The position numbers were made by a program, and so were the translations under genes. From positions 26,162,070 to 26,226,069 of the forward strand of contig NC_092671.1 in NCBI RefSeq assembly GCF_964355755.1: 64,000 bases of DNA, written 5' to 3'. The notes under the pieces were generated by a model. That model worked only from the letters and a program-made list of their open reading frames with translations. It ran no database searches and had not been told where the DNA came from. This document shows, piece by piece, positions 1 to 64,000 of this stretch; position 1 is the first letter of the stretch, and each line of letters starts with the position of its first letter. The stretch comes from Antedon mediterranea. Lineage: Eukaryota > Echinodermata > Crinoidea > Comatulida > Antedonidae.

Positions 1-2080
1 TACATGGCATTTTTATATATTCATCATTTTACATAAATTAAATGAACAAAGTTTGTTGTTTAGTGTTGGCGGTTAACAATATTGTAGATAAGCTATTTTT
101 GTAATTTTATTATATAAATATATTTTTGTACGACGTGTAGATTGTTAGAATTACAATTAGAAAAGCAAAAGGCGAGGTTTACTTAGTTGTATAATTTTAA
201 TAATAACAAAGGTTGAGGGTTTTAGAGCCTCCAAATAATTATTATGCAATTTTATAGGATATAACATTGTAATATTTAGTTGAAGTATAATATATGAATA
301 TGGGTCGTTTATAGACACAATTTCCTCTCCAGTTTGAAACAAAGTATTGGGTAATTATAATGGTAATGATATCAATCAGTTTATCTGCAAGAATTAGTAA
401 TTTCCAGAATATGAAAACATTTATTATATAAACATACAGTAGCATATGCTGGCTAGGGTCGTATGTCTTTTACCAGATGGTAAAAGACATACCTTATGTA
501 TTTCTTTGCCCACTGAATTATTTTAAATAAAACGTCAATAATCCTACTGAATAAAACAATCATAGAACTTGTGTTTTGTTTACTAGTTTGTCAAAATACG
601 TCCTTTAAGAAAATGCGATTAAAATATTTACTATCCAGTAAAGCTATGTAGGCCTATCCATCGTGGTTTATCTTGTTCTTCGTTCACACACATAACAACA
701 AAGATATACCCGTTGTAATCCGGTAATTGATATTTCTGTCACATGTCTAACTTTACATCGAACCTATCAGACTTCGGCCTACCGTCGAATGCACCTCTGA
801 CAGCAGCTATTGGAAGACCGCATCGAATCAGACTAAAGCTTGGTTCGCACTAGGACGCAACGCAACTTAACAAGCGAAAGTTCAAATAACCTATCGCTTG
901 TGATTGGTCAAATAACTAACAAGTTGCTGTTGTGTTTGATGTGCCGCCATATTTAAATTGGTCACAATGCACATAGTTGCTTTCGGCATCCCTTGTACGG
1001 CTTCAGTAAACCTTTTGTTTTAGCAAAAAGTGTGTGTTACGTCGTAAGACAAACAATCCGCCAAACATTTCATCTTGTCAAAATGTTGGGATACAAAGTA
1101 AAATTATAGGTAGGCCTACAGTTTAAAGAATTTGCTTTATGCGTACGCTACCTATACAAATCTATTCGTTTAACTTTAAACAACACCGCTCAACGGTATT
1201 TTTAAAAACATTTCTAACCAATCACATCGTGAAATATTTCGAATACCACAACGCATTACAAATAAACAAGTCAACACGACAACAATGTTGAGAAGGCAAG
1301 GTAAGCTGTGTTTATTGTTTCTTTTCGATAACCTTATTGATGAATTGTTTACCAATTAGCTAAGAAGTATAGTTATACAGTTCGTTGGTAATAAGTTTGC
1401 AATATATCTATCAGTAATATTACTGTAACATGTGGTTATTTCGATGTCTTATAAGCTCAGACAAACTATAACGAGAGGCTAACACTGAAGATAGTCTGCT
1501 ATAGCGTTTTACAAGTCATCGCAATTATTTATTGTTTTATTATTATTTACTACAATATAAATAATATTATAGTATAGTTGAACAATTGCATATTATACTG
1601 TAATACTATTATATTTTGTAGCATTTTATACTGTAACTTTTGCCTACACGACATTTTACAGTAATATTAATAATACCTGTATTGTTTTGTAATACATTTT
1701 AATATTACATAATGTTTTTATTTTAATACAAATGCTGTATATTTATTGTAAAGTACAGTAATTGTATTAAATAGTATATTTTAAATACTAAATTATAATA
1801 ATATATAAACTATAATTATTATAATGTATAATAATATATTATTTATTATTATTATTTATCATTACATATAATAACTTAATGTAATATTAACATGGAAACC
1901 AACAATATAATAACATGTTTAATGCAATATAATATCAACATGCATTATTATAATGAATTATACTTTATGTATTTTACCTACGCATTATGTTAGAATAGAA
2001 ACCGAAATTTAAATAAATACGGTACTAATAAATTGACAACAAATTGCAATATTCTTTAAAAGTTAAACTATTGGTTGAAA
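1..2080. other. Intergenic, AT-rich
   Basis: Contains the hairpin at 461-494 and a fragment of the AAGCTTGGTTC family at 835-930. A plus-strand ATG followed by a donor (1285-1301) is unsupported. No gene seen. Confidence 0.5.
461..494. repeat. Perfect hairpin, 15-bp arms
   Basis: GTATGTCTTTTACC and GGTAAAAGACATAC face each other across AGAT. The word CTTTTACCGTA recurs elsewhere (13230, 27930), so it may be the core of a small foldback family. Confidence 0.6.
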
Positions 2081-2089
2081 CACGTGATT

Positions 2090-2287
2090 GTACACATTTT
2101 GAATGTGGCTGTACAAACAGTACTAACAAAATAACTATACTTTGTGTACACGTTTTGCCTGTTTAATCTAGATGTAATTTTAAATGTAAATATGTACATG
2201 TTTGTATGATGTAGTATGTTTAAGCGGATATTAGCCCTTGATAGCATTTGCAGCAATAAAGAAATTGAATTGAATTGAAAAAAAAAT
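2090..2287 (+). mobile_element. LINE 3' end with (ATTGA)n tail
   Basis: Ends GCAATAAAGAAATTGAATTG and AATTGAAAAAAAAA. This kind of pentanucleotide tail is typical of CR1/L2-like elements and is also seen, reversed, at 42494. The 5' edge is uncertain. Confidence 0.45.
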
Positions 2288-3078
2288 GTAAACGTGATCA
2301 TATTGTGCAGTACCATCATTCCTTATACATTGTCTTCCTCGGTTTAACTTTAAAAAATTAGTTAATTAATTCAGGGAAGAGTGAGAAATTGTAATCTTAC
2401 TTTTCCCTGTTTAATTATTGTAATAAATATCCACTGTCAATTTAAAAAGCTATTTCAATTTAGGACACCTGAGTATAAATTTTAAATAAGTACAATTTAG
2501 TATTTTATTTATCTTACGGGAATACTTTTATAGACAAAAATACCTATTTAAATCAATGTGAACATTCATGAAAACAAATTTATATTAAGTTCAACCTTTC
2601 AGCAAATCTCTAATGATTATAGAAGTTTATATTTTGATTAATGTATCGGTCTTAATCCTATATATTTGCCCATTAGTTACACCAGACATTTAATTACCTA
2701 AACCATTATAACATATTGTAAATAATCTTTAGAATATAAAGAATGAATGAACAGCACCAGAAAGTGAGAGGTTCCCAATCAAAATAATCACAATTACTGT
2801 CGAAAAATGGGAATGTTACTATATAAGTTTACTTTATAACATAGATGATAGTTGTTTTGTATTAGCAGGACGACATCAGAGCAGTATTCTTGATGTGTTC
2901 CGACAGTATGGAATTTTTTGAAAATTATACTGTAGAAAAAAAAGCAAAAAATAATATTAATGAAATTAAATAAATTCATATCTTTCCAAAGATAGGAAAA
3001 TGTAAAATGAATAGATTGATTAGATGACGATCTAGTGAAGGCAAGTGGATGAAAGGATGATACAAGAAACATCTTCTT

Positions 3079-3201
3079 CTGGAGACCCACTTGATAGTTT
3101 GATTTAGTTCACTTTTGGGAATCCTGTCTCTCTGTATTGTTTGTTATTTTTTTGTTATAATTATGTGAGACGAAATAAATAAAATGAAATTAAATGAAAT
3201 T
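3079..3201 (+). mobile_element. LINE 3' tail, second copy of the same family
   Basis: GGAGACCCACTTGATAGTTT through GAGACGAAATAAATAAAATG and an AAATGAAAT tail; nearly the same as 33713-33830. Confidence 0.6.
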
Positions 3202-3702
3202 GTGTTAAAGTAAAACATACAAATTGTTTCAAATAAATACATTTACTTTTAAAACAAACATTAGCAAGTAAAATAAATAAATACAAATTACAACAGGCGC
3301 CTACTTTTCAGAATAATTATATTCATTGTAATATTTTATCTGTACAATGCTTTCTTAAGTTAAGATTTTTGGCTATGGATATACTGTATTATGTGATCAT
3401 GGTATTCCAAAGTAAAAAGATGAATGAAATGAATGGATTAAACTTGGTCTGGAACTTAACTTAACCCGGTCCTTTATATTAGTTTTCGTTGTTAGTTAGC
3501 ATTGTACAATACTGTAAACTATTTTCACATTTCTTGTTTATTATGCAAATGTTGGGAATAATAAAAATGTTTCTTTTGGTATCTTGATAGTTTCACTTTC
3601 ACTTGATAGTTAATAAACTAATAATTGCCCATACAATGTTAGTTTTGTTATTATTCAAATCTGGAACAATCTTGTTTGAAATAACAACAATCAGGAACAT
3701 AC

Positions 3703-6700
3703 CTGCTGGTGCTGGTTCTTCTGCTGGTGCATTTGCTGCTGCTGGGTCTCCTAATAATAACAATAATAAATGTACACTGATACAAACTGAATAATACAGA
3801 CGTAAATAAACTATTATCTTATATTGTTGCATTTAATAGCTAAAATACTGTAGGCCTAGTTTCTAATTTCTAAATATTTTTCTCCCTATTTGGTATAGAA
3901 TAACATTCATTAGTCACTCTAATCAACGTCGTATCAATATAGAGTAATTTCAATCATCTGTGACTTTTATCCGGGTTATCGGAATTCCATTTCACTCGGC
4001 TGTCACTCTTGAAAATAGAATTTCATCTTTTACCGCATGGAATTATTGTACCATAACAGTCATTCATTATGTACATTATAATATGGTTTTATAATGTTAC
4101 TTACCATCTACAACTGTACTGTTTCCTGCTAAAAAGTAAAAAGTAACAGTATTTTAAATAACGCATAAGGATAATTTACAATGATGAATGAACGACCTGT
4201 TACAACGCAATAATGATTCATTAGAAACCATACGTCATGTTAATGTACAGTTATCCATGGAATATTCACATTTAATAGTATTCAATGTATGTTTTTTGTT
4301 TCGAGGAACTTTATCTTACATTAGGGTGCATTATAAGAAGCCTAAGTGTATGCTTGTCATCTGATTGGCTTGTTTCTTATTACGCGCCGTGCATTATTTT
4401 TCCCATAATATGAACAATTTTTTTCCCGAGATTTCACAAGGTGAATGCGAATTAAGGCTGCGTGAAAAGTGTATTAGGCCTACCTGCACTATTTGCAACT
4501 ACTGTACCATTTCCTGCTGAAATGTAAAAGTAATAGTCTTATAATGATGAATGAAAGAACTCTAAAACACTGTCTAATAGTGCCCATATATGGACATGAT
4601 GCTGTCATATTACTACCATATTTAGGCACATTACATACTTTTTGCCAAACTAGTTTGATAGTATAGACAGAGCTTATCAACACACAATAGTGGTTCATTA
4701 GAAACTGAAACATACGTCACGTTAATGCATTATTATTTTTTAAACAATGGCTAATTCGTCCATACGAGTACCCAAAATAAATTGTATCCAACTAAATTCA
4801 AACATGGCTAATTATTTGTTTTTAAAGTAATTTTAAAATGTTATTTGTTCTCACTTACCTGCTGCACCATCTCCAGCGTCTACAACTGTGCCATCGTCTG
4901 AAATTAAAACAAGTCTCCTTTTATCATATTATATGCATTCATAATGCAAGAAATGTAGGCATACCAGCAATTAAAGCAAGATGATTCAATTTAAATAAGA
5001 TAAGATAACAAACGGCTAAACAACGTGTTTGTTTTTGGGTGGATAAGAATGACTCAGATAAATAATCAGGAAGAACTAATAGAGACGGAGGGTTCGCTTT
5101 TAGGTAGAATACACTAATATTAGGCCCTTTTTGTATTGCAATTTATATTTCGTAACACAGTATTTACTATTTTTTATTCAATATTTATAGTATACATTCA
5201 AAAAGAAATACATAACATGGATGCAATATCAACATCAATTATAAATTATTAATTATAAACAAAAATAGTATTATATTTCATATCTCTTATCAACAACAAA
5301 CATTATCTTTTCACAACAATAACAAAAAAGGAGAACAATTCCTGTAGCATCAATTACAGATATTGATATAAAAATACCATTATTTTTATTAGCCTATAAT
5401 AAAATACATAATACTGTTTTGGAATAATATGCAGACAAATATCGTACCTTGGAAGTTGACTTGATTGGCTAAAAATAAAAATAACATTAAATTTAATTTT
5501 GTTAGCTCGTAAAATATGTATTTGAAAAAAAGGAAATGACATTTATCCTGATCAGTCCGTCATTCAATTGGTCAGTATGATATCATGGCGGTCAGTCAAT
5601 TAGTTTGGCAAATAATTCCGTAATAATGGGTTGTGAAATTGTTTCCGATGCTGAAACTTGTTATCAATTATACACTGATCTAGATGTGAAATGTTCTCAG
5701 TTTTGTAGAATCTAAAACACGGATTACATGTTAAATCTACAGTTTTTCCTTATATTGAAGCGAGTAGCGTACCGTCACAATTGGGAATCGACGACGAGGC
5801 AATGGAACGCATATTCGTTGTTAATATACAAGTTGGGAATTTAGGACGTAGATGTACCTACCAGCTGGTTCTACAAATACGCTAGTTTTCTGTAGTATGC
5901 AAAAGAGTGTGTAACTTGACTGAAAAACTGCGAACTTTGATCTACCGCCGCGGCGGTGGGAACTTTTACAACGAACATTCTAGAAACAAGTCCATCCCAA
6001 ACTCATGGCGATGTTATTCAGGCCCAAGCCAGAAAAACTTTTTATGGTTCGGGAGAACTTTTAGTCGCGTGAGTTTACCGTCTAAACATCTGACACACTC
6101 GAACTTTTAGAAGAATAAGTACAATTAAACGTATGGTCAGCCTATAAATTAACGGCTGCAACCGTAAATTTTCTATCTTGGCAAGGCGAGCTCAGAATTC
6201 TGTTGCAAGCTTGCCTTGGTGAAACTATATACAATGTGTCATGTGAATTACATTCAGAAACATCAAATCAATTTTCATTGAAACTATAATTTTCTTAGAT
6301 TCTTCAGAAAGAAAGAGAGACAGACTTACATAGTAAATTGACCTAATTGGAACACTGAATCCAAAATAAATGTTTAGTAAACGATTATTGATATTCCAAT
6401 TTGTTTTTCAACTCGAGATTAGTGTATAAAATTAAGCCAATGGACGAAACAAATTAACTTATGTTTCTTACTTACCATCACCTGCACTTTCCTCCACGGC
6501 TGTACCGTCGACTTCAGCTGTACCGTTGTTTGTTGCTGTACTATTGTCTGACAAATTAAAAACAATAGTGCGTTTATTCATAGACCTAAAGCTTGGTTCT
6601 TGCTTGATCGCAACGTAAGGACGTGATTAGAACGTAAGTAATTTCACCAATCACGACGCGATTGGTCAACCGAACTGTTGCTTCTGATTGGTCAAGTGTT

Positions 6701-9700
6701 CAAGTAAGAACCAAGCTTCAGGATCAGTTGTAATGAACCGTAAAAAGCCTGGTCCTCCAACATAAAACAATTTGTCTATCCCAAGTGTACACAAAATAGA
6801 ATGAATACTATTAGTAATTACATTGTGTTTGTTTTACTGTTTCTTACCTGCAGCAGGTACCTCTGCAGTATCTCCTAAAAATTAAAACAATATTGTGTTT
6901 TGCATCATAAAGGTTAAAAATGGTTAAATTGACAATATTTAGATTTATTCTTTAGATGGATAGGGATGACGAAATGGTTAAAAACGGCTAGCACTGCGAG
7001 TTAGTTCTTAGGTGGACATGGGTGTGACAAACTGGCTGGGACCGACTGGACTGCGGGTTGGTTCTTAGATGGACACAAATGACAACATTGTTAATTAGTC
7101 TAGATTGCCATTAATTCTTAGGTTGACATGAATGACGGCTACCACTACGAGTTAGTTTTAAGGTGGACATGAGTAACAAAATAGTCAAAACTACTAGAGA
7201 TTTCAGGTGGAAATAAAGGATTACAAACGGATAAATTGCGATTTAGTTCTTAGGTTGACATGGTTAAAAATGGTTAGATCGCAGTAAAAAACCAAATACA
7301 CTTTTTCAGACTGAAGTTTAAGATTGTTGAAGTGTGACCCACACTGACACTAGAACAAGTTAATGATGTAGTAGCTTACCTCCTTCAGCTGCAGCATTTT
7401 CTTCTGAGAATAAAAAAAAATATTTCTCGTATAGACATATGGATCAATCTTAACTTTATCAACAAGTAACTCTAACAACAAGTAAAATGGTTAAATGAAA
7501 TTTGAAGAAATTGAAATTTTAATTACCACGCAATAAGCCTATACAATGTGCCCATCCCATATATAGAATACATATACGATACGTTATGATACACCATGGC
7601 TTATATCAAACACCAATATTATTTTTTTATATAATAAAGGCGAACGGTAATATTACACAGTAGTCTAATTGAATCAACAATGCTATGCCTATACTATGAA
7701 ATACATAATAAATAATAATATTTGAGATATAGCATACCTTGCAAATTGACTTGATTTTCTACAAAAATAAATAGAAGAACAAAATTAGAATTAACTCAAA
7801 TATTAAATTTTATTTATTTCAGTTCAGCAAGCTTTTCTACGGTTCGGTACTGTTTGTACAAATCATGTTACATACATTTAGGCCTAGATATATTAAGAAC
7901 AACTAAACACACACACAATAGAATTATTTGCATTAGAAAGGCATTCTTATACTAAAATATATTAATATTAAAATCAATTCCCAAATTCGACAGCGATTTT
8001 GATGACCTACTACTATTACACAAATAGGTATATATTATAATTTGTTTGAATTTTACCTACCTAATGCAGCCATTAGTTTTGCTCGTTTTGCTGAAAATAA
8101 ATTAAATGTAAAATGTTCATTTTGATTTAACATATTAACAGGCTCATCATTAAAACAATAATATTATTTTACCATAGTTTCAGTTTAGTTCATCACAACC
8201 ATAATGCATCTTCACAATTGTAAATATCATTACAACAATAATAATATATAATCATATTCGTCATCATCTTTGCCACCTACATCATCGTCATCATTATTGT
8301 ATTGTTGTATCATCACGATTATTGCCCTACCTCATCACCACAGTCATCATTGTATCGTCACCATTATTGCCACCTATATCACAACTATCATTGAATCGTC
8401 ACAACCGTCATAATTATTGCCACCTATCCACCACCACCATCATTGTATCGTCAAAATTATCACCATTATTGCCCCTACATTGTCATCCCTACATTATCAC
8501 CGCAGTCATTATTGTATCGTCACAATCGTCACAATTATTATCACCTACATCGTTACCACAACCATCATCTTTGTATCATAACAATTTTCATCATTGTTGC
8601 CACCTATATCACCACCATCATTGTATCGTCACGATCATCACCATTATTACCATACATTGTCACCGCAGTCATCATTGAATCGTCACAATCGTCACCATTA
8701 TTGCCACTTATATCTTCACCACTTTAATTGTATCGTCATAATCGTCACAATTATTACCATTGTCACCACCATCATTATATCTTTACAATTGTCACCATTA
8801 TTGCCACCTATATCAACACCATCATCATAATTGTATCGTCACAATCATCACCATTATTGCCACATACATTGTCACCACCATAATTGTACCGTCACAATCG
8901 TCACCATTACAGTATTGTCAATTACATCGTCACCACCATAATTGTATCGTCACAATCGTCACCATTACAGTATTGTCAATTACATCGTCACCACCATAAT
9001 TGTATCATCACACTCGTCACCATTACAGTATTGTCTATTAAATCGTCACCGCCATCATTGTATTGTCACAATCGTCATTATCACAGTATTGTCAATTACA
9101 TCGTCACCACCATCATTGTATCGTCACAATCGTCACCATTACAGTATTGTCTATTAAATCGTCACCGCCATCATTGTATCGTCACAATCGTCACTATTAC
9201 AGTATTGTCAATTAAATCGTCACCGCCATCATTGTATTGTCACAATCGTCATTATTACAGTATTGTCAATTAAATCGTCACCGCCATCATTGTATCGTCA
9301 CAATCGTCACCATTACAGTATTGTCAATGAAATCGTCAACGCCATCATTGTATCGTCACAATCGTCACCATTACAGTATTGTCAATGAAATCGTCACCGC
9401 CATCATTGTATCGTCACAATCGTCACCATTACAGTATTGTCAATGAAATCGTCACCGCCTTCATTGTATCGTCACAATCGTCACCATTACAGTATTGTCA
9501 ATGAAATCGTCACCGCCATCATTGTATCGTCGCAATCGTCACCATTACAGTATTGTCAATTAAATCGTCACCGCCATCATTGTATCGTCGCAATCGTCAC
9601 TATTACAGTATTGTCAATTAAATCGTCACCGCCATCATTGTATATCACAATCGTCACCGTTACAGTATTGTAAATACACAGTCACTGCCATCATTGTATC

Positions 9701-10137
9701 GTCACAATCGTCACAATTACAGTATCGTCAATACATCGTCACCGCCATCATTGTATCGTCACAATCGTCACCATTACAGTATTGTCAGTACATCGTCACC
9801 GCCATCGTTATATCGTCACAATCGTCACCGTTACAGTATTGTCAATACATCGTCACCGCCATCGTTATATCGTCACAATCGTCACCGTTACAGTATTGTC
9901 AATACATCGTCACTGCCATCGTTATATCGTCCACTATATTGTCCACTCAAATGAAGGAAATTATTTAAGTTGTATATAATACGTATAATAGTTCTTTCCA
10001 TTATCAATATAAACTATCAACGCCTTTATCATTCTATCATTCTTATTACCACAATTGATCAAATTACCTGATGGTGAAGAATAGGTTATTGCTATGCATG
10101 CAAATGCAATAGCGAGTAAAAGTGCTGTCTGCTTCAT
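3703..10137 (-). CDS. Gene A: micro-exon gene for a secreted acidic protein, paralogue of gene B (3' end not found)
   Basis: Exons in transcript order: 10068-10137 (signal peptide), 8061-8090 (AKRAKLMAAL), 7738-7758 (ENQVNLQ), 7380-7403 (EENAAAEG), 6848-6874 (GDTAEVPAA), 6476-6547 (72 nt), perhaps 5862-5870 (EPA), 5448-5468 (ANQVNFQ), 4859-4897 (DDGTVVDAGDGAA), 4484-4516 (AGNGTVVANSA), 4105-4128 (AGNSTVVD) and 3703-3750 (GDPAAANAPAEEPAPA). All have AG/GT borders and phase 1-1. The 72-nt exon reads DNSTATNNGTAEVDGT then AVEESAGD. The product is a cysteine-free, acidic, Ala/Thr/Val/Asn-rich chain with four N-glycosylation sequons (NST twice, NGT twice). The N-Q-V-N-F/L-Q exons match the V-N-F-Q start of the gene B cassette, so A and B are probably paralogues. 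I could not identify the terminal exon. Function unknown. Confidence 0.7.
4105..4897 (-). repeat. Gene A: three duplicated exons with the (N/D)-(G/S)-T-V-V motif
   Basis: Exons 4859-4897, 4484-4516 and 4105-4128 all encode a small acidic block around G-T-V-V or S-T-V-V. Their introns are also alike: about 4105-4250 and 4484-4730 share GATGAATGAA, TTCATTAGAAAC and CATACGTCA in the same order. This is local exon-plus-intron duplication, the process that built the longer gene B array. Confidence 0.65.
5862..5870 (-). CDS. Possible 9-nt micro-exon of gene A
   Basis: The minus strand reads TTTGTAG, AACCAGCTG, GTAGGTA: acceptor, nine bases, donor. It would add E-P-A in phase 1-1, and E-P-A also occurs in the 3703-3750 exon. 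The pyrimidine tract is weak and chance occurrence is quite possible. Confidence 0.3.
6589..6719. mobile_element. Short palindromic MITE in a gene A intron
   Basis: Ends are inverted repeats beginning AAGCTTGGTTCTT; the right end reads AAGAACCAAGCTT. Inside are several ATTGGTCAA boxes. Related pieces lie at 835-930 (AAGCTTGGTTCGCACTAGGA) and 41720-41800 (GCGTGGTTCCGAC), so this is a dispersed family. Confidence 0.6.
6941..7280. repeat. Degenerate minisatellite in a gene A intron
   Basis: About six diverged units of 50-60 bp built around GTTAGTTCTTAGGTGGACAT, GACAAAATGGTTAAAA and GGCTAG. There is no splice pattern and no open frame. Confidence 0.6.
8250..9940. repeat. Minisatellite (58-bp unit) inside gene A intron
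   Basis: From about 8860 the array has a 58-bp period. Units contain CATTGTATCGTCACAATCGT, CACCATTACAGTATTGTCAA and a variable TTAAATCGTCACCGC block. Before 8860 the same ATCGTCAC/CACCATCATT words occur in less regular order. Open frames here (His/Ser/Ile-rich) are by-products of the repeat. It lies between the signal-peptide exon and the next micro-exon of gene A. Confidence 0.85.
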
Positions 10138-10155
10138 CTTTATTTTTTACTAGCA
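10068..10155 (-). CDS. Gene A signal-peptide exon
   Basis: The acceptor is TTTTTTTTTAG, followed by 18 untranslated bases and ATG at 10135-10137. It reads MKQTALLLAIAFACIAITYS then SPS: K/Q n-region, a strong hydrophobic core and a polar cleavage region. It ends in phase 1 with CAG then GTAATT. No in-frame ATG is seen upstream within the exon. Confidence 0.75.
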
Positions 10156-10159
10156 CTAA

Positions 10160-11340
10160 AAAAAAAGAAACAATATTTCATGCATCTATATTTCATTAAA
10201 AATATTTCTAATATATAATTATATATAGTACACGAGTTTTGTCATATTGCATTTATTGTTTATTTACAGATACAATCTGTATAGATATATTTTATTAAAT
10301 TTATAGTTTATGATATAAAGAAAGAAACATTAAATTAGTGGACAAAATGGCATTAACAATCAACGTAAAATGAGACCGTTTAACGTTAAAAACCTTCTCT
10401 TTGTTTTTGTTCTTTTTTAGATATAAGGTTTAACTTACATATATGTTCCCATACGAAGTATTAATTAACAGTTTTTTAAAGAAAATTTCTTTCAATAACA
10501 ATAATATTATGTCTTTTACATTTATCCATGTTTATAATTTGAAATATTTGTTTTCGGAGATTTATCCATATAAGAACCAAAATGACAAGGAGGATTGTTT
10601 TTCATTAAAAAACAAATGATGGGTTGAACGTTTAGTAGTTTCGCGTTTTATGACACATATATTCAGCAAGTAGTTGATCAAACAATAATGTAACTACATC
10701 TTGTCTGAGTAGTAGCAAGATAATTTACTTCTTTTAATATGCAACATAAGTAAATCTTACCAATGTATTACGTACTTTTGCATTCGTGTTGTTTATTAAC
10801 AGAATAAACATTCACATTTTTGGGTAATTGGGTTTTTAAGATTTCCTGTGTAATTTATGTGTAATATGTACATTTGTATCTAAGACAACATTATATTTAT
10901 TTGCAACAAGGTTGTACTAATTTTGAATTGAATTCCTGTCTACACTTTTCGTCTTCAAAAAATAATGATGATAATGTATTACTTTTTATTTGAATGTGTC
11001 AAACATTAGTAAGCCTATTAGTTGATGTCATTATGTTACAACACCAAAACAAAATGAATATTAAAGATGTTTTGTCTCTGAAGTATGTAAGATAAAGATA
11101 AATAAAAACAATGATTTCATTAATAAAGCTGAAACTTACCAAACCTTCTTTAAGTTAAGGTTTTTTCAGGTAAATATATGTTTTTTCGATAAAATGATCA
11201 GTGAATAACTACAATGTGACATTAAAATTACATTATTATTTTAACAAAAAACATTTTTTTTGCTTAGAGGTATCCTTAAAATAAACAATAATTATTATTT
11301 GCTAATCATATAAGTATACATACACCTTTGACAGATTACT
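10160..11340. other. Intron and upstream region of gene A, no other feature
   Basis: AT-rich DNA between the signal-peptide exon and its candidate leader exon. Apart from the alternative donor at 11140 I see no exon, repeat or RNA. Confidence 0.5.
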
Positions 11341-11343
11341 TAC

Positions 11344-11400
11344 CGGATTAACGTAATAATATCAAATGGAGTGTACAGTATGTCCGCCAACAAATACCAA
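11344..11400 (-). other. Gene A leader exon (candidate, 5' edge approximate)
   Basis: The minus strand shows AATCCG then GTAAGTAATC, a strong donor about 1.2 kb before the signal-peptide exon. The exon end resembles the gene B leader (ATTATTAC, GTAAGTAA). A second good donor (GGTTTG then GTAAGTTTC) lies at 11140, so either or both may be used. No convincing TATA box is seen. Confidence 0.35.
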
Positions 11401-11676
11401 ATCAAAGTGACCAAGCCAAATTATGTTCATTGGTATTATATCTCAAATTAGTGACGTATATGTTAGTTAATTACAATTGGAGTTGGTGGGGATTAGTGTA
11501 ATCCCTGTATAGAATTCTTTATGACATCAGTTCAATAATCGATTTAATCCTAATTCTAAAATTCTGATTTGGTATTGATTGAATCTTATTAACTGACCTA
11601 ATAAAAACAATATGTATATTTCTGTTGATACTTATATTGTTTCTGCAAACTTTAGCTCTACCTCTTAATAGGCCTA

Positions 11677-12265
11677 CAGGTCTACCTCCAATCAAAGGTC
11701 AATGTTTGGGACACAGATGGAGCAGCTAATGATAAAAGACAGGTAATAATACAAAACGGAAAGACGATTCAGCACAATTATATTTATCCGCTTTGATATG
11801 CATTTTATAAGCAATAAATAAACTTTTCCCCAAACTTTATTTTCAGGGAGACTATGGGGTAGTACTACTAGGGATAAAGATGCAATAAAGCAAACATTTT
11901 GAAAACATTGTCGAAAATGATATTTTTTTAGTCACGCGAATGATGTAAACTGCTGGCCGCTTGGCGAATGCACGAAATAAACAAAGTAAAAAATTGAATA
12001 TTAAATTACGTTTTTTAGTAATTTATTTGATATATTATAGCAACATTGTCAATATCAAATTACGGATTGTTAAACACCTTTAAAAACTTGATAAATACAA
12101 AAAAAAAATGAATATGAATTTTGTCTAAAGTAAGACATTTTGGCCACAAAGTGGGATGTTTCGGCACAAAAGTGGGCCGAATCGTCCCACCAAAAAATTG
12201 GGCCGAATCATCCTAGGCCGAATTGTCTCAGGGCCGAGTCGTCCTGGATTCTGGAGGTAGACCTG
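11677..12265. mobile_element. TA-target MITE with internal GGGCCGAATCGTCC repeats
   Basis: Terminal inverted repeats CAGGTCTACCTCCA and TGGAGGTAGACCTG are flanked by TA on both sides (11675-11676, 12266-12267), as in Tc1/mariner-type elements. The right part holds several diverged copies of GGGCCGAATCGTCC and a CACAAAGTGGG motif. No transposase ORF. Confidence 0.65.
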
Positions 12266-12269
12266 TAAC

Positions 12270-14100
12270 TGTTTTGTATCACGGTATTTATTTTACTGTC
12301 AAATTATTATTACTGAGATTTTTAATGATAATTAAGTTTATGAAAACAAATTAGAACCAACACAGCGAATTTGTCGAACCTTTCCTACTTATTTCTGTAC
12401 TTATATAGTAAATAGTTATTATCAGGGAAGAGTTAAATTACAACTAACTAACAACTAATTTAACTCTTCCCTGGTTATTATACAGTTTCGGAAATATTTA
12501 ATTATTATTATTGGTGTAACCTGAGATGATTAGGGTCAGTGATTCGGTTAACTTTGTATTTTTCATCTCAGTCGTTGTCTTTTTAAAATGTAATTGGCAA
12601 TAAGATAATACTATATTATAATAATTACTAAATTATTTAATTATGATTAAAATAATAATTGTTTAGTCTTAAGCTAAAACCAATGTTGCTAGTAGTCTAC
12701 AGAAATAAGTACAATACCATTACTGGAATTATTAATAGCCAGGGTAGCCACAAAAAATTGATATTAAATGAATTGATTTTGTTTTAAACAATATACATAT
12801 TTCGTTGCTTTTATTAATATCCGTTTCCTTGCTATAAATCAATAACAATATAATCTCTTCGATCTACACCTGTTTGGATTATAATTATTTATGAACGACT
12901 CGATAACAAAGGATTCAATGATAATCAATTATTGTATCATTGCGCAATCTCAACTATTCAGTATCAACAAGTCTGCAAAGCAATTATATACTAGTGACGA
13001 CTATGTCATGTACTCAGAAAATAGAAATATATAATTATTCCCGGAGGTTATAAATGGCAGCTTGGCGCGCCACACACTTGCATATTTTAAGTCAATGTTG
13101 CTCTGTAATTTTCTTGGTAGGGCCTATTAACATAATTATGTGTCCATGTGTAGTTATTTGTTTATTACATATCCTTTGTAAACGTGATTGGTTGAAACTG
13201 CATCACATGACTACCGCCCTAGGATCGTAAATCTTTTACCGTATGTCCTCGAATACGATGATATTTTCGCGTGTTTATCGTGTTGCTGTCATTAAATGTA
13301 TATAATCCATCAAATTCTCGACTAGAAATGTATGGTTCCTAGGGAGAATGCTGTCCGAGGTAGCTGCATGAATCATTAATTAAATAAACCTATTTAGCCT
13401 AAACTTATGTATTTTTTTCGTTATTTCATCATTCATAGGCTATAATTACGTTTTTAAAAGCTCACTTTAATGCAATTTTAAGGCAAGTTATCACTAATTT
13501 GATAACGTTCAATCCTCAAATTCTCTCGTACCAACTCTTGCAGCCGTTCCAGCAATGTCTTCAACTTTGATTAGTGTCTCTAGGCCTCTGTAGGCCTACG
13601 CCTTGTTTCACAAAACTATGACGTAATTAATTAGACCACACGATTTTTATAATTGTTCTTCCTTTTACTCCCTGACACCAAATCCTGTACTGTAGATCCA
13701 CGTTTATTACTAGTGAAACGTAACGTAAATGTTTAGTTAGATGACTAGATTAGCATTAAACTATACAGACTGTTTAATTAATTTGTCAAATATTTAGTAT
13801 TAATTTTAACTGTGTTTTCCATTAGGCGAATTTGTATTAGCGAGGATCGTTTTTATATTTTTTCGAATGTTTAGGTAAAAGTTCGAATAGTGTCTACACT
13901 TTCCCAACCAATATATATGTGTAGTCGACAAAGTAATCAATACATTGGAAACATAAAATTTACCCTCAATACGTATTTATTGACAAACAAACCAAATGAA
14001 AAATAAAATAACATCTTAATAGTACAGCAAAAAGTATTAATGTTTTAATCGGATGTACCACGAGTCCGATTATATATTAATAAATTATCCTGAACATAAA
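12270..14100. other. Intergenic between genes B and A
   Basis: Holds a 50-bp palindrome at 12423-12472 (CAGGGAAGAGTTAAATTA and its inverse), related to a less perfect one at 2373-2410. Otherwise AT-rich with no gene seen. Confidence 0.5.
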
Positions 14101-14102
14101 TA

Positions 14103-14108
14103 TTTATT
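14103..14108 (-). terminator. Poly(A) signal of gene B (candidate)
   Basis: AATAAA on the minus strand about 120 nt after the stop codon. The position fits, but this motif is common in DNA this AT-rich. Confidence 0.4.
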
Positions 14109-14226
14109 TGTAGTATATTATAATTATTATTAAACTATCTTTGCCTTCTCGTCTAAATAAAATGTATAATCATATTGTAGCAGACTTCATTTGTATTTGG
14201 AGAATCCTTGTGATACCAGGGTATTT

Positions 14227-14282
14227 CTAATATTCGAATTCACCATCCATTTCCAGTGCCTCAAGAAGGAGCTCATCGGAGC
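14227..14282 (-). CDS. Gene B terminal coding exon
   Basis: The acceptor TTTAATTTAAG is followed by a phase-1 exon reading (G)SDELLLEALEMDGEFEY and TAG (14227-14229). It is acidic and lacks the Ala/Ser/Thr repeat character of the array. It closes the 996-nt frame exactly, which is good evidence for the exon chain as a whole. Confidence 0.75.
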
Positions 14283-17200
14283 CTTAAATTAAATAAAATA
14301 TCTAGTTTGTACAATAATGATAGCAACAATAATTCATTTTAAAATGACCAAAACATAAATGGAACGATGGATTGAATTTTGTTGACCAACTTCTCCGTAA
14401 CATTACGGTAGTTTATAATCTTGCCATAACTATCGACCAGCAGGAAATGCCATCGGAACTCCTAAGTTTATTTCTGAGGTTAAAGAAAATTAAACTAAGC
14501 TCAAAAAGAATATAAGACAGTCTATATGCTAATTCTATAAAATTAAGAAAATGTAAAATAAGATAATATTAAACATTTATTATGTGTTTAAAGTAAAAAA
14601 AAAACAGAACAAAATGTCAAAGATAATGGAAAATGTTATTTTGCTAGACGAGAGGCGATATCTCCATCAATGCATACATTGAAGTAGGTCAACCAAACTT
14701 AATCACTCGGCACATTAGTGATATGAAATAGTTAATTATTTAATTTTGCCTATCGAAAGCGGAGTGATATTTTCATACACTTGCTAAATTAAAAAATATG
14801 TCTGATAATACCTCCTGCTGCTGCAGTGGTGCTGGCCGCTGCTGTAAAATACAAGAAATATCAGAGTCCAATTATTACAATTAACATTATATGATTTACA
14901 ATTCACAACATCTTTTTATGCTTTAAATAAAATTCATTTGCTTAATTACAAATCATGTTTCATAATATAATTACCTGCTGCAGCAGTGGAGCTGCCCGCT
15001 GCTGTAAAATAAAAAAGAATCATGGTCCAATTATAACATTATTTGATATACAATTCATAGTATATTTGTTATGCTTTTGATACATTTGATTTGTTTTATT
15101 ACAAATCATGTTTCCTAATAATTATAATTACGATACCTGCTGTAACAGTGTCGCTTTCATCTTGGAAATTTACTTCTGAAATAGATAAAATATAAATTTG
15201 TAACAACAAATGATATTTTTTTTATATTATTATTTAAAAACAAAACGGGAATCTTGTATATTTTTACCAACAAATTATTGGCCTAACTAAAGGATATCTA
15301 TGTCCTTTTTTTTCTTTTTAGATAAAAATGTTCAATATAAGTATACAACTTCATTATTCATTTTAAATTGTTTTTATTTTTCAAATTTAATTGAAAATTG
15401 AACCGTGCGAATCCAATACGTAATCGTGTCGTCATTTACCTTTGCCGTCTCCTAAAATTAGAAAATAAAAATAATATTAATTTAAATATACAAGTACAGC
15501 TACATTCCCTAGATATATTCCAGACAATATTCCAGAGCGCTATGAGTTAACAAAAGTATCATGTCTTCAACATTCAATAAGTAAGTTTATAACACATTAT
15601 AAGGCCTAAAAAGACTACATATGCGTGATTACAAAATAAGTCTGAAAAATTACCTGCTGCCGCAGTGGTGCTAACCGCTGCTATAAAATACAAGAAATAT
15701 CATAGTCCAATTATTACAATTAACATTATTTGATTTACAATTCATAACATCTTTTTATGCTTTAAATAAAATTCATTTGCTTAATTACAAATCATGTTTC
15801 CATTTGCTTAATTACAAATCATGTTTCATAATAATAATTACCTGCTGCAGCAGTGGAGCTGCCCGCTGCTGTAAAATAAAAAAGAATCATGGTCCAATTA
15901 TAACATTATTTGATATACAATTCATAGCATATTTTGTATGCTTTTGATACATTTGATTTGTTTTATTACAAATCATGTTTCCTAATAATTATAATTACGA
16001 TACCTGCTGTAACAGTGTCGCTTTCACCTTGGAAATTTACTTCTGAAATAGATAAAATATAAATTTGTAACAACAAATGATAGATATTGTTTTTATATTA
16101 CAATTTTAAAAAACAAAACCGGAATCTTGTGTATTTTTACTAGAAATTCATTGGCCTTACTAAAGCATCTATGTAGTTATTTTTTTCTGTTTAGAAAAAA
16201 AAGTTTAATATAAGTAATACAAAATATACTAATACAACTTCATTATTCATTTTAAATTGGTTCTTTTTATAATTTAATTGAAAGTTAAACCGTGCGAATC
16301 CAATACGTAATCGTGTCTTCATTTACCTTTGCCGTCTCCTAAAATTAGAAAATAAAAATAATATTAATTTAAATATACAAGTACAGCTACATTCCGTACA
16401 GATATTCCAGACAATATTCCAGAGCGCTACGAGGTAACAAATATAAGATATCTTTATCATTCAATAAGTACGTTCAGTAAGTTTATAACACATTATAAGG
16501 CCTAAAAAAACTACATAGGCGTGATTACAAAATAAGTCTGAAAAATTACCTGCTGCCGCAGTGGTGCTAACCGCTGCTATAAAATACAAGAAATATCATA
16601 GTCCAATTATTACAATTAACATTATATGATTTACAATTCATAACATCTTTTTATGCTTTAAATAAAATTAATTTGCTTAATTACAAATCATGTTTCATAA
16701 TATAATTACCTGCTGCAGCAGTGGAGCTGCCCGCTGCTGTAAAATAAAAAAGAATCATGGTCCAATTATAACATTATTTGATATACAATTCATAGTATAT
16801 TTTGTATGCTTTTGATACATTTGATTTGTTTTATTACAAATCATGTTTCCTAATAATTATAATTACGATACCTGCTGTAACAGTGTCGCTTTCATCTTGG
16901 AAATTTACTTCTGAAATAGATAAAATATAAATTTGTAACAACAAATGATAGATATTGTTTTTATATTACAATTTTAAAAAACAAAACCGGAATCTTGTGT
17001 ATTTTTACTAGAAATTCATTGGCCTTACTAAAGCATCTATGTAGTTATTTTTTTCTGTTTAGAAAAAAAAGTTTAATATAAGTAATACAAAATATACTAA
17101 TACAACTTCATTATTCATTTTAAATTGGTTCTTTTTATAATTTAATTGAAAGTTAAACCGTGCGAATCCAATACGTAATCGTGTCTTCATTTACCTTTGC

Positions 17201-20200
17201 CGTCTCCTAAAATTAGAAAATAAAAATAATATTAATTTAAATATACAAGTACAGCTACATTCCGTACAGATATTCCAGACAATATTCCAGAGCGCTACGA
17301 GGTAACAAATATAAGATATCTTTATCATTCAATAAGTACGTTCAGTAAGTTTATAACACATTATAAGGCCTAAAAAAACTAGATATGCGTGATTACAAAA
17401 TAAGTCTGAAAAATTACCGGCTGCCGCAGTGCTGCTGACCGCTGCTGTAAAATACAAGAAATATCAGAGTCCAATTATTACAATAACATTATTTGATTTA
17501 CAATTCATATCATCTTTTTATGCTTTAAATAAAATTCATTTGCTTAAAGATGTATTGTCCCTTTGTCAAATTCCAAAAACAAACAAAAAAAGATTTCGAA
17601 AAAAAGTGGGTCATTTTGAAGTATCATAATAGTTATTAATTTTCACCAAAAATTAGTCGGAAAAAAATCATTTAACTGAAATACAGACGTTTTTTTGGTT
17701 CAAAAAATAACTTTGACTTCCAGTCAAAGTTTTCTATCAAAACATATCTCATAATGCAACGCGCTTATTTGGCTACTCTGTATGCATAATCATAAAACTT
17801 CTTCGCGATCTGTGTAAGAACACCTTCTCATCCGTGACGAGTTGTAAATAATCCTAATTAGCATCATGCATAATGTATACTCATGGTTTGAAATCTTTGT
17901 TTATTTTCGCTCGGGACAATTATCCAGATGAAATGTAATCAAATTAATTTAGCTGTTAATTACGTAAATTGTTGTTTTAGGCTCGAATTTACGATTTAAG
18001 ATGAATAACTTTAATATTACTTTGATATTTTATTTAAATTTAGAATATTTTGACCTTCATTTTTTTGTGTTTCAATGGACAATACATCTTTAATTACAAA
18101 TCATGTTTCATAATAATAATTACCTGCTGCAGCAGTGGAGCTGCCCGCTGCTGTAAAATAAAAAAGAATCATGGTCCAATTATAACATTATTTGATATAC
18201 AATTCATAGTATATTTTGTATGCTTTTGATACATTTGATTTGTTTTATTACAAATCATGTTTCCTAATAATTATAATTACGATACCTGCTGTAACAGTGT
18301 CGCTTTCATCTTGGAAATTTACTTCTGAAATAGATAAAATATAAATTTGTAACAACAAATGATAGATATTGTTTTTAGTCGCGTGGACGCGACTCTGTAG
18401 TTCACTATGTCGGTCGGTCGGTCTGTCGGTCTTTCTGTCGGTCCGGTATCACTATGCGTTTTATCGCTTTTCTGTACTTTTTGAACTGTTTTGATGTCAA
18501 CATGTGGGCATTTACGTGAAATTGTGCACTTCTATTGTGAATGACGTTAGAGTTGCGCAACGTGATTTACGCGCGATTTAACGATTTTCTCGTATTTAAC
18601 ATAGGTCAAAAACCAAATAACATTTTAAATTGAAACTTTGCAAAAGTTTAATTTATATCAGGCGCTAACTTTCTGTTGAAAAAAAAAAGGTGTTTTACAC
18701 AAAGTTACGCGTGCACGCGCATTTAAAATTTTAAAATTTGCAAAATTAATTTTTAATCAACTTTCTACGCGTTTCTTGTCATCTTGAGCATGTCAAAAAT
18801 TCCCATACGCGCGCAAATGTTTACGCGCGCGGTGCGCACGTAGCATTAAATACATACTTTTTTCGCGTGATTTATGTTTTTGCAGCCTTTTCTAATAATT
18901 TTACCAACTTTTAAACAATTTCGACTTAAAATTACGTCATACGAGCACGTCGAATTGGATAATTTGCGCACGTTTTCGATGAAAAAATTAAAAAATTCGT
19001 CGAAATTATGCCTTTTTAGTCGCGTGGACGAGACTCTATAGTTCACTATGTCGATCGGTCTGTCTGTCGGTCTGTCGGTCTGTCTGTAGGTCCGGTATCA
19101 TTATGCATTGTAGCACGCGACTTAATGGCTGTTGGCCTTGTTATATTACAATTTTAAAAAACAAAATCGGAATCTTGTGTTTTTTTGCCAGCAATTCATT
19201 AGCCTTACTAAGGCAACTATGTAGTTATTTTTTTGTTTAGAAAAAAAAAGTTTAATATAAGTAATACAAAATAAACTAATACAACTTCATTATTCATTTT
19301 AAATTGGGTTTTTTTTTCAAATTTAATTGAAAGAACCGTGCGAATCCAATACGTAATCGTGTCGTCATTTACCTTTGCCGTCTCCTAAAATTAGAAAATA
19401 AAAATAATATTAATTTAAATATACAAGTACAGCTACATTCCGTACAGATATTCCAGACAATATTCCAGAGCGCTACGAGGTAACAAAAGTATCATGTCTT
19501 TAGCATTCAATAAGTAAGTTTATAACACATTATAAGGCCTAAAAAAACTACATATGCGTAATTACAAAATAGGTCTGAAAAATTACCTGCTGCCGCAGTG
19601 GTGCTGACCGCTGCTGTAAAATACAAGAAATATCATAGTCCAATTATTACAATTAACATTATTTAATTTACAATTCACAACATCTTTTTATGCTTTAAAT
19701 AAAATTCATTTGCTTAATTACAAATCATGTTTCATAATAATAATTACCTGCTGCAGCAGTGGAGCTGCCCGCTGCTGTAAAATAAAAAAGAATCATGGTC
19801 CAATTATAACATTATTTGATATACAATTCATAGTATATTTGTTATGCTTTTGATACATTTGATTTGTTTTATTACAAATCATGTTTCCTAATAATTATAA
19901 TTACGATACCTTCTGTAACAGTGTCGCTTTCATCTTGGAAATTTACTTCTGAAATAGATAAAATATAAATTTGTAACAACAAATGATAGATATTGTTTTT
20001 ATATTACAATTTTAAAAAACAAAACCGTAATCTTGTGTATTTTTACTAGCAATTCATTAGCCTTACTAAAGCATCTATGTAGTTATTTTTTTTCTGTTTA
20101 GAAAAGAAAAGTTTAATATAAGTAATACAAAATATACTAATACAACTTCATTATCCATTTTAAATTGGTTTTTTTTTTCAAATTTAATTGAAAGTTGAAT

Positions 20201-23200
20201 CGTGCGAATCCAATACGTAATTGTGTCGTCATTTACCTTTGCCGTCTCCTAAAATTAGAAAATAAAAATAATATTAATTTAAATATACAAGTACAGCTAC
20301 ATTCACTAGAGATATTCCAGACAATATTCCAGAGCGCTACGAGGTAACAAAAGTATCATGGCTTTAGCATTCAATAAGTAAGTTTATAACACATTATAAG
20401 GCCTAAAAAAACTACATATGCGTAATTACAAAATAGGTCTGAAAAATTACCTGCTGCCGCAGTGGTGCTGGCCGCTGCTGTAAAATACAAGAAATATCAT
20501 AGTCCAATTATTACAATTAACATTATATGATTTACAATTCACAACATCTTTTTATGCTTTAAATAAAATTCATTTGCTTAATTACAAATCATGTTTCATA
20601 ATATAATTACCTGCTGCAGCAGTGGAGCTGCCCGCTGCTGTAAAATAAAAAAGAATCATGGTCCAATTATAACATTATTTGATATACAATTCATAGTATA
20701 TTTGTTATGCTTTTGATACATTTGATTTGTTTTATTACAAATCATGTTTCCTAATAATTATAATTACGATACCTGCTGTAACAGTGTCGCTTTCATCTTG
20801 GAAATTTACTTCTGAAATAGATAAAATATAAATTTGTAACAACAAATGATAGATATTGTTTTTAGTCGCGTGGACGCGACTCTGTAGTTCACTATGTCGG
20901 TCGGTCGGTCTGTCGGTCTGTCTGTCGGTCCGGTATCACTATGCGTTTTATCGCTTTTCTGTACTTTTTGAACTGTTTTGATGTCAACATGTGGGCATTT
21001 ACGTGAAATTGTGCACTTCTATTGTGAATGACGTTAGAGTTGCGCAACGTGATTTACGCGCGATTTAACGATTTTCTCGTATTTAACATAGGTCAAAAAC
21101 CAAATAACATTTTAAATTGAAACTTTGCAAAAGTTTAATTTATATCAGGCGCTAACTTTCTGTTGAAAAAAAAAAGGTGTTACACAAAGTTACGCGTGCA
21201 CGCGCATTTAAAATTTTAAAATTTGCAAAATTAATTTTTAATCAACTTTCTACGCGTTTCTTGTCATCTTGAGCATGTCAAAAATTCCCATACGCGCGCA
21301 AATGTTTACGCGCGCGGTGCGCACGTAGCATTAAATACATACTTTTTTCGCGTGATTTATGTTTTTGCAGCCTTTTCTAATAATTTTACCAACTTTTAAA
21401 CAATTTCGACTTAAAATTACGTCATACGAGCACGTCGAATTGGATAATTTGCGCACGTTTTCGATGAAAAAGTTAAAAAATTCGTCGAAATTATGCCTTT
21501 TTAGTCGCGTGGACGCGACTCTATAGTTCACTATGTCGGTCGGTCTGTCTGTCGGTCTGTCGGTCTGTCTGTAGGTCCGGTATCATTATGCATTGTAGCA
21601 CGCGACTTAATGGCTGTTGGCCTTGTTATATTACAATTTTAAAAAACAAAATCGGAATCTTGTGTTTTTTTGCCAGCAATTCATTAGCCTTACTAAAGCA
21701 TCTATGTAGTTATTTTTTTGTTTAGAAAAAAAAAAGTTTAATATAAGTAATACAAAATAAACTAATACAACTTCATTATTCATTTTAAATTGTTTTTTTT
21801 TCAAATTTAATTGAAAGTTGAACCGTGCGAATCCAATACGTAATCGTGTCGTCATTTACCTTTGCCGTCTCCTAAAATTAGAAAATAAAAATAATATTAA
21901 TTTAAATATACAAGTACAGCTAAATTCCCTAGATATATTCCAGACAATATTCCAGAGCGCTATGAGGTAACAAAAGTATCATGCCTTCAACATTCAATAA
22001 GTAAGTTTATAACACATTATAAGGCCTACAAAAACTAGATATGCGTAATAACAAAATAAGTTTGAAAAATTACCTGCTGCCGCAGTGGTGCTAACCGCTG
22101 CTGTAAAATACAAGAAATATCATAGTCCAATTATTACAATTAACATTATTTGATTTACAATTCACAACATCTTTTTATGCTTTAAATAAAATTCATTTGC
22201 TTAATTACAAATCATGTTTCATAATAATAATTACCTGCTGCAGCAGTGGAGCTGCCCGCTGCTGTAAAATAAAAAAGAATCATGGTCCAATTATAACATT
22301 ATTTGATATACAATTCATAGCATATTTTGTATGCTTTTGATACATATGATTTGTTTTATTACAAATCATGTTTCCTAATAATTATAATTACGATACCTGC
22401 TGTAACAGTGTCGCTTTCATCTTGGAAATTTACTTCTGAAATAGATAAAATATAAATTTGTAACAACAAATGATAGATATTGTTTTTATATTACAATTTT
22501 AAAAAACAAAACCGGAATCTTGTGTATTTTTAATAGAAATTCATTGGCCTTACTAAAGCATCTATGTAGTTATTTTTTTCTATTTAGAAAAAAAAGTTTA
22601 ATATAAGTAATACAAAATATACTAATACAACTTCATTATTCATTTTAAATTGGTTCTTTTTATAATTTAATTGAAAGTTAAACCGTGCGAATCCAATACG
22701 TAATCGTGTCTTCATTTACCTTTGCCGTCTCCTAAAATTAGAAAATAAAAATAATATTAATTTAAATATACAAGTACAGCTACATTCCGTACAGATATTC
22801 CAGACAATATTCCAGAGCGCTACGAGGTAACAAATATAAGATATCTTTATCATTCAATAAGTACGTTCAGTAAGTTTATAACACATTATAAGGCCTAAAA
22901 AACCTAGATATGCGTGATTACAAAATAAGTCTGAAAAATTACCTGCTGCCGCAGTGGTGCTGACCGCTGCTGTAAAATACAAGAAATATCAGAGTCCAAT
23001 TATTACAATAACATTATTTGATTTACAATTCATCATCTTTTTATGCTTTAAATAAAATTCATTTGCTTAAAGATGTATTGTCCCTTTGTCAAATTCCAAA
23101 AACAAACAAAAAAAGATTTCGAAAAAAAGTGGGTCATTTTGAAGTATCATAATAGTTATTAATTTTCACCAAAAATTAGTCGGAAAAAAATCATTTAACT

Positions 23201-26200
23201 GAAATACAGACGTTTTTTTTTTGTTCTAAAAATAACTTTGACTTCCAGTCAAAGTTTTCTATCAAAACATATCTCATAATGCAACGCGCTTATTTGGCTA
23301 CTCTGTATGCATAATCATAAAACTTCTTCGCGATCTGTGTAAGAACACCTTCTCATCCGTGACGAGTTGTAAATAATCCTAATTAGCATCATGCATAATG
23401 TATACTCATGGTTTGAAATCTTTGTTTACTTTCGCTCGGGACAATTATCCAGATGAAATGTAATCAAATTAATTTAGCTGTTAATTACGTAAATTGTTGT
23501 TTTAGGCTCGAATTTACGACTTAAGATGAATAACTTTAATATTACTTTGATATTTTATTTAAATTTAGAATATTTTGACCTTCATTTTTTTGTGTTTCAA
23601 TGGACAATACATCTTTAATTACAAATCATGTTTCATAATAATAATTACCTGCTGCAGCAGTGGAGCTGCCCGCTGCTGTAAAATAAAAAAGAATCATGGT
23701 CCAATTATAACATTATTTGATATACAATTCATAGTATATTTGTTATGCTTTTGATACATTTGATTTGTTTTATTACAAATCAGGTTTCCTAATAATTATA
23801 ATTACGATACCTGCTGTAACAGTGTCGCTTTCATCTTGGAAATTTACTTCTGAAATAGATAAAATATAAATTTGTAACAACAAATGATAGATATTGTTTT
23901 TATATTACAATTTTAATAGATAGATATTTATTTATATTACAATTTAACAAAAATCTCTTAATCATCGGAACTTATTTCCATTGTTCAGTTTTTATATTAC
24001 AGTTTTAAGAAACACATATGTAAAGTATCGATATTGACATAACCCCCACTTATTTAAGCGGTAAAGCAGAACGAGCATTGTGAAAACTGTGATGCAGAAC
24101 TTTTTCATAATGTTGTTCGTAAGATAGGAATGGGATAAATTTTAAACTTGGAGCTACTACTAATAAAACCTTCCTACTACATATTGCAGTCATTTTGTAT
24201 GGATGCGTTCATTAGAAAATTGTGTATGACAAACAATCTCTCTTACAATATAAATGATATAATCGTACATACCGAGTTTGTACCTTGCCTCTGTATTATA
24301 CTCAGCAGCTAAAAAATAAATGAACAACCGATTCTCAGTTCTGTGTATATATTTGTATAATTATAATATTCTCCGTCATCTTAGGCAAATTCCGTAATAC
24401 CGCATCAAATGTGTATCATATATGGTGCCCGTATTATGAAAGGTTAAATTAATTAGGTTAGGGTATATGATACATGTGTTACATATGAAACATATGTGAT
24501 CCTGTATCACGGAAGTTGCCTATACTTGTATTGATCCAATTAGTTAGTTACTGTTGCTTAGGCCTATACCAAAATAGGTGTTTATTTCTGTATTTTATAG
24601 GCATGGAATAATTTGCATATCACCTGAAATATTCTCATGTAATGAAATATTTTTCCAAAGGAAAATATTCTGAGTGAACAAACTGATTTTTTTAGGAAAT
24701 GAATTGATAGACATTATCTATTAATACATCTTCTAGTCTAGATCATACAGTATATCGATTTTCTTAAAGCAATATTCCAGAGAACAAAAACAAAAATAAT
24801 GATATTCTCAGCCCGCGATTATGTTCGTACATAAATTGGGGACTCATTGTGTGAAAGCATAGATTAATGAATAGATGGATACGTGTCAACGGTGTGTTGA
24901 ACCGTGAAATGTACAAAAAGTCACATTTGTGCAAACAACCACATTTATGCAAACATGGCACCCTAATTATGTACAAATCTGTAAAAATGTATAATCCACT
25001 AATGAGCAAACATCACGCCGTTAAATGTAAAAAACGATCAGTATTGACGTTAAATGTGCAAATGAAATTCTATAAAGGGTTTTTCAATCAAAATCGTTTA
25101 TTAACAAGGCAGTCGCGTGCTCAAGTTAGTGTTTACCGACCGACCGACCAACCGACCGACATAGTAAGCTGTAGAAAAATGATAACCTAATTCTAAACAG
25201 TCACGGGTTTTTCTAACAATGTTGTTAAGATATAGCCACTTACATATTTAATTATACCACAGGCTGAAATAATCTGTTTTGGAAAAAAAAAATACAATCA
25301 TGTTCGGGAATGCAAGACTGACACGTGATCGCTGCTTGCTGGAGATGATAATCCATACCGTTGGAATTTTTTTTTAAATCAGAATTAACATCAAAACGTA
25401 CTCAAGTAGAAATCGTATGTCTGATTGGTCTATTGACATGTTTGCGTCGAGGATTAATTAACAACAAGATATTGCTGAACAATTATTTTAAATTTCATCC
25501 AAATCGGACTACAAAAGCTCATTTTCTTACGACCGTAATTTTAAGTAGTTAAAAAATAATATGCAATTTTCATATTTGAATTATCTTATTGTTCCGAAAC
25601 CTCCGAAAATTAAATTATAGAATATTAAATCATGCATTCGATCATGAAAATGATGTTCGAAACAAATTATATTCCGGCACAGAGAATGAAATGACAAAAT
25701 GTTATTCCAAAAGACTTGAATGGTATCCCGTGAGAACAGAATAGTGTTCCGAGAGAACGAAAATCTATTCCGAAAGAATGGAATGGTATTCCGTGAGAAC
25801 AGAATAGTGTTAAGAGAGAATGGTATTCCGAAATGTTATTCTGTTAGAACAGAATCGAGTTACTAGAGAACGAACAGATAATCCGAACGAACAGAATAGT
25901 TTTCCGAGAGAACGAAGTGATATTTCGAAAGAATTGAATGGTATTCTGTGAGAACAGAAAAAATGTTACTAAAGAAAGGAGTGATATTACGAAAGAACGG
26001 AATGGAATTGGAAGTCCATGAGAACAGAATAGAGTTACGAGAGAGCAAAGTATTATTCCGAACGAACGGAAAGGTATTCCGTGAGAACTGAAATTGTTAT
26101 ATGAGAGAACGAAATGATATTCCCAGGAAAAAGAACGGAATATTATTCCTATTGCATGAGAACGAATGTGTTACGAGAGTGCGAAGTATTATTCCGAAAG

Positions 26201-27431
26201 AACGGAAAGGTATTCCGTGAGAACTGAATATTGTTATGCGAGAGAACGAAATGATATTCCCAGGGAAAAGAACGGAATATTATTCCTATTCCATGAGAAC
26301 GGATAGTGTTACGAGAGAGCAAAGTATTATTCCGAAAGAACGGAAAGGTATTCCGTGAAAACTGAATATTGTTTTACGAGAGAACGAAATGATATTCCCG
26401 AGAAAAAGAACGTTATGTTATTCCAAAAGACTGGAATGGTATTCCGTGAGAACAGAATAGTGTTAAGAGAGAACGGAATGATATTCCGAAATGTTATTCT
26501 GTTAGAACAGAATCGAGTTACTAGAGAACGAAGAGATAATCCGAACGAACAGAATAGTTTTCCGAGAGAACGAAGTGATATTTCGAAAGAATTGAATGGT
26601 ATTCTGTGAGAACAGAAACAATGTTACTAAAGAAAGGAGTGATATTACGAAAGAACGGAATGGAATTGGTAGTCCATGAGAACAGAATAGTGTTACAAGA
26701 GAGCAAAGTATTATTCCGAACGAACGGAAAGGTATTCCGTAAGAACTGAATATTGTTATACGAGAGAACGAAATGATATTTCCAAAAAAAAAAAGAATGG
26801 AATATTATTCCTATTCCATGAGAACGGATAGTGTTACGAGAGTGCGAAGTGATATTCCGAAAGAACGGAATAGTATTCCGTGAAAAATGAATATTGTTTT
26901 ACAAGAGAACGAAATGATATTCCCGAGAAAAGGAACGGAATGGTATTCCGTGAGAACAGAATAATGTTACGAGAGGACGAATTGAAATTCCAACAGAACC
27001 GAATGGCATTCGTGAGAACAGAATAGTGCACCGAGAGAACGAAAAGAAACTCCGAAAGAACGGAAGGGTTTTCTGTGAGAACAGAATAATTATTATAGTG
27101 TTCCGAGAGAACCAACCAAATTAATTCCAAAAGAACTGAATGATATTTCTAGGGAACGGAAGATATTTGGATCAATTAATATTGAAAACATAATGTTTCT
27201 ATTGACAAATACAATGATACGGAATAATGATAGATGAAATCTATATTTTAGATGAAAATGTCTTCATAGAGATATAAAAGAAACGTTTGAGCTTCAATAA
27301 AAAGATGACGTGTATTCTTAAATATAGCTTTAGCTTAAATATTGAACTTATTACTTGCCTTTCATAAACGGTTTGGCGAATACCATTGACATAAATGTCG
27401 CCGTAATCAGGATTACCTTGAAACAAATCAT
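14227..27431 (-). CDS. Gene B: micro-exon gene for a secreted repetitive acidic Ala/Ser/Thr-rich protein
   Basis: Spliced gene with 34 coding exons. Order in the transcript: signal exon 27359-27431 (73 nt), exon 24273-24308 (36 nt, AAEYNTEARYKL), then eight cassettes of exons reading EVNFQDESDTVTA (39 nt), AAGSSTAAA (27 nt), AAVSTTAAA (27 nt) and GDGK (12 nt; absent from the last cassette), then terminal exon 14227-14282. Every acceptor is a pyrimidine/T-rich AG and every donor is GT except one GC. Every junction splits a glycine, alanine, glutamate or similar codon after its first base (phase 1-1). Exon lengths sum to 996 nt, an open frame of 331 codons plus TAG. The N-terminus is a classic signal peptide (VILITATFMSMVFA, likely cut before KP). 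The mature chain lacks cysteine, is strongly acidic (about -4 per 35 residues) and is rich in Ser/Thr suited to O-glycosylation, so it is probably disordered and extracellular. I recognise no family; function is unknown. Expression is not shown, and exon joining is inferred from splice sites and frame. Confidence 0.8.
14812..15175 (-). repeat. Gene B cassette 8 (three micro-exons, truncated unit)
   Basis: Exons: 15137-15175, 14975-15001 and 14812-14841. The third exon is 30 nt (AAASTTAAAG) because one extra codon precedes the donor, and there is no 12-nt GDGK exon. It leads to the terminal exon in phase 1. Confidence 0.8.
15440..16042 (-). repeat. Gene B cassette 7 (four micro-exons)
   Basis: Exons: 16004-16042 (variant EVNFQGESDTVTA), 15842-15868, 15654-15680 and 15440-15451. 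The intron between the second and third exons has a short internal duplication of about 25 bp (15767-15820, repeating CATTTGCTTAATTACAAATC). Confidence 0.85.
16327..16910 (-). repeat. Gene B cassette 6 (four micro-exons)
   Basis: Exons: 16872-16910, 16710-16736, 16550-16576 and 16327-16338. This is an uninterrupted unit; its 868-bp start-to-start distance to cassette 7 defines the basic genomic period of the array. Confidence 0.85.
17195..18324 (-). repeat. Gene B cassette 5 (four micro-exons, with a TTAA MITE)
   Basis: Exons: 18286-18324, 18124-18150, 17418-17444 (variant AAVSSTAAA, donor CCG then GTAATT) and 17195-17206. A 542-bp MITE (17548-18089) occupies the same intron and site as in cassette 1. 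Confidence 0.85.
17548..18089. mobile_element. TTAA-target MITE (piggyBac-like), copy in cassette 5
   Basis: Inverted ends AGATGTATTGTCC and GGACAATACATCT are flanked by TTAA on both sides (17544-17547 and 18090-18093). Sister cassettes without the insert show a single TTAA at the same intron site, so the boundaries are exact. TTAA targets are typical of piggyBac-type transposases; no transposase is encoded. Confidence 0.8.
18377..19142 (+). mobile_element. GGTCGG-rich repeat element, long form (copy 1)
   Basis: Begins AGTCGCGTGGACGCGACT, continues with GGTCGGTCTGTC tracts, has a 540-bp middle, then a second 125-bp unit ending TAGCACGCGACTTAATGGCT and GTTGGCCTTGTT. Comparison with uninterrupted cassettes gives exact boundaries. 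The inner 66-residue ORF on the minus strand is shared with copy 2 only because the DNA was duplicated. The classification is not known to me. Confidence 0.7.
19373..19948 (-). repeat. Gene B cassette 4 (four micro-exons)
   Basis: Exons: 19910-19948, 19748-19774, 19587-19613 and 19373-19384. The last codon of the 39-nt exon differs (EVNFQDESDTVTE). The following intron carries the second copy of the GGTCGG-rich repeat (18377-19142). Confidence 0.85.
20237..20811 (-). repeat. Gene B cassette 3 (four micro-exons)
   Basis: Exons: 20773-20811, 20611-20637, 20451-20477 and 20237-20248. The third exon has a GTC-to-GCC change giving AAASTTAAA instead of AAVSTTAAA. Introns are nearly identical to those of the other cassettes. 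Confidence 0.85.
20864..21627 (+). mobile_element. GGTCGG-rich repeat element, long form (copy 2)
   Basis: Nearly identical to 18377-19142 and in the same intron position of the preceding cassette boundary, so copied with the host DNA. Confidence 0.7.
21860..22435 (-). repeat. Gene B cassette 2 (four micro-exons)
   Basis: Exons: 22397-22435 (39 nt), 22235-22261 (27 nt), 22074-22100 (27 nt, AAVSTTAAA) and 21860-21871 (12 nt, GDGK). The intron after this cassette contains the 764-bp GGTCGG-rich repeat at 20864-21627. Confidence 0.85.
22720..23849 (-). repeat. Gene B cassette 1 (four micro-exons, with a TTAA MITE)
   Basis: Exons: 23811-23849 (EVNFQDESDTVTA), 23649-23675 (AAGSSTAAA), 22943-22969 (AAVSTTAAA) and 22720-22731 (GDGK). 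A 544-bp MITE (23071-23614) sits in the intron between the second and third exons, the same intron that carries a copy in cassette 5. Start-to-start distance to cassette 2 is 1414 bp, identical to that between cassettes 5 and 6. Confidence 0.85.
23071..23614. mobile_element. TTAA-target MITE (piggyBac-like), copy in cassette 1
   Basis: Nearly identical to the copy at 17548-18089 and at the same site within the cassette (TTAA at 23067-23070 and 23615-23618). The two copies arose by duplication of the host cassette after one insertion, not by two insertions. Confidence 0.8.
24273..24308 (-). CDS. Gene B exon 3: 36-nt micro-exon
   Basis: The acceptor TTATTTTTTAG and donor GTATGTACG flank a 36-nt exon encoding AAEYNTEARYKL in phase 1-1. 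It is the only non-repeated internal exon of the gene and supplies the sole tyrosines and arginine between the signal peptide and the repeat array. It joins in frame to the signal exon upstream and to the first 39-nt cassette exon downstream. Confidence 0.75.
24382..24522. mobile_element. Short MITE in gene B intron
   Basis: Terminal inverted repeats: left TAGGCAAATTCCGTAATAC, right (reverse complement) TAGGCAACTTCCGTGATAC, 141 bp apart. It lies 74 bp upstream of exon 24273-24308 in transcript direction. Confidence 0.6.
25107..25172 (-). mobile_element. GGTCGG-rich repeat element, fragment in reverse orientation
   Basis: Reads AAGGCAGTCGCGTGCTCAAG and then ACCGACCGACC tracts, the reverse complement of the family's right half. 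It lies in gene B's first coding intron. Confidence 0.6.
25670..27165. repeat. Complex minisatellite in gene B intron
   Basis: Arrays of short words GGAATGGTATTCCGTGAGAA, CAGAATAGTGTTACGAGAGA and ACGAAATGATATTCC. Higher-order copying is visible: about 120-bp units at 26040-26400, and a larger block with 25830-26060 repeated at 26490-26720. The open frames are by-products. Confidence 0.8.
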
Positions 27432-27436
27432 GGTTT
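27359..27436 (-). CDS. Gene B exon 2: start codon and signal peptide
   Basis: The acceptor is a long T-tract ending in TATAG, followed by five untranslated bases and ATG (27429-27431). Twenty-four codons read MICFKVILITATFMSMVFAK then PFMK: a short basic n-region, a hydrophobic core and a V-F-A cleavage site. The exon ends in phase 1 at AAAG followed by GCAAGT, a good consensus for the minority GC-AG intron class. Gene A has the same layout (ATG just inside the second exon, phase-1 exit), which supports this as the real start. Confidence 0.75.
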
Positions 27437-28032
27437 CTATAAAAAAAAAATATATATATATATATGTAACACACCTTGGTATATTCTTGTCATTTTATTG
27501 GAGGGTTGTGGGTCATATGATATTATATAAATGCACTATTTTCCTTTTTTTAAATTTTTACTAGTTCTGTACTTTTCTGTTATTTTTTCTTTTATTTTTA
27601 TCAAACACATTTCCAACGGTATTAATTTTCTTTTATGAATATTGGACAATACAAGTTTTTGAATTTTTAATAGAGTTTATTCAATGTATTATGGTTCAAT
27701 TTAACTATTTATCTTTTTTTTTCTTAATATAAGTTAAATATAACATCTGCTTATCTTTCCTATTCAATGTTTAATTTAATTGTTGATATATAATATATGT
27801 TGGTGGACAATACATTACACTAATTGATGTTATATTTGCTTATAGAAACATTTGATTTAATACTCTTGATTTTAGATGAAAATGTGTATGTTTTTAGCTA
27901 TAATTGTACTGTATGATAAATACCATCTTTTACCGTAAGTATATCGTGAAAATGCTTACTGAAATTAGAATATGCAAAAAAAAAAAAAGAAGAAAAATTT
28001 TCAAAAAGTATAATTAAAATTAGGTTACTTAC

Positions 28033-28072
28033 CACTCTAGTAATAATTGCTAGCCGTCTACTTTGAAATCCG
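28033..28072 (-). other. Gene B exon 1: non-coding leader exon (predicted)
   Basis: A strong donor (AGAGTG then GTAAGTAAC) is seen on the minus strand about 600 nt upstream of the signal-peptide exon. The only other landmark is a TATA-like box about 25-30 nt before the guessed start. The 3' edge at 28033 is seen; the 5' edge near 28072 is inferred from TATA spacing. The end of this exon (ATTATTAC...GTAAGTAA) resembles the candidate leader exon of gene A at 11344. Confidence 0.5.
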
Positions 28073-28095
28073 GTTGAGTGTGATTGAAAAACATA

Positions 28096-28104
28096 ATTTA
28101 TAAA
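28096..28104 (-). promoter_or_regulatory. TATA box of gene B (candidate)
   Basis: On the minus strand the sequence reads CTTTATAAAT. It lies about 60-70 nt before the leader-exon donor, a spacing that would give a short non-coding first exon. In DNA this AT-rich a TATA-like string alone is weak evidence; position relative to the donor is what supports it. Confidence 0.4.
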
Positions 28105-28629
28105 GATAAATCATCAAATCGGATCACGATCTATTGATCACAATTCTGGGACAAATTATTTTGACCTGGGGAAACAAATTTGTTTTCACTATAAAATCAC
28201 TTATTTCTCACTAGAAATATTTAATAATAGTTATACTAGGCTATATTTATAGAGAAATAATGATTATTAACATACATCAATTTTGACAAATATACATTTT
28301 TGTAAAATGTTTCAAAGTATATATAAGACATAAACCATACAGCAAAAAAATGGTATATTCGTATTGTTGATCTATCGATTATGTTAGCGTTACGTATATC
28401 AACTTATCAATATCATGGATCAAACGTGTATTTGATACTTTAAACTCGATCGATCCCTATTACGCAATTTCCTAAATATTCCATAATTAAATATTGTAAA
28501 GAAGACAATGCACCTGTCTATTTACACGCCTACAACAACGGAGAGACAAATACCGAAAGTTATAGTCAGGAGACGAGAAACTGCAGATTCAAAGAATTTA
28601 TTTTTTGTATACAACGTATCGTACGAGTA

Positions 28630-29670
28630 TCGGGTGCATCAATATGCGTTAACAGTATGTCCAGGGACGGGTGCAGCAATACGCCTTAACGGTATGTCCA
28701 GGGACGGGTGCAGCAATACGCCTTAACAGTATGTCCAGGGACGGGTGCAGCAATACGCCTTAACAGTATGTCCAGGGACGGGTGTAGTATACGCTTCAAC
28801 AGAATGTCCACGGACGGATGCAGCAATACGCTTTAACATTATATCCAGGGACGGGTTCAGAAATACGCTTTAACAGTATGTCCAGCAGGGATGGGTGCAG
28901 CAATACGCTTTAACATTATGTCCAGGGACGGGTGCAGCAATACGCTTTAACAGTATGTCCAGAGACGGGTGCAGCAATACGCTTCAACAGTATGTCCAGG
29001 GGATGGGTGCAGCAATACGCCTTAACAGTATGTCCAGGGACGGGTGTAGTATACGCTTCAACAATATGTCCAGGGATGGATGCAGCAATACGCTTTAACA
29101 GTATGTCAAGGGATGGATGCAGCAATACGCTTTAACAGTATGTCCAGGGATGGGTGCAGCAACACGCTTTAACAGTATGTCCAGCAGGGACGGGTGTAGT
29201 ATACGCTTCAACAGTATTTCCAGGGATGGATGCAGCAATACGCTTTAACATTATGTCCAGGGACGGGTGCAGCAATACGCTTTAACAGTATGTCCAGCAG
29301 GGACGGATGTAGTATACGCTTCAACAATATGTCCAGGGACGGGTGCAGCAATACGCTTTAACATTATGTCCAGGGACGGGTGCAGCAATACGCTTTAACA
29401 TTATGTCCAGGGACGGGTGCAGCAATACGCTTTAACAGTATGTTTAGGGACGGGTGCAGCAATACGCTTTAACAGTATGTCCAGCAGGGACGGGTGTAGT
29501 ATACGCTTGAACGGGTGCAGCAATACGCTTCAACAGTATGTTCAGGAGGAACGGGTGCAGCAATACGTGTCAACAGTATGTCCAGCAGGGATGGGTGCAG
29601 CAATACGCTTCAACAGTATGTCCAGGGTCGGGTGCAGCCATACGCTTTAACAGTATGTCCAGGAACCAAT
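28630..29670. repeat. 37-bp minisatellite, about 28 copies
   Basis: Unit: AGGGACGGGTGCAGCAATAC, GCTTTAACAG, TATGTCC, with occasional 3-4 bp insertions (CAGCAGGG). Because 37 is not a multiple of 3 and the unit has no stop in any forward frame, it generates several overlapping open frames. These are not supported as genes. Confidence 0.85.
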
Positions 29671-29804
29671 TTCCTATTACATCAAAACAATATGTATTAT
29701 AACTAGATGATAACTACTAAGTGAGATAATAAATGAATAGAAAATTGCAAAATGTAAAACAGCCAGACAAATTTGCATTTTATATGATGTTTGTGATATG
29801 ATAT

Positions 29805-30014
29805 ACTGAAATTTAATTAATTAATTTGAAACGATAAAGATGAGGAAATCTGTGAGAATGAGAAAATGTCACCCCAACCGAGACTCGAACTCGGACCGCC
29901 TGCTTGATATGCAGATGTCCTAACCATTAGACCACTGGGGCTTTCATGGTATTGTTCAAACTCGATTGGATAGCGCCTCTCTAACATTCTCGGCGTGGTA
30001 CGGCGGAACATCAC
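29805..30014 (-). repeat. tRNA-containing repeat element, copy 1
   Basis: The same flanks and tRNA-like core occur at 55033-55256 and 56705-56926. Common left flank: GTACCACGCCGAGAATGTTA; common right flank: CAGATTTCCTCATCTTTATC. The element therefore moved or was copied as a unit, as in a SINE. Confidence 0.65.
29871..29941 (-). tRNA. tRNA-like gene with AUC anticodon (Asp-type reading), in repeat copy 1
   Basis: Folds as a full cloverleaf: acceptor GCCCCAG/TTGGGGT with a final G-T pair, D arm with GTCT/GGAC, anticodon stem TCTGC/GCAGG, loop ATATCAA and T arm CCGAG-TTCGAGT-CTCGG. The loop gives anticodon ATC, which would read GAU (Asp), whereas normal eukaryotic tRNA-Asp has GTC. Presence in a repeated element points to a tRNA-derived SINE or pseudogene. 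Confidence 0.55.
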
Positions 30015-30060
30015 TAGTAAAATTTAAGTTTCAATATTAATCACCATTTAAGCTGTTTTT

Positions 30061-30836
30061 AGTCGCGTGGACGCGACTCTATAGTTCACTATGTCGGTCG
30101 GTCGGTCGGTCTGTCGGTCTGTCGGTCTGTCGGTCTGTCTGTCGGTCCGGTATCACTATGCGTTTTATCGCTTTTCTGTACTTTTTGATGTCAACATGTG
30201 GGCATTTACGTGAAATTGTGCACCTCCTATTGTGAATGACGTTAGAGTTGCGCAACGTGATTTACGCGCGATTTAACGATTTTCTCGTATTTAACAAAAA
30301 CCAAATAACATTTTAAATTGAAACTTTGCAAAAGTTTAATTTATATCAGGCGCTAACTTTCTGTTGAAAAAAAAATTTGTTTTACACAAAGTTACGCGCG
30401 CACGTGCATTTAAAATTTTAAAATGCGCAAAATTAATTTTTAATCAACTTTCTACGCGTTTCTTGTCATTTTGAGCATGTCAAAACTTCCCATATGCGCG
30501 CAAATTTTTACGCGCGCGGTGCGCACGTAGCGTTAAATACATACTTTTTTCGCGTGATTTATGTTTTTGCAGCCTTTTCTAATAATTTTACTAACTTTTA
30601 AACAATTTCGACTTAAAATTACGTCATACGAGCACGTCGAATTGGATAATTGGCGCACGTTTTTGATGAAAAAGTTCAAAAATTCGTCAAAATTATGCCT
30701 TTTTATAGACTCTATAGTTCACTATGTCGGTCGGTCTGTCTGTCGGTCTGTCGGTCTGTCGGTCTGTCTGTCGGTCCGGTATCACTATGCATTGTAGCAC
30801 GCGACTTAATGGCTGTTAGCCTTGTTTATTTTCATT
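30061..30836 (+). mobile_element. GGTCGG-rich repeat element, long form (copy 3, diverged)
   Basis: Same order of blocks as the gene B intron copies, but with small indels and outside the gene, next to a tRNA-like repeat. It ends with GCACGCGACTTAATGGCTGT. Confidence 0.7.
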
Positions 30837-30937
30837 CTAAAATTGTTTATATCTCTACCAAGCTACCTTCTTTGTTTTCTACTCTTATTCAGTCTCCACT
30901 GAATAAGAGATATAAACAATTTTGGAATGAAAATAAA
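30826..30937. repeat. Foldback (inverted repeat) at the GGTCGG element edge
   Basis: Arms TATTTTCATTCTAAAATTGT and its inverse ACAATTTTGGAATGAAAATA, about 30 bp each, with a nested CTCTTATTCAG/CTGAATAAGAG hairpin. No gene. Confidence 0.6.
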
Positions 30938-30984
30938 AAAACAGCTTAACTTAAATTGAAATTTTGGTAGTCAATGCAATAATT

Positions 30985-31555
30985 TTACCGATCTGGGAGT
31001 ATGTTCCTAATGTTAAGTCCAAAAGGTTTTGTGGTTTTAAGTTGTAATTCCAAGTGGTTTTCTTTGTCTTTGCGAGTTTTGTCGCTCCATTTGACATCGT
31101 GGTCTATTGCAATAACTCTGAAATTTGCAATCGAGTGACCAGCTGAATTAAAATGTTCGGCTACAGGTTGATCAAGCTTTAATGTTTTGATAGATGATCT
31201 GTGTTGTGTCATTTTCATACGGAGAGTATTTTTTTGTTTCCCCGACGTACTGTTTGCCACATATATTACAGTATATGAGATAAATGACGTTTTTGGTTAG
31301 ACAATTAATTGATTATCTTATCTGAAAAATGCGGCCAGTTTGGTTACTCTTAAATGTTTCAGTAGAATCAACCAATGAAAAGGATTTGCTGCAAAGGTGA
31401 CTACTCAAATTGTGGCTGTCATGAGAGTTAATTTCACTCTTAAGTTTGGATCTGACTAATCTATCACGAAGGTTGGGAGGTCTACGAAATCCAATATTGT
31501 GTGGTTCCGGAAAAACAGTCCTGAGACGTTCTGTGGACTGTATATATATGCACAT
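30985..31555 (-). pseudogene. Penelope-like retroelement fragment: GIY-YIG endonuclease end
   Basis: Two minus-strand open pieces. The upstream one has the N-L-R-D-x-L-V-R-S-K-L region and C-terminal T-G-R-x-F-x-I. The downstream one has the HR-S-S-I, P-V-A-E-H-F-N-S-A-G-H and G-L-N segments found at the end of Penelope-like polyproteins. Between them, in another frame, is C-N-I-C-G-K-Q-Y-V-G-E-T, the GIY-YIG endonuclease core. A stop after the I-R and a one-base frameshift in an A-run break the frame. The reverse transcriptase part is missing. This is a dead, 5'-truncated copy. Confidence 0.7.
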
Positions 31556-32969
31556 GTTTCTTGCATGTGAGATTTAAAATGATAAATTTAACATGATGGA
31601 AATAAAAGTGGGATGAACCCACAACAAACAAAACAAATACACTATTGTCAATAAGCCAATAAGATGCTATAAAACATAGGCCTAAATAAACTTTCTTAAA
31701 AGATAAGCTAATTAAGATAATAATTTATGTTGGTATATAGGTATACATACTTGAAATTTGAATTGTTGACACATCACAGTAAAATAAAATATACAGACAT
31801 AAATAAGAAGAACAAATTAAGAATACAATTTTTAAAATTCAATTTGTTTTAAAAGTTAATCACTTCCATAGGAAACAAACGAAAACAAAATAGACAAAAG
31901 AAAAAGACAAAATCAACGATTTAATTTAACCAAAAACCATTAGCTAGCAGCCAATTTAAATAATGTTTTGTTATAATTTACAGTTTATAGGTAAATGTTG
32001 TTTTTTTCTCAATCTTATCCTTGGTCAAAGTGAATACCTATTACTTGACTATAAAATTGCATAATTATTCAGCAATTTTTATTCGCGTTCAAACGCGACT
32101 CTGTAGCTCACTATGTCGATTGGTTGGTCGGTCGGTCTATTGGTCGGTCGGTAGGGGCAATAAGGTGCAGTCGATTTTCGAAATAAATGATGTATGTAAA
32201 GTGTAAATGTATAAAAGTATTGGTATCCATATTTCAAAAGCAATTGATATCCATCGCCATCTATATTATACGAAAGACTTTGTACATCTGTTTGTTAATT
32301 TTGAGATACTTTTTCAATTCCATGTAAGTGTTATATTTATTATCAACTTATGTATGTGCAGGTGAGTTTCCATAGTTTATGTAGTATAAGTGTATGTCTA
32401 TTTTATGTTACTGGATTTTAAGATACATTTGTAAATCGAGGATTAAACGCATTAGTTCCTGCCATAGGCACCTCAGCGATACGTTTTATTATTTCACATT
32501 ATATACTACTGACAGTGAGTTCTTAAGTCTTGTTCACACTGGACTTGAAAAATAGAAAACATTTTACAACCAATGTAATTTAAGCTTTGTTCGCAGTAGA
32601 TTTGAAAAATGGTAAATTCAACCACGGTAGCTTTACCCAATGTCATCATAAGAAGCTTTACCCAATGTCATCATCAGAAGCTTTGACAAAAATTTTTAAA
32701 AATATGTTATTAATCCATAGCCTACTTGTATTTATTCGCATCAGGTATACGTCATAAATAGTTTATTTGATGCGCCCTCTAGACGAAGCATTTCAGCATA
32801 CAAAAATGGTTTGAATTTTGTTTGCTACTTTCCATGTTCTATGTGGCATTCACACATTGCATAAGCTCTAGAAAACTAGACAACTTTTATGTAACATGAA
32901 TCCTCTATTCTTCTATAGCTTCTCAATTTTGAATCTGAACATTTCGGACATTTTGTATGCCTACGTTTT

Positions 32970-33078
32970 TAGTCGGGTGTAGTGCAATTCTACAGCTCAT
33001 TATGTCGGTCGGTTGGTCTGTCGGTAAACACTAACTCAAATTTTAGCACGCGACTGCAGCCATGTATATGACCTTGTT
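32970..33078 (+). mobile_element. GGTCGG-rich repeat element, diverged short copy
   Basis: Starts TTTTTAGTCGGGTG, has GTCGGTCGGTTGGTCTGTCG, and ends TAGCACGCGACTGCAGCC. A further fragment lies at 32083-32156. Confidence 0.6.
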
Positions 33079-33532
33079 TTCAGAAATCCAGTCCAATCGG
33101 CCATTGTCTATACTAACGCAAATATATTATTTGTCGAGTTATCGTACATAATAAGTGTAGTAGGCCTATATTAATATTTTTTCATTTTTGTAATAATTAT
33201 TTCATTTTCGTTAATTATTTACTTATTAGAGGCATATGTATGTTCTATTTAATGGTTAAAATGGGACAAGCATGCTTTATTTCTAATCTTGATCCTAATA
33301 ATTGTATTTTTTTTTAAATAGTGCTTGCTTTATTCTTCTTCTTTTTTTTAAATTTTTTACTGTTATCATGTTATTATACGATATTTGTTTGATGGACTTT
33401 GACTTGATTTAACTTACCATTGGTTGTGGCAGTGAAGCCCGTAACCTTTCATTTCTCTTACCCTGTTGACTTGATCAATCAAATACCGTAACATTTATTT
33501 ACTTTATTCATTAAACTTCATTTGATATCTGT

Positions 33533-33830
33533 AGTAATAATAAGAATAATAATAACACTAATAATAATAACAATAATACTAACACTAATATTGATAATAA
33601 TAATAATAATGTCTAGGGTAACTTTTGTTTAGATATTTTGTACTTTTTAATCTTCACGTTGTTTTTAATGTTGTAATTTTGTATTTTGTTGTTGGATGAT
33701 TATGTTTTGCTTTGGAGACCCACTTGATAGTTTGATTTAGTTCGCTTTTGGGAATCCTGTCTCTCTCTATTGTTTGTTATTTTTTTTGTTATAACTATGC
33801 GAGACGAAATAAATGAAATGAAATGAAATA
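33533..33830 (+). mobile_element. LINE 3' untranslated tail with (TAA)n tract in front
   Basis: After a TAA/TAAC microsatellite comes a tail ending TGCGAGACGAAATAAATGAA and ATGAAATGAAAT. The segment from GGAGACCCACTTGATAGTTT on matches 3079-3201, so both are 3' ends of one LINE family. No coding part remains here. Confidence 0.6.
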
Positions 33831-34000
33831 CACTTTCTTACAGAACAAAACAAAGAAAGCATAAAACAACAATAGTAAACATATAATAATCCAATGATAT
33901 AATTACTTTAATAGATTGTATTGAACATTTTTTAGCTTATTATGGTTATTCCATTTCTCCGATCATTTTGTTCAACTTTCAACTTGGATTAGGAGACACT

Positions 34001-34475
34001 TTTGATAATGACAATAACAATGACAATGACAATGATTCTTTATTTCTTTAACGACCCTTTTCAGTGTATGAAAGAACATTCTTTCAATCTTGAACAGAAA
34101 CAAACTAAACACTTAGCTAAGTTTGATAGTTTTTTTTTTGATCTGGTATTAAGTAATTGGTACATTTGGGTTCTATTTGGGCGGGTGATATAACACTTTT
34201 GAATGTATATTTGGCGCATGGGAGCAAGTAAGGGGCAAATAAATAAATAGTGGTATTCGTCTCCAGTATCGTTTTGGTTACATAAAGTACATTTGGTTTC
34301 GTGTTCATTAGGCCTACTGTATCTTTTAGAGATTGAAAGTTGATGATTCCCACATCTGAACCTGCAGAGATCAATCCTTTCATTATATTTTAGTAAAATT
34401 AATGACTGTTCGAATACTAAAACATCCTTTTGATTTTGATACAGTGGCAGACATCGACATGGTGCATCCAAAATT
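34001..34475 (-). pseudogene. LINE reverse-transcriptase C-terminus with (TCATTG)n tail
   Basis: The 136-codon minus frame carries the end of a CR1/L2-like ORF2: L-C-R-F-R-C-G-N-H-Q-L, then C-T-L-C-N-x-x-D-T-G-D-E-Y-H-Y-L-F-I-C-P and R-P-N. That is the zinc-finger-like C-x2-C and the D-E-x-H-Y-L-F-x-C block typical of such ends. It stops just before a TCATTG microsatellite tail at 34001-34031. The copy is 5'-truncated with no RT core; it looks degenerate upstream of 34471. Confidence 0.7.
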
Positions 34476-34584
34476 ACTAGAAATAAAATACAACATTATA
34501 TATTGGTTACTATTAGTTAACATTAAGTAAAATTATAATATTATATAAAACAAACAATTTAAACTTATCTTTAGTTAGTTGGTA

Positions 34585-34824
34585 TAGATAATGTTGATAC
34601 AATTTGGGATCTACAGTAGGCCTAGTTGCTTATGTTTGAGTTAATAGATAATGTTGATACAATTTGGGATCTACAGTAGGCCTAGTTGCTTATGCTTGAG
34701 TTGATAGATAATGTTGATACAATTTGGGATCTACAGTAGGCCTAGTTGCTTATGCTTGAGTTAATAGATAATGTTGATACAATTTGGGATCTACAGTAGG
34801 CCTAGTTGCTTATGCTTGAGTTAA
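34585..34824. repeat. 60-bp tandem repeat, four copies
   Basis: Each unit is nearly identical: ATAGATAATGTTGATACAAT, TTGGGATCTACAGTAGGCCT, AGTTGCTTATGCTTGAGTTA. The internal TAGGCCTA palindrome is the motif enriched across the window. Confidence 0.85.
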
Positions 34825-36422
34825 ATATTGTTTACAACAACAAAATTAAAATGTGTCCATTACATTTGCTATGCATTTTTAGGCATTTATATATTAATTG
34901 TATTTTTTGTGTAATAATTAATATAATAAATTATGTCTATGTTGACATTGACAAAACTGTAAAGAGGGATGAGTTTCCTATACCAATTCTAAATGTATGA
35001 TTATGCTTCCAAAATATTTGATTTACATAAATATTATATTTTAGTGGCAAAATGATGTGTGTACAGTGTATTAATTACTAACTCATAGATTATAATGCAA
35101 CGTAACTATTTCACATTTTATTTTGATACCAAAGAATCATCTTCCATATGTAGGCGATGTAGGTTATTTCACCATGGGAAATTAAACAATCGATCTTTTT
35201 GGTAGTCTATGCGTAAAATCCGCTGAACAATGTTGACATAATACAGCAAAATATTCACATTGTTCAAGCGAGCGATTATCACAAGCGATTAGGTACAAAA
35301 GTGCGAATTCGCCACTTTATCTTTATCGATCGAGACGGCCTTTTATAATGGGTGTGTTTCTCCGTTTAGTTTATCTTGTTTGTCGGATTATTCTTAAGCC
35401 GGATAGAACGCCATTGTCTGATATTGATGGAATCGACTAAGCGTTGAATAGATTTATATTTTTCCGAAGGACGCCTATCAACCACAAACAAAAAAAAATA
35501 ACGTGGAAAATTATGGAGGCCATGACGTATATTGGGGTAAAAAATATGAATGATAAATATTTAAATTTCAAGACATTCTAAAAGGAAGACGACGAAGCAT
35601 TGGTTTTTCTCGAAAGATTCAGTGATATTGGAAAGTTATTTCGTACAATTTAGCAGTATTAGTAGAAACAAACTTAAGCTCCCAATGTCTATTTTCACCG
35701 TCATATGATACTTCATGATGTGATTACTTGATAATCTAGTGATTTGAAATGTTGATATGCCAGTGTTAAATTACAGGTCTGCAACATTAACATGTCTGAT
35801 ACACTATTCAATTTGTATTCATACAAATGTTAGTAATTAATTGAACCATACAAGACGTCATTAGGCAATACTTAATAATATCCGTAATATAATAATATAA
35901 AACAAACTCCGAATAAGTGAGGCAAGCCATTAGGATTCAATGTTTCAAACTTTATATGTTCAGCTTTCGAATAAAGTTCAAATATAGGCTATGGGGCATG
36001 GCCTTCTATCGTTTCATTTCGTGATCCCCTATCGGGGGGGAGAATAAAATTGCTATGACAATTATAACAAAAATATAGATAACCTTAAACTGGCCGGTCC
36101 CGCTTGTAAATTTTACGCGTCAACGAAATATGTTTGTTTTTATATGTATTTTATTGCGATATAGAAGATTTTTGTAGGTCAGTACAGGTCGCACAATTGA
36201 CCAATCAAAAAATTTGTCTTTTAACTCATGGAGCTGTGCAACAGTAACTGTCCAATCAGATTCCCTTACACAGCGGGATACGGCTACTAGACGATCGTAA
36301 ACAAACATGTGTTGTTCTTCTGGAGCGCGGAGCAGGAAGATGTCATCTTCTGATGATCAAAAACGTTGTTATTGACACAATACATCTAATTCTGGGACAA
36401 TATTAACATTCACAGAAACCAA

Positions 36423-38407
36423 ATGGAAAACTTTTTTAATGTGTACAAAAAGTTGGTGCAATCTAAGCGGCAATCAAAAGGAGTTTTGTAGCCGCAGAGG
36501 AGCTTACCAATACTTGTTACCAATTCCTGGCGACGCTGGATGTCATAAAAAGATGCTATCAATATTTCACTGATTGTAGCAAACAAAGGCGAGCAGTAAA
36601 ATATGAAATAGAGGATGTTAATTCATCCAACAATGAAGAAGGTAAATTCTATTTGTTTTAATGATAGGTCTAGCCTAGGCTAGGCCCCTACTAAGTAGAC
36701 CTACTAGGCCTAGTAATTAGTTCATATCATACTGCCTTGCTAAAAAAAGCCTAGCTAGGTAGGTTGGCGGTGGGTAGTCTACAAAGTTTATTTTTTTAAT
36801 ATGTATTAAGCCTACGTAGAGTAGGCTAGGCCTAGTATATAATTTTTTTTAAATATCTGGGCCAACAAAAAATGAACCCATAATTACAATATGAATTAGG
36901 CCTAGCTAGGGTGGCCCCCAGTATTATTGTGTAGTGGACCTAGTTTGATGGTACCCCCATCTTGGGAAAAAACATTTGCATTTTATTATTCAATGTGGTA
37001 ATGCATGCAAACCTTGGCAAGTAGCCTCAGGCAAGGACAGAATGGACCAACCTGATACTTTGTGTTGTTATTTGAGACATATTATTTGAATTCTTGTACT
37101 GCAATATTAAATAGTGTATAGATGATACTGAACTGATTATATTATTATATTTATTACACAAACATTTAGAATCATAAATATTATTAGTATTCTTTTTTTT
37201 TACAGAAGAATTTCAAGGATTAGAGTCAACAGAAGAGTTACTAAACGAAGGAGAGTTCTGCGATCACATGTAGCAATTACACAAACTGCATAAAAAATGC
37301 TGAACGAAGTCGAAGAGTAGCCATCGGCTCACAAACAATTAAAATACCAAAAGCCGAACAGCAAATTCCAGAACAGTTGAAAACATTTTTATCTGCTAAT
37401 CAAGTTCTTCTTTCAAATATGAAGCATGTGTGAAGCAGATCACCTCAAGGGAATAAATGTATTCATAACATCATCATTATTATGCCATTCTATTTCAGAA
37501 TCAAATGGAAAAGTTTTAATCAAGAAGAGGCAGACACCAGAATGTTTCTGTATGCGAAGTATGCTGCACACCATGGTGGTAAAGATATTGTTACAATCAG
37601 CCCTGACACTGATGATGTTTTTATTATTGGATTGGCATTTTGCAAAAGTCTGCATGGCTCTCACCTATATTTCAATACTGGAAAAGATGCTAATCTCCGA
37701 ACAATTCATCTGCAGGCTATTCAGGAACATATTGGAAATGATGTTTCAAATGCATTAATTAGACTACATTGCTTCACAGGATGCGATTCAGTCAAAGCTT
37801 TTTTTGGGAACGGTAAAGTGAAGGCAATGAAACTCGTAATGGAAAACTCTAATTTATGCATTCTTTTCATTGGGCAATTCTACCAGCAAACTTTCAGATG
37901 AATTACTTTGTGATCTAGAAACATTTGTGTGTAGGCTGTACAGTATTGTCACAAGAACCAATCTGTCAATGAAGTAAGGTATGCAATGTTCTCAATGAGC
38001 TGAAAATATGATGCCACCCAATAAAGATACTGTATGTAAACATATTCAGCATGCCAATTCTCAAGCTTCAATTCACAAAGCTAGTTTTATTCAACAACAA
38101 AATGCTCCATCTCCTGTTGGAAATGGGTGGAAGATGGCCGATAATAAACTCGTAATTGACTGGATGGAGAAGCAACCTGCTCTACACAGCATTCTCGAAT
38201 TGTCATCCTGGTCATGTAAAAAGTCAAAATGCAATGAAGGGGTTGCAAATGAAAAATGCTGTGTATCCTTAGGATTCTCTTGTACAGAATTATGCTCGTG
38301 CAAAAACTGTAACAATCTTCTTCATACATCAGATGTTTGAAATTGATGGAGATGATAGCGATGATGAGGAAGAGTTTGAGCAGGAAGAACTTTTTAGTGT
38401 AGTTTAA
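36423..38407 (+). pseudogene. Decayed transposon gene: EADTR-motif protein with Cys-rich tail
   Basis: Pieces in shifting frames. A first exon has an early TAG and a good donor at 36641. After a T-rich acceptor at 37205 comes an acidic stretch, then I-P-K-A-E-Q-Q-I-P-E-Q-L. The clearest part is 37482-37901: E-E-A-D-T-R-M-F-L, then S-P-D-T-D-D-V-F and L-H-C-F-T-G-C-D-S-V-K-A-F. Then come M-P-P-N-K-D-T, V-I-D-W-M-E and a cysteine cluster (C-x4-C, C-C, C-x3-C-x-C-x2-C) near 38215-38320, and an acidic end stopping at 38405. This domain order is common in multi-copy invertebrate proteins; the conserved Asp residues suggest a PIN-like nuclease fold, which is an inference. Frameshifts and stops make this copy dead. 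Confidence 0.65.
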
Positions 38408-38463
38408 GTGTAATTTATGGTTTACAAATGTTCATTTTACTTGGTCTACATGATTTTAATGTA

Positions 38464-38995
38464 ATAGGCCTATAATATGTAAATTTATATTAAACTATTT
38501 TGTAACTTAACTATTTTGTAACGTAAAGGATGAACCATGAGAAAGTATAAATAAAGAACCCATGAGGTGATAAGCAATATTAAGACACAGGAGTATTATA
38601 AGAAACTTTCTACTTTGATGCTTACAATACATTAATATGCCTATAAAATGTAAATTTATATTAAACTATTTTGTAACTTAACTATTTTGTAACGTAACGG
38701 ATGAACCATGAGAAAGTATAAAATAAAGAACCCATGAGATGATAAGCAATATTAAGAAACAGGAGTATTATAAGAAACTTTGCTGTAATACAGTAATTTC
38801 ATTTATTTGTTACTAATTGATTATAATTCTATGTTATACATCTACAATGAAAACAATAATGCAACATTTGATTTATTACTAATTGATTATAATTCTATGT
38901 TATACATCTACAATGAAAACAATAATGCAACATTTGATTTATTACTAATTGATTATAATTCTATGTTATGCATCCAATGAAAACAAAAAGTTGCA
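38464..38995. repeat. Tandem repeats in the transposon 3' region
   Basis: A block of about 143 bp at 38467-38610 is repeated at 38639-38783 (ATGTAAATTTATATTAAACT, GGATGAACCATGAGAAAGTA). It is followed by three copies of a 66-bp unit (TTACTAATTGATTATAATTC, GCAACATTTGATT). Confidence 0.75.
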
Positions 38996-39489
38996 ATTAT
39001 ATAGGAGAGATAATATTAATAAATATTTTGTGACAGCATAGTCATGAATTATAAAGATTGAAAATGCATCTTCTTTTCAGTGTGCTTAAATAAATATTAA
39101 TTAAGGTTTACTAACAGATACATTTCTTACAAGGACTACAATATTAATCTCAAAATTATGATAAAAATATTGCATGTTAAATGTGAAAGAAAGATACAGT
39201 ATAAGTTATTCCAATGGAACGATTGTATTTTATCCAGTACTAACACTAACAGAAAATATACAAAATAGAGGGCGCTATTTCTATGTATTTCTTTATGTTG
39301 AGAAATTCGATTTTTTTACACCTAAAATTACACTTATTGCGTAACTTTTGAAAGCGGGACCGGCTGAATTTGTGTTAATCTAATTATTAACTATAAACTG
39401 TGTGAATATCTTCCTCCCCCCCGTTAGGAGATCACGAAATTCGTTTTCTAGGCCTCTTTTTGGCTCATGCCCCATAGCCTAATATTGAA

Positions 39490-41815
39490 TCGTAGGTTTT
39501 CCTCATTTTTTCGGAATTGTTTATATTGTTTTATCGTTATATATCAGGCTTATTAGTTCATTCTCTGGTATAAGATATGACCTGTCGTATTAAATGCATC
39601 CAATGAATGCGAACGCGATTTTTCGCGCACGTGCTTTATTCACGTTAATCATTCACCACAAAATTGCTCTATAATTACGTTGGAAAATCATGCTTTTCTA
39701 AAAATGCATAGAGAGGAGGGAGAGAGAGGAGTGGGGAGAGGCTTCTGTCCATATTTCGAAATCCGGAATGATCCACCGCTGAAATTCGTATAAAAGTTAA
39801 ACTTAACAAGATCAAATAAGTAACAGTATAATTTTGTTAAATATAAAAGAAGAAGAATCACATTTTATTGATTTACGTCACGATTTAGCTGTCATCTAAA
39901 TTATCTATGTTTAGTCTCTAGATTTTTACTCTAATTTGTATTCTTTCAATAAACCTCATTGTAGAAAATAAGTAATTTCACTGCAACCTTTTCTGAAAAC
40001 CAACATTGCCTTTGGTAGACCTTTTATTATAAATTCCATTCCATTACTTACAATTATTTTACAATAGTTGTTAAATTTATAAACATAATGTTAGGGCGAG
40101 AGAGTTGACCGAGAGATTAATTTGAAAGTACATTTAAACAACCGCGGCATATTAATCGTCATTTAATTTTGTGATAATAATATCAATGCATTGGAATAAT
40201 TGAATATAGTGACATATTATAGCCAATGGGTGATTAGTGGTTTAAGGTAATTTGTATTTATTATCATACAAAATGTATCGACGACACGTTAAGTTTTAAA
40301 CAACCAACCTTGCATCATTATTCGCAATGCCGGTAGAGAATGGTTGATTTTTAATTATATTTTTGCTACTCGGAGACTGCGGAAATTAACAAACTCGTAG
40401 AAAAATAAAACCCAATTCTTGATTTTCTTTTGTAGAATTAGGCATTGATATGTATGTAATCAATCTTATATCACATAATATTATATCTAAAAAAAATAAT
40501 CATACTTTACGTTTCAGAAACATAAAGCGTTAGAAGTGATCTTTTATCGAGTTGATAGATTGTCCGGTGATTTTTTAATTCAGTATGTCTTTTCTGATGA
40601 CAATAGGGCATCTTTTCATTGGAAAATTAATTTCAATTAAAATTACAATAAAATAGATACTATATGTAACATCAGGAGCGTATGGTGGAGGTAATGTCGG
40701 TGTCATGTCAGAGACAATAAACTACGTAGCGATAAAATACACAAGAAGATAGGTTGTTAGGAGAAAAAAACCTGTAGGTGCTGTATATTGTCTCTATAAG
40801 ACGGTATGGATGTTTTCGTGATGTGAAGTTTAATATGGTTTAAGAAAGTAAACTGCATAATGTTCCAAAAATGTTATCCAAATATAAAAGAAGGAGAAAG
40901 CAACCTATAGTATGTCATGGAGTAGGGTGGATTCCTTTCCTCATGATATTATAAAACATTCTTTTAAATAGGTTGTAATTGGTTCACTATGACTAATATA
41001 AACTAAAATTAATTTGAAAATGATTGAACAATACCAAATAACATTGATTTTTAACAAAATTACTTGTATCTTAGAGTTAAATACCATACTGCATTGACTG
41101 GCATATTATATATTATAGTGATGAATGGGGTTGCTTTATTATTTGTTAACAAGCAACATGTTTTCAATATTTATATTATAATTTAAATTTATTTGTGTTT
41201 GAAGGGTTATGGACAAAGCTTATATCTTACCCTGCTACCTACTGCTAATTTGCCAAATTTGAATCTATTATACAATTTTTTTCTTAATGTGGGTTGAAAT
41301 TTCATTGATGGCTTTAATTGCAAGAAAATGATAAACGTGTTAAACGATCTTTATTAATATTGAGTTAATGGGTGTCATTATTCATTATATATTAGACGTT
41401 TTAAAGCAGATAATAGTTTGCATGCGTTAAATCAAATATTTTAAATATTTTAATAGAGTAATGCAAATATTATATAAAATGCAGTGTCGATTTAAATGTC
41501 ATCAAATCGGTTTAATATACAGTCTTACAGAATTCCATTTATTTTAAATTAAGATTGTAATTGTAAATCGGAATAATTATCATTCCGTGTGAAAACGGAT
41601 TTATTACTTTATACATGTTTTGCATATAGTGTCTCAACAAATTTAGGGCCAGAATAGTACATCCAGCAATTCATAAACTTTAGAGGCAGTTCAACTGTTC
41701 CTTTTATATCTATCAGATTTAAAGCGTGGTTCCGACTAAAGACACAACGCAAGGACGTAGACGCAGAGCGCAAGCGAGTTTGACCATTCAAATAATCAAA
41801 CCATTTGAATGCAGC
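39490..41815. other. Intergenic between transposon and repeat cluster
   Basis: AT-rich. A purine-rich GAGAGGAGGGAGAGAGAGGA stretch lies at 39711-39750, and an AAGCGTGGTTCCGAC fragment near 41720. No exon pattern recognised. Confidence 0.5.
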
Positions 41816-41959
41816 TAATGAATATTATATAACACCTATATAAATTCCTGTCATTTGATTGGACGAATGTGGGTCACATGGCGTGCAATAGTACGCACTA
41901 TTCAACGATCGTTAAATAGTACTTTTTGAAACATTTTTGTGTACGAAAAAAAAACGTCT

Positions 41960-42140
41960 AGATGTTATATAAAACAAATAATGAATGTTTTGTATTCGTG
42001 TAATGGTACAAATAATGGCACTTGGTGAATGATGAAAGGTTATATCAACTCGGCTTTGCCTCGTTGATATAACCTTTCATCATTCACCTCGTGCCATTAT
42101 TTGTACCATTGCACTCATAAACATTCATTATTTGTATACT
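41960..42140. repeat. Long foldback palindrome, copy 1
   Basis: Arms of about 75 bp: AAACAAATAATGAATGTTTT through GGTTATATCAAC, mirrored by GTTGATATAACC through AACATTCATTATTTG, around a short CTCGGCTTTGCCTC loop. No ORF. Confidence 0.75.
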
Positions 42141-42493
42141 AGTAACAAAGAAACGCATATAGCATTCACAATCATGAAATTGATAGATTTGGTTAAACAT
42201 TAAGAAAATGTTTTGAATTTGTGTTATTAATTTAAATTTTAACTTTATTCATTTTAAAACAATCTTTGATTTTTGTCAGATTTACATTGCTCAAAAGAAC
42301 ACATATTCTTTGTACGCGCGCGTTTAATCAATGATAATAATGTTAGTTTTTGTACGCTCGTGTTCAATCACTGATAATAATTATACAGTTTGTCTACGCG
42401 CGCCTTTATTAACTAATATTATATAACACCTAAATAAATTCCTGTCATTTGATGGGACGATTGTGGGTCACATGGCGTGCAATTGTACGCACT

Positions 42494-42990
42494 ATTTTTT
42501 TCAATTCAATTCATCGACATTTTTATTCCATAATCAAAATAAAAACGTATACAAATACAATACAAATAATAAGATAATGGAATGGGATACAAAATAAGCA
42601 CAAGTGCTTTAAGCATGTAACCCTAACAAAAAGATCAAACAATTAGTACAAACAAAAAGAACAAACCAAAATAACATAATGTGATTTACTTAACTTAAAT
42701 ATTTCTATTGTTATAATATTGCTTTAATCTCTGTTTAAACAAACTTAAAGTGGGGGATTGTTTTATATAGTCTGTTAAATTGTTCCAAATATGTGTTCCT
42801 TGGTAGGAAATACATTGCTGTCCGACTTTGGTGCGTTTTAGTTGTGGACAGTAGTTTGACCTGTTTCTAGTTGAGTAATTATGGAATGAGGCAGGTGTAC
42901 TAAATAAGTTATTAAATGATTCAGGTAATAGATTATGTTTATATTGATACATAAATATAGCAGTGTGTTTTGTATAAAGGTCAAAAATAT
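42494..42990 (-). mobile_element. 5'-truncated LINE (CR1/L2-like) with ORF2 C-terminus
   Basis: The minus strand encodes M-Y-Q-Y-K-H-N-L-L-P-E-S-F, H-N-Y-S-T-R-N-R-S-N-Y, then Q-G-T-H-I-W-N-N-L and a stop after about 85 codons (42695-42952). This is the usual end of a CR1/Jockey-like reverse transcriptase ORF. A 3' UTR and a TTGAATTGAAAAAAA tail follow. It is truncated before the catalytic region. Confidence 0.75.
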
Positions 42991-43024
42991 TAAACGATCG
43001 TTTAATAGTACTTTTTGAAACATT

Positions 43025-43270
43025 TTTCTGTACGAAAAAAAAAACGTTTCGCGGATGAAAAAAAATCTAGTACACAAATTATCCTATGATATGGCTCTGT
43101 ACTGTGAAATACAACAGCGCCACCTGTCGTCTGGCCTCTGTTTCGTTTTTCTTTTAAAAATTTGTGTACGAAAAAAAAACGTTTCGCGGATGAAAACAAA
43201 TCTAGTACACAAATTACCCTATGATATGGCTCTGCTGTACCGTGAAATACAACAGCGCCACCTGTCGTCT
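43025..43270. repeat. Tandem duplication of about 115-130 bp
   Basis: AACGTTTCGCGGATGAAAA, TCTAGTACACAAATTA, CCTATGATATGGCTCTG and ACAGCGCCACCTGTCGTCTG occur twice in order. Confidence 0.7.
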
Positions 43271-43777
43271 GGTCTCAGTTTCATTTGTAAACATCACCGC
43301 GAGATATGCAACAGCAGCAGATATTTGTGTATGATTTGGACATTATGTACTAATTTCATTCAAAAAGGCATTTAAATTAGCTTTAGATCGTTTTTAGGAT
43401 TTTGATTAATTAATGGGGACATCCCTACAAGACGTGGAATTGTTGGAAAAACCATAATTAGCTTAGATAAGTTCCAATTGTCAGTCGAAATTTTGCTTTT
43501 CAGCCAAGCTAGTACAAGGCTACTAGGTCTAGCCTAGGCCATGCTAGTATTAGGCTAGGCCTAGCCTAGGCGTTTTAGCCTTGCTAGGCCTAGGATTGTT
43601 TGGTCGTTTGTTGTCATAATTAACACAAAAGTAGGTGTGTTTACGAAATCCATATAAATATAACATTTAATATAAAATTATTAAAAACCAAATGTTACTG
43701 TTTTTAATCAATGTGAATGAAATGTAGTAGGCTTTAGCTAGGCTACCTTTTATTTTATTCAAATGACAAGAATTTAT

Positions 43778-43968
43778 TTAGATGTTATATAAAACAAATA
43801 ATGAATGTTTTGTATTCGAGTAATGGTACAAATAATGGCACTTGGTGAATGATGAAAGGTTATATTTCAACTCGGCTCATCGCCTCGTTGAAATATAACC
43901 TTTGATCATTCACCTCGTGCCATTATTTGTACCATTACACTCATAAACATTCATTATTTGTATACTAT
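43778..43968. repeat. Long foldback palindrome, copy 2
   Basis: Same as 41960-42140 with a slightly longer centre (CAACTCGGCTCATCGCCTCG). Two copies within 2 kb indicate a mobile foldback/MITE family. Confidence 0.75.
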
Positions 43969-45086
43969 TGATACAGTTTTTGTAAACTCGCGTTCAGTAA
44001 CTGATACTAATGTTTAGCACGTGCTCGTAGGATGATAATCGTATGGTTTGTGCGTCCTCGTCAACTGTGTTATTAGACTTCGCTAAAATTATTTCATGTG
44101 ATAGAATAGTTACTAACATGGTTAATATAATAACTAACTTTATTAAATTATATAATAACTATATTTAAATAGGCGCCTGCATGTGGTTTCACATGTCACA
44201 TTGATAGAGCTGTGATAATGTAATATTTATGGTACAAAGCAATGTGCGATTTCGGCAAAACACATCAACATGAGACTGTACAGATTGCTAGTGAAACAAA
44301 CTTTTATTCAAAAAAATAAGAACAGAAACGTTGGTCATTTTATACGCTGGCAGAACATAACATTATAAATAGTGCTTTATTTAACATTAATAAATTGTTT
44401 TCAAGATATAAATATGAATATACAATTATTTCAGGTTTAAGGTGTTTATTTTTAGTTATACTTTTACAGACCATTTACCAATGAAACATCGTGGTACGTC
44501 TCTATTTAATAATTCAATAAATTTATAATAGGAGTAATAGTTGATGTTTTAAGACAATTTTATGTAAAAAATAAATAAAAAGGGTTTGGAATGTACTTAA
44601 TTCTCTCATACGAAGAATTCAACACTACAGTATCATACTGTAAACATTTTTGTTTTTGTTGAATTGTTGAATTTTTATGAATTCCCAATTCATTTTAAAA
44701 CAACTCAACTGATGTATTTAACTTTATTATTGTTTATGAAAACACATTATTACCAAATTGCTAAAATTCAGTCGATAAAAAGACTGGTCCGGCTCCTTAC
44801 AGGCACGAATATTATATTTCGGTGCAGGCTACAGAGCACTGTGTGAACGAGCTGGTCTTACTGGATATCTGTTAGTGGAAATTCGTGATTATTTTCTTAA
44901 ATACACAGCGCGGTAATTATTCATTCATTCATACCCCAAACAAAATACATGATACATTTTGACTATGAAACCAACAAACATGTACTGCACTTTATCAGGT
45001 ACTACAATAGTGCCCTCGTTCACTAATGTCATTTAAACCAAAGAAAACGACAGTTTTTGATAAAAACTATATTTAAACATTCCATT

Positions 45087-45092
45087 TTTATT
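45087..45092 (-). terminator. Poly(A) signal of the prohormone gene (candidate)
   Basis: AATAAA on the minus strand about 180 nt after the stop codon. Confidence 0.4.
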
Positions 45093-45272
45093 ATCAATAA
45101 TAAGCAATATTTATCATTTATTATAATTATTATGCAAATAATGTATATTATGTTGTGAAATTGATAGACAATGGTACTGGACAAGGCCTGGAATGTTATA
45201 GGAAGGAACTTCGGTTTTCTTGGGCTCAAACGGATTTTAATACTATTTTTTCTATATAAAAAAAACCGCCCT

Positions 45273-46593
45273 TCAATTCCTCCGCTGTTGTAAATCGATG
45301 ATCTGTAAAATTGCTGCGAGAAGTCCCATATTATCTTCATCTGTGGAGCAGAATATAAATACAGTTGTTAGATAGTGGTTTGGTATTCATGATTTTGCAG
45401 TTTAGTATAGCAAGTCGCATATGCTAGTAATAGTAACCCCATTTTATAGTCAGACTGTTAGTTAGGTTTGCGTTTTGTATTCTGTCAAATCAGTTGGTTG
45501 TCAGTTGGTTATGATAAGTTAGTTTAGTTGGTTGATAGTCAGATAGTAGGGCCTAAGTTAGTATTTAGTTTAGCTAACCCGGTTCGGTAGCTAAAGGTAA
45601 CGGTATTTGTCATCGTCCTGAAGCTGTAGGCCTAATAACTGGAAACTAAACCAAGCAAGCACGGACCAATGGCACACGTAACCAACGCCTACCCAGATCA
45701 GCACACCAATCCCCTACTCTTTTCGAATAATAGGGGGGTTTCGCAACCTTACGAATACGATAACGAAAACGGATACGTCACACATTTTTTAAACTTTTGA
45801 GCTGCTCCCATTTCAAATTCGTAAAGCGTATTCGTGTTGACGAATATCACCAGTCAAATTCGTAACTACAAAACGAATATAGTTTTTGATCTATTTTGCA
45901 CATTTTGCATTTGAATCAGGAATGATTCATGATTTATAATATAATTATAGATTTATTGAAAGTAATTTTCTAAAGTAATTTACTAAAATGCCAAGTCAAT
46001 TTTGATAAATAGTAGTTTTTAAAGTCCTCCCTCGCTTTGACGTTACGCTAGGCTAGGCCTGGGCAGCCAAGCAACACGTACCTGCGCTTCGTTCAACTTT
46101 ACCGCAGTCATTTTTTTGTACTACGGCGCCTCAATATTCGTTGCCATGCGAAACAGATTTTTACTGGCTTACGAAAACGATTACGTGTGTTTGTGACGAA
46201 TATGTTTAATGTTTATCGAATAACATAAGCTAGTTTATTCCCATATCATTACCATCATTTGCTGAAGGATTAAGCCAGTTTTATTAGACTGCACTATATA
46301 TGGCAACATTCTCCAAACCCAAGAAACATATAGGCCTATAGCTTATAGGCCTACAATAAATACCAAGGTAGTGTTCACATACCTTGTACTGTTTCTGTAT
46401 GTGTCCTTCTTCTACGATCAAGTCCTATACCTCTTTCAGGATTGTGACAGCGAATATGCCATACATAACAAGAGCAATCTGCAGGCGGTCGACTTTTGCA
46501 GTTTGAAGGGCAAGAACAAGCATCCACATCGGAAGAATTAATTGAAAATAAGACTACGGATAGATATAGTAGGGCTAGCCGAAAGCCTAACAT
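45273..46593 (-). CDS. Secreted six-cysteine peptide prohormone (possible orexin-type)
   Basis: Two coding exons: 46383-46593 (211 nt) and 45273-45340 (68 nt), joined in phase 1 through a GATG... codon, giving 92 residues and TGA. The acceptor before the ATG is TTTTTATTTCAG, the donor CAAG then GTATGT, and the second acceptor CTGCTCCACAG. Residues 1-20 are a signal peptide (M-L-G-F-R-L-A-L-L-Y-L-S-V-V-L-F). Residues 26-49 hold six cysteines spaced C-x-C-x3-C-x7-C-x-C-x6-C. An N-P-E-R-G-I-G-L-D stretch and a tetrabasic R-R-R-R site (60-63) follow, then an acidic tail ending L-Q-Q-R-R-N. Signal peptide, then peptide, then polybasic site is the layout of a neuropeptide precursor. The C-S-C-Y-x-W core and position directly after the signal recall orexins. 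That identity is inference; another Cys-rich hormone or toxin-like peptide is possible. Confidence 0.7.
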
Positions 46594-46599
46594 ATCTGA

Positions 46600-49500
46600 A
46601 ATAAAAACGAGACAGTACTCATTAGGCCTATAAAAGGATTGATATAGATCTATTGTTTCTGTTACTAATACGATTATGTAAAATATTACCATTAAATTCA
46701 TTCAATATACACTCGCCCCAATCCCTAACCCACCTCTCACACTTAAAACCGCATCACTACCGTATCAACAACAGAAATAAAAAAATCACTAATAAGAAAA
46801 CAATAATTTAAAACCATAAACAACATAGGATAACATATGTATAGTAACTAAATAATGACAATATTAATGGAGAAGGAGCAGCAAATTCAGGAAAGCAAAG
46901 ATATTTTGATAGTCAGTGTATCCATGACAACGTAACAATAATTAATTTTCTGGTGTAAAAGCAAAATCTTGATTTCTGCAGGTGTGTTGCAAGGCTTTTA
47001 GCTAAGCCTAATTAACTGTTTTTATGATTCATTTGATTAATTACTATTAGTACTTTAATTTACATACAAATATAATAATAACTAAAAAAATACCATTGTA
47101 TATATATTTTCGAAGAAAAAAACCATATATATTCATACCATCATAAAGAATATAAATATAACAATATACATTTTAAAAAGAAATCCATCTCGGCCAATTT
47201 AAGGATCAGCACTGCGTACAGCGCACAATTCAATTAATAGTGACATCAACTACAGTGTGGTAATAGCTGCACTTGTTGGAGCATTTTAAGTGACAGATGT
47301 ACACATTGGGTTATAACAAAACTTAAAAAGTAGAAGTTGTTATCATTAGTAGATGTGGTGAATTTGGTCAATACCTACATAGTGACAGCAGCAGACAGCA
47401 GTGACTGCAGACAGCAGTAGTAGCAGGTACATTATATAGTAGTAACCTATTTGCTACAGCGTAGCTATCATCAGTAGCTGCAGTAAGTGACTGACAATAT
47501 CAACATAGTGACAGCAGTTTCAGCAACTACATTACATGTTAGTAGAGTTTTATTTGCCACACCTTAAGTAGTTATTTAGCAGTATAGCTATATATAGTAC
47601 AGTTAGAGGAAAAATGGCAAAATCAGCACTGTGGTCATGTTACAAGTGTTGTCGAAAAATATAAATGATCTGATAATACTCTTAAAAGTATAAAGCCTTT
47701 TGCCATTTTTCCCTGACTGAGTATACAAAAGTGATAGTTAAGCAGCAGGATTAGCATCTACAATGTATAAGAGTAATTTGCCAATGTACGGATAAACAGT
47801 TATTTAGCAGTAGCTACAGTAAAGTGTCAGTATCTACATATAGAGACAGTAAAGTATTACAGCAGCATGTGCAGAATGGTGGCAGTAGGCCTGTAGTTGT
47901 AGTAGTAAAATTGGTTAGTGTGACAATGGTTCTAACAGTATCTGGAGGGATAACATAGTGTCATCATTAATCATTATAGGCCTACCTACAGTATTGTATT
48001 TTCAACAATGATACATACGTATTAGCACTAGCTTTAGTGGCAGTGAATGGCAGCCGATACCCTTGTTGTCGAAGTACTTTATGACTTAATTTGCTTTAAT
48101 TTGAATTTGTGTGTACAACAAATTATAATATAGAATGGTACAATCGTAAATATTATTAGACAAGACACATTACATATGACACAGACAGACATTTGTTCGA
48201 AACTTAATTAACTTATCGAATGCTTTTAATGAAAAACCCATCACATTATCAACACTAGATAAAGATCACATGACCATGCACGAGTGTGGACAACTTTCGC
48301 GTTGGGAAAACGTGTTAATTTTGAAATAATGAAGTAATAAATTATTCCTAAAGAAAACGCCCGCAGATATACTCATCATCAGTTTTTATTTGTTAATGCC
48401 TTATTAAAAGATTTATTGTTCATTGGCAGTTGACTTTCGTCTTAGAGTTGTGCAGCATCTGATCGTGGTAACTCTGGTAGTCCGTACAAGTGTAAACACA
48501 GGAACTTGATGACGTAATACGCCAGACGATGTTTTATATATACTTTCCGCAGATCAAATCGTGACTATCATCACGAATGATCAATATTGAATTATAAATA
48601 ATAGTGCAAATAAATTATCCCAAGTTTATTGTCATTATTTGAGGCAATTACTATAGTGACCAATTCTAATCACGCTTTCTTTATAGTTCTATTGACTCCC
48701 AAGAAATACAATTTAACGTTTTTATTCTAAATCAGACGATCAACAACCACTGTTGACTGACTTTTTGAGATTTGTCATGACCTCATAAATCAAAATACTA
48801 TTTACAGTTTTTTTTTTTCCAGCTGTATTCTTAGTAAAAGTCGTTTGTTTAAAATCGTAATTTCCCCAGGCAATCTGTCTTTAAATCAAGCTACGTAATT
48901 CAAATTTCTAGAATCTATTGTATTTCATGTTAACGTGTTTATTGATTGATGCAATTCTAAAATAAATGTCTAAAGTGTGATGTGCCCAAATTTTGTAGTG
49001 ATATGCCGAAATATGGTACTGATATGACATCATCATGCCCATGTTGGGCACACTACATTGTTTTTGTAACATAAAGTTTAGTAGTGTAGACAGAACTTGA
49101 CATTTACTTTTAGCCATTTTTCGAAACTTTCCCTGTACTAGCAAAACAAGTATACGTTAATTTTTAACATTAAATCACATAAATAAAATGTATACTATAC
49201 TCTATCTAAATGTAAATAAGTACAGTTTTTTGGCATGTCTCCCTCTATGTGTACATATACTGTAACTCACATAACAAAACAACTTTCCAAAAAGACAAAA
49301 AAGGGGGCGGTAGGACAATTGCACATTTTGTCAAATTTCAGTTGGTTTCATCAAAGGCTATAGTGGGAATAACATTTTGATAAATAACAGTTTTATTTTT
49401 TTAACAGATTCATTAGTATCTGTCTCCTTGGATTGGATTGGTTATTGGTTTGGCTATTCAACTAGTGGAACCGGGTTTTTTTAGAATTCTTTCCGCACAT

Positions 49501-51000
49501 AAATATTTCTTGAGTTAGAAACCAGTTGGTATTTTCCCTAATTAATTAGGGTTAAAAATATAATAATTTAAACAGGACACAAATAAATAACAAGCAAAGT
49601 GTATTTATTTTTATGTAATTGTAATTTCAGGGAAATTCCCGCAACTATTATAGAGTAAATAAATTTAATTAAATACATCTAATGATTACAGAAATAGTTT
49701 TTCAAAATCCATTACATGATGTTATAAAGAAGTATCCATCCAAGTGTTTTATTTGTGTTGATTTTACGATTGTGTAACCAATTAAAAATGTTATACGTAA
49801 AGTAGGGGTGGTCAGACATATAATCATATATTTGAATTATTTGTACACATATCAAACAAGTATAAATTAATGTAGTCGCTAAGTGACCGAATCATTGCTG
49901 GTCCCATTAGAGTACGCTAATTATACTTTAATTGGTACTTAATTGGACACATCAACGAAATTCACATAAAACATAATTATATTTTTCGAAGAACCATTTT
50001 AGTACGTTTTAGCATTCTAATTTTAAACTTAGAAAAGTGTCAAACAGTCAAGTACACTTAACATAACAATAAATCATAATTGAAATGTAGACAGTGAAAT
50101 TATAAACCACGAAACGGTAAAGATAAGAGAATATTTGTACCAGAGTAAAGAAGACGCACGCGCTGAGAGATTCGAATGCGAATACACCATTATTACGACG
50201 ACCAAACTATACGTCATGTTATTTCATTTTGCGCGTGCGAAGATATTGTAACGTTTGTCCACACAGGTTTGATGGTTTCTGGGTCCCAGGACAACGACCA
50301 ATATGACACATCGATTGGCCTGACCTAGGTTGATCGTTGGTACTCGCACATCGAAAGCTCTCTAATAATATCTTGATAACATTGTCTCAGAAGATGAATT
50401 GTTCATTAGCTCAATGTTACTGCATTAACACCTTTATGCAAATTAGTATAGGCGTAGCCTGTTTGTCTTTGTTTTTTCGACAAACATTTAGAATACAATG
50501 GTAATATAAGTGAAACTTAGGTGGAATTCCTCCAAATGAAATAATAATTTGATATTGTTTTCTACGTATAATTGCTTTTCAATTAGTTTTGTAAAACAAA
50601 ATAATATATAATAGTTTGCGAATCTTTAGATTGTTTGATTTTGTCAAGAAACTCATATGTGTCATGATAAATTTCCTCCATGATATTACCAAGTCACATT
50701 GGGGGTCGTCTGTTAGCGACAACCTCGTGTTTAAAATGGATCATATGCCAACATGGTGTCTACTTTATTCAGTTACTCATTGTTTACACAAAATAGTATT
50801 ACAAAAAGATACACCTAACTGTATCATAATATCTTCTCTAGGACATTCGGAATGATTTACAATGTCTCTTAAACAGCATGTTTAAAAAATAACATACTGA
50901 ATTAAACCTTATTTAAACTCTAATGCAAGAAAAGAAATAAATCACTCTGGATATGCTCGTTTCATCAATACTCTTTTTGGTTTCGTCAATTGAAAACACA
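46600..51000. other. Upstream of the prohormone gene, no gene seen
   Basis: AT-rich with CAGCAG/GTAGTAG-like low complexity at 47380-47560. A non-coding leader exon and promoter of the prohormone gene should lie here, but I could not locate them. Confidence 0.45.
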
Positions 51001-51002
51001 AC

Positions 51003-51600
51003 TTTTAATAATAATAATAATAATAATAATAAGATTTATATAGCGCACATATCCACAAAAATGCTCAAGGCGCTTGTGAAAAACCATGAAAAAACATATA
51101 AAAATATAAACCTTGAAACATAAATACTACTGATAATTTTGACAAAAACCGAAATAAAAGAAGACCAATCGAACCCACATCACTGCTTCCGTTTACTAGC
51201 AATTTAAGGTGCATAGACCAGCCAGTACATAACTCACAGGTGTTCTCAGTGATGTGGGTATCTAGCTAAACAAATTAAATTGAAACCCAACACAAAAAGC
51301 TAGGCCAAAAACAAGGCAAAGCAACCATCACTGAGAAAGCCTAACAAAAGGCAGTGAGAAATGTAAACAAAGGACTTAAGAACAAAATATACTGAGCCTA
51401 GCACATTGATCTAAAAAGATCAAATTTTAAGGCAAAACAAAAAACAAGTGTTAAAATCAGAATGCTCGAAAAGATGTTAGATTAACAAATCCAGAAGAAG
51501 GCAATAAAAAAAAAAGTGAACAATAAAAGGAAATTAAACACTATCCAAGGCAAGCTTATTCAGCGCCAAGCATAGCCCACTTCATGGCTTTCAAGTAAAA
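51003..51600. repeat. (TAA)n-associated interspersed repeat with GCGC box
   Basis: A TAA microsatellite is followed by GATTTATATAGCGCACATAT and CTCAAGGCGCTTGTGAAAAA, a motif found after TAA tracts in many marine invertebrate repeats. The following 500 bp is low-complexity and looks like the untranslated part of the same element. Confidence 0.5.
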
Positions 51601-52497
51601 CAACAGTATATACCCATATAAATTCTTACTACACTGATATATAAACTATCTTCATTTGAGTTTGAGGTTTAGAGGTTTGTATGTTTTTGACTGATTAACT
51701 AATTCCATAATGTCACCATACTTCTTTAAGTACAGTTTTAGAATTCATTATAATACAAATATAATTTACTTGTTTGATGCATTGTGAAAAAAAACCAATG
51801 ACGAATTATATACACAGTGCCTTGTCAAAAAACTGATCTCACTGATTGTATTGACATATTTTGAATCGATTTTCAGTAGTTTAAATCCATAAAATCAATG
51901 AATGAATTTAAAAAAAAAGTTACTCTATGGTTGCAGAAATTTATATTTTTTTCTTTTTCACTTCTTACAATTCTGTAATTACCAAAAAGGAAAACAAAAT
52001 CTCAAAAGCATTGTATAATAAGAGGTAAAGACATCTAATCTAGGAATAGTTTAAGAAGAAATATGTATTTATTGTGATTTATTATTCGTTATTACTAGGA
52101 GGATTATGGTCTGTTACCACATAGAAACTATTCTGTTTATTTTATCTTAGTTTATCTATACATATATATATATATAGGCCTAAAAAAACAAAAATCCGTA
52201 ACCGTAAAAGAAATTCACCGGAAGTGAATTCTCTCTCACACAACCGGTTTCTAGTTAAAATTAACCGCTTTTATAAGCTATATTATCAATTTTGTTGGGG
52301 TTTTTGCGGAAGTGAATACTTTTATTAAAACTACCAAAATAGTTTATTCAAAGTTTGATTTTTTTCTCTTCTATATTTTTAATCTTTTGAGGTAATAAAT
52401 TATTTTAAACAATTTCAAAGATTATCTCTAGATAGAATCATATAATTCTTGACGTATAATTATATCCGTAAACTTCTTAAATTGAATTTCTATTTTT

Positions 52498-52622
52498 AGT
52501 CGCGTTGACGCGACTCTATAGTTCACTATGTCGGTCGGTCGGTCTGTCGGTCTGTCGGTCTGTCTGTCGGTCCGGTATCACTATGCGTTTTAGCACGCGA
52601 CTTATGGCTGTTGGCCTTGTTT
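52498..52622 (+). mobile_element. GGTCGG-rich repeat element, solo 125-bp form
   Basis: A single unit from AGTCGCGTTGACGCGACT to CACGCGACTTATGGCTGTTG. It shows that the long forms contain this unit at their right end. Confidence 0.7.
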
Positions 52623-52669
52623 TTATCACATGTTAATACAAGATACATATACTAAAACCTCGAATTATT

Positions 52670-53160
52670 TTATTTATTTTATTTATTACAACCACATCCA
52701 ACAGCGAAAAATCGCCAATTATATTACAGATGCCTCTTTAGATATAAATATAGAATTAAAAGCACATTAAAATACAAAACATGAAACATACAAAATGACA
52801 AACTTAAATCGATTTAAGAACTTTAGATTTAAATTTGGACAAAGTGTAAAAAAACAATATGGATAGTCTTATCTTTAATAGAAATTGAATTGAAAAGCTT
52901 GGATAATCTTTGAATGAAACCATTTTTGACTCGACAACGGGCAAGGGAAAATAAGTCGGTGTTGCGAGAGTTTTTTGAGAGAAAAAAATTACAAAATAAT
53001 ACATTTAAAAAGGGAGTTGAAGCATTTAAAAAGAAATACCAATTCGAAAAAGCTTCTCCGAGTATGAAGCGGAGGAAGATGAATTAAAGGACCTGGTTTG
53101 TTGTGGTTAATAAAGTAAATAAATTTGGATTGGACCCGTTCGAAATATGTTACCCTTTAT
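52670..53160 (-). pseudogene. LINE ORF2 C-terminal remnant with (AATAA)n tail
   Basis: Read on the minus strand, broken frames show R-V-Q-S-K-F, L-P-P-L-x-x-R-R-S-F-F-E-L and L-F-K-C-F-N-S-L, the pattern after the reverse transcriptase in L2-like elements. Stops interrupt it. The 3' end is a TATTTTATTTATT tract at 52668-52690. Confidence 0.55.
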
Positions 53161-53747
53161 AAATTGATATTAACTTGTGTTTGTTTTGTTGTTTTACATT
53201 GTCAATAAAGTGAAACTCACATATAATTACATTGAGTACATTGCAAATCCTTCTACTGAAGATGTAAGTGTCATTATACTATGCTTGGTTATCTTTATGT
53301 GGGTTGATATGACGGCATATTCACCAAATTACATGAAAAGTGTAAATTAATCTTCTAGAGCATTCGGGTGGTTACAGTAGCTAGTAGGCCCATGAGATTA
53401 TCACATAATCATTTATATAGTGTTTGTTATTAGTGTGGTGTCGGATCATTTTCTTGTCAGGAATGATTGTTAAACTGAAGGTGTGCTACGGTATAGTATT
53501 TAGTTTATTGGTATTGCATTACTTTAACTAGGCAATAAAGTATGTTTAGAATCTAAATTTTGAGGGCAAACAAACTGGTGATTTTAAAAATATTCCATTG
53601 CAAAATTATGTTCATATTTATAAAATATACAAAGTAATTTATCTATTATCCGTCAATCTCTCCGAGATATCCAAAATAATATCGAAATTTTACGAATACA
53701 ATACAGAAACACTTCTTAACAACAAATTACATTACAAATTTTGAACA

Positions 53748-54844
53748 ACTAGATGGTACGCTCGTTTCGCTCGCGTACCATCTAGTTCGTGCCCACAGAT
53801 GATTCTCGAATACATAGTAATTTCAGCGTAAAAAAACTGGCGATTTCAAATGTACGTACGGCAGGACTATAAAACATTGTCGTTTACAGAAACAAATAAA
53901 TAGACACAATGATTTATGTAGTCAACCAAAATTAACACCTACAAACTTGTCACAAAATGAGTCCAAATTTGTTATTTGGACTCATTTAAACAAACCCAAT
54001 TTTGTATCTATTAGAGTTTAGGGTTTTGTATCTAAAATTAGAGTTGAGCGTTGAGGAAGAGGATAGGTACAAAGAGGAACATTTTTTTAATATATTCTTT
54101 ATTTATTCTTAGGCCTATATTAAATTATTCTTTATATTTCTTTATTAGCCACTCAGTAACGAAATATTTTTTTTATAGGCCTATAAATAATATACCACTA
54201 AATAGAGTAAAACATTTCCGATTTAATACTTTATTAAAACTGTCAATGTCTCATGGTCGATTGAAATAGTAAAGTACGTTTAAAGACCACTAATATGTTT
54301 ATATTTTTGTAATTATTAATTAATACAAACGTTGAGAAACAACTGACAGTAATAAAGTATTATATTAGTATGTGTTTATAATCTAAAAGTAGGGGCTACC
54401 CACACTCACAGTGATAAAGTTTATTAGTATATTTGTTTATATTATATCTAACAGTACCAACACTACCGATCAAAAGTGGTTAATACCTATTTGCAGTATT
54501 GTATAGCATTACAATACTATTTCTGTTTATTCTCCAAGGGTCTATAAATTTACCTACTTGTGTTAAACCATGGAGGTATATAGTTAAACGAAACAATTTG
54601 GAATGTTCCATTCATTGCAAATCAATACATTTGTATAAACGTATATTAAATCTATCAAAATAGTATTTTTTAAAGAAAATCGGCCTGTCTTCAACATTAT
54701 GATGCTGTACTCGAGCTGTTCAACCTGGTTTCAGCCATTAAAAACAGTTATCGTAGGAGGAGATAGGAACATTTGAAATCGCCAGTTTTTTTACGCTGAA
54801 ATTACTGTGTATTCGAGAACCATCTGTGGACACGACCATCTAGT
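53748..54844. mobile_element. DNA element of about 1.1 kb with long inverted ends
   Basis: Left: ACTAGATGGT, a nested palindrome (TACGCTCGTTTCGCTCGCGTA), then TCGTGCCCACAGATGATTCT. Right, reversed: ACTAGATGGTCGTGTCCACA, GATGGTTCTCGAATACACAG, TAATTTCAGCGTAAAAAAAC. Arms match for about 70 bp. No transposase seen; the only ORF inside (72 aa) is not supported. Confidence 0.65.
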
Positions 54845-54849
54845 ATCCA

Positions 54850-54945
54850 TACATTTACGTAAGGGAAAAATTCGGTAAATCGCGCGTTATTTCTAGAATG
54901 TTTACTTGATGGTATATAAAGTTTTTGCCCTTACGTAAATTTATA
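54850..54945. mobile_element. Small MITE, about 95 bp
   Basis: Inverted ends ATTTACGTAAGGG and CCCTTACGTAAAT about 65 bp apart, directly next to the 53748-54844 element. Confidence 0.55.
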
Positions 54946-55101
54946 TATAGATATAATATATACTGAATTATAGATGAGGGCGTATCAATTTGATCTCTGG
55001 TGCGCGTGCGTACAACTGAGGACTAGTTGTGTTCCAACCGTACCACGCCGAGAATGTTAAAGGGTCGTTATCCGATCGAGTTAAAGAACAATACCATGAA
55101 A

Positions 55102-55174
55102 GCCCCAGAGTGGTCTAATGGTTAGGGCAACTGCATATCAAGCAGACGGTCCGAGTTCGAGTCTCGGTTGGGGC
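55102..55174 (+). tRNA. tRNA-like sequence with AUC anticodon, repeat copy 2
   Basis: Same as copy 1 but with a two-base insertion after the acceptor strand (CCCAGAGTGG) and other changes in the D and anticodon arms, so the fold is damaged. The wider repeat spans about 55033-55256. Confidence 0.45.
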
Positions 55175-55524
55175 GACTTTTTCTCATTCTCCCAGATTTC
55201 CTCATCTTTATCGTTTCAAAAATTAATTAAATAATTTTCAGTGTATCACCGGGCGGTTTGGAATTTATTTCTATGCCTGTTGTATTTATAGATATAGATT
55301 GATATAAATTTCTCAATTAAATTAAAATATTAACATTGTTACTTTATAAAATTGTTTATTCGGGCTATTTTTTTTTTTTTTGTAACTTATACTTTCCCCA
55401 AGTCATTCAGGAGCATTTCACCAACACACAATGATTGTCATTGTCTATAGTGTATTTCGTGTCACTTATGAAATATAGAAATGCTCAGCACCCGATTCTC
55501 GGTACGGTATCTTGAATTCTCCAT

Positions 55525-55625
55525 TGGTATTGGTTCGTGCACGTTGGTATTGGTTCGTGTAAGTTAGTATTGGTTCGTGCACTTTTGTTTAATTCGTAAA
55601 CTTTGATATTGGTTTGTAAACTTAA
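55525..55625. repeat. Short tandem repeat (about 20-bp unit)
   Basis: Diverging copies of GTATTGGTTCGTGCACGTTG. Confidence 0.6.
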
Positions 55626-56772
55626 TTATGTTAAGTAATACATTTACTCTGATTAATAATATCTAGAATTTGTTTAATTACACTAGCATGCAACATTTTT
55701 AGAAATGAACCGGCAATACTGTAAGTAATTACTTAAATAAATATATTTGTCTTATACCGTAGCCCACGAGATTTTAAAATATGAAAGACGCATTTCTAAG
55801 AACTACCAACTGAAAGTCAATAACTTCTATTAGAGCAAGAGCTTACATCAACTTTTAGTTTCATAGGTTAAATATGGACTAAAGTATTCCACGTGTAGGT
55901 CTAAATTATGGGAGCTTTTTTTCTTCTGGGCCATTCGGTCATTTTTTCATTCATATCATGAAAATATTTCACAGACAATCTTTTTTTAACTTTTATATTT
56001 TTTTTTAAATACATCTCAGTATGGTACTGAGAAAACCGTTTGTCATCAAATCAATCAGTCCAACCAATTATTGACTGAAATGATATCCTGAGATTTATCG
56101 GAGGAAACTACTGTAGTCGGTCGGTTGGCTGACTGTGGATTAAAAACAGATAAATGATTGCCATGTATTATGGAAACAACCGCTCTTTCTGTCATTGACA
56201 AATTACGCAACTTGCACGGATAACACCTTCTGACGTACTATGTTTGCTGAAATTTCACGTTTGGTTACACGGTTGAGTTAAAAATAGAATGAGATCAACC
56301 ATGTCTTCAACGCAACCAATACATAACGAATGATGAGTGAATTAAAGTAACCTCAGAAATAATTAATGAGTTATTTATATATATATATATATTCTAATAC
56401 AAATAGTGCAAACAGATATTTGTTTGCTATGTTTTCGTCCGGTATATCTGGAAAATCGGATTTAAAAATGTATTCATACTGACTGATATAAGGACATTAT
56501 TAATTAATTATTCATTTTTGTCTATACCAGACATGATGTGTTGCCTTCGTTCCACTGACATATCTGGTCCATAATTCTGCACCAAGATTTACTCTTTGAA
56601 ACTAACTTCTACTCAACCAACTTTCGATTCATTTAAAATCTATTAATTAAAAAAAACTTACCTGCACAGATAAATTCACGATAAAATGTACCTTTATATG
56701 TGCTGTTCCGCCGTACCACGCCGAGAATGTTAAAGAGTTGCTATCCAATCGAGTTCGAACAATACCATGAAA

Positions 56773-56843
56773 GCCCCAGTGGTCTAATGGTTAGGACATC
56801 TGCATATCAAGCAGGAGGTCCGAGTTCGAGTCTCGGTTGGGGC
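56773..56843 (+). tRNA. tRNA-like sequence with AUC anticodon, repeat copy 3
   Basis: Intact cloverleaf like copy 1, loop ATATCAA, in a repeat spanning about 56705-56926. The last acceptor base is C, restoring the G1-C72 pair. Confidence 0.55.
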
Positions 56844-56951
56844 GACTTTTTCTCATTTTCACAGATTTCCTCATCTTTATCGTTTCAAATTAATTAATTA
56901 AATTTCAGTATATCACCGGGCGGTTTAGAATTAATGTTCTTTGTCTGATTT

Positions 56952-56993
<42 letters not shown>

Positions 56994-57162
56994 CAATGAA
57001 GTTGCGTAGCACTGTGTGTGTGTGTGTATTTACAGTATGATTTATATAATGATTTATATATAATTTACACAAACAGTGCTCATATTCGGAACATGATCTC
57101 ATAATCGCGTCGAGCATAGCTCATTGGCGAAAGTTCCGTATTTTTTAGTTGTATGAAAAAAT

Positions 57163-57233
57163 GTCTCTGGCGGGATTCGAACCTGCAACCTCTCGCTTAC
57201 AGGGCGAGTATCATACCACTAGACCACAGAGCC
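57163..57233 (-). tRNA. tRNA-Thr(UGU)-like sequence
   Basis: Reads GGCTCTGTGGTCTAGTGGTA on the minus strand, with anticodon stem CTCGC/GCGAG, loop CCTGTAA (anticodon TGT) and T arm GCAGG-TTCGAAT-CCCGC, an imperfect pairing. One acceptor mismatch and C in place of the universal U33 argue for a pseudogene or SINE head. The body also resembles tRNA-Pro. Confidence 0.5.
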
Positions 57234-57447
57234 ATGTATGGTATTATCACAGATTTTCACCCACCAGATACATTCTCTCATACAACAAACGCCCTCACAA
57301 TCAGTGGAGGCTTATATATATATATAAATCCAAAGGCAAATTACTGAAAAAAATGACAATGCTGTGGATCTCAATGGAGATACAAAAATAAAAAGCGAAA
57401 AGCTAAATCAAAACGATAAAGTAAACAGCCAGAAAAGTTAGCAGAGC

Positions 57448-57474
57448 TTTCGGGCAACACTAGCCCTTCATCAG
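57448..57474 (-). ncRNA. Hammerhead-ribozyme-like core
   Basis: The minus strand reads CTGATGA, an A, GGGC-TAGTGTT-GCCC, then GAAA. The two conserved hammerhead core boxes flank a 4-bp stem II, but there is one extra or mismatched A. Stems I and III with a cleavage triplet are not convincing. Penelope-like elements are known to carry hammerheads, so this may be a decayed remnant. Confidence 0.3.
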
Positions 57475-57536
57475 TGCAAGTGATATATATATTTATTTTC
57501 GGAAATAAAAATAGTATTATTGTTATTAAATAGTGG

Positions 57537-57775
57537 AGCTGTAGCTTGGTGGTCAATGTGCTTGCCTCCCAATCCCCATGTCCAGGGTCAATCCTGACCT
57601 AGTGCCAAGGTTGTATCTCATGACTCTTTCAATTCCACTCCATACTTCGTCGATGAAGTGTAAATGGGGTCTTAGTCTATAAGTAAGTCTGGACTCGCTG
57701 TCGAATGTGTATGAAATAATAATATCTGTGTTGTATGAATATAAGTAGTGTGTCGTTTTTACGGCCCGCAAGTAA
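57537..57775 (+). repeat. tRNA-derived SINE
   Basis: The head GTAGCTTGGTGGTCAATGTG, CTTGCCTCCCAATCC and AGGGTCAATCC has the order of a tRNA A box, anticodon arm and B box. An unrelated body follows, ending near GTGTCGTTTTTACGG. Such heads are common in marine invertebrate SINEs. Confidence 0.5.
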
Positions 57776-58770
57776 GCATTGAAAATGCTTACTGGACTTA
57801 TTAAATCTCAACCCTAATCATTAAATGTACGTTCGGTTGTATCTTAAGATTCCAGGCTAGTGATCTGGATTGGTTCTACTTTTAAATAATGACTAACTAG
57901 CGTGGAGACTCAATTAGCGAGAGAAATATAGAATACTCATGCAATATAATGTTTAACTGAAGAAGCATCAGCCGAGATTAAAATACTTTAAATATCTAAT
58001 AGGTATAATTAACATTTGGTTATTTGATACGTACACTTCGGTTTTAAGGCAAATATTAACTGTCGACTTAAATATACAGGCTTGCCAGAGAGTGAAAAAG
58101 TCGCTCCAACGAAGACTAGTTTTGCGTACAGTGGAGTCTGGGCCAAACGCTAAGTGAATTGGAGCGGCAAACATTATAGTGCTAGCATTTTAAATGGCAT
58201 AGCTTGCCGCACCTACCATTGATTATGTGAGGATAGGATTTGGATAAAAGGTTTACAGTAAATCAATCTCATGGAAATTCAACTTATTAGTACATTTTTA
58301 TTATTACTGTATTATTGTTGTTGTGTCGTTGGTTGTGTGATTACACATAATGTTGGCAATTTTCTTTCTTTTTAACGTAGCCTATTTTTCCCCAGAATAT
58401 AGATTTGTCCTCAAAAACGTCTGTTACTGATTCATCTTAAATTACTAATCAAATATATTCTTCTTTTATTGCACTTTATAATGTCATCGACATTGTTATC
58501 TGTTGTGGATATCATATATGTTTTTTCGTACTACGAACTCAAAAGTGTGTTACTTAGGCCTACATTTGGAACGGCTCATAATAATGTGTAATGATCAATG
58601 TGAAACACGTGACCATAGATATTCACATATGAATTTGAGCTAACAATGGATAATCTAAACTATTCTAAACTAGAGGAGATTTATACAATAGAGGGCGATA
58701 TGTATAAACCTCGTGGATGAAAACTATGTTGTTATCATTGTATCTTTATATTAAACTACTATCAGAAAAA

Positions 58771-59106
58771 AATATGTGGTGGTTTTAAAGAATCTATTAA
58801 TTCAATCTATAAAATAGTATTCCTCGATCTAAACTTAGTCAATAGTTTACTATAGGCGTTTGAGTCTGAAAGTCGTTTATAATACAGTACCTACTAATTA
58901 AACTACATATCAGTATCAATTTCCATACGTTTACAACAATTATATGTGGTGGTTTTAAAGAATCTATTAATTCAATCTATAAAAGAGCTTTCCTCGATCT
59001 AAACTTAGTCAATAGTTCACTATAGGCGTTTGAGTCTGAAAGTCGTTTATAATACAGTACCTACTAATTAAACTACATATCAGTATCAATTTCCATACGT
59101 TTACAA
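58771..59106. repeat. Tandem duplication, about 173-bp unit
   Basis: TATGTGGTGGTTTTAAAGAA through CAATTTCCATACGTTTACAA is present twice with very few differences. Confidence 0.8.
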
Positions 59107-60324
59107 TGTATTTCATTTAATGTATAATCACTTTTTAATATACTGTACTTTCGATGCTGTTTTGTCTACTTTATACAGTACCGGTATATCTATATATACA
59201 TTTTTTTCTCTCAAAAATATAATAATAAAGGCATCGTTGCTATTAATCTTAGACGATTGCCTTCATAATCGTTCAATTAAGACTAGATTACATTAAACAT
59301 AATAATTCAATGTTTACTTTTCTTGAGTTTATGTTCAGGATAAGTCATTAAGTACATCCACAAATATCAAACAAGATTAATACAAATAAAATTAACAATT
59401 ATTTTCTGTTCGTCTTTCGTGATTGTGCTAACATTCTTTTTTTCCCTTCTTGAGGTTCTTTATATTACGTACTTATTAGTATTAGAATATGGAGTAAATA
59501 AATATTGGATTGAAGTAACAAATGATATAAACTATATACAATAGTACCGAGCGTTGTTGCTTATTGTAACAAGAATAAACGCGAATATAATTATAACGAA
59601 ATTGCACTCTTGATGAATAATGACCTACTACTACCGAGGTTTGTTATTAATTATTTACTTTTCAATAATACATGTATTAATTACTACTACACTCGTTGAT
59701 ACAAAGTTTACTATGTGTGTAATTCTGAAAAGAACTGTTGTTGTTTCTCTCTCGATCATAAACTCATCATAACATAAATCATTTATCTTCCAATGAATCA
59801 CTGGTTTATTTTTAAATCTTTTTGATTGTGATTATTTTGCTATCACATTGTATTCTTAAAAAAGAGATCGTAGTAAAAAATGCATAATGGCCAACATTTT
59901 ATCTTAAGTGTGTATGTGTGTACAGGTATATATATTCAGCGAAAAATCTTAAGGCTTTTAAAGCAAACGTGCTAAATTTCCATTCGTGATATAAGAAGAA
60001 ACATCCTATGAATGAATGTATAGGCTATACTAATTAATATATTACTAATTCAGGAATATTGTTAATACTGTAAATTTACCCTACAACCTGGGATGACTGT
60101 TTACCGGACGTGGATAATTCCTTCAAAATCCTAATTATTAATTATAAAAGGAATGAAAAGAAAATCTGTATTTTGAAATAAATCCACATAATTAGTGAAT
60201 TTTCTCTTTTTTTAGTAACGTTTTTAAAAATGTTTCTCACAAAAGATACAATTCTCTTCATTTAACGATTGAATAACAATTCATATTTGTTTTATAACAC
60301 ACCTATTTTATTTAATTATACTAC

Positions 60325-60384
60325 CTTCGTTGAATGACATTTCAAAGGCTAGGGCCTGCACTGGTGCTTGGATTTTGGCGTCGC
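60325..60384 (-). CDS. Possible exon of a third micro-exon-type gene (gene C)
   Basis: A 60-nt open segment between AAGATTTTTAG and GTAGTATAA, phase 1-1, reading GDAKIQAPVQALAFEMSFNE. It opens with G-D-x-K, like the GDGK exon of gene B, and has the same splice phase. No signal-peptide exon or partner exons are established. A strong donor at 61253 and a TATATAAACG box at about 61465 on the same strand could mark its 5' part. Confidence 0.4.
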
Positions 60385-61253
60385 CTAAAAATCTTAAAAT
60401 GTTTACAAAATGCTGGTCGTGCAATAGAACCATTTAATTAATCTTTACCGAGTAATAATATCATTGGATACAAAATCACTGCACAGTAAAGCCATTGAAA
60501 AAAAACATTACCATGCAATTGTATACAAATAATGAATGGTTCAAGATACGACATTCAGCATTAACACCGCTGTCTATTCATAATATTACGAACGATTCTC
60601 AATTATAAGTAAATAAAATTATGTCGTTTATGTCGATAATAAAGAAAGCTCCAGCTGATCGTCGAGGGACAAATCAATTAGTATTTCTGTATTTTACTAT
60701 CAGTACATAATCGGTGAGCGATATCGGATTAGTTATCGATATTATACATTGCAGTAGTATATAAACAACGTTACAAACAAAATAAATAAAAGAAATTAAC
60801 AAAATTAACATAATAGTGTATGGCTAATTTCAAAGCAATTAACTATTTAACTATTCTAATCTGTCTTGAGTGATAGTTTGGGGAAAATCCCATGCTGTTC
60901 CCCGGGTTCACTTCTTCATTAATAGATTAAAGACAGATAAACTCAATATACAATTACCGATGTTATAGGCCTGTGTATTTTATACTATTGTTTTTTCTAA
61001 GTGTCTGAGGTATGTTTATCTCATATCACTACGAAGAAATGACTAACTATAATCAGACTGATTTTAAATGAACTGATTTTAAAATCAGCAGTCTGGTGGA
61101 AAAAAATCATTAGAAAGTTTAGGTTAATTTTGTCTAGCCTCATAATGTAAGTCATGACTGATGGCACTGCGCTAAACCTAGAATAGTACATTCGTACAAA
61201 ATAGTTTTTAAATTAAAAGAAAAACATTTTTAAGACGTTTAAAATACACTTAC

Positions 61254-61474
61254 CTAGGCCCTGTTTTTATGAATAGTCCTAATACGGATTTTGTTGAATA
61301 TCCGCCTAGCTTAGACACGTGTTCTCGTCTCTGTCAGGTAAGTATTACAATATCAATCAACAGTACGCTGCCCAGTATGATATGCACTACAGACACTGTT
61401 AATATTTGTTCCAACGTGCATACTCCAGAGTAATGATTAAAGCCAGCAATTCTCGCACAGCGTTTATATAATCT
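61254..61474 (-). promoter_or_regulatory. Candidate promoter and leader exon of gene C
   Basis: On the minus strand a TATATAAACG box is followed about 200 nt later by GGGCCTAG then GTAAGTG, a consensus donor. No ATG occurs in the 80 nt before the donor, so it would be a non-coding leader, as in gene B. The link to the 60325-60384 exon is inferred only from orientation and distance. Confidence 0.3.
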
Positions 61475-61479
61475 TGGAC

Positions 61480-64000
61480 AAACCAAGAAGACACGGAGCA
61501 TGCGTGATTAAGTTTTTATTAAGATTAATGACGTAAACAATGTCTTATAATAACGTTGATAGATGTTGAATAATAGAACTTTAATAGATAATTATAGTTT
61601 TCTATAAGTATTATTGGTTGATTGAATATGTGATATATGACTGACTTACACATCCCTTTCTCACTCAATAAACAAAAATCCCCTCCTCCACACTATTCAG
61701 TCTCTACTCTAACACCCCCATCTCATTCTACCCCACTACATTTTTTCTACCCACAATCATCATCAATTTTTGGTTTATCTTTCTTTCTTTCATTAAGGTT
61801 TGTAAAACAAATCATGAGAAAGAAATGATCATGTACAGCAAATTAATTATTACCTTTCTTAATTTATCCATGACAACACTGAGATTAATGCTAAGTTTGA
61901 AATATTTTACTCTGAGACAAACAGGACAAAAATATATGAATAAGTGCAGTGCAATGTTATTTGCACGGCGTCGTCATTTGTTTCACTGGTGCGATTTTGT
62001 TTCACTCCAACCAATAATAATAATAATATGCCCATGGTGTCATAGAAAAAAAATCAGTCTATTTGAAACATTAATAATATTGAATTGAGATTCAGTCGGT
62101 ATTTAAATTAACCTCCAGGTTACTAATTAATATTAGTTTGTTTCACATCTGGGAGTAAAGAAAATGTATTTTATACTCTTTGTGGTGTTTTTGTAAAGCG
62201 GTGCTGCTTAGTGAAGAAAGATTTCTGATAACGATACATTAATTATTGCATTTATTCGTTTCATTAAGGATAATCATTCTAGTTTCTAGTAATCAGATTT
62301 CTTTCATTATAGTCTTTAAATTCAGTTTTTCTCTCTCGATACTATTGTTTGGTAATTGTCCCCGGGAATTTCATCTATGATTTTAAAGGAACTAATTGTC
62401 ATTACTAACGATTATTATATAATTGTATAATAGATTTTAAAATTCAGTGACAGATTTGGTAAAAATGTATAAGCATATATACTTTTATATTGAGTATCTA
62501 TAACATTTACGTACAAAAATAAAATCCAATTTAATGTTATCGTAACACGTTCGGAGTAGTCTATTTATTATGCTTTAATAATTGTACTATATACAGACGA
62601 TAAAGAATGAAGATAAATATTTAACTGGAAAATTATTACTTTTTTGTTGAACCAAAACAATACATACATTGGTATAAATATCTTTAGTGACGTTATACAA
62701 ATTGTGTATGTGTTTTTTTTTTACGTAGAAGTAATTATTTTCCAGCTAATTATATTCGGAACAAGATGAATTTATTTAATAGTGATAAATATTTACATTT
62801 TTCTTACAGAAAACAAATGAAATCGAAAATATGTGTTCATAGAATGATATATTAACCATTTATGCTGTCTTTGATGAACATTATTGTTTTAAACAAAATT
62901 GCTTTTACAAACTAGAAAGCCACTCCGAGAGTGCATACCTCCGCCTACTGTAAAATTTTCCTACATAAGATTTCTTCGGTAAAAAATATATATATATATA
63001 TATGTATTTGTGTGTGTCTTAATACTGTTTGTGATTGAGGTTAATTTCACTACAAGCACGTGTATGTGAGTTTGGTGTAATGGTTATGTAACAAGCCTTT
63101 CAATTAACAATAGCTTCAATTGACTAACAATAGAACAGCAACGCGAAAATCAAACATGTGAATTTGAAAAGAAATAGGTTTTTATACTACTCGCATCAAA
63201 AAACGTGCACATTAAATCAAATTATGTTTTAAAATTACAAATCACAAATTATAACTCTTGCCTCTTGTACAAAAATGAAGTTTTTTGGACAAGTAGTTCT
63301 CGAGAACATTTGGGACCATGGTCCCAAATGGTCCCAACATTTAATGGAATGGTCCTTGACCACATATCTATCTGTATATTTATTTTGGTAAAGATGTTGT
63401 AATTGCTTTTTGAGTAATCCTACTAACAAACAAACAAATGAAAGCACTCAGAAACTGAGTGAAGTACTTGGCAAAAATATATCCACTGATTGGGAGCATG
63501 TTGAAAGATACATTTTTTTGCTTTATGTATTAGCTTTACATGGTTTATAATTTGGTTAAATAATTTTAATACAAACAATCCCGGCATTACAATAATGACC
63601 TTTCTGAACTAAAGATTAACCAGAATAATGGTCAAGGAGTGTCTTGAAGCTGTGCCTTAACCCATGTAGTAAGCTTGACCGCTCAGTCAGTCGACTAATA
63701 TTTTGGTCACTGTCAAAGAATATGTCCAGGTTAAAAGAATACAGAGTGTGCTATTTAATATATCGATGGAAGATAATCTTTTGTGACATGATCAATATAT
63801 CAATTTTCCTGAAATCAATAGGCATGTTCTGACAGTAAGTATATACCTATGCAGAGAATGAAATAATTATCAACTAACAATAGTCTCATTTGACTAGCAA
63901 TGGAACAGCAACGCGAAAAACAAGTGGGTGGATTTTAAAAGAAATAGGTTTTTTTAAACTACTCTTATTAAAAAGCCGGTACATTAAATTAAGTTGTGTT
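61480..64000. other. Right end of the window, no gene seen
   Basis: Holds a TA microsatellite (62985-63003), a GGGACCATGGTCCC palindrome (63312-63325) and a repeat present at 63105-63228 and again from 63875 to the window edge (GAACAGCAACGCGAAAA, AAAGAAATAGGTTTTT). No supported exon. Confidence 0.5.

Follow-up and report, generated by a model that had tools for sequence, protein, structure and literature searches.

A predicted micro-exon gene with a tandem exon cassette and a diverged micro-exon neighbour

Does a protein repeat spread over a tandem array of very short exons represent a gene, or can repetitive DNA mimic one? The question is raised by a locus in the window, which is the whole stretch of 64,000 nucleotides analysed here. 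A first-pass annotation had described one gene with 34 coding exons, 996 nt and 331 residues, and the same model (331 codons and a stop) was obtained when it was rebuilt from the raw sequence of the minus strand, with coding exons from 27431 down to 14227. This gene (gene 1) is however not alone, as a second gene of like design (gene 2) adjoins it. The reading preferred here, to which we assign a probability of roughly 0.7, is that these are two neighbouring, related minus-strand micro-exon genes, belonging to a secreted repeat-protein family that grew by exon and cassette duplication and in which exons may be skipped without effect on the frame. Gene 1 stands as a gene prediction, and as such the earlier observation is partly confirmed.

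Gene 1 is made up of a leader exon, exon 2, 31 array exons and a terminal exon (Table 1). The mean exon length is 29.3 nt, and each of the 32 internal exons is phase 1-1 and a multiple of three in length, in agreement with the mean of about 29 nt and the uniform phase given previously. The frame also closes as had been claimed, with a hydrophobic leader exon at one end and a stop at the other; the coding part of exon 1 is 73 nt and reads as the leader MICFKVILITATFMSMVFA followed by KPFMK. Acceptors are AG throughout and donors are GT throughout except at exon 1, where the donor AAAG/GCAAGT gives a GC-AG intron with the GC donor in a strong context. The acceptor of the terminal exon is weak (score 1.4), and the nearest AATAAA or ATTAAA lies approximately 118 nt past the stop. 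Within the span of 14227 to 28072 given earlier, coding starts at 27431; if the sequence at 28072 belongs to an exon, this must be a 5'UTR exon, which is itself a prediction. In both genes a T-rich stretch ending in AG is found a few bases before the start codon (10137-10160, minus, in gene 2), which suggests a 5'UTR intron in both.

Table 1. Positions of predicted exons, cassettes and insert-bearing introns in the window
Feature	Position	Strand	Details
Gene 1, predicted 5'UTR exon	28033..28072	-	TATAAA at 28102; donor GTG/GTAAGT; start uncertain
Gene 1, start-codon exon	27359..27436	-	ATG 27431; acceptor before 27436; GC donor
Gene 1, exon 2	24273..24308	-	36 nt, AAEYNTEARYKL
Gene 1, cassette 1	22720..23849	-	exons 23849-23811, 23675-23649, 22969-22943, 22731-22720
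Gene 1, cassette 2	21860..22435	-	exons 22435-22397, 22261-22235, 22100-22074, 21871-21860
Gene 1, cassette 3	20237..20811	-	exons 20811-20773, 20637-20611, 20477-20451, 20248-20237
Gene 1, cassette 4	19373..19948	-	exons 19948-19910, 19774-19748, 19613-19587, 19384-19373
Gene 1, cassette 5	17195..18324	-	exons 18324-18286, 18150-18124, 17444-17418, 17206-17195
Gene 1, cassette 6	16327..16910	-	exons 16910-16872, 16736-16710, 16576-16550, 16338-16327
Gene 1, cassette 7	15440..16042	-	exons 16042-16004, 15868-15842, 15680-15654, 15451-15440
Gene 1, cassette 8, incomplete	14812..15175	-	exons 15175-15137, 15001-14975, 14841-14812
Gene 1, terminal coding exon	14227..14282	-	GSDELLLEALEMDGEFEY and stop
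B-C intron of cassette 1, with insert a	22970..23648	.	99.4% identical to cassette 5 intron
B-C intron of cassette 5, with insert a	17445..18123	.	
D-A intron after cassette 2, with insert b	20812..21859	.	99.4% identical to intron after cassette 4
D-A intron after cassette 4, with insert b	18325..19372	.	
Gene 2, leader exon	10068..10137	-	70 coding nt, MKQTALLLAIAFACIAITYSSPS
Gene 2, exon AKRAKLMAAL	8061..8090	-	
Gene 2, exon ENQVNLQ	7738..7758	-	
Gene 2, exon EENAAAEG	7380..7403	-	
Gene 2, exon GDTAEVPAA	6848..6874	-	
Gene 2, exon DNSTATNNGTAEVDGTAVEESAGD	6476..6547	-	72 nt
Gene 2, exon ANQVNFQ	5448..5468	-	
Gene 2, exon DDGTVVDAGDGAA	4859..4897	-	
Gene 2, exon AGNGTVVANSA	4484..4516	-	
Gene 2, exon AGNSTVVD	4105..4128	-	
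Gene 2, exon GDPAAANAPAEEPAPA	3703..3750	-	last exon of the model, terminal exon to follow

The array consists of exons A(39 nt)-B(27)-C(27)-D(12) repeated seven times and then A-B-C(30), giving 7 x 4 + 3 = 31 exons. A full cassette holds 39 + 27 + 27 + 12 = 105 coding bases, the figure reported before, and encodes the 35-residue repeat EVNFQDESDTVTA-AAGSSTAAA-AAVSTTAAA-GDGK. In other respects the earlier description of the cassettes was idealised. Eight cassettes of four exons had been described, and seven have this form, but the eighth has three exons, being without the 12-nt exon D and having an exon C of 30 nt; in this last unit the sequence diverges from the repeat where exon C ends, and phase is preserved through a donor located three bases beyond that point. 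Similarly, the unit length of 860-868 bp applies to three of the seven complete units (863, 868 and 867 bp), but the other four measure 1414 bp (two units) or 1624 bp (two units) and are enlarged by inserts. Along the plus strand the spacing is 867, 868, 1414, 1624, 863, 1624 and 1414 bp. The 1414-bp units carry an insert of about 545 bp (a) in the B-C intron, which by eye has TTAA on both sides and inverted ends, and the 1624-bp units carry one of about 764 bp (b) in the D-A intron. Because the two introns that share an insert are 99.4% identical, for a as for b, the units were copied, or converted, after insertion, and more than one event is required to account for the pairing (cassette 1 with 5 for insert a, cassette 2 with 4 for insert b). 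Exons B and C together with their flanks follow a period of 153-154 bp with 80-81% matches, and look like an older duplication inside the unit.

Exons in the array vary at seven of 105 sites, with four changes replacing a residue and three silent. Introns vary at 3.7% of columns (A-B and B-C), 11.4% (C-D) and 12.8% (D-A), as counted after the insert-bearing introns were dropped (two of eight B-C and two of seven D-A introns). As a test for selection the comparison was not informative, since variation is similar in both; exon divergence is not clearly slower than that of the introns within the array, and purifying selection is not supported there. As the eight units are near-copies they count as one observation, and the array alone is weak evidence.

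Gene 2 is located on the same (minus) strand, 4 kb downstream of gene 1, from 10137 to approximately 3703. It comprises 11 coding exons, the first a leader exon and the other ten phase-1 exons with lengths of 30, 21, 24, 27, 72, 21, 39, 33, 24 and 48 nt, and each junction between them is in phase 1. None of 21 phase-1 candidates for its terminal exon was convincing, and the one with the best-scoring acceptor (9.2, at 2929) was rejected as it would add only V and a stop. A candidate 9-nt phase-1 exon, EPA, is present outside the model at 5862-5870 (scores 3.9 and 9.7), between the 72-nt exon and ANQVNFQ. Comparison of gene 2 with itself, leaving aside the minisatellite rows (queries at 8200-9990), paired 7773-7687 with 5483-5392 (72%) and 4544-4498 with 4157-4110 (81%), and these are older internal exon duplications of gene 2's own. 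Gene 2 is not a recent array, and homogenisation therefore cannot have produced its exons.

The gene 2 region (6.6 kb, one strand) was compared with 300 dinucleotide shuffles at fixed thresholds, using approximate splice matrices and thresholds chosen once the region had already been inspected by eye. Non-overlapping AG..GT micro-pairs number 13 in this region, where the shuffles average 2.09 and reach at most 6, and phase-1 symmetric open micro-exon candidates number 12, where the shuffles (again 300) average 0.34 and reach at most 3. Some of the 13 picks differ from the final exons: 8373-8331 and 5889-5862 have no place among them, 3776-3703 has a different start but overlaps the 48-nt exon, 10091-10068 falls within the leader exon, and another two begin 3 nt inside listed exons. 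The rest of the window (111.2 kb over both strands) yielded 25 micro-pairs; without the phase rule, lengths divisible by three were found for 10 of the 13 picks in the gene 2 region versus 7 of the 25 elsewhere. Small/polar-rich phase-1 micro-exon candidates in the whole window, nested variants included, numbered 68 on the minus strand versus one on the plus strand, and 65 of these 69 fall in the two genes. First scans at other thresholds gave 35 minus versus 5 plus, and 83 minus versus 19 plus, where the listing of the latter scan covers the minus strand outside 14500 to 23700. Exons are richer in GC than introns in both genes (54.5% versus 28.3% in gene 1, and 46.7% versus 33.0% in gene 2). 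When both strands of the window were scanned for motifs and micro-exons, no cluster that would indicate a third related gene was detected outside the two genes. One stray VNLQ (60079, minus) and one stray STAAA (5941, plus) were seen.

Both genes share a design in which a leader exon ending in phase 1 is followed in turn by a short exon containing basic residues, a VNFQ/VNLQ exon and small Ala-rich phase-1 exons. Local alignment of a one-cassette version of gene 1 with gene 2 scored 57 (p = 0.006; 2000 shuffles, highest 65), pairing EVNFQDESDTVT----AAAGSSTAAA--AAVSTTAAAGD of gene 1 with QVNFQDDGTVVDAGDGAAAGNGTVVANSAAGNSTVVDGD of gene 2. When the alignment was bounded by exons, ANQVNFQ and DDGTVVDAGDGAA of gene 2 being fused as the counterpart of exon A, it scored 29, a value reached by two of 5000 within-exon shuffles and by none of 5000 across-exon shuffles. 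The collinear order of exons ranked only third of 24. In the alignment the C/D border coincides, and at A/B and B/C the borders of the two genes are no more than one to three columns apart, beside gaps. Searching the plus strand of both gene regions with blastn (word size 7) gave no match at E 0.01, which places the split between the genes as old relative to the array; the proposed relatedness rests on the peptides and the design. As gene 2 would be a diverged gene of gene 1 design, a chance pattern is unlikely.

The predicted products are acidic proteins rich in Ala, Ser, Thr and Gly, and both are presumably secreted, as the first exons of both genes read like leaders (as judged by reading). 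With the leader cut assumed after residue 19, the mature gene 1 protein has 312 residues, of which 30% are Ala and 24% Ser or Thr, with one proline and no cysteine; the incomplete gene 2 protein is 25% Ala. The charge at pH 7 is about -37 for gene 1 and about -18 for the incomplete gene 2. The computed pI of 4.05 for both should be read as approximately 4 or lower, this being presumably the floor value of the routine. Four N-glycosylation sequons are present in gene 2 and none in gene 1. Pfam returned BPL_C for gene 1 at 27.1 bits (cut-off 21), but no stretch passes alone (the best covers 15 residues) and the match is read as weak repeats summed over the whole protein; Cu_amine_oxidN1 (22.4 bits, cut-off 24.2) and DUF5006 (5.6 bits, cut-off 34.1) fell below cut-off, as did, by far, the only match for gene 2, MCLC (6.1 bits, E 5.5, cut-off 25). 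A search of the PDB with gene 1 gave no match up to E 1. The repeats, rather than a folded domain, may do the work of the product, which could perhaps be a component of extracellular mucus, matrix or adhesive, a role that we put forward only tentatively.

The nearest architecture proposed earlier, that of the schistosome micro-exon genes (MEGs), holds up as a comparison and is strengthened by the diverged neighbour; the earlier interpretation is supported in this and in the gene model, but not in its idealised cassettes. PMC7653826 defines MEGs by at least seven exons, at least half of them below 70 nt and divisible by three, with a run of at least four such exons. Predicted exons of this kind number 32 of 34 in gene 1, in a run of 32, and 9 of 11 in gene 2, in a run of five. 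Most of the coding region of MEGs is in very small symmetrical exons (PMC4350168), and the same is seen here for 867 of 996 nt in gene 1 and 267 of 409 nt in gene 2. Schistosome and tapeworm MEGs have many short symmetric exons divisible by three, a leader peptide, paralogue clusters from tandem duplication and in-frame skipping (PMC4350168, PMC7653826, PMC10526429). The present genes resemble them in their exons and in lying side by side as putative paralogues, and leader-like first exons and frame-neutral exon joins would agree with the other two features. They differ in that gene 1 carries eight copies of a cassette of four exons together with the introns, the eighth copy lacking exon D, and in that phase 1-1 is kept by every internal exon; MEG exons are mostly of 15 bp, with the longest introns in the centre, according to PMC10526429. 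By this analogy, gene 1 and gene 2 probably work like MEGs. As of 2015 MEGs were apparently restricted to platyhelminths (PMC4350168). In the open-licence literature no paper on micro-exon genes in echinoderms was found, which is weak evidence of absence.

Other systems share parts of this design. Tropoelastin (ELN) has numerous small phase 1-1 exons that are alternatively spliced, some of them Ala-rich, and gene 1 has about as many small exons in the same phase; it is however strongly acidic, without VPG-type hydrophobic domains (one proline in 312 mature residues) or KAAK cross-link exons, and neither the VPG-rich nor the KA-rich domains of elastin are found in its sequence and composition. 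Silk-type repeats are tandem Ala runs with Gly/Ser/Thr spacers, homogenised by recombination within long exons. Gene 1 has similar runs and spacers, but its 35-residue repeat is split over four exons and includes an acidic VNFQDESD segment. The sea urchin Sp185/333 genes, compared here by description only, are likewise clustered paralogues for secreted echinoderm repeat proteins with shuffled elements, but they have two exons with the repeats inside one, as against the micro-exons here.

Whether the array could be a large satellite, made of non-coding repeats that resemble splice sites and codons only by chance, must be considered, as its units are homogenised, its exons are not visibly more constrained than its introns and the window is rich in other tandem repeats. 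This is very improbable given that the frame is closed by unique flanking exons, which supply a leader and a stop, and that gene 2, a non-array gene 4 kb off, has its 12 phase-1 candidates (against 0.34) and related peptides. The missing constraint within the array, together with the GC donor after exon 1 and the weak terminal acceptor, could also mean that gene 1 is real but that its cassettes are partly or wholly skipped, or that it is a decaying pseudogene with gene 2 as the working member. Against this, none of the 34 exons has a stop or frame shift, all 31 cassette exons keep AG and GT, and the donor three bases on in the last unit retains phase, and we regard this account as improbable, if less so than a satellite.

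A peptide precursor cut at the single lysine (GDGK/E) into many 35-residue peptides, for example signalling or antimicrobial ones, would match the one lysine per full cassette, the leader exon and the repeated unit. Peptide-hormone polyproteins have dibasic or GKR sites between repeats, but each full repeat of gene 1 contains just one K, no dibasic site lies between the repeats, and those of gene 2 contain neither lysine nor arginine; as the repeats are moreover Ala-rich and acidic, a precursor is quite improbable. It is also conceivable, though unlikely, that the window comes from a flatworm and that both genes are ordinary members of the known class, as both show the exon structure described for it, and clustered MEG paralogues are known in a tapeworm (PMC7653826). 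The palindrome TAGGCCTA occurs 30 times in the whole window, versus 0.5 expected from base composition. We take the link of such an excess with a phylum as a hint only, but, with the look of the mobile-element ORFs, it may point to another marine invertebrate.

If the two are related micro-exon genes as preferred here, gene 1 would have grown by tandem duplication of a genomic unit of about 860 bp with exons A-B-C-D, each extra unit adding one 35-residue repeat, and cassette number could change further by recombination between units. Every pre-terminal coding exon ends in G and the next begins with the last two bases of the codon, so forward joins create no junction stops, as was found for all 561 joins in gene 1 and all 55 among the 11 gene 2 exons. 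Since the internal exons are also phase 1-1, any internal exon or cassette could be skipped, gained or lost in frame. All 16 B and C exons start with CAG directly after a CAG or TAG acceptor, and these tandem acceptors could vary the product by one residue. When transcribed, one locus may in this way supply, by exon skipping and tandem acceptors, a pool of slightly differing secreted repeat proteins. The locus would be a clear case of a protein repeat that expanded in the form of a genomic cassette, introns included, next to a related gene that has no such array. At somewhat less than even odds, the family had an origin of its own in an echinoderm-like animal, independent of that in flatworms, with cassette copying giving a tunable combinatorial secreted pool and the introns absorbing breakpoints and mobile-element insertions while the coding cassettes stay intact. 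Should the locus be from a non-platyhelminth phylum, the MEG design would have evolved more than once and would not be tied to parasitism.

Several other features were observed in the window. In both genes a large minisatellite is found within the first coding intron (8507-9931 in gene 2 and 25718-27090 in gene 1), with 58-bp units in gene 2 and periods of 21 to 138 bp in gene 1, and the two look unrelated. Immediately upstream of gene 1 there is a tandem array with a 37-bp unit in about 28 copies (28631-29663). Pfam searches of eight ORFs in the window gave nothing above cut-off, with one weak match to AAR2_1st (14.7 bits, cut-off 23.6). By eye, the ORFs at 30985-31296 (minus), 42695-43066 (minus) and 37434-37901 (plus) are like fragments of retroelements or mobile genes, with no Pfam match above cut-off, and a Cys-rich ORF at 46375-46701 (minus), with no Pfam match at E 0.1, has a leader-like stretch (DACSCPSNCKSRPPADCSC). 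Four tRNA matches were obtained (29870-29941, 55104-55173, 56773-56844 and 57162-57233), three for Asp (anticodon ATC) and one for Thr by ARAGORN, and these are possibly tRNA-derived repeats.
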